DNA from: Brassica napus
Lineage: Eukaryota > Streptophyta > Magnoliopsida > Brassicales > Brassicaceae
DNA: 64,000 bases
Reading direction: 5' to 3'
Assembly: GCF_020379485.1 (NCBI RefSeq)
Contig: NC_063452.1
Location: forward strand, 31,209,608 to 31,273,607
Shown: one piece after another, positions 1 to 64,000 of the stretch
Numbering within the stretch: position 1 is the first letter of the stretch
How the letters are laid out: every line of letters begins with the position of its first letter
Made by a program: the position numbers and the translations under genes
Notes under the pieces: model-generated
The model's input: the letters and a program-made list of their open reading frames with translations, nothing else
Database searches by the model: none
What the model was told of the DNA's origin: nothing

Positions 1-287
1 AGCATGTTAACATTTACAGAAAATAAAGAATAGGTATAAACAATGGCTAAATTTGATGGGTAGGTTATTTTTTAACAAAAAAAATAACTTTAAACATTAA
101 TAATTTAGAAATGTGTTATTTGATAGTATTTAGTTTATAATATGTATATTTGTTTCTCTAAATTTTCTAAATATGTTAGAGAAAACTCTTATTAACGGTC
201 ACATTTTATTTAACCTTAAACTGCATTACTTAATTTGTTATGTTCACTTGAAAATACGTTTACTTTGTGTTTGAGTGTTTAATATCT

Positions 288-295
288 TATAAATA
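288..295 (+). promoter_or_regulatory. TATA box of array copy 1
   Basis: TATAAATA lies about 93 bp upstream of the ATG at 388. It is conserved at the same relative place in the other units (1864-1871, 3525-3532, 5107-5114, 8148-8155), followed by a conserved leader with ATTTCATT and an AT-rich run. That conservation supports a real core promoter. Confidence 0.6.
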
Positions 296-387
296 TGAGA
301 CAAAATTTCATTCTAAAATACCAGATACAAACCTTTTAATATATTATACTAGTAACATTTGCCACTTATTTTGAAAGCATTGGCAAA

Positions 388-735
388 ATGGCTCACACTT
401 CCTCCCGAACTACAATCGTATTCATTGTTGTTGCTTTGGTTTGTGCATTCGTTCCTGCATTCTCTGTTGAAGAAGCTGAAGCAAAATTACTATGGGATAC
501 ATGTCTTTTTAGAATCAGTCCAAAATGTGCGTTGGAAATAATTGGTGCTGGCTTTGAAAATTTAACCATCACTGATGCATGTTGTTATGATCTTGTTCAA
601 GAAGTAAAAATGTGTCACGATACTCTTATCAAATATATTGCTGAGAAGCCACACTTAGCTGCCCACGAAACAGAGTACTTGAAGAAAAGTGATGCTTTAT
701 GGACTCATTGTGTCTCAATTTCGCAAACTGCTTAA
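388..735 (+). CDS. Secreted six-cysteine protein, Prolamin_like/ECA1 type (copy 1)
   Basis: A single-exon ORF of 115 aa. Residues 1-26 form an N-terminal hydrophobic signal peptide (the FIVVALVCAFVPAFS stretch), and cleavage is likely before the acidic EEAEA segment. The mature part has six cysteines at 39, 47, 65, 66, 76 and 108 (C-x7-C-x17-CC-x9-C-x31-C), the Prolamin_like pattern of plant ECA1-gametogenesis proteins and their DUF784/DUF1278 relatives. NLT at 58-60 is a possible N-glycosylation site. Family members act outside the cell, several in egg or embryo-sac signalling; a specific role here is inference. The start is set by the MAHTSSRTT opening shared by all copies. Compared with the other copies it has private changes: LFRIS for LLKIS, and Y67 for H67. 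Confidence 0.82.
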   Translation: MAHTSSRTTIVFIVVALVCAFVPAFSVEEAEAKLLWDTCLFRISPKCALEIIGAGFENLTITDACCYDLVQEVKMCHDTLIKYIAEKPHLAAHETEYLKKSDALWTHCVSISQTA

Positions 736-1863
736 AAATATGTTATGCTTGTATTATTCTGATTAACAAAAATTGTATTCAACTATCGTTAAATTTGCTT
801 TGATCAAAAATAGTGGATCAAACAACATGCAATATAAAACGACCAACAAGTGAATCTCATTCTAAATGAATCAATACAAATATTAACTCAACTGAAAAAC
901 AATGCGCTATCCATACAAGATTGTTAAACTAATAACAAGACATATATTAATAATTTCAAAAAAATATTACTTAATTAGTTTGATTTAACGTATCTTTAAT
1001 TTTAAAATTTAATTTTCATCTAAGATGTCAATCATTATTTTTACATACAGTGAAAATTATCTTGATAATTTAAAACAAGAAGCTAAGAAAATATCAAATG
1101 TTTCACCTTTGAAACCTTAGAGTTTAATATTACATGCTAAAGTAATGACTTGAGAAAAACAATTTTTTGAATACTCATTAAATAGACTATTTTTTAAATA
1201 TGATTATTTATAAAGAAACCAATGAGACTGGATGTAATCATGCAAAAGAACAATATCCTATGACTAGTAAGTAGATAATAACTTATGCCAATGATATTTG
1301 GATGGAGCGAATGAATTTGAGTTTTAGATCGATCACAAAAGTTTTGGAAACCAAATTGTGCACATTTTTTTATCTTCAAATTTTTTAACTGATAACAACC
1401 CATTAAGTTTGGCATTTAATAGTTTAATTCAAATATTTGTTTTGTAATGTATAAACTATTTTTGGTTTAGCTATTTAATTTGTTTTAGTAGTAAATTCTT
1501 ACAAAATAATGATACGTGTTATAGGACAATTCATACTCGATTAAATTCACATTCGTAAAACAAAATTTCTGTAAAATGATGGAGCATGTTAACATTTACA
1601 GAAAATAAAGAATAGGTATAAACAAGGGCTAAATTCGATTGGTAGGTTATTTTTTAACAACAAAATAACTTTAAACATTAATAATTTAGAAATGTGTTAT
1701 TTGATAGTATTTAGTTTAAATAATAAGTATATTTGTTTCTCTAAATTTACTATTTATGTTAGAGAAAACTCTTATTAACAGTCACAATTTATTTAACGTT
1801 AAACTGCATTTTGTTATGTTCACTTGAAAATACGTTTAGTTTGTGTTTCAGTGTTTAATCTCT

Positions 1864-1871
1864 TATAAATA
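1864..1871 (+). promoter_or_regulatory. TATA box of array copy 2
   Basis: TATAAATA lies about 93 bp before the ATG at 1964, in the same context as in copy 1. Confidence 0.58.
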
Positions 1872-1963
1872 TGAGACAAAATTTCATTCTAAAATACCAG
1901 ATACAAACATTTTAATATATTATACTAATAACATTTGCCACTCATTTTGAAAGCATTGGCAAA

Positions 1964-2311
1964 ATGGCTCACACTTCCTCTCGAACTACTATCGTATTCA
2001 TTGTTGCTGCTTTGGTTTGTGCATTCGTTCCTGCATTTTCTTTTGAGAAAGCTGAAGCAAAATCACTATGGGATACATGTCTTCTTAAAATCAGTCCAAA
2101 ATGTGCGTTGGATATAATTGGTGCTGTCTTTGAAAATTTAACCATCACTGATGCATGTTGTCATGATCTTGTTCAAGAAGGAAAAATGTGTCACGATACT
2201 CTTATCAAATATATTGCTGAGAAGCCACACTTAGTTTCCCACGAAACAGAGTATTTGAAGAAAAGTGATGCTTTGTGGACTCATTGTGTCTCAATTTCGC
2301 AAACTGCTTAA
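1964..2311 (+). CDS. Secreted six-cysteine protein, Prolamin_like/ECA1 type (copy 2)
   Basis: An intact 115-aa ORF with signal peptide (about residues 1-26) and all six mature cysteines (39, 47, 65, 66, 76, 108). It differs from copy 1 at scattered positions, for example FEKAEA instead of VEEAEA after the signal peptide and LVSHE instead of LAAHE. Upstream and downstream DNA is almost the same as in copy 1, so this is a recent duplicate under the same kind of promoter. It is expected to be a secreted, disulfide-bonded peptide; ligand or receptor is unknown. Confidence 0.82.
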   Translation: MAHTSSRTTIVFIVAALVCAFVPAFSFEKAEAKSLWDTCLLKISPKCALDIIGAVFENLTITDACCHDLVQEGKMCHDTLIKYIAEKPHLVSHETEYLKKSDALWTHCVSISQTA

Positions 2312-3419
2312 AAATATGTTATGCTTGTATTGTTCTGATTAACAAAAATTTTATTCAACTATCATTATATTTTCTTTGATCAAAAATTATGGATCAAACA
2401 ACATGCAATATAAAACGACCATCAAGTGAATCTCATTCTAAATGAATCAATACAAATATTAACTCAACTGAAAAACAATGTGTTATCCATACAAGATTGT
2501 TAAACTAATAAAAAGACATATGTGAATAATTTCAAAAAATATTGCTTAATTAGTTTGATTTAACGTATCTTTCATTTTAAAATTTAATTTTCACCTAAGA
2601 TGTCAATCATTATTTTTAAACACACTAAAAATTATCTTGATAATTTAAAATTAGAAGCTAAAAAAACATCTAATGTTTCACCTTTGAAACCTTTAAGTTT
2701 AGTAGTACATGCTAAAATAATGGCTTCGAAAAAAAACTATTTTGATTACTCATGTTGTCGACGATTTTGTAAATATGATCATTTATAAAGAAAACAATGA
2801 GACTTGATGTAATCACGCAAAATAACAATATCCTATGACTAGTAAGTACATAATAACTCCAATGATATTAGGATGAAGCTTATGGATTTGAGTTTTAGAT
2901 CAATCACAAAAGCTTTGGAAAAAAATTGTGCACAATTTTTTATTTCATTTTTTACAATTTGTAGATTTGGCTTCAAATTTTTTAACAGATTACAACCCTT
3001 TTATTAATATTTTAATTCAAATATTTTTTTTGTCAATTCCAATTTCTGTTTTATGAAATTATATCTATATAATCTATAAACTATTTTTGGTTTAGCTATA
3101 TAATTTGTTATAGTAGTAAATTCTTACAAAATAATGATACTCGTTATAGGACAATTCATACTCGATTAAATTCACCTTCGTAAACCAAAATTTCTGTAAA
3201 ATGATGGAGCATGTTAACATTTACAGAAAATAAAGAATATGTATAAACAAGGGTTAAACTCGATTGGTGGGTTATTTCTTAACAATAAAATAACTTAAAA
3301 CATTAATAATTTAGAAATATGTTATTTTGATAGTATTTAGTTTAAATAATAAGTTTATTTCTTTTCCTAAATTTTATAAATAATTTAGAGAAAATTCATA
3401 TTAACGGTCACATTATATT

Positions 3420-3453
3420 TAGGGGAAATTACATGTTTACCACTTTCATGTTT
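3420..3453. repeat. Short extra segment in the copy 3 promoter
   Basis: Compared with the other units, copy 3 has about 33 extra bases, beginning AGGGGAAATTAC, between the conserved CATTTTATTTAAC blocks. It looks like a transposon end or an excision remnant. It sits roughly 75-105 bp upstream of the TATA box. Confidence 0.4.
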
Positions 3454-3624
3454 ATTTAACTTTAAATTGCATTATTTAATTTGTTATGTACAATGAAAAT
3501 ACGTTTAGTTTGTGTTTAATCTCTTATAAATATGAGACAAAATTTCATTCTAAAATACAAAATACAAACATTTTAATATATTATATTAATAGCATTTGCC
3601 TCTTATTTCGAAAACATTGGCACT

Positions 3625-3971
3625 ATGGCTCACACTTCTTCCAGAACTACTGTCGTATTCATTGTTGTGCATTTATTTGTGCGTTCGTTCCTGCATTTTC
3701 TGTTGAAGAAGCTGAAGCAAAATCACTATGGGATACATGTCTTCTTAAAATAAGTCCAAAATGTGCGTTGGATATAATTGATGTTGTTTTTGAAAATTTA
3801 ACCATCACTGATGCATGTTGTCATGATCTTGTACAAGAAGGAAAAATGTGTCACGATACTCTTATTAAATATATTGCTTAGAAGCCGCACTTAGTTGCCC
3901 ACGAAACAGAGTATTTGAAGAAAAGTGATGATTTGTGGACTCATTGTGTCTCAATTTCGCAAACTGCTTAA
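3625..3971 (+). pseudogene. Broken Prolamin_like/ECA1-type gene (copy 3)
   Basis: Aligned with its intact sisters, this copy is 347 bp rather than 348. One base is lost in the signal-peptide codons (around 3663-3670), which shifts the frame. It also has a GAG-to-TAG nonsense change in the IAEKPH segment near 3879-3881. The body downstream of the shift still reads clearly as the family, with the CC pair and the CHDTL motif, so decay is recent. The TATA box at 3525-3532 is intact, so the locus may still be transcribed. Confidence 0.85.
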
Positions 3972-5106
3972 AAATATGTTATGCTTGTATTGTTCTGATT
4001 ATAAAAAATTTTATTCAACTATCATTAAATTTTATTTGATCAAAAATCGTGGATCAAACAGTATGCAATATAAACAGACCATCAAGTGAATCTCATTCTA
4101 AATGAATCAGTACAAATATTAACTCAATTGAAAAACAATGCGCTAACCATACAAGATTGTTAAACTAATAAGAAGACATATATGAATAATTTCAAACAAT
4201 ATTGCTTAACTAGTTTGATTTAACTTATCTTTAATTTTAAAATTTAATTTTCATCTAAGATGTCGATCATTATTTTTACATACACTGAAAATTATCTTGA
4301 TAATTTAAAACAAGAAGCTAAGAAAATATATAATGTTTCACCTCTGAGTTTAGTTGTACATGCTAAAATAATGGCTTGGATAAAAAACTATTTTGAATAC
4401 TCATGTTGTTGACGATTTTGTACATACGATCATTTATAAAGAAAACAATGAGACTGGAAGTAATCACACAAAAGAAAAATATCCTATGACTAGTAAGTAG
4501 ATAATAACTTATGCCAAAGATATTAGGATGGAGCGTATGGATTTGAGTTTTAGATCGATCACAAAAAATTTGGAAACAAAATTGTGCACATTTTTTTGTT
4601 TCATTTTTTACAATCTGTAGATTTGGCTTCAAAATTTTTAATAGATTTCAACCCTTTAATTTTGGCAAATTAATTGTTATAACTCAAATATTGTTTTTTC
4701 GTCCGTTTCAGTTTCATTTCTTTGAAATTATATCTACATAATATATATACTAGTTATAGTTTAGCAATATAATTTATTCTAGTAGTAAATTCTTTCAAAA
4801 TAAAGATACACGATATAGGACAATCCATACTCGATTAAATTCACATTTTTAAACCCAAATTTCTGCAAAATGAAGGAGCCTATTAGTATTTACAGAAAGT
4901 AGAGAATACGTATGAACAAGGGTTAAATTCGATTGGCAGGTTATTTTGATAGTATATAGTTAAAAAAATAAGTATATTTATTTTTCCAAATATGTTAGAA
5001 AAAACTTATATCAACGGTCACATTTTATTTAACGTTAAACTGCATTAATTAATTTGTTACATTCACTTGAAAATACATTTAGTTTGTGTATGAGTGTTTA
5101 ATCTCT

Positions 5107-5114
5107 TATAAATA
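5107..5114 (+). promoter_or_regulatory. TATA box of array copy 4
   Basis: TATAAATA lies about 92 bp before the ATG at 5206, conserved with the other units. Confidence 0.58.
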
Positions 5115-5205
5115 TGAGACAAATTTCATTCAAAAATAGCAGATACAAACATTTTAATATATTATATTAATAATATTTGCCACTTATTTCAAAATCATTG
5201 GCACA

Positions 5206-5553
5206 ATGGCTCACACTTCTTCCCGAACTACTATCGTATTCATTGTTGTTGCTTTGATTTCTTCATTCGTTCTTGCATTCTCTGTTGAAGAAGCTGAAGC
5301 AAAATCACTATGGGATACATGTCTTCTTAAAATCAGTCCAAAATGTGCGTTGGATATAATTGGTGCTGTCTTTGAAAATTTAACCATCACTGATGCATGT
5401 TGTCATGATCTTGTTCAAGAAGGAAAAATGTGTCACAATACTCTTATCAAATATATTGCTGAGAAGCCACACTTAGTTGCCCACGAAACAGAGTATTTGA
5501 AGAAAAGTGATGAGTTGTGGACTCATTGTGTCTCAATTTCGGAAACTGCTTAA
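5206..5553 (+). CDS. Secreted six-cysteine protein, Prolamin_like/ECA1 type (copy 4)
   Basis: An intact 115-aa ORF with all six mature cysteines and the signal peptide. The signal segment differs from copies 1 and 2 (LISSFVLAFS), losing the cysteine inside the signal peptide and the proline before the cleavage region. Other private residues are N78 (CHNTL) and E113 near the C-terminus (SISETA). The promoter unit is shorter because part of the leader repeat is deleted around 4940. Expected to be secreted; substrate or receptor unknown. Confidence 0.82.
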   Translation: MAHTSSRTTIVFIVVALISSFVLAFSVEEAEAKSLWDTCLLKISPKCALDIIGAVFENLTITDACCHDLVQEGKMCHNTLIKYIAEKPHLVAHETEYLKKSDELWTHCVSISETA

Positions 5554-6597
5554 AAATATGCTATGCTTGTATTGTTTGATTAACAAAATTTTTATTCAAC
5601 TATAGTTAAATTTTATTTGATCAAAAATAGTGGATCAAACTGTGTGCAATATAAACTGACCATCAAGTGAATCTCATTCTAAATGGATCAATACAAATAA
5701 TAACTCAATTGAAAAACAATGCGCAAAACATATTTGATAAGAGTATCCACATATCAAACAGTATGCAGTAAATAGTGGATCAAACAGTATGCGAGACTGG
5801 ATGTAATCACGAAAAAGAACAATATCCTATGACTAGTAAGTAGATAATAACTTATGCCAAAGATATTAGGATGGAGGGTATGGATTTGAGTTTTAGATCG
5901 ATCACAAAAATTTTGGAAAGAAAATTGTGCACATTTTTTTGTTTCATTTTTTACAATTTGTAGATTTGGCTTCAAAATTTGTAATAGATTTCAACCCTTT
6001 AATTTGGGTAAATTAATTATTTAACGCAAATATTGTGTTTTCGTGAGTTCCAGTTTCATTTTTTTGAAATTATATCTACATAATTTATATACTAGTTATG
6101 GTTTAGCTATATAATTTGTTCTAGTAGTAAATTCTTACAAAATAAAGATACACGATATAGGACAATCCATACTCGATTAAATTCTCATTATTAAACCCAA
6201 ATTTATGTAAAATGATGGAGCCTATTAGCATTTACAGAAAGTAGAGAATACATATAAACAAGGGTTAAATTCGATTGGCAGGTTATTTCTTAACAACAAA
6301 ACAACTTAAAACATTAAGAATTTAGAAATATGTTATTTTGATAGTATTTAGTTTAAAAAATAAGTATATTTCCTTTTCTAAATATGTTAGAGAAAACTCA
6401 TATCCAAGTTCACATTTTATTTAACGTTAAACTGCATTAATTAATTTGTTATGTTCACTTGAAAATACGTTTAGTTTGGGTATGAGTGTTTAATCTCTTA
6501 TAAATATGAGACAAATTTCATTCTAAAATACCAGATACAAACATTTTAATATATTATATTAATAACATTTGCCACTTATTTCAAAAACATTGGCACA

Positions 6598-6952
6598 ATG
6601 GCTCACACTTCTTCCCGAACTACTTTCGTATTCATTGTTGTTGCTTTGATTTTTGCGTTCGTTCCTGCATTCTCTGTTGAAGAAGCTGAAGCAAAATCAC
6701 TATGGGATACATCATACATGTCTTCTTAAAATCAGTCCAAAATGTGCGTTGGATATAATTGGTGTTGTCTTTGAAAATTTAACCATCACTGATGCATGTT
6801 GTCATGATCTTGATCAAGAAGGAAAAATGTGTCACGATACTCTTATCAAATATATTGCTGAGAAGCCGCACTTAGTTGCCCACGAAACATAGTATTTGAA
6901 GAAAAGTGATGATTTGTAGACTCATTATGTCTCAATTTCGCAAACTGCTTAA
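6598..6952 (+). pseudogene. Broken Prolamin_like/ECA1-type gene (copy 5)
   Basis: This copy carries a 7-bp insertion right after the WDT codons (a partial duplication giving CATCATACATG), which shifts the frame at the first mature cysteine. It also has two nonsense changes near the C-terminus: the codon after HET becomes TAG, and TGG becomes TAG in LWTHC. Total length is 355 bp against 348 in intact copies. The promoter and the first 38 codons look normal, so a truncated secreted product is conceivable but unlikely to be functional. Confidence 0.86.
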
Positions 6953-8147
6953 AAATATGTTATGCTTGCATTGTTCTGATACACAAAATTTTTATTCAAC
7001 TGTCGTTAAATTTTATTTGATGAAAAATAGTGGATCAAACAGTATGCAGTATAAACTGACCATCAAGTGAATCTCATTCTAAATGAATCAATACAAATAA
7101 TAACTCAATTGAAAAACAATGCGCAAAACATACAAGATTGTTAAACTAATAAGAAGACATATATGAATAATTTCAAACAATATTGCTTAATTAGTTTGAT
7201 TTAACTTATCTTTTATTTTAAAATTTAATTTTCATCTAAGATGTTGGTCATTATTTTTACATGCACTGAAAATTATCTTGATAATTTAAAACAAGAAGCT
7301 AAGAAAATATATAATGTTTCACCTTTGAAACCATTTAGTTTAGTAGTACATGCTAAAATAATGGCTTGGAAAAAAAAACTATTTTGAATGCTAATGTTGT
7401 CAACGACTTTTTAATACAATCATTTATAAAGAAAACAATGAGACTGGATGTAATCACGCAAAAAAACAATATCCTATGACTAGTAAGTAGATGATAACTT
7501 ATGCCAAAAATATTAGAATGTAGGGTATGGATTTGAGTTTTAGATCGATCCCAAAATTTTTGGAAAACAAAATTGTGCACATTTTTTTGTTTCATTTTTT
7601 ACAATTTGTAGATTTGGCTTCAAAATTTTTAATAGATTTCAACCTTTTAATTTTGGCAAATTAATTGTTTAACTCAAATATTGTTTTTTCGTCAGTTCCA
7701 GTTTCATTTCGTTAAAATTATATCTACATAATTTATATACTAGTTATGGTTTAGCTATATAATTTGTTCTAGTAGTAAATTCTTACAAAATAAAGATACA
7801 CGATATAGGACAAATCCATATTTGATTAAATTCACTTTTATAAACCCAAATTTCTGTAAAATGATGGAGCCTATTAGCATTTACATAAAGTAGAGAATAC
7901 ATATAAACAAGGGTTAAATTCGATTGGCAGGTTATTTCTTCACAACAAAATAACTTAATACATTAATAATTTAGAAATATGTTATTTTGATAGTATTTAG
8001 TTTAGAAAATAAGTATATTTCTTTTTCTAAATATGTTAGAGAAAACTCATATCAACGGTCACATTTTATTTAACGTTAAACTGCATTAATTTATTTGTTA
8101 TGTTCACTTGAAAATACGTTTAGTTTGGGTATGAGTGTTTAATCTCT

Positions 8148-8155
8148 TATAAATA
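8148..8155 (+). promoter_or_regulatory. TATA box of array copy 6
   Basis: TATAAATA lies about 92 bp before the ATG at 8247, conserved with the other units. Confidence 0.58.
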
Positions 8156-8246
8156 TGAGACAAATTTCATTATAAAATATCATATACAAACATTTTAATA
8201 TATTATATTAATAACATTTGCCACTTATTTCAAAAACATTGGCACA

Positions 8247-8594
8247 ATGGCTCACACTTCTTCCCGAACTACTATCGTATTCATTGTTGTTGCTTTGATT
8301 TCTGCGTTCGTTCCTGCATTTTCTGTTGAAGAAGCTGAAGCATTATCACTATGGGATACATGTCTTCTTAAAATCAGTCCAAAATTTGCGTTGGATATAA
8401 TTGGTGTTGTCTTTGAAAATTTAACTATCACTGATGCATGTTGTCATAATCTTGTTCAAGAAGGAAAAATGTGTCACGATACTCTTATCAAATATATTGC
8501 TGAGAAGCCGCACTTAGTTGCCCACGAAACAGAGTATTTGAAGAAAAATGATGATTTGTGGACTCATTGTGTCTCAATTTCGCAAACAGCTTAA
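8247..8594 (+). CDS. Secreted Prolamin_like/ECA1-type protein that has lost one cysteine (copy 6)
   Basis: An open 115-aa ORF with the same signal peptide and overall layout as the other copies. The second conserved cysteine is replaced by phenylalanine (SPKC becomes SPKF, residue 47), leaving five mature cysteines. The family relies on disulfide pairs, so one partner cysteine is left free. Other private changes are A-L-S for A-K-S before LWDTC, N68 (CCHNL) and KKNDD near the C-terminus. It could be an early pseudogene, a misfolding variant or a neofunctional copy; sequence alone does not decide. Confidence 0.72.
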   Translation: MAHTSSRTTIVFIVVALISAFVPAFSVEEAEALSLWDTCLLKISPKFALDIIGVVFENLTITDACCHNLVQEGKMCHDTLIKYIAEKPHLVAHETEYLKKNDDLWTHCVSISQTA

Positions 8595-9885
8595 AAATAT
8601 GTTATGCTTGTATTGTTCTGATTAACAAAAATTTTATTCAACTATCGTTAAATTTTATTTGATCAAAAAGAGTGGATCAAACAGTATGGAATATAAACCG
8701 ACCATCAAGTGAATGTCATTCTAAATGAATCAATACAAATATTAACTCAATTGAAAAACAATGCTCTAACCATACAAGATTGTTAAACTAATAAGAAGAC
8801 ATATATGAATAATTTCAAACAATATTGCTTAATTAGTTTGATATAACGTATCTTTTATTTTAAAATTTAATTTTCATCTAAGATGTCGATCATTATTTTT
8901 ACATTCACTGAAAATTGTCTATAATTTAAAACAAGAAGCTAAGAAAATATATAATGTTTCACCTTTGAAACCTTTTAGTTTAGTTGTACATGCTAAAATA
9001 ATGGCTTGAAAAAAAAAACTATTTTGAATACTTATGTTGTCGACGATTTTGTAAATACGATAATTTATAAAGAAAACAATGAGACTGGATGTAATCACGC
9101 AAAAGAACAATATCCTATGACTAGTAAGTAGATAATAACTTATGGCAAAGATATTAGGATGGAGGGTATGGATTTGAGTTTTAGATCGATCACAAAATAT
9201 TTGGACAGAAAATTGTGCACATGTTTTTTGTTTCATTTTTTACAATGTGTAGATTTGGCTTCAAAATTTTTAATAGATTTCAACCCTTTAATTTTGGCAA
9301 ATTAATTTTTATAACTCAAAATTATATTTTCGTCAGTTCCAGTTTCATTTCTTTGAAATTATATCTACATAATTTATATACTAGTTATGGTTTAGCTATA
9401 CAATTTGTTCTAGTAGTAAATTCTTTCAAAATAAAGATACACGATATAGGACAATCCATACTCGATTAAATTCACATTTTTAAACCCAAATTTCTGTAAA
9501 CTGATGGAGCCTATTAGCATTTACAGAAAGTAGAGAATACGTATAAACAAGGGGTAAATTCGATTGGCAGGTTATTTCTTAACAACAAAACAACTTAAAA
9601 CATTAACAATTTAGAAATATGTTATTTTGATAGTATTTAGTTTAAAAAATAAGTATATTTCTTTTATAAATATGTTAGAGAAAACTCATATCAATGGTCG
9701 CATTTTATTTAACGTTAAACTGCATTTGTTAATTTGTTATGTTTACTTGAAAATACGTTTAGTTTGTGTATGAGTGTTTAATCTCTTATAAATATGAGAC
9801 AAATTTCAATCTAAAATACCAGATACAAACATTTTAACATATTATATTAATAACAATTGCCACTTAGTTCAAAAACATTGGCACA

Positions 9886-9917
9886 ATGGCTCACATTTCT
9901 TCCCGAAATAGTATCGT
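9886..9917 (+). pseudogene. 5' stub of array copy 7, cut by the CACTA element
   Basis: The ATG at 9886 and the first ten codons of the family (MAHISSRNSI) are followed by the CGT target copy at 9915-9917 and then directly by the CACTA terminus. The rest of the gene resumes at 20675. The insertion is in the signal-peptide coding region. Confidence 0.9.
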
Positions 9918-9949
9918 CACTACAAGAAAACAGCAAGGATTCTGAGGGA

Positions 9950-10450
9950 AAAAATCGTCGGAATTTCGTCGGAATATCGTTATTCCGACGACATACCGAC
10001 GAAACAAGTCGTCGGAAATAATTCCTCGGAAATCCCTCGGAATTTTCCGACGGAATTCCGAGGAAACAAACTTCCGAGGAAATTCCGAGGATCACTAGTT
10101 TGTCGGAAATGTCCTCGGAATATACCGAGGGAGAACTTCGTCGGAATATTTCCTCGGACATTCATCGATCGATGCGTTTTTGAACATATATACATCGATC
10201 GATAGGAATATACCGACGGACATATTCCTCGGAATATTCCGAGGAACATGTCCCTCGGTATATTCCGAGGGACCTGTTCCTCAGAATATTCCGAGGGAAA
10301 TGTCCCTCGGTATATACCGAGGGAACAGTTCCTCGGTATATTCCGAGGAACAGGTCCCTCGGTATATTCCGAACGTTTTTTTGTAAACAGATCGATCGAT
10401 GGATTTATGTCCAAAAACGCATCGATCGATCGAATAAAAACTATAATTAA
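9950..10450. repeat. CACTA subterminal palindrome cluster, left end
   Basis: Dense copies, direct and inverted, of a motif built on TTCCTCGGAATATTCCGAGG, with variants such as CCGACGGA and CCGAGGGA, mixed with ATCGATCGAT boxes. CACTA elements carry subterminal repeats bound by their TNPA-type protein; this cluster and its mirror at 20330-20650 fit that role. Short ORFs rich in RNIPRG run through the palindromes on both strands and are artefacts. Confidence 0.8.
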
Positions 10451-10613
10451 TTTCCTCGGAATGTAAAAAATATTAATTTTTTTTTAAAAATAAAATTTCT
10501 GAAATTTAAATTCGAAAATATGAAATTAAAATTAAAATTGAAATCATATTAATTAATATTCAAAGTTTCACAAATAAAAATAAAACATTCCGAGTTTTTG
10601 GGAAAAAAAAAAA

Positions 10614-12832
10614 CTACGGGTCTGGCACGTCCGGGAACACTTCGTTCGGGTACATCCTCTGCATCATCTCCATCATTTGCTGGTTCAGCCTCCTCTGTGC
10701 CTCATAGCCCGCCTGTTGAGCCGCCATCTGGGTCTCCAACAAAGATATACGATCATCTTTGTCCTTCAACTGAGCCGTAAGTACTTCTGGATCAACAAAG
10801 GGCGGTGGTGCAGAAGAAGGAGGAACCGACCGGGTGCGACGACCCAAACCGACCAAACGTCCCTTCTTCTTTGGAACCGACTGAATAGAAAATAGCCAAA
10901 TTTACAAATTTAAACCAAGAAATAAATGAATTGAACTTTAAAAAAAAAAGAACTTACGGATTCAACGATTTCGTTGATTCGAAACCGGGACAAGTTGGTC
11001 GAAGCCGTCGAAGTGTCATCCTCGGTTTGAAGCTGAGACACTTCGTCTACCACCTGAGTTTGGACCAGGTCGACCACGTCCCTCACAAGACCGTCATCAA
11101 TCTGGCCGGTCTTCTTGTTGGTATACGCCCTCCTCATTAGGGCGAGATCATCAACCGGCTCGCCATCATTTTCTTCCGCCTTGAAAAAAAACATAAATTA
11201 AAGAAACATTAGAAATTACAAGAAATGCACAATAAATTAAAATTCTGAAACTCAAATAATTGAAGAAAAAGCGGTTGAACTTACCATGCGATCTCCCAGA
11301 GTGGCAATAGTTTGAGCACCCAAGTTATGCTTGTAGATGCCCTTTCCTTTACGGTCGCTCCTGCGGTTCGTGAAGTTGGTGGAAGAAGTTTCTTTCGTCT
11401 CTTCCTTATCCCAATGCGCACACAACTCCTTCCAGACCGTGTCGTTCATCGACTTTGGGACCTTTTAATAAAAAAAAAAAAATAGTTTAATAAATTAAAA
11501 AATAGTTTAATAAATTAAAAAATTGTTTAGTAAATTAAATCGAACCTTATTGATTTCCCACTTCTTCTTCCACTCGTGGATCTGCTTCCCATAGTTGTCC
11601 ATAACTTTATGGACGAAGTGGTGATAGATAAAGAGCGTCTCATCGGAATTCCAGTTGAACTCTTGCTGAAAAAAAAACACAATTAGTAGAAAATTTATAT
11701 TAAAGATTAAAAATATAAGTAAAAAATTAGAATACTTACCGCAAACTGACGAAAACACAGAACCTGCTTGTCGGTAGGGAAGTGAGTGAAAGTCGGATGT
11801 CCACTGTCAAAGGCCGAGTACATCATACGGTTGATCCATGCGCTGATCCCGTTCCCGGATCGGTTGAACCTAATAAAAAGAATAAACGGTTAATAATGAA
11901 TCCAAATTTAAAGAAAAAAAATGTTTAATTACCATGTTTGACCCCGTCCATGTGGATACGGAGTGAGATACGGAAGATGGTCACGACCGGGCTGTTGAAC
12001 CAACTCCGCAACACGCATCACTCCCGGAGGACCCGGAGGAACAAGAGCGGATGCAGCAGCGGGAGCGAGAGGAGCAGGAGCGGGTGCAGCAGAGGGAGAT
12101 GTATGGTTGGAGCTGTGGGGCGAAGGGGAATCCTGAAAATGGCTGGAATCCCGAGACTGGCTCCCCGTACCACCACGACCACGACGCTGTCGAGGCCGGG
12201 TCTGATCATCATGAGACCTGTAAATTAAAAAAATATATTTAATAAATAGAGAAATATATAAATTAATTTTTTTTTAAAAAAAATCCCAAAAAATTTAATC
12301 ACAAAAAAAGATTTATCTATATTAAAAATATTTAATAAATATATAAAAATAGTTCTAATAAACAAAAAAAGTTTTAATAAATTAAAATAGTTTAATAATT
12401 ACAAAAAAATAGTTTTAATAATATATATATATATTAAAAATATTTTTAAATCCCAAATAATAGTTTTTAATCACAAAAAAAGTTTTATAGATATTTAAAA
12501 TGTTTTGTAAAATCCAAAAAATCGAATTTATATAAAAAATTTTTTGTAAAATCCAAAAAATCGAATTTATATAGAAAAATCGATTTGTAAAATACAAAAA
12601 TCGATTTTATATACAAAAATCGATTTTATATACAAAAATCGATTTTATAAATACAAAAATTATAAAAAATTCTAAATCAATTCAACAAAACAAATTATTC
12701 AACCAAATCATAATTCTAAACCTATTATACAACCAAATCACAATCCTAACCAATCACCCTAACAAAAATCTATCAAAACTACACAAAAACCTAACAAATA
12801 GAACCTAAGAGAGTGGGATAGGGTCCTTACAT
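10614..12832 (-). CDS. Ptta/En-Spm plant transposase (Transposase_24, TNPA-like) of the CACTA element
   Basis: Spliced coding exons on the minus strand are 12831-12832, 11933-12217, 11740-11869, 11546-11665, 11285-11461, 10958-11179 and 10614-10880, all with GT-AG borders, total 1203 nt (400 aa). The last two bases of the leader exon (AT) join the first base of the next (G) to form the ATG, so the start codon exists only after splicing. The N-terminus is rich in R, Q, S, P and A. The middle matches the Ptta/PF03004 family ([36 protein letters not shown]), and the C-terminus has a coiled coil ([20 protein letters not shown]). Family proteins are accessory transposition proteins, probably binding the subterminal repeats. 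The first intron (12218-12830) is AT-rich with small repeats of AAAATCGATTTTATATAC. Confidence 0.8.
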
Positions 12833-13019
12833 GATTTGTGTAAGAGAAGGGGGAGATCGCCGGAGATATCGTCAGATTTCAGGGGGAAATCGCCGGAGAG
12901 AAGAGAGGAGTCGCGCAGAGGAAGAAGAGAGAAATGGGGAAGAAGAAGGGGCTCGTGGTTATAAAACCTAGGGTCCGACGGACATTATCCGTCGGAATTC
13001 TAATTTCAATTTTCGCAAA

Positions 13020-13560
13020 ATATTTGCCCGGTAAAATGAAAATATTCCGAGGAAATTCCGACGGATAGTAAAATATCCGAATTTCCTCGGAATATTCCGA
13101 GGAAATACCGAGGAACTAGTGTTTGGGGTATCAAAACATCAATTTTTTTTGCCGTATTTCATTTCTTTTACAATTGTAATGCATACCATTGAGGATTCTT
13201 TGTATAGATGAGCATAAACCATGAAATAACAAATTTCAAAACTAATTGAAAGTATTCCCTTTACCGTTCATTAAAAGGTATAAGTGTTTCTCTTATGTTG
13301 TGGGATTTCGTTCATACAATCGGAAAAGTGTTAATTATACGGTAAGGAACAAATATTTGACTTCATAATGAACGTAAGACACTTAATAAGGGTTATATAG
13401 GTGTTATTCAAACCGCAAAACGTTGTTTTCGGTTTAAAAACCCTATTTCCTCGGAATTTCCTCGGATTATTCCGAGGGAACTCCGAGGAAACCCTCTTTT
13501 TCCTCGGAATTTCCTCGGAATATTCCGAGGAAATTCCGAGGAACTAGTGTTTGGGGTTCC
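13020..13560. repeat. Internal clusters of the CACTA palindromic motif
   Basis: Copies of the TTCCTCGGAATATTCCGAGG family occur upstream of the Ptta-like gene at 13040-13120 and 13448-13550, separated by AT-rich sequence. This is the presumed promoter region of that gene, so the sites may serve autoregulation as well as transposition (inference). Confidence 0.65.
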
Positions 13561-13580
13561 AATACGTCAATTTTTTTTTA

Positions 13581-14350
13581 TAAACGGATCGATCGATGTA
13601 TATATATCCAAAAACGCATCGATCGATCACTAAGATGGACCGGACCGTAAGAATTGATCGATCGATGAGATTATCCCATCGATCGATCGAGAATCTCAAG
13701 TGTTCCTCGGAATGTCCTTGGAAAATCTTGTAAGTTTTTTTATAAACGGATCGATCGATGTATATATATCCAAAAACGCATCAATCGATCACTAAGATGG
13801 ACCGGACCGTAAGAATGTGATCGATCGATGAGATTATCCCATCGATCGATCGAGAATCTCAAGTGTTCCTCGGAATGTCCTCGGAAAATCTTGTAAGTTT
13901 TTTTATAAACGGATCGATCGATGGATATATGTCCAAAAACGCATCGATCGATTACTAAGATGCACCGGACCGTAAGAATGTGATCGATCGATGAGATTAT
14001 CCTATCGATCGATCGAGAATCTCAAATGTTCCTCGGAATGTCCTCGGAAAATCTTGTAAGTTTTTTTATAAACGGATCGATCGATGGATATATGTCCAAA
14101 AACGCATCGATAGATCACTAAGATGGACCGGACCGTAAGAATGTGATCGATCGATGAGATTATCCCATCGATCGATTGAGAATCTCAAATGTTTCTCGGA
14201 ACGTCCTCGGAAAATCTTGTAAGTTTTTTTATAAACGGATCGATCGATGGATATATGTCCAAAAACGGATCGATCGATCACTAAGATGGACCAAAGCGTA
14301 AGAATGTGATCGATCAATCCGTATTTGTTCAAAAACGCATCGATCGATGC
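13581..14350. repeat. 163-bp tandem repeat block inside the CACTA element
   Basis: Units start at about 13581, 13743, 13906, 14069 and 14232, with spacing 162-163 bp and about 4.7 copies. Each holds ATCGATCGAT boxes in both orientations, a conserved GGACCGGACCGTAAGAA block and a TTCCTCGGAATGTCC box. It lies directly upstream of the opposite-strand gene and may form its promoter. It is not a CRISPR array: the units are too long and contain no unique spacers. Confidence 0.9.
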
Positions 14351-16309
14351 GTGTGCGGGAAACAGAATTATATGGCAAAACCCGACCTTTTTTGGATCTA
14401 AACCTCAGAATTCTCATCCCCTCCGATTTCCCCTATAATTCGCCCCCCCCCCTTTCTCTCTCTATAATCATTCGATTTGAACAATTTTGGGCTCTATTCC
14501 CCTTGATTTTTCGAGCTCTACCTGATTCCTACACTCGTTTTCACCCTAAGACAGGTATACTCCGCGAATCTCCACATTCTGAAATCGTGTTCTTGAGCAA
14601 TTTTTTGGGTTTTGTGAATTTCTTATTTCCGTGTTGATTCATTGATCAAATATGCATGAAACAGATGTTTAAACATGGAATAGAACACAATTGTCTGTGA
14701 TCAACGAGTTTGGAACAGGATTTGAGATGATTTAGGGATTGAGAATTTTTTTCAATTTGTTTTTTTTTTATCACAACTCGATTTCGCCTTTCATTTTCAT
14801 GTTGCTTTGAGTTCTTAATTGATTATAACCATGTTGAGAGCAATGATTCTATTTTGTAGAGAATGAAGCGCACAAAACATCAGCAAAGAAGAACACACAA
14901 GAAGAGGGTTCGTCTCAGCGAGAGAAGCAAAGGCCAAAGAAGTGGGATAAGTCTGATACCACCCACTACAACAACATGAAGAAGGTAGCCGTTCCGGCTA
15001 CACAACTAGCATGTCCTGAGACGATGACAATATTGGGAATCAAAGCAGACATTGAAGGGCTGTTCCAGAACATGGGTCTAGGCCAACTATGCAACCTCAA
15101 CGAACCCACTTATCCGGAGTTGGTACGCCAGTTCATAGCATCCGCATACGTCAGCCGTCCCGATGATAGCCATCAGGAAGGTTTTCTGGCATTCGTAGTG
15201 CAGAAAGTATACTATGAGGTATCTTTCACAGACCTCTGCGGACTATTTGGATTGAGTGCAGGGGAGAGGACATCTGGTCTTTATTGGACTTCAGAGCTGT
15301 TGAACTTCTGGGAAACGATTGGCACAGGGTTTATAGATCTTCTCAGGCAAAGGAGTCACTTATCCGGAGCCCAGTACTGAGATATGCCACACGCCTCATT
15401 GGCTCATTGCTATACGGGACAACCACAGCCGCATCAGTCACGCAATGGGAGTTGTGCCTCCTGTACCAAGGTGTGAGGCATTTGCTACCGGCATTTGGAA
15501 ACTCTACATTCCCACCTGCTACTGCCTTCAACATGGGAGCGGTGCTGGCCGCAAACTTAGCAGGATACAAGGGGAAAGTAACCAAATCCAAGAGCAATGC
15601 ATGTGGATTTGGTGCAGTGATTACTCGGATCCTTAGACATGTGGGTGTAGACTGCGAGAACCAGCAGGTAGCACTGGACAGATCGAACAACATTGCTTGG
15701 AACTACCTGGATGTCAAAAATCTTGTAAGTAAGGAGTTCATAGCTGGTCCCCACTCGAGGATCGATCGGGATGGTCCTTACGTCTACGTATTCCAGGACC
15801 GAGCGAAGAAAACACTCTACTGCCACCTGCCTCAGATCGGCCTGACTGCTCTACTTTCAGAGGCTGCAGTTGAGTTCCTACCCCCTGCTACCGCACTAGT
15901 AGACAAGCCATCCTTCTTCACGCCAAAATATCAGACCAAAGGCAAGGCCGTGGTTGATGAAGAAAGAGAAGATGAGGCTGCACAAGCCATTCCAGATGAT
16001 TCACAACCCCATCAGCTACTCCCATCAGACTCCAGCCAGTACAAGCTGCAAGAGCTTCCACTGAACGCCACTTCGCGCCAGCAACAACATTGGAGAGATC
16101 AGAGCATAAAGACAAACAACGACATGCTACACAAGATCTGGGCTGCCATTTCACGTATCAGGCCGTGTCGTTGCCAAAAGGATGATGTAGTTCATCGGGA
16201 CAACTCTCTATCCAGCTCTGGTTCGGGTTCGAGTGGTACACACAGGGTAAGAAAGAGGTCCAAGAGACCCAACGATGCAGGAACATCTGGAGCAGGAGAC
16301 GAGGAGTAG
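14347..16309 (+). pseudogene. ATHILA ORF-1-like gene carried by the CACTA element, frame-broken
   Basis: Exon 1 is 14347-14554 (donor ACAG/GTATAC), with acceptor TTTTGTAG before 14860. The frame stays open across this junction and runs through 14976 to the TAG-free end of the first reading frame at 15380. Homology continues from about 15330 in another frame to 16309, so one base is lost or gained near 15325-15340, between FWETIGTG and the SQAKESLIRSPVLR segment. The core (FWETIGTG, then IRSPVLRYATRLIGSLLYG, then the ELCLLYQGV segment) parallels the ATHILA ORF-1-type protein at 21616-23122. The C-terminus is basic and Ser-rich (SSSGSGSSGTHRVRKRSKR). Function is unknown; coding status of exon 1, which includes a poly-C/CT leader, is uncertain. 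Confidence 0.68.
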
Positions 16310-16598
16310 GAGCTATCACCGGCCAGTTGATTTCCGACCGCGCTATTTTATTTTCTTTTCTATTCTAACGTTTTATGGTCTTATTTTCTGTTAATTGTGA
16401 ACTTATTTTTTTTTCTTAATTATGAGTTCGTATTTCTTTTACATGATTTCTTCGTTTTATTTGGTTGTGTTTTGAGTAGTTTTTAATTCGTATTCAGCTT
16501 TGCCTTGCTAGATAAACCAAATAACTAATATCCGAGGAAAGAGGTTATATCAAGTGTTCCTCGGAATTTCCTCGGTATTTCTTAAAAAAAAAAAAAAA
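16310..16598. other. Gap between the ATHILA-like gene and the transposase 3' end
   Basis: AT-rich sequence with one CACTA palindromic motif at about 16555-16577 next to a poly-A/T run. No further gene is seen. It probably holds the overlapping 3' ends of the two convergent genes. Confidence 0.5.
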
Positions 16599-19500
16599 TC
16601 AATGGTAGTCTGTTTCCGAGTCATCATCACCAGATGAATCTGAATCTGGATCTTGGTGAAACTCTCCAATCACTGGTTCATCCTCTACGTGAACGACGGC
16701 TTCCTCTCCAAAGTCGGTTAAATCGACAACAAGGCCAACTCCAGCTAAATCTTCTGCTGCACTTAAGTTGCCGGATGTGCTTGGTTGTAGTGGGTCTTCC
16801 AGCTCAGAACTTCCCTGAACTCGGCCTCTCGGGTTGAGTCTTGTAACAGTAACCCATGGATCATCTCTGTTCCTTACCCGGGGGTACTTGATATAACAAA
16901 CCTGTAACATTTAGAAAAATTATAAATTAATACACATGATGATGAATCATTCTGAATAATTAACATTTAATTACCTGATCGGCCTGAGAAGCAAGAATGA
17001 AAGGATCATAATATTGCAGCTTTCGCCTCGAATTTACTGATGTAACACCAAATGCATCTGTTCTCACACCTCGATCTGGAGTGTTGTCGTGCCAATCACA
17101 ATAGAAAACAGTACAGCGCAATCCAACCATGCCCAAATACTTGATTTCCAAAATCTCATGTATGTGTCCGTAGTATACATCATCTCCTGATGCAGAACAA
17201 ACGCCAGCATCATAAGTCGTACTCGAACGTCTCCTCTTCTGAGTTGTGAATGCATATCCTCGAGTACAAAATCTCGGATATGACTTCACAACAAAGTTTG
17301 GTCCAACGACCATCTCACGTATCCAATCGTCAAATGTTTCACCTCTGGCCAAACCAGCAGACACCTATTAATAGCACATATATATATGTTATATCAATAA
17401 ATGTGAATTAGTATAAATATGTGATAAAATATATTTTAATTTGTTTAAAGCACTCACATAAGTAAACATCCATCCAGTAAATTCTCTCTGCTTCATTTCT
17501 TCTAGTTCGTCCTCTGTGGCGTATCTATACTCGAACCGCTTTTCTGCCATGAAAATCCTGTATATGATGACAATAATGTAATTAATTAAGATTTAAATTT
17601 CAACTTGTTAAAATAAAAATTTGTAAGCTCATTTATTTACCTCTCATATTGAGAACGTCTTCGCAGTTGGTGAGCAAATATGTTTGCAAATGACTGCGCT
17701 CCTGCTCAGTAAGTCGACGGTCCTTTGGTTTTCCGCTAAGTCGTCCAACGTCTGTGAAAATGTCTGGAACCGTAACATGATATGTTGCCCGTTCGCCTCT
17801 ATCATCATGCCGAGCAGGTCTTCTGTTTTTGGTCTGAACTTCTGCTGGAAAGTAGTACTCGGCAAAGTTTGAAGTTTCTTCATTGATCATCTGTGCGACT
17901 ATAGAACCTTCCACCCTACTTAAATTTTTCACCATCTTCTTCAAATGGAACATATACCGCTCATACAGATACATCCATCTATACTGCACAGGACCACCAA
18001 GTTCCAATTCTCTTGCCAGGTGAATAACAAGATGCTCCATAACATCAAAAAATGAGGGAGGAAATATCTTCTCAAGGTTGCACTGAATCACGGCTATGTT
18101 AGTCTTCAAATTTTCAATACCTTCAAGAGTCACTGATCTCGTGCATAAATCGCGGAAGAAAACACTTATCCCTGCAATTGCTTCATGAACATTTCGTGGT
18201 AATAGTTCCTTGAAGGCGAACGGAAGGAGGCGCTGCATCATTACATGGCAATCGTGGCTTTTCAAGCCAGTAAACTTTCCTTCCTTTCTGTCGATACAGT
18301 TACGCAAATTTGATGCGTAACCGTCTGGAAATTCCACATCGTTTGAAATCCAATCAAAGAACGCATCTTTTCCCGCTGCATCAAGTCGGTATATGGGAAA
18401 AGGAGCCCTACCATTCTCATCAACATGAAGTTCTGAACGAGCACATATATCGACTAAATCCAGTCTTGACTTCAAATTATCCTTTGTTTTACCTTGAACA
18501 TTAAGGATCGTGTTCATGAGATTGTCAAAAAAGTTCTTCTCAATATGCATGACATCTAAATTATGCCTTAGCAGATGATCCTCCCAGTATGGCAGATCCC
18601 AGAAAATACTTTTTTTGTGCCAGTTATGTAGTTCTCCAACAGCATCTACCGGAAAACGCTCATGTCCACCGACGTCTGGCGTCCTTTCTGCACCAAAATC
18701 TCTTAGTTGTATCTTCAAATCTTTTCCACAAATTTCCGGAGGTGGACTGTCAAACACCCTCTTGTTCTTCGTAAACAAATTCCTACTCCTACGATATGGA
18801 TGATCAGGTGGTAGGAATCTCCTGTGACAGTCAAACCAACACGTTTTCCTTCCGTGTTTTAGTTGGAAAGCATCAGTGTTATCTTGACAATATGGACATG
18901 ATAGCCTTCCATGCGTTGTCCATCCAGACAACATACCATATGCTGGAAAATCACTTATTGTCCACATTAGTACTGCCCGCATTTGAAAGTTTTCTTTACA
19001 CGAAACATCGTATGTTTCAGCACCTTGAGCCCATAGTTGTTGCAACTCATATATTAGTGGCTGAAGAAACACATCAAGTGATCTCTTAGGATGCTCTGGT
19101 CCGGGAACGAGAATCGAGAGAAACAAAAACTCTCGTCGCAAGCACAAGTTTGGGGGTAGGTTGTATGGTGTAAGAATGACGGGCCATAGAGAATACTGTC
19201 TTCCACTCTTGCCAAACGGACTGAAACCATCAGTACATAATCCAAGGTAGACATTTCTTCTCTCATACGCAAAGTCGGGATACTTTGATTGGAAATGCTT
19301 CCACGCTTTTGCATCTGAAGGATGTCTGATCTCACCATCTGTTGAGTGCTCCGCATGCCATCTCATTGGTTGCGCTGTGCGTTCAGACAGATACAACCTC
19401 TGCAACCTTTCCGTCAAAGGTAAATACCACATCCTTTTATATGGCACTGGAACTCTTCCACTCGTATCTTTATAACGAGGCTTTCCACAAAATTTGCATG

Positions 19501-20215
19501 TAACCCGCTGTTCATCCGCCCTCCAATAAATCATGCAGTTGTCGCTGCATACATCTATTACCTGATACGATAAACCAAGACCAGCTACGAGTTTCTGAAC
19601 CTCGTAGTATGAACCAGGAGCTACATTATCCTCGGGTAGAATACCTTTTACAAAATCAGCAATCGCATCCACACAGTCTTCAGCCAAATTATAATCTGTT
19701 TTAATGCCCATCAATCTTGTAGCAGATGATAAAGCTGAATGACCATCTCTGCAACCTTCGTACAATGGTTGCTTTCCAGCATCCAACATATCATAAAATC
19801 TCCTAGCTTCTGCATTGGGTAAATCTTCCCCTCTAAAATGATCATTTACCATCTGCTCAGTACCTACACCATAATCTACATCCGTTCTAATTGGTTCTTC
19901 TAATCTAACCGCTGGCTGAGGTTCGCTAGTACTACCATGTTCATAATCAGTTTCCCCATGATGATACCAAATTTTGTAACTTCGTGTAAACCCACTCAAA
20001 TATAGATGAGTCCAAACATCCCACTCTTTAATAACCTTTCTATTTTTACAATTAGAGCAAGGACATCTTAACATACCTGTTTTTTCTTCCGGTTGTCGGT
20101 GAACTAACCCCATGAATTTGGTTATACCTCGTTGGTATTCTTCCGTAAGCAATCTAGTGTTCGGATCCAAATGAGGTCGATCGATCCAAGAACGAAAATA
20201 ATTTGAAGAAGACAT
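16599..20215 (-). pseudogene. CACTA TNPD-type transposase (Transposase_21), 1-bp frame break
   Basis: Exons on the minus strand are 17641-20215, 17458-17557, 16975-17364 and 16599-16901. Exon 1 begins MSSSNYFRSWID and holds a transposase-associated domain (about residues 1-75, with CPCSNCKNRK), a TNP2/Transposase_21 core (about 150-560, including CTDGFSPFG and HNLDVMHIEKNFFDN) and a DUF4218-type region (about 650-775). Exons 2-4 carry a DUF4216 region (EEMKQREFTGWMFTYVSAG, FYCDWHDNTPDRGVR) and an acidic tail. The reading frame of exon 1 does not join exon 2: a base appears missing near 17650, just before the donor, so the unspliced frame stops at 17633. Otherwise the protein is full length and clean. 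It would cut the element ends and integrate the copy. Confidence 0.88.
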
Positions 20216-20329
20216 ATTTTTTATGAATCAAATTCGTGTGTAAATAGAGTAAGAGGGAGGATGAAGATATGGAGTGAATGAAGAGGAAGAGGAGGGCTTG
20301 TATTTATAGTTTAAATCCTGCCGACAGAC

Positions 20330-20650
20330 CGAGGAAATTCCGACAGATTTCCGACGGAAAAGGCTAGTTCGTCGGAATTTCCTCGGAATTTTGTAAAATC
20401 CCCCAACGGCTCTCCAACGGCTCTCCAACGGCTATAATATTTCCTCGGAATTCATCGGTTTTTTCCGAGGAACCCATTTTTCCTCGGAATTTCCTCGGAA
20501 TATTCTGACGGATTGATATTTCCTCGGAATTCCGTCGGTATATTCCGAGGAAATTCCGAGGAAACCCAATTTTGTGTTTCCTCGGAATTTCCTCGGAAAT
20601 TTCTCGGGATATTCCGAGGATTTCATTTTCCGTCGGAATGTCCGTCAGAA
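20330..20650. repeat. CACTA subterminal palindrome cluster, right end
   Basis: The same TTCCTCGGAATATTCCGAGG motif family as at the left end, in many direct and inverted copies, between the transposase start and the TIR. It doubles as the transposase promoter region. A short tandem CCAACGGCTCT (three copies, 20403-20435) lies within it. Confidence 0.78.
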
Positions 20651-20674
20651 TACCGCTGTTTTCTTGTAGTGCGT

Positions 20675-20990
20675 ATTCATTGTTGTTGCTTTGATTTCTG
20701 TGTTCGTTCTTGCATTCTCTGTTAAAGAAGCTGAAGCAAACTCACTATAGGATACATGTCTTCTAAAAATCAGTCCAAAATGTGCGTAGGATATAATTGG
20801 TGTTGTCTTTGAAAATTAAACCATCACAGATGCATGTTGTCATGATCTTGTTCAAGAAGGAAAAATGTGTCACGATACTCTTATCAAATATATTGCTGAG
20901 AAGCCGCACTTAGTTTCCCACGAAACAGAGTATTTGAAGAAAAGTGATGATTTGTGGACTCATAGTGTCTCAATTTCGCAAACTACTTAA
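20675..20990 (+). pseudogene. 3' part of array copy 7, right of the CACTA element
   Basis: It resumes at ATTCATTGTTGTTGC, exactly where the 5' stub ended. Besides the insertion it carries its own lesions: TGG to TAG in the LWDTC codons, TTGG to TAGG in the CALDI region, a 1-bp change before the TITDAC block, and loss of the last cysteine codon (CATTGTGTC reads CATAGTGTC). The copy was therefore decaying independently of, or after, the insertion. Confidence 0.88.
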
Positions 20991-21620
20991 ATATATGTTA
21001 TGCTTGTATTGTTCTGATTAACAAGATTTTAATTCAACTATCGTTAAATTTTATTTGATCAACAATAGTGGATCAAACAGTAGGAAATATAAACCAACCA
21101 TCAAGTGAATCTCATTCTAAATGAATCAATACAAATATCAACTCAATTGAAAAACAATGTGCTAACCATACAAGATTGTTAAACTAATAAGAAGACATAT
21201 ATGAATAATTTCAAACAAGATTGCTTATTTAGTCTGATTTAACGTATCTTTTATTTTAAAATTTAATTTTCATCTAAGATGTCGATCATTAGCTTGAGAA
21301 TTTAAAACAAGAAGCTAAGAAAATATATAATGTTTCACCTTTGAAACCTTTTAGTTTAGTAGTACATGCTAAAATAATGGCTTGGAAAAAAAAAACTATT
21401 TTGAATACTCATGTTGTCGATGATTTTGTAAATACGATCATTTATAAAGAAAATAATGAGACTGGATGTAATCACGCAAAAGAACAATATCCTATGACTA
21501 GTAAGTAGATAATAACTTATGCCAAAGATATTAGGATGGAGGGTATGGATTTGAGTTTTAGATCGATCATAAAAATTTTGGAAAGAAAATTGTGCAGATT
21601 TTTTTGTTTCATTTTTTACA
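20991..21620. repeat. 3' flank and spacer of array copy 7
   Basis: Matches the spacers of the other units, including the recurring minus-strand reading frame, up to TTTCATTTTTTACA at 21620, where the Athila-derived sequence begins abruptly. About 650 bp of the expected unit is missing before the next copy. Confidence 0.85.
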
Positions 21621-23122
21621 GTTCAGATGGATACACAATGAGATAGGGTGATGTGGCAGGATCAGTGTGACTCCCCGCTCTCGGAGCGACCAGCTGTCCT
21701 CCTGTTCCTCGGTAGATTCTCTCCTGCCACGGAAGTTCCAGCCGGTTCCTTGCCCGGGCGATGTGATTGCTGCGGAGTCTGCTCATGCCCGGATGGCCGG
21801 GGCTCCTGACCGCCGAAACAACCTCCCCTGATCGCCTTGCAGATCTCTTCATGAGGCTGTTGTTCTTTCGCTGCGAATCAACCATCAAGCGGCGGTATGT
21901 GGCGGCGTCTGCGTCATCATCGAGTTGGCCAAAGTCATAGGGCGTGGCCTTATCCAGTGTGATGTCCTCTGGCTCATCCATCTCGTCATCCGGAGGTGGC
22001 GCTCGTGGGTCGGCGCAACGGAACTCCGGGTCAGGTAAGAAACGGATGTTCTCTATCGAGCTGAAGTTTGTGAGGTTGGGTTGTGGCAGCTTGAAGAACA
22101 TCACGTTTCCCTCCTTATCCATGAACCTGTATGTGGTCTCATCGTGAAGGATGTGGCACGAGATCAGATAGGGAGTATCCACATACTCAATGTTGTAATT
22201 GACCGCGTAGGCTCGCAAGTTGATCCCGAAGTGCTTGAACAGCGGAGTGAGCAAGCTGCCGCAGTGATCCTTCTTGTTCTCATTCCGGAGCAGGCAGTCT
22301 CTGCGCGAGTAGAACATCCAAATGAGATGGTACCCAGGGTTAGTTTGCACCAGCTGAAATGGGATTCCAGCTTGAGATCTGCGGATCTCATCCTCAAGGC
22401 CTGAGTACAGCATCTGCAGTTCTCCTTTGGTGACCTTGGAGGTCTGATCCTTGGTGAAAAGGAGGTTGGAGACCATCTTAGCAATCACCCTCAACGTAGG
22501 GTTTCTGATCTGGGACTGATATGCCTTGCGGGAGGCGAATGATCCGGTACCGGTTGCGATGAGGTCCCAAAACCTCTCTATTGGAGTGAACTTGTTCTCC
22601 ACTGCGACATCCTTTCGCTCGTCTGAGATCTCGTATATCTCGTTGAGCTTGTCAAGCGAAAGAGAGCAGAACTTGCCGTTGGCCATGAATGAGAAAAAAC
22701 AGTTCTCATATGTTGGCGCTTGAGGGTTTTCCTAGCTGATCTGAGCGGTGACGAGAGCTTGCCGGACGAGGTCTGGGTAAAGTTCGTACGTCTGGTAGCA
22801 GAGGGGAGCAATCCACATGGCACTGAGCGTCTCAAACACGTCGGTGTCAAGCCCAAGAGCAGCGAGGGTCTCTGTGTGACCAAATCGAATAGGCAAGATC
22901 TCAGTGTTGAGGAGTGTGTTATATCTTTGCGTGGACTCTTTGTCCCACCCTTCGCAGTTGATGGTGAGGAGCATTGGGTCGTTGAGATCGATCGGCTGAC
23001 CCTCTTGTCCCACACGCGGCCATGGGTAAGAGGCCGGGGCATTGTGGCCTGGCGGAGGCACGTAGTTCTCGCGGGGTGATCTTCAGAGTTTTCAATGCCT
23101 TTTTCTTGGTTCTCGGAGCCAT
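21616..23122 (-). pseudogene. ATHILA ORF-1-type protein (env-like position), broken
   Basis: The reading frame starts with basic MAPRTKKKALKTLK at 23122, shifts frame after ITPRE near 23065, meets one in-frame TAG at about 22729-22731, then stays open to 21616. The core matches the Athila ORF-1 family (FWDLIATGTGSFASRKAYQ, LRVIAKMVSNLLFTKDQ, HFGINLRAYAVNY). The last codons and the stop come from host spacer DNA, so the true C-terminus is deleted. Its role in Athila biology is not established; the position after integrase is the one described as env-like. Confidence 0.8.
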
Positions 23123-23621
23123 CTTGTTCGGTTGAGAGATTGCTGCAAAACTAGATTAAGCTTGAAATCCCAAGGAGTTAGAACCAAAATTGTGATAATA
23201 GATTGAGAGTTTAAAGTTTTTGATTTGGGGTTCTTTTCTTATGGGGAGGAGGTTTGCAGCGACTTTTGGGCTAAGTGGGGGAGTGGGGTGGTTGCCTTAA
23301 ATAGGCAAACCCTAACCGCTTCCTATTCTTTTTTTTTTTTTATTTGTGTCAAAACTTACCTGACGGAGCAGCTGTTCTCCAGCGAGAACAGTCTTTAGAG
23401 GAGCTCCAGTTATCCAGCGAGAACAATCTATGGGTTGTTCCTCCGGGAATCTTCGATTTTCTTTTCCTAGAACAAAATTCAAAACGAACTACAAAAGAAT
23501 TTGAAAGGAAAAACATATATTTACACTCACCAGTGGGTTGCCTCCCACCAAGCGCTCGATTTAAGTCACTAGCTTGACTTTGATCAGTCTATTGAGCTGT
23601 GGAGGGATCGCCCAAGGGAAT
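23123..23621. other. Untranslated spacer between integrase and the ATHILA ORF
   Basis: No gene is seen. It contains a poly-T run (about 23328-23341) and two near copies of CCAGCGAGAACA (about 23379 and 23416). Confidence 0.5.
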
Positions 23622-24800
23622 TTATTCACCTTCTTCGCTTGTCGTTTCAGCAAGGTATGGCTTTAGACGCTGACCATTAACGACAAACTCTCCTCCATTC
23701 GGATCCAGTAGCACCACTGCTCCATATGGTCTGACCTCCTTGACAGTGAACGGTCCGGACCATATGGATTTCAACTTCCCAGGGAACAGCTTCAGCCTGG
23801 AGTTGACGAGCAAGACTCGATCATTCGGTTCAAAGCTTCTGTTGATGATCCACTTGTCATGTTAGGCCTTGGTCTTTTCCTTGTAGATTTTCGTACTTTC
23901 ATAAGCCAGGTGCCTGATCTCTTCAAGTTCGTGAATCTGGATGGAACGCCTCTCCTTGGCTGATTTGATATCGAAGTTGAGTAGTTTGACAGCCCATGCC
24001 GCCTTGTACTCGGTTCCACAGGGAGGTGACAGACCTTGCCATAGACCAGATGATATGGAGTGGTCCATAGTGGCGTTTTGTAGGCTGTTCTGTAAGCCCA
24101 TAGCGCATCATCTAATTTTAGAGACCAGTCCTTACGTGTAGTTCCAACTGTTTTCTGCAGGATGCTCTTGATCTCTCTATTAGACACTTCCACTTGGCCA
24201 CTTGTTTGAGGATGGTACGCTGTAGCAACTTTACGCTTGACACCGTTCTTCTTCAAGAGGCCTTGGAAAACCTTGTTGATGAAGTGAATGCCTCCATCGC
24301 TTATGACCACTCTAGGTACTCCAAACCTTGGAAAAATGATGGTTTTAAACATTTTGGTTACAACCCGTGCGTCATTGGTGGGGCTGGTGATTGCCTCTAC
24401 CCACTTGGAAAAATAATCCACTGCCACTAGAATGTACTTGTTCTTATACGATGGTGGGAATGGTCCCATGAAGTCAATCCCCCAACAGTCGAACACCTCG
24501 ATCTCGAGTATGAAGTTCTGGGACATCTCATTCCGCTTGCTAATGTTCCCTTGTCTTTGGCACGAATTGCACTTGGAGATCAAAGCTTGTGCATCACGGA
24601 ACATTGTTGGCCACAAGAAACCGGCTTGCAAGCCCTTGGAGACGGTCTTGAATGCCGCAAAGTGCCCGGCGAAGAAGAACTGTGGCAGTGATGCAGGATC
24701 TCTGGAATTTCAGCTTCTTGAACACATCGTCGGAACACTCCATCCTTGCAGTGTCGATACAAGAACGGTTCATCCCAAAAGTAGAGTTTTGCATCCCTCA
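23622..24800 (-). pseudogene. Athila integrase
   Basis: Zinc-binding remnant with the [16 protein letters not shown] motif near the start, then an rve core: [17 protein letters not shown] (first Asp), [17 protein letters not shown] (second Asp) and [16 protein letters not shown] (Glu). It ends with a chromodomain-less tail, LKSIWSGPFTVKEVRPYGAV. Reading shifts frame around 24630 (upstream H-H part in another frame) and around 23860-23815, so no single ORF remains. It would insert retrotransposon cDNA into chromosomes. Confidence 0.85.
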
Positions 24801-25158
24801 GGAATTTCCGCTTCTCATTCCCAGTAAACTCAACTGGTTCCTTCTCTGCAACTAAAAAATTAGCTATCTCAGCGAACCAAGATAGGTGGGAATATCTCTT
24901 CTTTATAGCAGCAATAAAGTGTTCCTGGTCTGCGGAACAGTCCGCGGAACAATCGGAGAAACTTTCAGCGGAACAATCAGTAGAACAGTCTATGGCGTGG
25001 GTATCTGGTCTGTTCTCGGCATACAGAACAATCGCGTAGACTTGTTCTTCAGGGAGACTGTCATCAAGAGCGGTCTCTTCGTCGATCTTCATTTTTGACA
25101 AATGGTCGGCGACTCCATTCTCAATCCTTTTTTTCTCTTTGATCTCAAGGTTGAATTC
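24801..25158 (-). pseudogene. Athila RNase H-integrase linker
   Basis: Reading frame at 25101-24580 continues the polyprotein between RNase H and the integrase zinc region (AEIANFLV, RDAKLYFWDEPFLYRHC). It contains a short expansion of CSTDCSAESFSDCSADCSAD, encoded by imperfect repeats of GCGGAACA at about 24917-24990. Confidence 0.7.
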
Positions 25159-26528
25159 CTAGAGTAGGAAGATCCATCGGAGCAGGCGCGGTTTGGAATC
25201 TTTCTTCGTCAGTAAATACCTTAGAGCCGCATGATCTGTGTGCACTATCACTTTAGAACCTACTAGGTAGGACCTAAATTTCTCGAAGGCGTAGACAATG
25301 GCTAAAAGCTCCTTCTCGGTTGTGGCATATCGGCATTGGGCTTCATCCATCGTATCACATGCAGTTTCTTATCTTTTCTCTGTCCCAGAACTGCTCCTAC
25401 TGCGAAATCACTCGCATCTGTCATGATCACCAAAGGTAAGTCCCTGTCCGGAGGCTGAACAACCAGCGCACTGATCAAGGCTCCTTTTATCGTGTGGAAA
25501 GAAGTCAAACAGTCGCTATCAAAATCGAATTTGGTGTCCTTGCAGAGCAGTCTCGTGAGTGGTCTTGCGATCATTGAGAAATCCTTGATGAATCTCCTGT
25601 AAAAACCAGCGTGCCCCAAGAAACTCTTGATTCCCTTGACTGATGTTGGCGGCTGCAAGCTCATCATCACCTCAATCTTTGCCTTGTCGACCTCGATCCC
25701 CTTCTCAGAGATCATGTGCCCGAGAACAATCCCATCCTTGACCATGAAGTGGCACTTCTCCCAGTTCAGCACTAGATCCTTCTCCTCGCAGCGCTGCAAC
25801 AGCCTGCACAAATTTTTCAAACAAACAGAAAAGGATCTTCCATAGACACTAAACTCATCCATGAAAACTTCCTTTATGTCCTCAATCAGGTCAGTAAAAA
25901 TAGACATCATGCAACGTTGAAAGGTCGCAGGAGCATTGCACAAGCTGAATGGCATTCTCTTGTATGCAAACGTGCCATATGGGCATGTGAACGTCGTCTT
26001 CTCCTGATCATCAGGGTGGATAGGGATCTGAAAGAAACCTGAATAACCATCTAAAAAGCAATAGTATGGGTGGTTAGCCAACCGTTTAAGCATCTGATCA
26101 ATGAAAGGTAATGGAAAGTGATCTTTGCGAGTCGTAGCATTCAATTTGCGAAAATATGTGCACATGCGATGTCCAGTTACTGTTCGAGTAGGGATCAATT
26201 CATTCTTCTCATTTGTTATGACAGTTATTCCACCTTTCTTAGGAATTACATGAACAGGGCTAACCTAGTTACTATCAGAGATAACATAGATCACACCAGC
26301 CTCTAGAAGTTTCATTATCTATTTCTTTACAACATCTTTAAGATTTGGATTTAACCTCCTCTGATATTCTATAGAAGTCATCGATTCATCTTCTAGGTGT
26401 ATTCTATGCATGCAAGGATCAGGTGAAATGCCATGAATGTCAGCTAGTGAATAACATAATGCCTTACGGTACTTTCTTAGCTCACGCAAAAGTTTAGCTG
26501 TTTGCACATTGTTCAGTTCAGAGTTCAC
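25159..26528 (-). pseudogene. Athila reverse transcriptase and RNase H
   Basis: RT blocks are MCTYFRKLNATTRKDHFPLP, FLDGYSGFFQIPIHPDDQEK and the catalytic box, which reads FMDE instead of FMDD (GAG at 25854-25856). An active-site aspartate is therefore gone. RNase H follows, with MTDASDFAVGAVLGQ and, after a frame shift near 25330, [20 protein letters not shown] and [12 protein letters not shown]. Stops also separate the upstream piece at 26319-26528. The enzyme cannot be functional as read. Confidence 0.88.
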
Positions 26529-26621
26529 AATAACAGGATAAGCGGAATTTGGCCCTAAGAACGCGTACCTGAGCCCCGTAGGGAGTGATTTGAGCTCGAT
26601 CTTTGGAGCTTTCAGTTCGCT

Positions 26622-27509
26622 TCATGGATCGTCGAGTTGCATGTTTGGCTTAGTAGCGCCTTTCGAAGCGACTGCTCCAGTGGCATCACTCTGATTGCTC
26701 TCGTCTTTCTCCCTCAGACTTAGATAGGCGACAAGCCTTTCCATGCTTTTGGCAGAGTCAAGCATCTTGTCGTTGCCATCCGCGTCCACGCTCATGACGT
26801 TATGCTCTGTCTCAGAACGGATCAGAGCTAGCTCGAGTGGATCGTCGGTCAGGATTTCCTCAATCATTCCTTCTTGAGGGAATAGTGCCTGATCTTTAAC
26901 CTCAACGGTGTAGGTCTGCGCATCTAGCATTGGTTTCTTCAGCAATTTGTTCATTTCAAACTTCATCGCAATGTCTCCTAGGTGAAGATCAATCCTTCCT
27001 TGTCGAACATCGATGATCGCACCAGCTGTGCACAAGAAAGGACAACCTAGGATGAGTGGATCTCTCGGCTCTTCTTCAACCTCCAGAACCACAAAATCTG
27101 TCGGAACAAACGTGTTACCCACTCGGACATGAAGGTCTTCCAGAATACCCACCGGTGACTTGACTGACCTATCGCCGAACACCAGGGAGATTCTTGTCGG
27201 CTTGAAGTCTGTGAAGCCCAGTCATTTTGCCACGGAGTAAGGCATTAGATTGACGCTGGAACCCAAATCGCATAGAGAACAAGCGAATACGGTTCTCCCA
27301 ATTTGTACGGAGAGAATAAAATTGCTTGGATCATCCAATTTCTTAATCGGCTTGTTCTGAAGTACCGCAATGCACTCTTTTGAAACCATCAATAGTTCAC
27401 TGTCTCCAGTTACCTTTCCAGAGATCAACCCTTTCATCAAGTTGTGCATAAAAGGTATCATCTGGATCGAATCCACAAGAGGTAACTTGATAGTTAGATC
27501 CTTTAGCAT
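26622..27509 (-). pseudogene. Athila aspartic protease region
   Basis: The pepsin-like motif is CDLGSSVNLMP, with the LG variant of the DTG/DSG catalytic triad normal for this lineage, followed by LILGCPFLCTAGAIIDV. An in-frame TGA at about 27219-27221 lies between the two, right after PYSVAK. It would cleave the Gag-Pol polyprotein. Confidence 0.8.
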
Positions 27510-27541
27510 CTTTTTACACTTGGTCTCCTCCCGGTCCTTGC

Positions 27542-27629
27542 GAGTTGTCTTTGCCGAAACAGGATATGGAACCTTAGGGGTGTATTGCGAGTTTTCTTTG
27601 CCGAAACAGGATATGGAACCTTAGGGGCA
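27542..27629. repeat. 47-bp direct duplication in the Athila gag-pol junction
   Basis: The segment from 27542 to 27588 (with TTTGCCGAAACAGGATATGG) is repeated from 27589. Since 47 is not a multiple of three, it shifts the frame, and reading before it (gag frame) and after it (protease frame) differ accordingly. Confidence 0.85.
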
Positions 27630-29398
27630 ACGGGTTGAGTGACAGGGGTTGGATCAGTCTCAACATACTATTACGGTTCCTCGTCCGACAAAGGGGGTGG
27701 TTCAGATCGTGGTTGCTCACCCTCTTTTTGCTTACCCTTTTCCGCTGCTGACAACTTCTTGGGAATTGTATCTGGTAGGGTTCTTCCAATCCTCAGTGCT
27801 ACGGCATTGCATTCCTTAGGGGTTTTATCGGTCTTTCCAGGTAGAGTACCTTGCTGCCTCTTGACGCTCTCGGCTGTCTGCGCGATCTGAACATCCATCT
27901 GGCGCATATGACTAGCTACGTTATCATATTTGGTACTCAAGTCATTGAACATGTGGTTCATCCTGGAGTTGATGTCCATGGTGACTTGATTCAACGCTTT
28001 CCCTTAAATTTGCTGACCCTGGAGAAACTGCTGCATCATAGTCGCTAGACCCTTAATCTCGTCTTGCGGAGCAATCGCTGGCGAAGGAGCAGTCTGTTGA
28101 GCAGTTTGCAGTTTCTGGTTCTGGAACTGGTTGTGCTGCGCTTGGCTCAGGACATATGTTCTTCCCTGGTATGGTTTCTGATAGCCGATGTTCTGCCCTT
28201 GACTGTTCTGCGCGTTGTCAACCGGTTTGTCAGCCTTGGGATACGCAAAGAGGTAAGGATTGTTCCTAACGTTGGGGTTCGGGTGGTAGTTTTTGTACTG
28301 CCATCCTTGTCCATTAACGTAGCTCACTTCTTGCTGATCATCCACAGTATTGTCTCCTTCAGGTGTAGCGTCTAAAACATTGTTCTCTGATGCAGCTTCC
28401 TCCATGATGAACACTTTGCTCTGATTACCCTTCAACAGCTGGTCACCCTTTGCCGCGAGATCGTCTATGCTGTTTACGCTTTTGGAGCGATCATTCTCCT
28501 TGTTCTTGTTGAGGGAGCTAGACGCCATATTTTTAATCAGTGCGAATGCACCAGGTGTTGTTTGGGTCATGAAATCCCCATTGCTCGAGGAATCTAGAGC
28601 ATTGCGAAACTCATAGCTCACTCCATCATAGAACACTTCCAGTATATAGTCATCCTCAAACCCATGGTGAGGGCACTCCCTTCGGTATTCCTTGTAACGC
28701 TCCCAAGCATCATAGAAAGGTTTGTCGGTCTTTTGCTTGAAATTCGAGATCTTCTGCCTCAGAGCTGCGGTTTTGGACTTCGTGTAGAAGTGGCTTAAGA
28801 ACGCTGCTCTGACTTGTTCCCATGTAGTGAGCGTACCGGTTGGGAGCGAGTCAATCCAGCGAGCTGCTTTCCCTTCCAATGACAGTGGGAACAACGTGCA
28901 TTTGACGTAGTCTGGTAGCACTCCATTCGCTCGAGAGAAATTTTAGACTCTCTCGAAGTTCTCGATGTGGTCCAAAGGGATTTCAGCCGCGAGACAGTTA
29001 AACGTTTTCTCCTGCACCAAGCTGATCAAAGCAGGTTTGATTTCATAATCCTGTCGAGTGCAGGGAGGAGGGATGATGGCGGAGCAAGTGGTGGGGAAGT
29101 TTCGCGTAAGGTTCTGCTCTCCGATGGGAGCGCCTTGTTGCTCGACTTGCTGATCAATGAGGTCGGCGGCTGCTTGGCGAGCAGCTTCTTGTGCATTGAC
29201 GGTCTGTTGCATCTGCTGCATCTGTTGTTGCATGAGCGCCATTGCAGCAGTGAGATCATCTTGGCCTCCGTGATCAACCATTGTGGTGTTAGTAGGCCGC
29301 GGTTGTTGATGGTTCTGTCTTTCTAACCTTGCGAGCTCTTCGTTACTTATCGTGATTAATGGTCCTTGTGCGTTGCTCCGAGTATGTCTACTAGTCAT
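27630..29398 (-). pseudogene. Athila gag
   Basis: One frame from the ATG at 29398 (MTSRHTRSNAQGPLITISNE) is interrupted by a TAA at 28940-28942, another TAA near 28004-28006 and a double stop near 27668-27673. The Q-rich N-terminus (QQQMQQMQQTVNAQ) is followed by the Retrotrans_gag core (LFPLSLEGKAARWIDSLPTG, WEQVRAAFLSHFYTK, FKQKTDKPFYDAWERYKEYR). The tail is Q/N-rich. It would form the retroelement particle. Confidence 0.87.
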
Positions 29399-29490
29399 GC
29401 ACCTGGATCATTAGCTGAAACAAAGAGAGAAAAGCAAGTTAGATGTTTTAGACTAAATATAGAACTGAAAAACAAAGGTAAAATATCTGG

Positions 29491-29510
29491 TCCCCGTTGC
29501 AACGGCGCCA
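29491..29510 (-). other. Primer-binding site (tRNA-Asp type) of the Athila element
   Basis: The minus strand reads TGGCGCCGTTGC, then AA, then CGGGGA. This matches the 3' end of plant tRNA-Asp except for a 2-base insertion. It lies 5 bp inside the LTR end at 29516. Confidence 0.85.
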
Positions 29511-29515
29511 AAACT

Positions 29516-30698
29516 TGATACACTAAAACTGAACCTTTCCCACTGTCAAATTAACAGTGGTAATTGTAGTATTTGAGATTCAATCCAGAGGACCATCTAC
29601 ACTTTATTCTTATAAGTTTTGAACTTAGCTAAAACTAAAATTGGGGTTTTGAATTAAGTTGTGACGTGCAAGTAAAGTAAATGATTTCAAATGATTAAAA
29701 TTCAATATTAGAGATAAACCGATCTAGGGTTTTTCATTGGGTGTCAAGCTCAACCAAACATTTATTCAAGCTCCTTAAAACACAATCTAGAACAAGGATC
29801 ACTCTTAGTAGAACAACCCACCGTCGTGGTGCTGTTCCCTTTGCGGTTCGACCTTGATACCTAAACTGTCGTTTGGATCAAGGATCGATCACAAGTAATA
29901 GATATCAAGTCCGATAGGTTCACCAAGCACTCTAGTATCTACTTTTACTGACTAGAGATGCGCGGCTCGTTCATTCAATATCAAGCAAACTACTACACGG
30001 TTAATGAGTGGATTAAACCTAAGATCTAGCAGTAAGTGATCAGGTTAAAGCTAGCATTAAGAGCTGAGATGAACGAAGACACAATAGAATTGCTTATTTA
30101 TGTTTAGTCTTGCGATTAACACCCTAGAACCCTAGACAAGCTAGCTGACTACTCAGCCATAACACAAGATGAACAAGACATGATAACTGAATAATACTGC
30201 ATATAAATCAAAGGTAAATCAATAGGGTTCAGGATGATCTTCTCTGTCAAGAAGAGGAGCCGTCTCCCTTACAATCGCAATTATTCAAGAATAGGTCTAG
30301 GTCTCTTGCAAAACTAGCGTGAAAATAAAAGATAGATAGAGGTCGCTTTTAAATGGAGGCGCCCATAGACTTCAGAGTAGGGAATCGGCAATTAGGGCAA
30401 ATCTTTGAAAGATATGGAAACTTCCACAAATATCGAGAACAATCGTCTGGCTGCTCCTGGTAGGATCGACCGTCAGACTCATCTGGCTGCTCCTGGTAGG
30501 ATCAACCGTCAGACTGCTCCGTTGGATTGTTCTTCGGAGAAAATCTCCAATTCTTGCTCCTTTCTTCATGCTTCTTCCTTTAGCTCTTTAGATTTCTCCA
30601 GACCTGAAATGACTCTAAAAAGACTAGACTAACTCGATAAAACACTGAAAACAAGTTAGAAAGCACATACACAATGATGTCAAAAACACCATATATCA
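29516..30698 (-). repeat. LTR of the Athila element (its 5' LTR)
   Basis: Bounded by TGATA at 29516 and TATCA at 30698 (TG...CA ends), 1183 bp, and directly followed by the PBS. It contains a near-perfect 30-bp-scale tandem (CTGGCTGCTCCTGGTAGGAT twice, about 30448-30515). The partner LTR is missing from the window. Confidence 0.85.
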
Positions 30699-31576
30699 GT
30701 TTCTTTATTGCTTTTATCTATTCTATTCATATATTCTTTCTATGATTTTCTGTGACAACTTCATGTCTGAATAGATCCACCTGTTAGGCTTAGGGTTCAG
30801 ATAGTCATAAGGGATTAGCCCAAAATATAGAACTTCTAAGTTGTTAGAATATGAATCAATGGAATTGTTCTTAATGCATGTGTTATAGAATAACTAATTA
30901 GGATCTTGCCGATAGATATTAGGGCGCAAGCGGAAGCTTGGTTCTCGGTCTGAATTAATTTACATTGTGCTAGGATTGCTAGGAACAAGCGGAAGCTGAT
31001 TTAGGAATCCTAGTGAACTTATCAAACATGTTTACCTGTTCGCTAAAGCTTGCTAGAAGGGTCGTTGATCGACAACTCGGTAGTTGTATCGATCGGCGGT
31101 TTGAAAGGTGTATCGATCGATAGTTCGTTGATAGCGTCGATTGACACTTTCTCAAGATCAATATGCGAGAGCTGAGATCTTAGATCTTAGATCTTAGATC
31201 TTAGATCTTAGATCTTAGATCTTAGATCTTAGATCTAGTAATAGATAATCTAAACATGTGAGAGTTGATAGATTATTGCTTAGTTTGAGTTCTAGAATAT
31301 CCAACCTTGGTCTCTATACTACTATAATCCTGATTGCCTGAATAGAAACCCTAAGTCTAGCAACCATCCTTCTATCAAACAACTCAATCAATCAACCGAG
31401 CAACTACCTTGATCACCAGAGCTATTTACATTTAAACTATTAGCCTAGCTTAATCATATAACTATTAGATCTTTTGTGTGCCCTAGCTCCCTGTGAATTT
31501 GATCCCTAAGTGCTACAACTCGACCTCTTATTTGAGAGAGTATAAATCACTCCTTAGGGTAATTTGAGTGATATCA
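30699..31576 (+). repeat. 5' LTR, truncated at its start
   Basis: Matches 36190-36979 with scattered mismatches. Differences include a 37-bp segment present here near 30875-30915 and absent from the 3' LTR. It ends GAGTGATATCA, the same end as the 3' LTR. The divergence says the insertion is old. Confidence 0.85.
31175..31237. repeat. TTAGATC heptamer microsatellite in the 5' LTR
   Basis: About nine tandem copies of the 7-mer. The 3' LTR has only about two copies at the matching place (36626-36640), so the expansion is specific to this LTR and happened after insertion. Confidence 0.85.
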
Positions 31577-31580
31577 AATT

Positions 31581-31598
31581 AGGCGCCGTTGCCGGGGA
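31581..31598 (+). other. Primer-binding site (tRNA-Asp type)
   Basis: Reads GGCGCCGTTGCCGGGGA after one mismatched base, complementary to the plant tRNA-Asp 3' end. It lies 4 bp after the LTR end at 31576. Confidence 0.9.
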
Positions 31599-31702
31599 GC
31601 TTTGGTAGACATTAGATCTTTTCTAGTTAGATTTAGTCGAGGTTTATTCACTGTTCAAAGAAAAATGATAAAAAAAAATTCTTCTGTTTCAGGTACATAC
31701 AT

Positions 31703-34122
31703 ATGAGTACCAGAAGCAACAAGGAAATAGGGCTCTTACTAGTAGAGCCACTGGATTTGGAACGTGTGATCCATAAGTCTAAGAGGGCAGTCGACACCCT
31801 CCAAGCAGCGATTGGCAGTGTAGAAATCCAAGCATCGATTGACACTATTCATCCTACGTCGATCGACACTATCCGCCCGACGTCGATCGATACTGTCCAT
31901 CTTGCGTCGATCGATATTGTTCATCCGATCCTGTTCATCCCGGTACTGTTCAGTTCGGCACTGTTCATCTAGGTACTGTTCATCGGTCATCGATCGACAC
32001 TGTTCATCAACCGTCGATCGACACTTTTCATCCGCCGTCGATCAACACTGTTCATCGCAACACTGTTTATCGAGACCCTGTTCACCGCCGCACTGTTCAT
32101 CATGGTACTGTTCATCAAGGTATTGTTCATCCGATGATCGACACCACTTGTGTGGAGACAGAGAAGGTCGAAGTGCTCATACTTAAGGTCGATGAGAATG
32201 AGATGTTAAGAGACGAAGAAGGTCGCACTCACAACAGCGCATGACAGTTGATTAATGCTCAGGGTGATGTGATCCCTGATGTGATTGTTGTTGCTGAGAT
32301 GAATGGTTTTGATTTGAGCCGAGAATGATATGATTGGTTAGGTCAAGACCCCTTCCAGGGTCTTCTTTGTGAAGATCCCAAAAACCACATCGAAGAGCTT
32401 GAGGATCTAGTTTCAAGGAGTGAGCAGAATGAAATATCTGTAGACCACATACTCTGTAAGATCTTCCCTTATTCTCTCTCTGGAGATTTATTCTGCTGGT
32501 TCAGACAGCTGCAGCTAGGATCTTTAACCTGCTGGGAGGATATTACAAGCGCCTTTTTCAACAAATTTATCTATGAAGCAGCAGCAAATTTAGGGATTGA
32601 GATGAGATCTATGCTGAGATATATGGTAGAAGATGATGAACAGTATGGATCTGGAGAGCTGATCAGAGTAGACAAAGCTGATATTAGTGATCCGACCTCA
32701 GCATCGATTGATGGTATGACCTCAGCATCTACCGATGGTACGACCTCAGCGTCGACCGACGGTAAGACCTCAACGTCGATCAACAGCACGACCTCAACGT
32801 TGACCAACGCCACGACCTCAACGTCGATCGACGGTATGACCTCAGAAACGATCGACAACCCCATATCAACATTGATATCCTTGAAAGTTCGAGTTGTCCT
32901 TAGTACAATGCAGACTCGACACAGAAGAGCACTGATGTATCAAGTTGTGATCTTGTCCCAGATGTAGACAGAGAGATCACTATGGAAGATTTCTTGGAGC
33001 TAGAGGATGAGGCACAACCTGATAATCTGGATCACAACTTGCAGAAGAAGCTTGATGACCATCAGCACACTTCAGAAAAGGATCTGGACACTTCGCCAGA
33101 GGCTAGCATCGATCGACAGCATCCACCCGACATCGAGCGATACCCACCCGATTGCATCGATCGACACCAACCTGGTAATATCGATCGACACAACGAGCTT
33201 TCAGGATACAGTATAACCTCTTTAAATTAATACTCTATAAATTAATAAACAATAAAAATCTCTATAAAATAATATAATTTTATAATCCCAAATCGATTTT
33301 TTGGTTCAATTAGTATATCGATAAATTAATATCTCTATAAATTAATAAAAAATTATAGTTTTGGTGTAGTTCCAACATTATTAATTTATAGAGGTTTCAC
33401 TGTATATAGTTGAGGAGGAACTGATTGAGGAAAGGACGTACATGTCTAAGGCCTCACACCTTGCTGTCCCTAAACATCAGAGACCACCTATCTGGACAGA
33501 AGAAGCTGTTGAGTTTCACAAAAGAGTGAAAAGGATACATGACCCTGTGAAGATTGTGGTTCCTTGCGCAGTATCAGAAGTTGAATTTCCTATCCCACCA
33601 GATAAAGGTGCGCATCTGAATTCTTACATTGAGGTATTGGATGATCATCAGCACATAGAAGCTTCTCAGAGAGGGTTGCGATTTAGAGATGAAGTCGATA
33701 AGGGCCTAGCAGAAGCAGCATCGATCGACAGCGACCAGATACCATCGAACGACACCACATATGCAATATCGAACGACATGAACAAGCCGGCATCGATTGA
33801 CGCTACCACTTCTCCATCGATCGACACTGGGCACGTATCAGAGCAGAAGGAGTTCAATGTGTGTGGAAATCTTTTTGATGGAGAAACCACCACGCGATCA
33901 GACAAGTCTGGAGGAACGAAGGGGAGAAATTGGAAGAAGAGGAAAAGGACCAAGGGAGGTTCTCAGTTATCATTGATTCCTCACTTCTCAGATGGTGTCA
34001 GGAAATCCAGAGTGCGCAGAAGATGCTTCTCAAAGCAATTTGCAAAGGTTCGAGCACTCCTTAATGTTGAGATGATAGACAAAGGAGAAGAGTCTATGGA
34101 GGAGGCTTTCACACAAGAATGA
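31703..34122 (+). pseudogene. Degenerate gag-like protein with SID repeats
   Basis: It begins MSTRSNKEIGLLLVEPLDLE. A Retrotrans_gag core lies at about 32280-32640 (DPFQGLLCEDPKNHIEELED, LFCWFRQLQLGSLTCWED). Around it are long runs of a (A/T)SIDT/SIDR repeat encoded by ATCGATCGACAC units (31830-32130, 32690-32850, 33105-33200, 33718-33835). The last open part, 33442-34122, has a basic patch (GRNWKKRKRTKGGSQLSLIP). Stops, frame shifts and an Emigrant-like MITE at 33209 break the frame. Function of the SID repeats is unknown. Confidence 0.75.
33209..33402. mobile_element. Emigrant-like MITE (pogo/Tc1-mariner type), 194 bp
   Basis: Terminal inverted repeats are CAGTATAACCTCTTTAAATT at 33209 and its near complement ending GAGGTTTCACTG at 33402, flanked by TA on both sides. 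The internal sequence is AT-rich with no ORF. The TIR closely resembles the Emigrant/Lemi family of Arabidopsis (from memory). It sits in the gag-like coding region and adds a stop. Confidence 0.88.
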
Positions 34123-35543
34123 TAAAGCTTCAGAAAGCAGACATTGAGACTTGTTTTGGAGCATGTTTTCATTCTCATCCGGACTAAATCAGATCTCCAA
34201 AGTCAAGTTAAATGACTATAACAAAGCGCTGAGTGGGAGGCAACCCCCTATTACGTAATTTCAACCAGTTTAGTTTAGATTATTACTGATTTTCGTTTGA
34301 TATTTATTACAGGCCAAAAAAAAAAGATTCGAGTAGACGATTATAAAATCGACCGATGAGAGCATGTTGATATCGATCGACAGTACATCACCTGTAGCGA
34401 CCGATGGTAACTCCTTTCCATCGATCGACATTTAACTCGGTCAGGTATATCGTTTTAACTTGTTAAATTGTGTACTTATGATTAGTTCTCACCATAACTC
34501 CGACTGGATATACACTAGGGACAATGTAATTTATGTCTGTGGGGTTGTTTACTGATATCTAGTTTATTGTGAGTCTTATCAAATGTTTAAAAAAAAACGG
34601 TTTTTATCGAGTCAAGAAGGGGATTATGATCAAATACAATTTGATTGCTACTCTAATCAGTCTCTAGCACCATCTAGATTTACTAATTGCATGATGTATT
34701 AGATAGAAACACCGCAGTGTATCACGTGATGCTAACATCCACACCTGCTGAGAATTTCTGGAAAACCCAACGCTGACTTCCAACCTTAATCTACTCTACT
34801 TGCTTGTTTTGGCGCTTGGTATACATTGGATAAGAGTCCTCCTGCAAGTCTGGAAGGTAAAATTCTGTGTGCTTCTGGTTCCCTTCTCTCTCTCTCTCTT
34901 CGGCATCTTAAGATATAAAAGATTGAAATGATTTCCTGGAAGAGGCAGAGGGGTAGGAATGTCGCATGTGACCCCATTATTCTAAGTCTGAAAGGAATGA
35001 TCACACATTGCAGAAACGAGGGGTATGAATGTCTCATGTGACCCCGGTATTCGCTACACTCTGTCAAATAGAGCTACAAAAGTAGACAAGTCAATAAGAT
35101 GAACAAGATGGACTGCATCAGCATCAACATTCATTGAAATTGAAACTATAAAGATTCAGAGAAGAGAGAAAAAGAGAGAAGAAAGGAATCAGAGAAGACT
35201 ACATGTGTGTTCAGAAACTTGCTTGAGTAAGATTCCATGTCCCTTGATCGATACTCCCAAGACGTAGCCTACACATCTATATTTATGCAGAAATGAGGTC
35301 AGCAAAGGGGTACGTCAGGCGCTATCAGTAGTGTTGTGTGATTGTATGGTATGGTGACTACGCTAGTGTGTAGTATATTGAAACCATCCAAGGTTAGTAA
35401 TGATTCACTTCCACCTATCATATTTGCAGAAGTGAGAGTAGTGATTTTAAATTATGTGAGTCCCTGCTATTTTATAATCTCTTTCATAAGACTGCCATGT
35501 GTGTTTTGCTTGAGGACAAGCAAAAGGGTAAGTTTGGGGGAGT
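34123..35543 (+). other. Non-coding 3' internal region of the gag-only element, with polypurine tract
   Basis: No reading frame of note. It contains more ATCGATCGACA boxes (34372-34435) and an imperfect duplication of a GAGGGGTAGGAATGTCGCATG-like segment (about 34947 and 35018; the second copy differs at several bases). At the end, AGTTTGGGGGAG (35531-35542) is the polypurine tract that primes plus-strand synthesis. Confidence 0.65.
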
Positions 35544-36979
35544 TGATAGGCCATGGATTTTACCCACTTTTAGCCATGGTTAATAAGTGTTTTAATAACT
35601 AATTACTACTATATAGAGTCTATTTATAATATTTACAGGTTCAGGGACGATTTGGAAGAAAGTGGTGATTTTTGTGTCTTTTGGAGCCTTTTAAGTGCAG
35701 AGTTGCACAGACGCGTCAGATGGTCTATCCATGGATGGAGACCTTCCCACCGTTAGATTGAGCCCATATTTTTAAAAAAGATAGAGCTTTGAGTTAGCTT
35801 TCCAATGCCACCGGTTTGAGGTCAATCAGCATCCTATAGCAGAAGTTATGCCCGTTTTACTGAAAAGTGGTTAGTCTGCCTCGCGAGAGGAAGCTGTCGA
35901 GGAGATGAAGGACTGTCGATCGACGGTGCACCCTTACCATCGATCGACGGTGCACCCTTACCATCGATCGACGGTGATGCCAGAACGTGGGCCAAGCTTA
36001 TTTCAAGACCGACTGAAGCCCAGAAGCCACACAAAGTTACCAAAATACTCATGGACGACCAGAAACCCTATTTATGTGTTTTCTAAGCCATTATTGACGG
36101 CTACGCTTTCTCTAAGCTTTCTTTTATTCATAGTTCTAGGTTAGGAGAGAAAGGAGGAACTCCTTCAGAGTCCTCCTGGAACTTCTTTGGTTTCTTTATT
36201 GCTTTTATCTATTCTATTCATCTATGTTTTCTATGATTTTCTGTGACAACTTCATGTCTGAATAGATCCACCTGTTAGATTTAGGGTTCAGATAGTCATG
36301 AGGGATTAGCCCAAAATATAGAACTGCTAAGTTATTTGGATACGAATCAATGGAATTGTTCTTAATGCATATTAGGGCGCAAGCGGAAGCTTGGTTCCCT
36401 GTCTGAATTAATTTACATTGTGCTAGAATTTCTAGAAACAAGCGGAAGCTGATTTAGGAATCCTAGTGAACTTATCAAACATGTTTACATGTTCGCTAAA
36501 GCTTGCTAGAAGGGTCGTCGATCGACAACTTGGTAGTTGTATCGATCGACGGTCTGAAAGGTGTATCGATTGATACTCGTTGATAGCGTTGATCGACACT
36601 TTCTCAAGATCAATATGCGAGAGTTGAGATCTTAGATCTAGTAATAGATAATCCAAACATGCGAGAGTTGATAGATTATTGCTTAGTATGAGTTCTAGAA
36701 TATCCAACCTTAGTTTATATACTACTATAATCCTGATTGAATGAATAGAAACCATAAGTCTAGCAACCATCCTTCCATCAAACAACTCAATCAATCAACC
36801 GAGCAACTACCTTGCACACCACTGCTATTTACATTTAAGCTATTAGCCTAGCTTAATCATATAACTATTAGATCTTTTGTGTGCCCTAGCTCCCTGTGAA
36901 TTTGATCCCCAAGTGCTACAACTCGACCTCTTATTTGAGAGAGTATAAATCACTCCTTAGGGTAATTTGAGTGATATCA
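35544..36979 (+). repeat. 3' LTR, complete (1436 bp)
   Basis: Starts TGATAGG right after the polypurine tract and ends GATATCA at 36979, giving TGATA/TATCA ends. It contains paired CATCGATCGACGGTGCACCC repeats (35915-35970) and a TTTCTTTATTGC block where the 5' LTR similarity begins. Confidence 0.87.
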
Positions 36980-37618
36980 TCGATCAACGACTAGAGATGT
37001 CCATCAATCGATGTTTGACTCTGAGTGTCGACTCTGGACTGGTTCGATGGACAGCTACGAGTTTCATCTAGCTTTTTCTCCAAAATGCTCCAAAATCACC
37101 ACATATCTCCAAAACACTCATGGACCTGTAACTACTCTAAAAGGACTCCAAAGCATTCCCCCTATGTTTCTAAATAAGTGTCACTTTGACACTTTTCAAG
37201 GAGATTAAGAAATTTATATAATTGACTAGTATATCCCTTTTTAATGTATGATTAATTCAATATGAATGATTTAAATAAAAAATATTAGTTATTTAAAAGG
37301 GTAAAAAGTAGATTTAATGTACAAAATTACATTGAGATTGTAGAATGACACTTATTTAAAAAAAAAAAAAAACCTAAAGTGACACTTATTAAGAAACATA
37401 GGGAGTAATAAATAACTTCTAAAACACCTAAATATCATGGCTAAAAACTGGTTAAATCAATGGTATAACACTTTATCTCCAAAATGCTTCATAATCACCT
37501 ATTGCTCCAAAACATACTTGAAACTGTAAAGACTCTAAAAACACTTCAAAACATAATAAATATATTCTAAAACACTTATATACCACGACTGAAAACTGGT
37601 AAAATTCATGGTATATCA
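36980..37618 (-). repeat. Fragment of another LTR, bordering the array
   Basis: Sequence between the 3' LTR above and the array ends GGTATATCA at 37618, the same terminal pattern as the Athila LTR end at 30698. It holds two diverged copies of a segment with CTCCAAAATGCTYCAWAATC (about 37078 and 37477). It is interpreted as the start of a minus-oriented LTR whose element body is gone. A MITE lies within it. Confidence 0.55.
37157..37406. mobile_element. MITE with TATGTTTCT/AGAAACATA ends
   Basis: The left end reads CCCCTATGTTTCTAAATAAG and the right end is its inverted partner (AAGAAACATAGGGAG). Length is about 250 bp, AT-rich, without an ORF. A related TIR with AAAGTGACA occurs in the element at 58987-59191. 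Confidence 0.75.
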
Positions 37619-37632
37619 AAAGCATTGGCACA

Positions 37633-37979
37633 ATGGCTCACAGTACCTCCTGAACTACTATCATATTCATTGTTGTTGCTTTGGTTTGTGCGTTCGTTCA
37701 TGCATTCTCTGTTGGAGAAGCTGAAGCAAAATCACTATGGGGTACGTGTCTTCTTAAATTTTGTCCAAAATGTGCGTTGGATATAAGTTTGTTATCATTG
37801 AAAATTTGACCATCACTGATGCATGTTTTCATGATCTTGTTCAAGAAGGAAAAGTGTGTCACGATACTCTTATCAAATATATTGCTGATAAGCCACAGTT
37901 AGTTGCCCACGAAACATAGTATTTGAAGAAAAGTGATGATTTGTGGACTCATTGTATATCAATTTCGCAAACTGCTTAA
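37633..37979 (+). pseudogene. Broken Prolamin_like/ECA1-type gene (copy 8)
   Basis: CGA to TGA at codon 7 (TCCTGAACTAC), a small deletion around ISLLSLK that shifts the frame, and TAG in place of GAG near HET. The LTR fragment ends only 14 bp before the ATG, so the native promoter and TATA box are gone. Dead gene. Confidence 0.88.
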
Positions 37980-38967
37980 AATATGTTTTGTTTGTATTAT
38001 TCTGATTAACAAAACATTTATTCAACTATCGTTAAATTTTCTTTAATCAAAAATCATGGATCAGACAGTATGCAATATAAACCGACCATCAAGTGAATCT
38101 CATTCTAAATGAATCAGTACAAATATTAACTCTATTGAAAAACAATGGGCTATCCATATAAGATTGTTAAACTAATAACAAGTCATATAAGAATAATTTC
38201 AAATAATATTGCTTAATGAGTTTGATTTAACGTATCTTTAATTTTTAAACTCAATTTTCATCTAAGAAGTCAATCATTATTTTTACATACACTGAAAAAT
38301 TATCTTGATAATTTAAAACAAGAGGTTAAAAAATATCTAATATTTTACCTTTGGAACCTTAGAGTTTAATAGTAAATGATAAACAATGACTTGGAAAAAA
38401 CAATAGTTTGAATACTCATATTATTGACGATTTTATAAATATGATAATTTATACAGAATACAATGAGACTGGCTGTAATCATCCTATGACTAGTAAATAG
38501 ATTATAACTTATGCTAATAATATTAGCATGGAGCGTATGAATTTGAGTTTTGTATCAATCACTAAAGTTTTGGAATCAAAATTGTGAACATTTTTTATTT
38601 TATGTTTACAATTTGTAGATTTGGCTTCCAATTTTTTAATAGATTACAACCCTTTACTTTTGGAAAATTAACTGTTTAATACAAATATTTTTTTTTCATC
38701 AGTTCCAGTTTCATTTCTATGAAATTATATCTGTATAATTTATATACTAGCTATGGTTTAGCTATAAAATTTGTTCTAGTAGTAAATTCTTACAAAATTG
38801 AGATAAGCGATATAAGACAATTAATACTCGATTAAATTCACATTCTTAAACCCAAATTTATGTAAGATGATGGAGCCTATTAACATTTACATAAAATAGA
38901 GAATATGAATAAACCAGGGTTAAATTCGATTGGTAGGTTATTTCTTAATCATAAATAACTTAAAACA
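37980..38967. repeat. 3' flank and spacer of array copy 8
   Basis: Same order as the other units, more diverged (missing the CGCAAAAGAAC stretch near 38480). It ends in AATAACTTAAAACA (38954-38967), the left copy of the LINE target duplication. Confidence 0.85.
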
Positions 38968-40528
38968 ATGCATACCATCATGGGATAAACTCTGTGCCCC
39001 TAAGGATGAAGGAGGGTTGGGTTTTAAAGATCTCACAGATTTCAATACAGCAATGCTGGGGAAACAACTATGGAGGCTGATAAAGAAACCGAACACTTTA
39101 TTTTCTCGAGTGTTCAAAAGAAGGTATTTCAGAAATGTATCACCCCTGGAACCAAATAGATCGTACTCGTCATCTTATGGCTGGCGTAGTATTGTCTCCG
39201 CTAGATCTCTGGTTAGCAAAGGACTAATCAAAAGGGTGGGATCATGATCATCTATCTCAGTATGGAATGATCCTTGTCTCCCATCCACTCGCCCGAGACC
39301 AGCAAATAAAAATCAACACAACCTTTACCCGTACCTTACAGTGGATTCTCTCATTGATGTAACATCTAGAACATGGAATTCACAGGCTATTCGGACTCTG
39401 GTGGACCCGCAAGATGCAAAAATTATTGAAAGCATTCCTTTAACTCGAATTCAGACAGTAGATCGGGATGGATGGCATTTTAAAAAAAAAGTGGAAGGTA
39501 TACATTTAAATCTGGATATCAAGTAGAGCGGGTGTATCCTGATAGTGGACGAACATTACCAGAGTATGGTCCTTCGGTTTTGCCCTTGAAGGCGCATTGT
39601 TGGAAGGTACGATGTCCACCGAAGATAAAACATTTTCTATGCCAACTTGTAACAGGATGTATAGCGGTGAAGAAAAAATTACGCTCACGAGGAATCCATG
39701 GGGACACACGGTGTGGATCACCAGAAGAGTCCATAAATCATGTGTTTTTTGAATGCCTACCAGCAATTCAGGTTTGAGCACTTTCACGAATTCCATCGAA
39801 TCCGGACTATTTGCAAATGGACCATTTATTTTGGAGGGTTACCCCGGAAATAGAAGATCATCAATTTGCATGGATCTTATGGTACATATGGAAAAGAAGA
39901 AACAATAAAGTTTTCAGTAATATGGATATTGATCCGTGTGAAACTCTTAGATTGGCAGAAACGGAGTTGGTACTCTGGGCTGAGGCACAAATTACAATTA
40001 CACAGAGAACTGACCAAGCTCGGACTGCAACGAACGTGACAATACCATCTATCTCAGGTAGATGGTGTTTCACGGATGGATCTTGGAAAGACGGGGAAAC
40101 ATTTTTGGGACAAGGGTGGTATAGTACGCTAGAAGGTTTTGATGGTCTAATGGGAGCAAGAAATACAAGAGCGAGTCAATCACCTCTTCATTCGGAGATA
40201 GAAGCTTTTATTTGGGCTATGGAGTGTATGAGGAATCTAAGACAGTTAAACGTCATATTTGCAACAGATTGTTTTCAATTGGTGAAGATGGTTTCTGAAC
40301 CTGAAGAGTGGCCAGCCTCTGCAAGTTATTTGGAATATATAAAGTTATTGAAGAGAAGTTTCAACAATTCAGAGCTCATCTATATACCACGGACGCATAA
40401 TTCAAAGGCGGACAGTCTAGCACGCAGTGCAAAAAATCAACCGTCTTTTGTTGTCCATATAGACGCGGAGCTTCCAGTTTGGTTTACAGAGTCTATATAA
40501 ATATGTTTGTTGCTAACAAAAAAATAAT
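38968..40528 (+). mobile_element. 5'-truncated L1-type LINE insertion
   Basis: Flanked by a 14-bp direct repeat AATAACTTAAAACA (38954-38967 and 40529-40542) that is single in the other array units. Contents in order: the end of the RT region (CAPKDEGGLGFKDLTDFN, AMLGKQLWRLIKKPNTL), a zf-RVT zinc-binding region (WKVRCPPKIKHFLCQLV, CGSPEESINHVFFEC), and an RNase H domain (RVT_3) at about 40064-40470 (FTDGSWKDGE, SEIEAFIWAMECM, NSKADSLARSA). An in-frame TGA at 39245-39247, a frame shift near 39500-39530 and a TGA near 39776 break it. The 3' tail is A-rich. Confidence 0.93.
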
Positions 40529-40834
40529 AATAACTTAAAACATTAATAATTAAAAAATATTTTGTTTTGATAGAATTTATTTTAAATAATAAGTATATGT
40601 TTTTCTAAATTTTATAAATATGTTCGAGAAAACTCATATCAACAGTCACATTTTATTTAACGATAAACTGCATTAATTAACTTGTTATGTTCACTTGAAA
40701 ATACGGTTAGTTTGTGTTTGAGTGTTTAATCTCCTATAAATATGAGACAAAACTTCATTCTAAAAACAAAATCAAACATTTATATATTATATTAATAAAT
40801 AATATTTGCCACTTATTTCGAGAGCATTGGCACA
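40529..40834 (+). repeat. Array unit promoter region for copy 9
   Basis: Continues the unit after the LINE. The TATA-like box reads CTCCTATAAATATGAG at about 40731-40746, in the usual place. Confidence 0.75.
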
Positions 40835-41110
40835 ATGGCTCACACTACCTCCTGAACTATTATTGTATTCATTGTTGTTGTTTTGGTTTGTGCGTTCGTT
40901 CCTGCATTCTCTTTTGAAGCAAAATCACTTTGAAATACATGTCTTCTTAAAATTAGTCAAAAATGTGCGTTGGATATAATTGGTGTTGTCTTTAAAAGGT
41001 TTACCATCACTGATGCATGTTGTCATGATCTTGTTCAAGAAGAAAAAGTGTGTCACGATACTCTTATCAAATATATTGCTGATAAACCGTACTTAGTTGC
41101 CCACGAAATA
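40835..41110 (+). pseudogene. Broken and truncated Prolamin_like/ECA1-type gene (copy 9)
   Basis: The same CGA-to-TGA change at codon 7 as copy 8 (CTCCTGAACTA), a deletion removing the EEAE codons, LWDTC read as L-stop-NTC, and NLTIT changed to RFTIT. Similarity stops inside the HET codons at about 41110. The shared nonsense change suggests that copies 8 and 9 derive from one already broken ancestor. Confidence 0.87.
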
Positions 41111-41367
41111 CAGTTTTACTAAAAAGTAAAAATACATTTATATCCTAAGGTTAACTATTTCAGATTTAGGGTTTAAAATTAACAGGTGGAGTTTTGAGGA
41201 TATGATTTCAAATTTTTTTTAAAAAAATACTATTAAAATTTTTAAAATAAAAAGAGGCTATTTTGATCATTTTTTAATTGAGAGCTATTTTTGTGAAAAA
41301 AATTTAAAAAGGTTATTTGTGACAAAAAAGAATTTTCCTTCCTTTAATGTACATTTAAAAATTAAAA
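41111..41367. other. AT-rich junction between the array and the Helitron
   Basis: No gene is seen. The sequence has poly-A/T runs and a GATTTAGGGTTTAAAATT stretch of a kind often seen in dispersed Brassicaceae repeats. The array ends abruptly at its left edge. Confidence 0.4.
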
Positions 41368-44300
41368 TCTATACTATATAAAAGTTGAGGCTATAAGCCA
41401 TTGAGTGCGTCCACGTAGGATTTTAAACCACCAATCGTATTATGACAAATAAACAATTTAATTTGTTATTTTTAAACATGTCTATGTTTCCAAAAAAACT
41501 GTTTATTTCATAATAAAAAAATCAATATCGAATAAGGCAAACTAACAAAAGTAAAAACATTATACATATATAAACTTAATATATATATATATATATAATA
41601 ATTTCAAAATTTGACATAAATTACCTAAAAATACTAATTAATTTTAAAATGCAATAATTCAAACAATTATAACTATAAATTTAACTCACGATTTTCAAAA
41701 TTTAGGCTATATGCTATTGAAAATATTCATAAATAACATACATTATTTATAAGCTAAGACTATAAATCAGTGAGAAACAATTCATTATATTTTGATTAAG
41801 ATTTTAAAAAATCCATAAAATCATTTAAAATAAAATAGAAACCAATATCAAACAAGGTAAGTTAACAAAATTTAAACATTATAAATAAATTTACTTAATA
41901 TATAATATTTCAATTTAACATTAAAATAAAATATAAAATAAGAATTAATATTAAGAATACAAGACTTTCAAATAATTACAAATTAATTTATTTAACTCAT
42001 GGTTTTCAAAGTTTAGGCTATATACTATTGAAAATATTCAAAAATAACATATAATATATACTTGACTACATTGAGAGTATACACATAGGTTTAGAAGAAA
42101 AAAACAATCAAAATATGAAAAATCATAATTATAGTTTTATATTTCTAAAAGGTTAAAATTTCCAAAATTGATAATACAAAACGTAATTCAACATCAAATA
42201 AGGCAAACTAAAAAATTAATCATTAAAATTAAATTGATTCATAGATATATATATATTTAACCAAAAATAATATAAAATATAAAGATACAATATTTTCCTC
42301 CCAAGAACACAAAATAAAAATATACTCTTCAAAATAAAATTTAAAAAGTGTATTTTCAAAATAAATTATAAATCAATATCAAATGTATTTTCTTTAATAA
42401 TATCCAAATTGAAAAACCAAACATAATCTTCATGAACAAGAAATGCGTCAAGAATATATTATTTGAAGTGAATGAACAGTAACAGTGAATGAGAAACAGT
42501 ACAAAGAAAAATGTAAAACATCTACGACGAAAAGTAGACATACAAAGCCGAAGACAAAATCTAAAAGACGAAAAATGTATCACACCAAAAAATCAGATAT
42601 AGTAGAGAATAATTCCAATATAAGAAAAAGATTTGAAATTTACATTCGCTCCATCTGAAAGATGTTAAGTAAGAGAACATATAGAGAGAGAGTCGCAAGC
42701 CACAATTTATTTATGAGTATCAAATTATTTTTAATCAATCAAAAAAACTAATGAATTTATTTATCCATTAAATTTTTAAATATTAATCAAAACTATTATT
42801 TTATGTTTTTACAAATATTCTTTTAGTCAGTTACAGTCAAAATCTCCATAGAAACTAAACAAATAAGCTATACTAAAATATAAACAAATAAGCTATACTA
42901 AAATAAATCTAACATGGTGTGATATACAAGATTTTTAAAAATTATTGTTATTAAGCAAACTAAATGATGAATTCTTATAATCATTAGTCGGATTCACCTC
43001 ATATAATATATAAAGTTTAAGATGCTCCCTGTTGAGTTATGTTGAAGAAAATATTTAGAAAACAATGTTTACAAGTTAGATAAAAAATAAAAAGTCTAAA
43101 AAAGCATTTCAAATAAGTTAGTTAAGATTTCTAATAAAATTATAAAGATGACCAGCAATATATTAGTATGAAAGATAACATAAAAGAATGATAGAAAAAA
43201 TAATCAATATGAATTTATCATCAACACTAAAAACATACAAATTTACAAACTTATAATAATTAAAAAAATCTCAAGATTACAATAAGTACGCTATCTAAGA
43301 CGTTCGTTATCTTATCGCCCACATTTAGCAACTAGAAATATTTTTTTATCAAATTATATAATAGTTTTTAAAGGATTTTAAAAATATTCATGGAAACTCC
43401 GAAACAAACATATATTATCTATCGTACCAAAATAATATTTTTCATATAAAAAAAGTAAAGTAGACATACAAAACCGTAGACAAAATCCAATAGACAAAAA
43501 ATATATCACACCAAAAAATCAGATTGAGTAGAGAATAATTCCAATATAAGAAAAGGTTTTGAAATTTATGTTCGCTCTTTTTGAAATATGTTAGGTAAGA
43601 GAACATATAGAGAGAGAGAGTCGCAAGCCACAATTTATTTATGAGTATCAAATTATTTTTAATCAATCAAAAAAACTAATGAATTTATTTATCCATTAAA
43701 ATTTTAAATATTAATTAACACTATTATTTTATGTTTTTACAAATATTATTTTAGTCAGTTACGGTCAAAATCTCCATAAAAACTAAACAAATAATCTATA
43801 CTGAAATAAATCTAACATGATGTGATATACAAGATTTTTAAAAATTATTTTTATTGAAGCAAACTAAATGATGAATTCTTATAATCATTAGTTTGATTCA
43901 CCTCATATAATATATAAAGTTTAAGATGCTCCCTTTTGAGTTATATTAAAGAAAATATTTAGAGAACAATGTTTACAAGTTAGATAAAAAATAAAGAGTA
44001 TAAGAAAGCATGTCAAATAAATTAGTTAAGATTTCTAATAAAATTATAAAAATTGCCAGCAATAAATTAGTATGAAGGATAACATAAAAGAATGATAGAA
44101 AAAATAATCAATATGAATTTATCATCAACAAACTAAAAACATACAAATTTACAAACTTATAACATTCAAGACGTTCGTTATCTTATCGCCCACATTTAGC
44201 AACTAGAAATATATGTTTTATCAAATTATATAATAGTTTTTAAAGGATCTTAAAAATATTCATGGAAACTCCGAAACAAACATATAGATTATCTCTCGTA

Positions 44301-45029
44301 CCAAAATATATTTTTCATATGAAAAAGTAAATTATGATATATTGTAATGCTTTATACAATCATACAAGTTTCACTACTCTAAAACTAAATAATTAGATCA
44401 AGTAATAGATAAATATTATGCTTTAAGCTCTCTTTATTATTAATTCAATAAATAAAATGTTACTTAAGATTTGTTTAATTCATTATATTTACTTTAAATT
44501 TATATTATCTTATAAAGATTATTTAATAGTAATTAAAGTTCATCAAAATATTTGTTGCGATTAAATTTTAAATCTAACTATTATCCTATTACATATATAT
44601 ATATACACACATAACAATCACACATTAATTATAAAGTTTTTCTGAATATAAAGCAAAATTAAATATTATGCAGATAGTTTAATCACTTATGTTATTCAAA
44701 TAAAATATATATAAATTTTTGATAAAAATATTTTAATGTATTTATAGCTTATATACATTGATTAATCTACATAATATTTTTAAATATAGTTTAATATTTT
44801 CAAAAACTATAAATATGTTTATAAACTTAATTATTGCATCTATAAATATAAATAACTAAATATATAATAACATGATATAATTATGAATAAACATAAATAT
44901 TTAAATCAACAAATCCTATTTTAAATAATAAAATTATATAAATCAATTAAATTGTTTGTTTAAAAGTTATTATAAAACTAAACTAAATTATTGATACAGA
45001 CTCGCTCATAGCACGAATATAAAATCTAG
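41368..45029 (+). mobile_element. Non-autonomous Helitron, 3662 bp
   Basis: The 5' end is TCTATACTATATAAAAGT, the canonical start of Arabidopsis-type Helitrons. The 3' end is CTAG at 45026-45029, preceded by a decayed hairpin (CTCGCTCATAGCACGA). The flanks are A on the left (41367) and T on the right (45030), as expected for insertion between A and T. No Rep/helicase coding is present. The inside is very AT-rich and carries a 0.9-kb tandem duplication. Confidence 0.72.
42531..44332. repeat. Tandem duplication inside the Helitron (926- and 876-bp copies)
   Basis: Copy A is about 42531-43456 and copy B about 43457-44332. Both start at AAGTAGACATACAAARCCG and end at CATATRAAAAAGTAAA. Shared landmarks include GAGAACATATAGAGAGAG and CGTTCGTTATCTTATCGCCC. 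The main difference is a deletion of about 50 bp in B near 44160. Confidence 0.88.
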
Positions 45030-46010
45030 TTTATCTAACTATTATTAGTTGAGTTTAGTCTCTCTGCAATCATCCACCTCAGCAGATAGCATGGCTTAAT
45101 TTGTGACACCTGTCATCTTGTCTTTCAACTATTTATCTTATGTATACTTCTCAAAAACCGAATCGACATCTCCTTTAGATCTAGTAGTCATCATGAATTT
45201 CATCAATTTAAATGTTTCAGACGTTCTTAATTCTCATCTCTTTGTTGTAACGATGATTCATGTCATTTATATTATTTGGATCGTGTATTTGTATTTACCC
45301 TTCAAATCATTCTCTTTCTCTCTGTAATCTCAGGATATGATTTATGGGATGGAATTCAGTGATTCCTTTGAGTGTCTCCACCATTCCAAAGAGGTACCCT
45401 ACTACTTATTTATTCTCCTATTTCCTTGTCTTCTTTTAATTGAAGATTGATTTCGTGGTGATTGTTAGGTTATGGTGCAAGCCACTGTTTTCGGATTTAA
45501 GAAAACGCGAGACCAGACTGATGAATCATGTCTAGATCAGAGACCAGAATGATGAATCATGTATAGATCACGGGGTAATTCCAAAATCTGTGTTGGATGT
45601 GGCGAAGTTTGTGTCTTGAAAATTCAAATTTTCTCACTTTTAGTTTGAACTTTAATAGAAAACCTGGGAGAGCCGGAGAGGTCAAGGTTCACGTTGGTTA
45701 TGTGGCTCATATCTCTTCTCTTTCTGATTCTATACACACAGAAGGTGTTATTGTTGAGACTGAGACCACGCTATATGACTCTAAATTAATTTGAGGTTAG
45801 GTCTTTGGAGAAACGTGTTACACTGTTCCAGGAAGAAAGAGCAAACAGAAGGGACTCATCATCATCCACGAAACAATCCTACAAATATGTTTAACCATGA
45901 GATCAAGCAAAGACGATATGCAATCAGATTATTGATTTAGGTTTTAGGGGTTTTAATAGACCTGCAAAGATGTTTATGTTTCTTAATGTTTGGTTGCTCT
46001 TATGGTGCAT
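45030..46010. other. AT-rich stretch with possible exon remnants
   Basis: No gene can be assigned. A CT-rich region with a short ORF lies at 45103-45327. Around 45340-45600 there is GT-AG-like punctuation (AAGAG/GTACCC and TGTTAG/GTTATGG) and a small direct repeat of AGACCAGA-TGATGAATCATGT (45511 and 45541). It may be upstream decay of the gatB-like remnant. Confidence 0.35.
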
Positions 46011-46470
46011 GTAGATTTGAACAGAGTAGGAGTTCCTTTTCTCGAGATCGAATCTTAACTTGATATGAGAAGTGGGATTGGAGCCACTGAATACACCAGT
46101 GAGATGCAATGGATTGTGAGAGAGTAATGGGAATATCCAAGAAGGCCCTCTCCACTGCGATGCTAACATCTCAATCCGTCCAATTGTGCAAGATAAGTTT
46201 GGCACAAAAGTCAACAAGTTTCTTTCTTTCTTTGTCGTTTTATTATTCTGAGTATAGCCAGTGAAGAGATATGATCAACTCATTCTATTTTCATTCGACT
46301 ATATCTGGTTGATGATTCAAATTTTTGTTGGTTCATAGGTGGAAATTAAGAGTTTGAGTGCGTATCAGTTATTAACAAGGAAGTCGACTATGTGGTATCA
46401 AGACAAGAACTTCTCTGCAACCAGGGCCAAGCCGACCATATTTTAATGAGACAAGCGTACCAAGTTTAGT
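46011..46470 (+). pseudogene. Fragment of a gatB-like gene (Glu/Asp-tRNA amidotransferase subunit B), decayed
   Basis: 46011-46218 reads VDLNRVGVPFLEIES, then after a stop [20 protein letters not shown]. After a frame change it reads [20 protein letters not shown]. From 46339 it reads VEIKSLSAYQ and, in another frame, EVDYVVSRQELLCNQGQADH. These are the signature blocks of GatB, which transamidates misacylated tRNAs in organelles. The break between TKV and VEIK keeps intron-like ends (AAG/GTTTC... TCATAG/GTGG), so the copy came from DNA rather than mRNA. Several stops make it dead. Confidence 0.72.
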
Positions 46471-46524
46471 ATCTACAGAGCAAGAATCGCCAACAAACAA
46501 CATATGCTGTTAAATCATTATATT

Positions 46525-46850
46525 CAAAGAGATGGTCCGAGTTAGCTTATGAGTTGAAGAGATCGAAAGCTGAAACAAGGTATTGCAAAAAGGGTTAATG
46601 GATGAGAAGAAATAATATGCAAATATGGGCAAATGTAAGAAGATTGAATCAGATTTAATGGAAGCGAGTTGCAGAGCCTGAAAAGTGAAATAGAGAAGAA
46701 AGTAGAAACACCAAACGCAGAAGCCATAGAAGTTGAGCTAAGCAGAGTGAAGGTTTAGTTTGAGAAATGGAGGAAAGCGGCTGAGACGGAAACTTCTCAT
46801 TACATTCTGCTTTGGTCGGCGACGTGGGACTGCAGTCTAGAAGGGTGAGC
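46525..46850 (+). pseudogene. Coiled-coil gene fragment, resembling ICR/RIP (interactor of constitutive active ROPs)
   Basis: Pieces such as SELAYELKRSKAET and, further on, GSELQSLKSEIEKK, AEAIEVELSRVKV, stop, FEKWRKAAETET resemble the coiled coil and the WRKAAE box of ROP-effector ICR/RIP proteins. Stops interrupt it. The assignment rests on short motifs; another plant coiled-coil family is possible. Confidence 0.4.
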
Positions 46851-49022
46851 CCGATCTTGGGACAGTACATTAACAAGTTTGTATATATTGGTAGCTAATT
46901 TTAATATAATCCTTATTCAACATATCTTGTGTTCTTTTAAGCAAATTGATTGTTGTTATAGAGCTTGGAAATTAACCGACGGATGGACCATTGCAAACGG
47001 ATCAAATAAATTATGTTTTGTTAACTTGTGATTGTTGAGTCAACAAAATAATTTGTTGTTGTATTTTTTTTAATTATGAGTTATCTAAAGATGATAGAAA
47101 GATCGCGGATTACTGTCGTAGATTTGGTGCTGATGTCATCATTGACTTGAGAGTCTTGCAACAATGGTATCATTGGTATGAGTACCCCTATTTTCTTCAA
47201 GCGTGAGGCTGATGAAGTCATATGATTTGGCTGATCAGTTCTTTGTTGCTTCTTTTGTTGCATTGATTTCTTAGCTTTTGGTATATACCACTAAACTTAC
47301 ATGTTAAATAAATTCCAGAATGATGGTGAAATGTATGATGAGTTTGACAATCTAAAGAAGTACCATGTTATAACAAACCAAGCTTACATGCCGTTAGTGC
47401 TGGTTATGTTGTGTGAGAAGTCAAAAAAAGAAGATCATTCTGTTTTAAGTTCAACTCACACAACTTCTCTAATCTCTATGCAAGGAATATAGAACCTTAC
47501 CGCTATGAAAAAAAATATTTGGCTTGATAGATAGTTAAAATAGTCCTCACATAATGTTCATATGTTGAAGTTTGTAAATAATGAAAGGAAAGAGAGACAT
47601 TCAAGGATTTCATAATACAACTACGCTAGAACCACATTGGAACCGTAGATAATTAGATATGGCCTAAGCCCAATGTTTTAACTGCCTTAAGGAAGGATCC
47701 AGCATGCAGGGAATCTTTACCAGTATTACCCAACTCCATTCATGACAACCGTTTCTATAAAAAAATCAACAACAACCTCTTGGCGGACCACCTATTTGCA
47801 TCACTTACAAACTATTACGACTTCACTACAAAATACTTTTCCGCCAGAAATGCTAAGATTCACTATGTCAAAGACAAATAAGAATATTTCTATTAAAACA
47901 ACACTGCCTAGGAGTCTATTATCTCCAAACAGCCGCAGAAGGTTTATATATCAATGTCGTTCACCTATACCGCATTAGCAAGCTTTGTTTTTGCATTAGC
48001 AAGTTATGTATGAGTGAAATGGCACTCGGAAAAATGTACTTGGACAAATTAGGAAGGACACAAAGGAAAAACGACATGATATTAATGTTCGAAAGCCATC
48101 AATAAAGTCAATAAACTAAGCACATGTAAAAAAACACTTAACAACACTCACAACAACAAATGCCACAGTAACATATCTCCCCAACAACATGAAAATATGC
48201 AACCAATCTTATTATTACAAGCAAATAAAAGAAATTGTATATTCCATATAAAACCCACTCTAAAAAAAATTTTATTTTATGCTCCAACTATTAGCCATTC
48301 AATTTGTGTATTCAAACAATATAAACATTGTTTGACTGTTTTGAAATATTTTACTCACCTCGCATATGTAAATAAAATAGCAAATCCCTCATAAACAAAA
48401 TAGACATCCAATTGATAAATGCAAATCTGATCCTCAACATCGTTGAGACTTCCATAATAACGGCTCCACAACTCTGACAAATAGCTACAAAATCAGACAG
48501 TCTCTATTCAGGGGCAGCTATAACATTTTTCCATCGGAATTCATTAAGAGATTTTATAAGGTAGTTAGTCAAAAATATTTTTTACCATTGTAATATAAAA
48601 ACCTATGAATATTCAATTAATATACAATTTTTAACTTACCAAACGTCCACCCGTAAATTCACAACATCAATAATTATATTTTTCTTACAAATTTGTTTAA
48701 TAAAAAATTTCTTACAAATATCAGACATTCTACTACACAATTAACGAATATGCATAATCGGTTTGTGTTGACAGTGGGATCATTGATACTATTTGTGAAG
48801 ATTATTTGTGTTCTTTTGTTGTCGATGTTTTCTGAGGTTAAAGTTAATTTGTTTTCTTTTCCTTTTTTGGTTTTCATTTGGTTTTTAAAGCGAGTTTTGT
48901 AGTTTTTTGGTGGAGAGTTTTCTATTGAAATATTTTCTACATATTCGTAGAACTTTCTTGGAATTCGACATATTTTGTTTAATAAAACCATAATATGAAT
49001 TATAAATTCATTTAAGAAAAAA
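46851..49022. other. AT-rich intergenic region, no gene recognised
   Basis: Short open frames only. Near 47085-47180 a frame reads LSKDDRKIADYCRRFGAD and near 47320 NDGEMYDEFDNLKKYHVI, which look like exon remnants of an unidentified gene. The remainder (47500-49022) is low-complexity A/T-rich sequence in which I see nothing else. Confidence 0.35.
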
Positions 49023-50543
49023 CTAGATTTTGACCCGCGCTTAAAAGCGCGGGTTTATTTTTGAAATTAAATAATTTTATTTAAGATGAATTTCTAGAAA
49101 GGATAGTGAAAATCTAAATATATTTTTCCGTAACCACGAACCAAACCGTACTAAACTAAAAAGCCGAGACTAAAATTAAACCAAAATTGCATAAATACTG
49201 CAAAAATCTTATATTTGTGGAACCAAAAAAACTGAAACTGAATCGAAAACAAAATGTGTACCTGAATTTATAAAATAAAAACTATATACCAACAAATATT
49301 AATTTTATTTAATTTCTGAATAACCAAATATTTTTAAAATACTTAATAAATTGAATTACAAAAAAACTCAAATATTACCCAAGTATTTTTATATTCAAAT
49401 ATTAAAAATATTCTAATTATCCGATATTTTTATTCGAACAACTCGAGTTACTTAATATTTAAACTGAAAATCCTAAATTATCTGCTATTTTTAATTTATA
49501 AATCCAAAATTACCCAAGAAAGCAGAATTGAATCAGAACCAAATTGGAAATGGCATTTTTGGATATTAGTCGGTTCTCAACTTTCTACCAAACCAAAAAC
49601 CAAAACAACTCAACTGAAACCAAACCAAATGTGTATATACATGAATGGTTCCAAAACACCAAAAAATAATAATAACCTGAACTGAGCGTTGATGATTAAC
49701 AATGCATTTACATTTAAATGGTGCGGGAAAGAACATTTTATTTTATTTTCCCAAAAAAAATATTTAATTCATTTTAGTGGAGCATATGTGATTTATAGAT
49801 GAATTAAGACATCATCTTTTCATATCCAATCTGGAGATGCAGCCTAACCAGAAGCCATATATAATATGAACTGACTTTATGTTCTTCATAAAACAGTCAA
49901 TCATAATTCTACTTTTTGATATGCTTCCACAAAATTCCGGACATAACGAAAACCTATTAATTAAAATTTATAAAAACTCAAAACTCCGCCATTAATCTAT
50001 AAATCGACACAGGTTAGCCTGGAAAAATCCAGAAAGATCTGATAATAATTTTCTTTCTTATACTTTATAATAGTACAATAAATTTAATAACTTTTTATTT
50101 GTCATACAAAGTAAATTTATTGTATTAATGGTATGCATTTTAATTTATAGTATTTATATAACTATTATATAATAATTAATTGTTAAGCTGACGAACACTC
50201 TAACACCAAGTAAGTCGACCATGTATAATTAAATCGTTTAAATTGTGATTTTAGGTTAAATTATTATTAGGTGAAAAAATCATACGATTTGCACCAGAAA
50301 CCATTTTTTAATGCTTAATAAGAAGACAAATTAATGCTACACGTTCTCATGCCTGCGTAAATATTCTATGAATTCAAATATAGTAAGAAGCCGACGTTTA
50401 TATTTTTTGGGTAGTAGTCCAAATTAATGTTAGCGCCATTGTATTGTTAGGATAAAATGCAGTAGTAATTATAATAAATGAATTGGTCCAACAACCTTTT
50501 GTAAGTAGATTTATTTAAACTCCTTCTCTTTTAATAGTATAGA
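49023..50543 (-). mobile_element. Non-autonomous Helitron, 1521 bp
   Basis: On the minus strand it starts TCTATACTATTAAAAGAGAA (from 50543) and ends with a perfect hairpin ACCCGCGCTT-AA-AAGCGCGGGT (49033-49054) followed by CAAAATCTAG (to 49023). It is flanked by A/T as Helitrons require. These are textbook Helitron ends. No coding region is seen inside. Confidence 0.92.
49033..49054 (-). terminator. Helitron 3' hairpin
   Basis: A perfect inverted repeat with 10-bp arms (ACCCGCGCTT) and a 2-base loop, 6 bp from the CTAG end. In Helitrons this hairpin is thought to signal the end of rolling-circle transposition. Confidence 0.88.
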
Positions 50544-50790
50544 TATACGAAGCCCGAATAACACTGGTAGAATGTATTGCTGCAATTTTGAACCATCGAA
50601 GTCATTTACTATTTTGTATGGCGAGGCTATCTCTACGTGGCGCAATGTCTACCGGGAAATCTGAATCGACGACTTGACTAAGGATTCAAATGACTCGTAA
50701 CTCCTCCTTGGCACCGTTACTAATCTAACATCTCTCTCTCTCTCTCTCTGGAACTCTCATCACCTTATCATCTCCCGTAACAAAACCAAA
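50544..50790 (+). promoter_or_regulatory. Promoter and leader of the SDR gene
   Basis: Short upstream region between the Helitron end and the ATG. A CT microsatellite (50731-50749) lies in the likely 5' leader, common for plant housekeeping genes. No clear TATA box is seen close to it. The Helitron inserted about 250 bp upstream of the ATG and now forms the distal promoter. Confidence 0.45.
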
Positions 50791-52543
50791 ATGTTCCTCT
50801 TAAAGGTATGTACTTTATTTCCTTGGATTCACTTATCTCTGTTTGTCCGTTTCTTGTCTAGTGTAGGACTAAATTGTAGCACTTCCGTCTGATTATGATC
50901 TATAGACATGGAGATCAACCGCTTTCGGGATTTATGGCTATATGAATTTCACCAAGACTGGTTTCCTGTAAGTCCAAGAATTTGTCTATTTAACCTAACT
51001 GGAGAAAACCATTTTGAATTTCATGTGATTTGTTTTATGGCAGAGACCATTCAAAGAAGTTCAAACCTGAAGATATGCAGATACAAATCCAAGGAAAGAA
51101 CTGTGTGGTCACTGGAGCTAACTCTGGTATTGGTTACGCCGTTGCTGAAGGTCTTGCTTCACGGTAAAGCTTTCTCAGTAATTGAAAATGATTTTGTCAC
51201 ATTAATGTGTATATAAAGTCATTCTCTTTTTCTTTTTTTTTTATAATAGTGGAGCAACTGTTTACATGGTGTGTCGGAACAAGGAAAGAGGAGAGGAGGC
51301 TCTTTCTAAGATTCAAAACTCTACAGGAAACCAGAATGTCTACCTTGAAGTATGTTCTGAATACTCTGTTCTATGAATACTGGAAGATAACAACTCATTT
51401 TAGATTTGCTTCTTTTATTTTGTTAGGTTTGTGATTTGTCTTCTGTTAATGATATAAAGTCATTTGCTTCGAGTTTTGCTTCAAAGGATGTTCCGGTTCA
51501 TGTGCTGGTAATGCCTCTCTTTTCTTTTTTTTGTACTACTGCTTAGAATGAATATTTAACTAGAGTTTGTTTGATTCATTTTGGTTCTTAGGTTAATAAC
51601 GCCGGTTTGCTTGAGAACAAACGAACGACTACACCTGAAGGGTTGGTCTCTATCATCTTTTCTTGAGCATTCCACAGCTTCATTTTACCCTTGTTTTATA
51701 TTCCATATTTGGTCTTCTGTTTGTTTCAGATTCGAGTTGAACTACGCGGTGAATGTACTTGGGACATACACAATGACAGAGCTGATGCTTCCGCTGTTGG
51801 AGAAAGCGTCGCCTGACTCCAAAGTCATCACCGTCTCCTCTGGTGGAATGTACACGTCGCCACTTACAACAGATCTTCAGGTAACCAGTCTGACATCCAC
51901 AACACATTCTGTGTAATGTATTTAGAACTGTTTGCACCACTCAACTGGGCCTCGCGCTGCGTATGGATTTTCTGCAGTTTAGTGGTGAAAAGTTCGATGG
52001 AGTGTTACAATACGCACGGAATAAAAGAATCCAGGTCGGTAAAAAAAGACAGAATCTACGTGCTAGTGAAAATCTCTCTTTTTTTTTTGTCTGGTTTTCT
52101 AAGATTGTGGGTGTGGAAATGATTTATAGGTGGCTCTGACAGAAAAATGGGCTGATAAGTACAAGAACAAAGGCATAGGTTTCTACTCAATGCACCCTGG
52201 CTGGGCTGAGACACCTGGTGTCGCCAGGAGTTTGCCCAGTTTCAAAGAATCGTAAGGAAAAAAAAATCTCTTAACAAATATTATTTATTTGATATAAAGC
52301 AAAACATCCAAGTTTAAATATTTTTGAATCAGGTTCTCTGGTAAGCTTAGAACGAGCGAAGAAGGAGCAGACACAGTTGTTTGGCTAGCACTTCAGCCTA
52401 AAGAGAAGCTGGTCTCTGGTGCATTCTATTTCGATAGAGCAGAAGCACCAAAACATCTGACGCTTGCAGGTACAAGCAAGTCTCATGACCTTATAGACTC
52501 TGTCATTGACACACTGCATTCCATGGCAGCTCTTGATCCTTAA
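50791..52543 (+). CDS. Short-chain dehydrogenase/reductase, DHRS12-like (ten exons)
   Basis: Exons: 50791-50805, 50906-50967, 51044-51163, 51250-51349, 51427-51507, 51592-51641, 51730-51880, 51978-52034, 52130-52251 and 52333-52543; 969 nt, 322 aa, all GT-AG. The Rossmann NAD(P)-binding motif TGANSGIG is at residues 49-56 and NNAG at 128-131. The active-site serine is in VSSGG (about 179-182), and the YxxxK pair is Y205/K209. It is a complete classical-type SDR of the DHRS12 group, which reduces or oxidises carbonyl/alcohol groups; the plant substrate is not known. I recall Arabidopsis At4g09750 as the orthologue, next to a choline kinase gene as here. Exon 1 codes only five residues (MFLLK). 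It is convergent with the kinase, 230 bp apart. Confidence 0.92.
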
Positions 52544-52773
52544 AAACTATATCTTCTACATGGGTTTTTTCTCGAGAATAAATGTGATCGATCTCTGGTA
52601 AATATCACAATGGAATAAGATTCAAATATTAAACTTTCCTATTCTTTCCTTGGAAAGTATTATTGTGCTGGATGATTACATAGTATCAGAACATAAGAAA
52701 TACACATGGTTTTTAACATTGGCATAGTAGCCATGTTATGGATCTCATCATGACTTTTTTTGTGTGTAATATT

Positions 52774-55700
52774 TTACTTATGAGATGAGTAGAAAGGTAA
52801 AAGCTGGTGCTTTCGAAGCCAATACTGTTTGAATCTCTGCTTCGAATACTCGAGATAATTGAAGTCAATCTTGTTCACATAGCCCTGCACATGTACACAA
52901 TGTCATAATCTTCTGAAATGCTTTGTAGTTTATCCAAAGAGAGAGTGAGAGAATTAGCTTACAGAGATGATTCCCCATAAACCCCAGAAGAGATGGCTCG
53001 CCAATGTATACTTCTCCACATCATCCAAAAGCTGTTCTATGTCTTCCTCTCTTGGTTCTTCACCTGTTTTAAAACCAAGTCTTAAGTCATAGGAATTAAC
53101 TTTCTTACTAAATTTTTAAAACTAACGGAATAGGCTTTTTAACCTGAAGAGGCGAGGTAGTTGCAGATGAATCTCCTCCTTTCTTCTTCTCCTGCAACTC
53201 CAAACCATGAATTCAAAAAGCCCACATCTAGATTATGGAATTACAAAAGTTTCGTTAATTGATCACTGTACCTGGATATAAAGTGTAGTCCAAGATATGA
53301 GGAGTGTCAGAATGGTAATTTGCTACCATCTCACAGAAGTGATTTGCTATGTCATAAGCAACTGGATTGTAACTTGCATACTCATAATCCTGTCCAAAAC
53401 CCCCATTGATTAGACATAGAAACTAAACGATTCATCATGACACTGTTTAGCCTTTGAGTTAATGGTAAGGGTTTTTTTTTTTTTTTACCATGCTAGAAAA
53501 GAAAATGAAAGTGTTTAAAAGAAAAATGTGTCTATAAGACTTTACAATGATAGTGATGGCATTGGTGTCTTCATCAATCATGATGTTACCATACTGCAAA
53601 TCATTGTGAGAAAAACCTATTTCTTGTTGGTGGTACTCATTGTTCACTTCTTGTTCTAGCAAGTTGATTTCATCTTCAATATTGTCTAGACCAAACTCTT
53701 CTGAATGTTCAGCTGAACACAGATTCTTGGCTTGTCCTACCCAAGTCCTGTTATGTTTCCAATGAAAATTACTTTTGTGTGATCTAAACATTTATTGGGA
53801 AAAACGACTAATAAGAACTGAAGTTTCTTACCTCATCCTGTCCCAGATGTGAACAGTTTGATCTCCAGGAATGTTTATGCTGTGAAATTTTCTTAGCTTA
53901 GTTGCCACTACAGCTGATATGTTGGGATCACGAAGATCGCTTGCTGATAGGGTCTGATCCAAAGTTACAGATGCATGAGTTAGTATCTTAACATTTTTAT
54001 AGTGGGAAGATCAACAAAGAATTTTGGTTATGCATCTAATGGAAACACTGTGGACAACTTTTAAACCCTCATATAACTCAATCGGTATGAAGCTAAACAG
54101 GCCATTACTAATTTACTCGGTTGGATTTTACTACAGTTTAAAACGCAGATTAATATGTAAAACCAATAATTATAAGAGCGATAAGGTTTGCTACTTTGCT
54201 CGATCTAGTTAACCTGGACCAGAATCGTACCAAAACCAAAGAAAGTATAGACCGATGAGAGTGAGAGCTGGTATAAATCTCATTCTCCTTGTAATAAGTT
54301 GTGTTTCACAACATTGTAAAACCTTTTGAAAAGCTGGTATAAATCTTAACATTTAGACCCAAAAAAAAAAAAAAAGTATAGACCGATATCGGTGTCTTTA
54401 ATTTCATAAGTGAGAGCGAACCGAAATAAAAATAGACAGAATTAAAAACACGATTTAAAAAAAAAAATCTGTGAAATGTTCACTATCCGAATTCGACATT
54501 TCAGGAACCAAAACAAATAGAAAATAAAGGAAACAGTCAAACAGCCCATCAAGTGTCTCCTAAACACAAATTCCAGCCAAACCAAACCAAATTGTATTCG
54601 GTTTCATTTCAATCCGATTTCAATATTTCATATACCGAACAAATAGAAAATCAAATAAAGATGCAACCAAAAAAAAAGATTGGAAATTTACTACACTTTT
54701 CACATCTAAACCGGATGAATCTCCTCGGTTTGGAATCATCCGGTTTAAACTCCAACAGCAAGGGTAAACCATTTTATACTAGCGAATCAAATACATTTAT
54801 CCCTGTTCGAAACTACGCTAGGCGTGAGTCGGACGGCCGGTTGACGCCTAGCAAGTTGACAAAAAATCGGGGATTAATCGGGGTGTACGCGGAAATTAGT
54901 TTTTTTGGTAATTTTATTTAATTTAAAATTTAAAAATAACTATTTAATGTAAATACATATTTTAACAATTTATATTAAAATTTAACTCTTACAAAATCCA
55001 TTATTGAATATATAATACAACTGTAAGTATTTAATGTAAAATATATGATAAACTGCTCATTTGTGTATATACACTATCATTGAAAACTATATAGATATTT
55101 TCATTGTAACAAAATTTCATTGTTAAAATATGTATATCATCCGGTTACAAAATTCAAACACAAACTATATTAATTTTCCAGAATAATACCCAAATATGTT
55201 GTATCAACAAAACCACACATCTTAGATTTATTAAGATATATTTATTGTATTGGTAAAAGCTGGACCAACAGTATATTATTAATTTATTAGGACACGTTCA
55301 GTGAAAATATAAATAAAAGAAAAACACAAAAAGTTAGAAAAACTAAAGTCCCACATCGGTTAATGCAAGCAAACGTAGTTCTAAAAAGTTCTATAAATTA
55401 ACTCCCGTTTCTTACATTATTTTTCAAATAGGGTTTTTTTAACAGAGCCCAAATACTTGCCAGTAAGTTTTAAAACTACGCTTATAATTCGGTAAAAAAT
55501 CGGTTCCGTACCGTTTAATAACATTATGCGGGCGATTAATTGGTGTCCGAGTAAGTAACCCGATTTGGGTTTACTCGCCGCGGGACCCTTACGCCGAGCG
55601 CCTAGGCGGCCGATTTAACGGCTAGGCGCCCGCGTTTTTGAACAGAGACATTTATACATCAGGTAGATATTAGCAATTCGGTTAAACCGAATAGAACCAA

Positions 55701-56757
55701 GAAACTAAAATTAGATTTGATAATAATAATACACGTATCAACCGTATAAATATCATTTCTATAAGACCATATTATATATGGTTAATCAAACCAAATAAAC
55801 TTAAAACTAATTAGTTAAAATATAGTATTATAGTTATATATAAACTATATAATAGAATTGATAATATGAATACGTGAATTAATTTTTACTGATACATTTT
55901 TAATAAAGTCTGATTTTAATAATTTGTTTTCATTTTCTTTCACTTTCAACAATTTAGATAAAATATATTTTCTATATTTTTTGTTGAGAGATTTGTTTTG
56001 CTAAATGTTAATTATTTAGTAATATTTTAAATTTTATTAAAATATTTTTTATTTTGTGGACATTAAAATATTTTAATTACTTTTTAATTTAATTTTACTA
56101 ACTATTTTATTGAAACATATAAATATTTTTTTTAAACATTTTTATAAAACATTTCTTTTTTAAACATTTTTTAAAAGTACTAAAATGAAAAATAATTATG
56201 ATTTTTAATAAAACCAAATAAATCAAAAATCGAAAAACCGAAAATATATAAATCTAACTAAACCATAGTAGTTATAAAATACCAAAAAACTGAATCTAAA
56301 TCCGAATTGAACACACCCCTGGCACTGCTAGTAAATATTGTGGACCAATAAAAGAAACAGGATGTTCATGATTATAAGAATAGAAAAATGGGATATAAGT
56401 TACCCGGGCATGGATAAACTCCTCGACTCTGCCGCCGGCGAAACGGCCAAGTAGTCTTGGACCGTGGCCATGTCGGGCCACGAACTCAAAAGTCCGAATC
56501 TCGTCGTCTCTGTTAAAGAAAAGCTCAACGCCTTCACCATAGACACGAACAAGAAGTTTCCTACATCGAAGATTCGTTTCTTTTCTAGGCCAACTCACCA
56601 TGAACACTTCGTTAGTCATCGCTCCTTTCATCGGCTTCACTTCAAGACTCTCAAGATCCTCAATTACGTCTCCCCATTTTGTCGAAAGTTTTTGCAGAAT
56701 CTTCCTTAGCTCGTCTGGTGATGAGCTTGGGATCAATCCAAAGATTCCTATTGCCAT
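52774..56757 (-). CDS. CEK3: Choline/ethanolamine kinase (seven coding exons)
   Basis: Minus-strand exons: 56404-56757, 53832-53953, 53546-53747, 53272-53389, 53144-53191, 52963-53063 and 52774-52884; 1056 nt, 351 aa. The N-terminal lobe has the substrate/ATP region ([27 protein letters not shown]). The phosphotransferase loop [13 protein letters not shown] has the catalytic Asp and Asn, and the choline kinase motif follows ([19 protein letters not shown]). It phosphorylates choline with ATP, the first step of the CDP-choline route to phosphatidylcholine, in the cytosol. The symbol follows recalled synteny with Arabidopsis At4g09760 and could be wrong as to paralogue. The intron after exon 1 is 2450 bp because a hAT-type element sits in it. 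An upstream leader exon (from 56877) is spliced exactly to the ATG. Confidence 0.9.
54801..55647. mobile_element. Non-autonomous hAT-type element in the choline kinase intron (847 bp)
   Basis: Flanked by an 8-bp duplication ACATTTAT (54793-54800 and 55648-55655). Inverted ends are CCCTGTTCGAAACTACGC and, from the other side, CTCTGTTCAAAAACGCGG. Next to each end are GC-rich CTAGGCG-type boxes in inverted arrangement (54818-54850, 55590-55632). No transposase is present. 8-bp duplications are the hAT hallmark. Confidence 0.82.
55347..55400 (+). promoter_or_regulatory. snRNA-promoter-like USE plus TATA pair inside the hAT element
   Basis: AGTCCCACATCG (55347-55358) fits the plant snRNA upstream sequence element RTCCCACATCG. 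TATAAATTA follows after 33 bp (from 55392), close to the spacing of RNA polymerase II snRNA promoters in plants. No recognisable U-snRNA follows. It may be a captured promoter, or this box may just be common in repeats. Confidence 0.4.
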
Positions 56758-57030
56758 CTGGAACTTCAAATAAAATAAGTCAGGATCAAGAAGTAAGCTA
56801 TTTAGTATCAACGGACTGACAAATCAAGAAGTCTGTTTAACTAAATGATCAAACTTGGGATGAAAAAGAAGCTTACCAAGAGAGTTGCAAGGAACCTTGT
56901 AACCAGAGAAAGACTTCGAAATAGAGTGAAAAAAAAGATATTGTTGGAGAGAAGTCTTGGTGTGAAGGAAAGACAAATTGCATGGTGAATGAGAGAGGTG
57001 TAGAAAGGGGGTATTTATGGACTTTTGTCT
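56758..57030 (-). promoter_or_regulatory. Leader exon, leader intron and TATA box of the choline kinase gene
   Basis: The leader-exon donor is at 56876/56877 (CTCTTG/GTAAGC on the minus strand). The acceptor TTCCAG lies right before the ATG at 56757, giving a leader intron of about 119 bp. A TATA-like CATAAATACC lies at 57010-57019 (minus), so transcription probably starts near 56980. Confidence 0.6.
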
Positions 57031-57113
57031 TGACGTTAGGAAGGAAAGATCTATCTCTTTGTCTTGGTGGGTTTGTCTTGAGAGGACCAAGACAAAACCA
57101 AAAGAAAAATAAA

Positions 57114-57376
57114 TACTCTCTCTATTTTATAAAAATATATGCTTTAGAAAAAAATGATTTAGAATACATTTTTATATTTTAAAATACTTTTTATTAACTT
57201 ATAATGATTAATTGTAAATTTTAAAATATTAATTACATTTCTTAAATTTTATTAGTTTAAAATTATAGAAAATAGATAATCATAAAAAAACTATACATTT
57301 ATAATTAAAATTTAATATATTTTATTAATATGTGTCAAAATTATAAAATATGCATTATTTTAAAAGAAATGGAGTA
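57114..57376. mobile_element. MITE with TACTCYCT ends
   Basis: The left end TACTCTCTCTATTTTATAAA and the right end (inverted) TACTCCATTTCTTTTAAAAT form imperfect TIRs around 263 bp of AT-rich sequence with no ORF. It inserted about 100 bp upstream of the choline kinase TATA box. Confidence 0.7.
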
Positions 57377-57445
57377 TTATTTTATGAAAGTGTAAGTATT
57401 AAATAATGGCATGAAAACCAAGAAAGAAGACAAGTTCATTAGTTA

Positions 57446-57537
57446 AATTAAGAGGAAAGATAAACTTGGACCCATGATTTTGATTCATTTAAAAATTAAG
57501 AGGAAAGACAAACTTGGACCCATGATTTTGAATCATC
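57446..57537. repeat. 47-bp direct tandem duplication
   Basis: Two near-identical copies with AAACTTGGACCCATGATTTT, separated by no spacer, differing at two or three bases. Confidence 0.8.
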
Positions 57538-57675
57538 ACATTTACAGTGAGAAGAGTGAGAAGATGATAAGAACAAAATTTATTATGCATTATTTATCCG
57601 GAAAATGGCATTCACATAATCACACTATAGACATTAGTCACATCGTTGCAGAAGTTGGGCCGAGATAAACCATAA

Positions 57676-57881
57676 GAGTATGATTATAGGAAGGTTTTTA
57701 GGATGTGATTTTTAACGGAATATAAGAATCCGTCTCTTAACTTTTAACTAAAAAAGTTAAGAACCGGTTTTTAAATAAAAATTTTAAGAGACGGTTCTTA
57801 ACTTTTTTAATTAAAAGTTAAAAGACGGGTTCTTATATTCCTTTAAGAACCTCACTTTAAGAACCCCCAATAATCATGCTC
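57676..57881. mobile_element. Tourist/PIF-like palindromic MITE (206 bp)
   Basis: Nearly the whole element is an inverted repeat. The left end is GAGTATGATTATAGGAAG and the right end (inverted) is GAGCATGATTATTGGGGG. Inner arms share AAGAAYCCGTCTCTTAACTT. It is flanked by TAA on the left and TTA on the right, close to the TWA target of PIF/Harbinger elements. Confidence 0.75.
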
Positions 57882-58986
57882 TTATATAATATATCATGTT
57901 ACCATGATCAGAGAATGACATTTCCAAAGAAGAGTACTCTCTAAAGAACTTTAGAAGGGTTTCGCAAATACTTTCAGAAACAGTCAATTCCTCAATTTAA
58001 TTTGTAACAAAGTTTTCCAAAAAGATAATACTATTAAGAGGTTGGTCATTTTTGTAAATAGGAGTCATACATTTATAATATTTCTGCCAATGTCATTGTA
58101 ATTTAACAATATTAATATCATGATCTTTCCTAACAGTTTTGCTAGTTTATTTTAGGTTTAAAACTTTAAATCCTCCATTTTGACCAAAACAAAATTTGAC
58201 CCAAAAAAAAACTTTAAATTCTCCATAATATAATTCAAGGTTCGATAAACTATTTTGGACAGTAAGACAAAAGAAGGTAACGACTGCATCGGACCTTTGG
58301 CTGCTAATTTTCAGACAGATAAGCTTCCTTACTTATGTCGCAGTTAAAGCGTCTAGTAAACTGCAGAACTCAACTTGTATTCCACTTCCCTAGTAAACAG
58401 AGATCAACATACGACACGTTTTAATATAGAATTTCTTTAATATAACCACTCGTTTGAACAGGATTACGTTGAGAGTTTTTACATTGCCGTCCTACTCACC
58501 TAAACTTCTATATACTTTTCTGTTTATATTTGTTTTGATGGAAAAAACGCGGTGCCTAATATATACACGAGAAAGGAAACATAATAAACCTAGTTTCCAA
58601 ATGCGATGGTTGTTGACAGAAGGAAAAAAATCGTGATGATATAAGATTGTATTTTAAGAGTGATGCTCATACTCTCTCCATTTTGTATTAGTTGTCGTTT
58701 TAGAATAGAAATTTTGTTTTATTTCAATAGTCATTTTCCACTTTCATTGCATTTTTATTATTTTTTCCAATTTTACTATTATTCTCCTATTTCATTAGTT
58801 AAGATAATCAAATTAATTAATATTTAATTATGGGAAAATAACAAATTTAATAATTATTTTAATCTGTATGAAAAACCTTAACTATATATAAACTGAAACA
58901 GAGAAAATATATAAAATTTAGATTACATGTGCATCTTGTTTTGTATAGTTAACTATTTCCCGTATTTTTAACTAGCAAAATTTCAA
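57882..58986. other. AT-rich intergenic region
   Basis: No gene is seen. A possible decayed MITE at about 58672-58918 has a TACTCTCTCCATTTTGTATT left end and only a weak right partner. Confidence 0.4.
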
Positions 58987-59191
58987 TACTCCTTCCGTTT
59001 CATATTAAAAATATGTAATAAACTAATATATTTTTATTTAATGTATGATTAATTAAATGAACATGGTTTAAATAAAAATTTATTGGTTATTAAAAAATGT
59101 ATTAATATACAAAATTATATTAAAATTGTAGAATCACCCTTATTTAAAAAATAATAATCTAAAGTGACATTTATATGAAACTGGGGAAATA
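58987..59191. mobile_element. MITE with TACTCCTTCCGTTTCATAT end
   Basis: The left TIR TACTCCTTCCGTTTCATATT pairs with an inverted right end (ATATGAAACTGGGGAAATA). About 205 bp, AT-rich, no ORF. The AAAGTGACA subterminal box matches the MITE at 37157. Confidence 0.65.
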
Positions 59192-59646
59192 TAATATAAT
59201 TATTAATTGTTGTTTTGAAGTTTACGATTGATCATTAGTTTATACATTGAAAATATAAAAATTGAATCTTTTTGAAACAATTGTTTTTTTAAACCATGGA
59301 TATTTTCGGAATATAGGGAATATTTATTTTGTTGAAATGGAGGATCAACATCAATAATCCGGAATTTGGAGTTGATATTTTTGTTGTTGGGGTATAAATA
59401 TAGTTAGCTATACATCCACGTCATGTGAGAATCAAGTCAAAAGAGTTGAAAATGGAATTGACGTAAGAATTAACGTCTGGCTGAGAGACAAGATTCTCCT
59501 TAATTTATATATTTTGCTCTAAATAATACGTGATGCTTTTGCCTTTTGTTTAACAAAATATTATTCTCCTTCTCCCTCAACCGTTTATTGTGTGTTTCAG
59601 TCGATTTTATTCTTAAAGTTTGTGCTCACTTTTCTATCATATTCTT
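59192..59646. other. AT-rich intergenic region before the MULE trimer
   Basis: No gene is seen. It ends with CATATTCTT (59638-59646), the left target duplication of the next element. Confidence 0.45.
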
Positions 59647-62600
59647 GGATCGACCATCTATTTCCCCACGATAACTATCATATAACATCAAATCTCCACC
59701 GAACTTTAACCTCATGCTAAATCTCCACAAAATAAAAATTGCAAAGCTATTTCTCCATGAATCAATTGTTCGTAACTTTATTACCCATAGATCATGGTTT
59801 AAATTGGTTTATTGGTTTTAATTGGTTTACTCCTAATCAAAAAGCTTAAAATCAATTAAACCAAACCAAAATCCAATTTTTATATATAATTTTTTTTCTT
59901 AAAAAATTTATCATCTTCTTCAAAGGCCTTCCTTCTCCTTTTTCACCAACGTCGTTAATCCTAGCCATGGCCAAAAACTGATCTTCTCTCATGATCAATT
60001 TATTGGTGAGAGCGAAAGAAGTATTGGAGTCATCCCAAACCTTTCTTAGTACACAATACCGTCACTGGTCTTCCTAAAGCCGATAAGCTCTGTTGCTCGC
60101 GGCGTTTCTCCTCCTCTGACCCTTCACTCATCGTCTCTGAGCATCTCCTCAATCCAGGCTGTAATCTCTCCTCCATTGCCGTTTAATCAAAAACGTAGAC
60201 ATCACCATCGTAAATCCGTCAATATACTGCAGGAGAGACTCGCAGTTTTCGGTATATATGCTTATGTTGCGGACGAATTTGATGGTTTCTGGAGAAAAAA
60301 AGACGATATGGGTTTAATCTAACCGACATGTTGATGAATTAAATGTTGAATTTGGTTTCTGGGTACTTAAGCCTCTCAAAGAAAAGGCATGGGCGGATAT
60401 CCTTGATGAAGGGGACAATATTGATTGGAAGAAGAATATAAGTTTGATGTTTCTTTGAAAAAAAAATGCAAAAGAGATTTTAGTACATCACAGAAACATA
60501 AGAAGGTTTACGAATTACGGTGGTTCAGGTGGGAAGTTTATGCGTTTTTTTTTTTACAACTGAAGAAGGTTTTGTTTTGTTTATCAGAAAACAAAGATAC
60601 ATCACAGATGGAGAGCTGGTAAAAAAACATATATAAAAATTGGATTTTGGTTTGGTGTAATTGATTTTAATTTGTTTGGTTAAGAGAAAACCAATTTAAA
60701 CAAATAAACCAATTTAAACCGTGGTCTATGTGTAATTAAGTTTTGAACTATTGATTCATGGAGAAATAAGTTTGTAACATTTAATTCATGGAGATTTAGA
60801 ATGAGGTCATAGTTCGGTGGGGATATGATGTTATATGATAGTTATCATGGGGAAATAGATCGTCCGTCGACCATCTATTTCCCCACGATAACTATCATAT
60901 AGCATCAAATCTCCACCAAACTTTAACCTCATGCTAAATCTCCACAAAATAAAAATTGCAAAGCTATTTCTCCATGAATCAATAGTTCGTAACTTAATTA
61001 CCCATAGATCATGGTTTAAATTGGTTTATTGGTTTTAATTGGTTTACTCCTAATCAAAAAGCTTAAAATCAATTAAACCAAACCAAAATCCAATTTTTAT
61101 ATATAATTATTTTTCTTAAAAAATTTATCATCTTCTTCAGAGGCCTTCCTTTTCCTTTTTCACCAACGTCGTTAATCCTAGCCATGGCCAAAAACTGATC
61201 TTCTCTCATGATCAATTTATTGGTGAGAACGAAAGCAGTATTGGAGTCATCCCAAACCTTTCTTAGTACACAATACCGTCACTGGTCTTCCTAAAGCCGA
61301 TAAGCTCTGTTGCTCGCAGCGTTTCTCCTCCTCTGACCCTTCACTCATCGTCTCTGAGCCTCTCCTCAATCCAGGCTATAATCTCTCCTCCTCCATTGCC
61401 GTTTAATCAAAAACGTAGACATCACCATCGTAAATCCGTCAATATACTGCAGGAGAGACTCGCAGTTTTCGGTATATATGCTTATGTTGCGGACGAATTT
61501 GATGGTTTCTGGAGAAAAAAAGACGATATGGGTTTAATCTAACCGACATGTTGATGAATTAAATGTTGAATTTGGTTTCTGGGTACTTAAGCCTCTCAAA
61601 GAAAAGGCATGGGCGGATATCCTTGATGAAGGGGACAATATTGATTGGAAGAAGAATATAAGTTTGATGTTTCTTTGAAAAAAAAAATGCAAAAGAGATT
61701 TTAGTACATCACAGAAACATAAGAAAGTTTACGAATTACGGTGGTTCAGGTGGGAAGTTTATGCGTTTTTTTTTTACAACTGAAGAAGGTTTTGTTTTGT
61801 TTATCAGAAAACAAAGATACATCACAGATGGAGAGCTGGTAAAAAAACATATATAAAAATTGGATTTTGGTTTGGTGTAATTGATTTTAATTTGTTTGGT
61901 TAAGAGAAAACCAATTTAAACAAATAAACCAATTTAAACCGTGGTCTATGTGTAATTAAGTTTTGAACTATTGATTCATGGAGAAATAAGTTTGTAACAT
62001 TTAATTCATGGAGATTTAGAATGAGGTCATAGTTCGGTGGGGATATGATGTTATATGATAGTTATCATGGGGAAATAGATCGTCCGTCGACCATCTATTT
62101 CCCCACGATAACTATCATATAGCATCAAATCTCCACCAAACTTTAACCTCATGCTAAATCTCCACAAAATAAAAATGCAAAGCTATTTCTCCATGAATCA
62201 ATAGTTCGTAACTTAATTACCCATAGATCATGGTTTAAATTGGTTTATTGGTTTTAATTGGTTTACTCCTAATCAAAAAGCTTAAAATCAATTAAACCAA
62301 ACCAAAATCCAATTTTTATATATAATTATTTTTCTTAAAAAATTTATCATCTTCTTCAGAGGCCTTCCTTTTCCTTTTTCACCAACGTCTTTAATCCTAG
62401 CCATGGCCAAAAACTGATCTTCTCTCATGATCAATTTATTGGTGAGAACGAAAGCAGTATTGGAGTCATCTCAAACCTTTCTTAGTACACAATACCGTCA
62501 CTGGTCTTCCTAAAGCCGATAAGCTCTGTTGCTCGCAGCGTTTCTCCTCCTCTGACCCTTCACTCATCGTCTCTGAGCCTCTCCTCAATCCAGGCTATAA

Positions 62601-63307
62601 TCTCTCCTCCTCCATTGCCGTTTAATCAAAAACGTAGACATCACCATCGTAAATCCGTCAATATACTGCAGGAGAGACTCGCAGTTTTCGGTATATATGC
62701 TTATGTTGCGGACGAATTTGATGGTTTCTGGAGAAAAAAAGACGATATGGGTTTAATCTAACCGACATGTTGATGAATTAAACATTGAATTTGGTTTCTG
62801 GGTACTTAAGCCTCTCAAAGAAAAGGCATGGGCGGATATCCTTGATGAAGGGGACAATATTGATTGGAAGAAGAATATAAGTTTGATGTTTCTTTGGAAA
62901 AAAAAAATGCAAAAGAGATTTTAGTACATCACGGAAACATAAGAAAGTTTACGAATTACGGTGGTTCAGGTGGGAAGTTTATGCGTTTTTTTTACAACTG
63001 AAGAAGGTTTTGTGTTGTTTATCAGAAAACAAAGATACATCACAGATGGAGGGCTGGTAAAAAAATATATATAAAAATTGGATTTTGGTTTGGTGTAATT
63101 GATTTTAAGCTGTTTGGTTAAGAGAAAACCAATTTAAACAAATAAACCAATTTAAACTGTGGTCTATGTGTAATTAAGTTTTGAACTATTGACTCATGGA
63201 GAAATAAATTTGTAACATTTAATTCATGGAGATTTAGAATGAGGTCATAGTTCGGTGGGGATCTGATGCTATATGATAGTTATCATGGAGAAATAGATCG
63301 TCCACCC
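59647..63307. mobile_element. Head-to-tail trimer of a long-TIR Mutator-type element
   Basis: Three units (59647-60867, 60868-62087, 62088-63307; about 1217-1220 bp) are nearly identical. Each unit starts and ends with inverted repeats of roughly 180 bp (outer bases GGRTSGACSATCTATTTC; CATGGTTTAAATTGGTTTAT at the inner limit). The whole trimer is flanked once by a 9-bp direct repeat CATATTCTT (59638-59646 and 63308-63316). The two inner junctions read AGATCGTCCGTCGACCATCT with no 9-bp duplication. Long TIRs plus a 9-bp duplication define MULEs. There is no transposase. Confidence 0.87.
59940..60640 (+). other. Central non-repeat core of the MULE unit, possibly captured gene sequence
   Basis: Between the TIRs, reading frames such as QERLAVFGIYAYVADEFDGF and KPLKEKAWADILDEGDNIDW look protein-like but are interrupted by stops. 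The same core, with the same stops, is present in units 2 and 3 (around 61140-61880 and 62350-63080). No known protein is recognised. Pack-MULEs often carry host gene fragments, so capture is a reasonable inference. Confidence 0.4.
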
Positions 63308-63316
63308 CATATTCTT

Positions 63317-64000
63317 TAATATCTTCGTTTCGTAATTGTGATTTCCGCTATCATAACTGAATTTTTGAAGATTACCAATTATATTTCGTATGTTTAGAAA
63401 GTATATAAATAATGGCTTGGTTGGCTATCGTGTTAGGGTGGACATCTAGAGCGCATGGAAATTTGGTTGATGGTATGGTCCGGAAAGTTTTGATGTTTCA
63501 GAACGTTTAGGAATAACTTTTTTTGTGTGGAAATATAGAAATATATTATAAATACGTTTTTATTTTGGAAATGCGACAAAAACTTATATTTTTATTTTAT
63601 AAACTAGAAAGAAACTCTTTAAAAATAAAATTAATAAATAGTATAAGAATTTATTTGTTGTTTTAATAAATTTTATTGAAGGACATACTTCGACTTATAC
63701 TCTTTGTTAAAAAAAATATAGAATCTACAAAAAAATATTCTCTTATTACTTGGTTTTCTCTTTCAGATAATCAAATAGATAAAAATAATTGAACTCGTAA
63801 ATTAAACAGCAGTGTGTACATAAATAAAAAGTATATTTATAGGCATTTCTATAACATTTTTTTTTAATTAAAATCATGTTTTCACATTTCAAAACATTTT
63901 TCTTCCGCATATCCATTTTCAATTTTATTCAACTTAGGTGGACATGTTTTTTTTGTTTTAAAAATTGAGTATATTTAGATAATACAATTTTTTAAAAAAT
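63317..64000. other. AT-rich intergenic region, nothing recognised
   Basis: Low-complexity A/T sequence with no ORF, RNA gene or clear repeat structure that I can support. Confidence 0.5.

Follow-up and report, generated by a model that had tools for sequence, protein, structure and literature searches.

A tandem array of three whole transposon units, the middle one a mosaic of the two outer ones, occupies positions 59647-63307 of the 64,000-base stretch of DNA analysed here (hereafter the window). Our analysis makes it quite probable that a dimer, A followed by B, was converted into a trimer, A followed by a B/A hybrid followed by B, by one unequal exchange that came after the head-to-tail dimer had formed. 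The three units (U1, U2, and U3) are ~1.22 kb each, lie in one orientation and can be aligned end to end, and the ~3.66-kb array is enclosed by one pair of copies of a 9-bp target-site duplication (TSD), CATATTCTT. The features of the array, including the terminal inverted repeats (TIRs), are as follows.

59638..59646, plus strand: left 9-bp target-site duplication CATATTCTT, exact match
59647..60865, plus strand: U1 (type A), beginning with the outer left end GGATCGACC
59652..59895, plus strand: left TIR arm of U1, about 244 nt
60621..60864, minus strand: right TIR arm of U1
60621..61112: inner junction 1 (60865/60866) and the palindrome of abutting TIR arms, with a 4-nt spacer
60866..62085, plus strand: U2, mosaic, left half B-type (U3-like) and right half A-type (U1-like)
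61388..61563, plus strand: 176-nt tract identical between U1 and U3, holding the putative U2 crossover
61841..62331: inner junction 2 (62085/62086) and its palindrome, with the same junction sequence as junction 1
62086..63307, plus strand: U3 (type B), ending with the outer right end GATCGTCCACCC
63308..63316, plus strand: right 9-bp target-site duplication CATATTCTT, exact match

The first base of U1 is 59647 in this list and 59648 in the comparison scripts. An earlier note on this DNA had described a head-to-tail trimer with a 9-bp duplication at its outer ends only. Full-length alignment of all three units bears out the trimer and the coordinates given for it, and CATATTCTT is exact at both outer ends with no copy inside. 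In the whole window, CATATTCTT has two exact plus-strand copies, at 59638-59646 and 63308-63316, and its reverse complement has one, far off at 3233. The same note had reasoned that a duplication at the inner junctions would mean separate insertions; CATATTCTT is absent from both of them. With respect to the TIRs, the arms in each unit measure about 244 nt at ~86% complementarity, and the proposed length of ~180 bp was too short. Judged by its TSD (9 bp, about 9-11 expected) and TIRs (about 244 nt, >100 bp) only, the unit is consistent with a non-autonomous Mutator-like element (MULE) of the long-TIR type.

The ends of the units differ between the outside and the inside of the array. At the left, the outer end reads GGATCGACC and the inner ends start with GTCGACC. 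At the right, the outer end reads GATCGTCCACCC (reverse complement GGGTGGACGATC), in which ACCC is present beyond GATCGTCC; the inner right ends are without this terminal ACCC. Both inner junctions consist of GATCGTCC followed directly by GTCGACC, without a 9-bp duplication, and the two are identical to each other over 320 nt leftward and 91 nt rightward. To judge from the outer ends, two G are probably missing from the inner left ends as well. The proposal that the inner junctions are eroded and unduplicated is therefore upheld, as both ACCC and CATATTCTT are missing at both. A history of three separate insertions was ruled out by the absent inner duplication together with the identical junctions.

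The mosaic structure of the middle unit emerges from pairwise comparison. Over whole units, U1 and U2 differ at 1.15% of aligned bases, U2 and U3 at 1.31%, and U1 and U3 at 2.47%. To the left of alignment column 600, substitutions amount to 0.33% between U2 and U3, 2.18% between U1 and U2, and 2.52% between U1 and U3; to the right of this column the corresponding values are 2.26%, 0.16%, and 2.43%. Considering variable substitution sites individually, U2 equals U3 at 13 of 15 sites in columns 1-523 and equals U1 at 14 of 15 sites from column 700 onward, and this contrast in agreement has a Fisher p of 2.2e-5. A single breakpoint accounts for 27 of the 30 substitutions (permutation p 1.7e-5). 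When indels are included, 32 of all 38 events fit (permutation p 1.1e-4), as do 29 of the 35 events away from the ends (permutation p 4.0e-4). The breakpoint was chosen from the data, which is allowed for by the permutation test and not by the Fisher test.

Six of the 38 events do not fit a single breakpoint: substitutions at alignment columns 307, 388, and 863, and changes in the length of short runs at columns 92, 815, and 903. Under a single-breakpoint model, all six must be later changes or conversion. In each of the misfit substitutions the odd unit out is U1 or U3, never U2, a distribution with a probability of 0.125 if changes fall evenly. More generally, none of the 30 substitutions is private to U2, for which the chance is 5e-6 under three independent equal lineages. 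A trimer made by rolling-circle copying was also considered and was ruled out, given that the units are not equidistant and that U2 has no private substitution. The tract holding the putative crossover is, at 176 nt, the longest that is identical between U1 and U3, with the next two at 112 nt. The near-identity of the units that was originally reported is not uniform, as U2 is a hybrid of the outer two, and U1 and U3 stand 2.47% apart.

These observations are readily accommodated by unequal crossing-over. The first step of the proposed history would have placed two related units, A and B, head to tail in a single target site, at a junction from which A's right end had lost its terminal four bases and B's left end probably two. 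In the second step, B of one chromatid or homologue would have mispaired with A of the other, and a single exchange in the longest A-B identical tract would have produced A, B/A, and B in succession and duplicated the old junction. Since a misaligned exchange copies the junction, two identical junctions can arise without two similar accidents. Two predictions of the model agree with the array: both inner junctions (2 of 2) are identical, and U2 is a mosaic in the right direction, its left part coming from the 3' unit and its right part from the 5' unit as unequal exchange requires. In the third step, with complete-looking ends confined to the outside of the array, the inner units would probably be immobile singly; the 3.66-kb array could move as a block, and more unequal exchange can lengthen or shorten it. 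The exchange may have occurred either at this locus or earlier, before the array moved as a block. Replication slippage between two units would yield the same product as exchange. Of the two histories put forward in the earlier note, insertion of a trimer as one unit or amplification of a monomer in place, whole-block insertion is possible as to place, but neither predicts a mosaic U2.

A hybrid middle unit might also be generated during assembly, if the repeat graph of a true dimer was traversed once too often. U2 is roughly what one extra loop would produce, and its lack of private substitutions (0 of 30) points the same way. Nevertheless, deriving U2 from U1 and U3 takes 7 switches on substitutions alone, and the poly-T run of U2 is 10 long, compared with 11 in U1 and 8 in U3; we regard an artefact as improbable. 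Gene conversion between repeats could likewise produce mosaics, and three independent elements might have been homogenised by it later. This history requires three insertions and two identical junctions, and further requires one breakpoint in the predicted direction, which makes it highly improbable.

Under the preferred reading, a dimer enlarged by one unequal exchange, two ages can be separated. Over about 1214 nt, 3 substitutions separate U2 from its putative sources (0.25%, 95% limits 0.05-0.72%) and 27 separate A from B (2.2%, 95% limits 1.5-3.2%). The mutation rate of Arabidopsis is 7e-9 per site and generation. At this rate, the trimer step would date to ~0.18 million generations ago and the A-B split to ~1.6 million, the latter figure dating the array only if this divergence took place at the present site; at 1.5e-8 each value is about half. 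On these counts, the A-B split looks several times as old as the trimer step, and it is this ratio, rather than the absolute dates, that carries weight. The recent event suggested in the earlier note is a suitable description of the trimer step, with 3 substitutions in about 1.21 kb, and less so of the split between U1 and U3.

How the founding dimer arose is a separate matter. We favour, only tentatively, double insertion as the most probable route, in which the already duplicated target site received a second element and a small deletion then took place at the palindrome centre. B would have landed next to A, so that three copies of the target repeat were present at first; loss of the inner copy together with a few terminal bases would have followed, and the unequal exchange would have come later. 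Long palindromes are liable to deletion at their centre, and the bases lost here lie at a palindrome centre. The 27 substitutions between A and B are natural for separate elements, and this route leaves room for outer repeats that are identical despite having two original units between them. It is also a route reported for tandem dimers in Drosophila, where, as related in reviews, McGurk and Barbash (2018) identified insertion site preference as the main one (PMC12628747, PMC7214746, PMC9659126). On the other hand, neither inner junction holds a copy of CATATTCTT, and a deletion of ~15 bp has to be assumed. One TIR arm, from which the ancestral state was judged on an alignment read by eye, assigns derived changes to A and B alike.

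Close behind is a route in which opposite ends were broken on two chromatids and then joined. Two chromatids or homologues would have been cut by transposase, one at the right end of the element and the other at the left end, and joining of these ends in place would leave an empty site as the reciprocal product. The outer repeat pair, the absence of an inner repeat, and the loss of a few terminal bases are all predicted directly. We know of no MULE case of such joining across chromatids, which weighs against this route, as does the divergence of the units: on sister chromatids, the 2.2% between A and B must have accrued in place, and on homologues, the alleles must have differed by 2.2%. A precedent comes from the maize Ac/Ds elements, in which transposon ends are used alternatively across sister chromatids (PMC3744419). 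Overall, we treat end joining in place as possible, at less than even likelihood. A longer chain of events, in which a cut by MULE transposase and end joining in place founded the dimer, the inner ends were disabled, the array grew by unequal exchange, and the block may move, appears unlikely.

It is doubtful, though conceivable, that the array took shape at another locus, or in an extrachromosomal joined form, before being inserted here as one block by means of its complete outer ends. The outer ends alone look complete and alone bear the 9-bp repeat, and tomato MULEs that have several TIRs and no recognisable inner duplication, and that occur in multiple copies, offer a parallel (PMC3310237). 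However, no second array locus was found within the 64,000-base window, and a rolling-circle mechanism acting on one circle would yield equal units rather than a mosaic. Further loci with GATCGTCCGTCGACC and TIR on either side of it would mean that the joined form is mobile.

Another consequence of the head-to-tail arrangement is a large palindrome at each inner junction, as had been pointed out before. The arms of the first (60621-60864 and 60869-61112) are 4 nt apart, and as RNA this palindrome, the one that was folded, gave -277.7 kcal/mol (z -34), with none of 100 shuffles equal to it. Taken alone, one unit already has the form of an inverted repeat, its loop measuring about 725 nt; the strong fold at the junction is due to the abutting of the TIRs. 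Hairpin transcripts that silence the family, as suggested in the earlier note, are possible on the basis of this predicted fold.

Regarding coding content, no Pfam match above the cut-off was obtained for six translated frames of U1 (44-90 aa, a subset of its frames), and the only match below the threshold was to LVIVD (E 0.094). The absence of a transposase from the U1 frames bears on autonomy only. No protein matched a 91-aa frame of U2, with none of 5 candidates reaching E 0.01, and the sole match of a 69-aa frame of U2 was the 46-aa database entry P0065, which has the sequence read from U1. No captured host gene fragment, as in a Pack-MULE, was recognised in the U1 and U2 frames examined. 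P0065, from 3 contigs (the longest of 1089 bases), is identical to the minus-strand reading of U1 and not to those of U2 or U3; A-type sequence occurs in the data set to which this entry belongs. It equals U1 at two A/B sites, and as the contigs are unplaced, this does not settle whether A and B are separate elements.

Searches for other copies returned little. Whole units had no match outside the array within the window at E 1e-5. The TIR arms gave only short AT-rich matches in the window (best E 0.004 over 51 nt, at 40537-40585), and so did the inner part (best E 0.038 among the matches listed). A 13-base end pattern had one match with 2 mismatches, at 39153, where 1.88 were expected by chance overall. 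Exact element patterns had no matches in collections of viral and prokaryote contigs, in which little was expected.

Other repeats and genes are found along the same window. Positions 1-10000 carry a tandem array of prolamin-like genes in ~1.6-kb units, with matching blocks about 84-95% alike, and pieces of the unit recur at 20672-21623, 37612-38967, and 40514-41117. For the one prolamin-like gene searched (n=1), the protein matched database proteins bearing PF05617, and the best 2 of 64 matches were from B. oleracea var. botrytis (92%) and B. napus (90%), which points to Brassica or a near relative as the host. The piece at 20672-21623 lies between a CACTA-type transposase and an ATHILA frame. 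The former is an 864-aa open frame (17636-20227, minus strand) with Transposase_21 (tnp2), Transpos_assoc, and DUF4218 domains. ATHILA ORF-1 frames occur in both orientations (14847-15377, plus strand; 21619-28942, minus strand), and minus-strand frames for gag, reverse transcriptase, and integrase accompany ATHILA ORF-1 as the remains of an Athila-like retrotransposon. A 163-bp tandem repeat of 4.6 copies, rich in GATCGATCGAT motifs, spans 13573-14315. Nearer to the trimer are a partial choline/ethanolamine kinase gene that contains the start of the domain (56299-56823, minus strand, about 2.8 kb from the array) and an imperfect palindrome of about 214 bp (57672-57885), 80% identical to its own reverse complement and possibly a small inverted-repeat element.

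That tandem transposons expand by unequal exchange is already known. Among the literature matches listed, as seen in titles and abstract openings, there was no head-to-tail MULE trimer with a mapped exchange. The tandem dimers of Drosophila resemble this array in being head-to-tail and in growing by unequal exchange, but the junctions of P elements were reported to be the size of a TSD, whereas the inner junctions here have no TSD and have lost terminal bases (reviewed in PMC12628747, PMC7214746, PMC9659126). A tandemly duplicated FB4 element has been mentioned (PMC8277862), and tandem LTR elements have been described (PMC11899658). The CMITEs of corals likewise form arrays of full-sized TIR elements; unlike the MULE units, they have piggyBac-like relatives and TTAA duplications, and their authors thought replication slippage probable (PMC2872659). 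The likeness to maize Ac/Ds lies in ends on different chromatids that yield tandem duplications, but those are hAT elements, flanking DNA is duplicated, and the breakpoints carry 8-bp target duplications (PMC3744419). In this setting, the trimer represents an initial stage of the known passage from transposon to tandem repeat, and knowledge of either process is unchanged by it. Its value is that of a small readable case, in which a recombination breakpoint can be placed, both junctions are identical, and two ages can be told apart.

The closest comparison is with the long-TIR plant MULEs of Ferguson and Jiang (2012), which share with this array extra TIRs and a single outer duplication, with none recognisable inside (PMC3310237). 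Of their tomato elements, most (48 of 61) have external and internal TIR pairs in tandem at both ends of a single element (PMC3310237). The origin of the extra TIRs is left open there among recombination, nested insertion whose inner duplication was lost, slippage, and acquisition (PMC3310237). The present locus bears on that question of extra MULE TIRs without an inner duplication, and it differs from the MULEs described there in that three whole units follow one another and the recombination breakpoint can be mapped.
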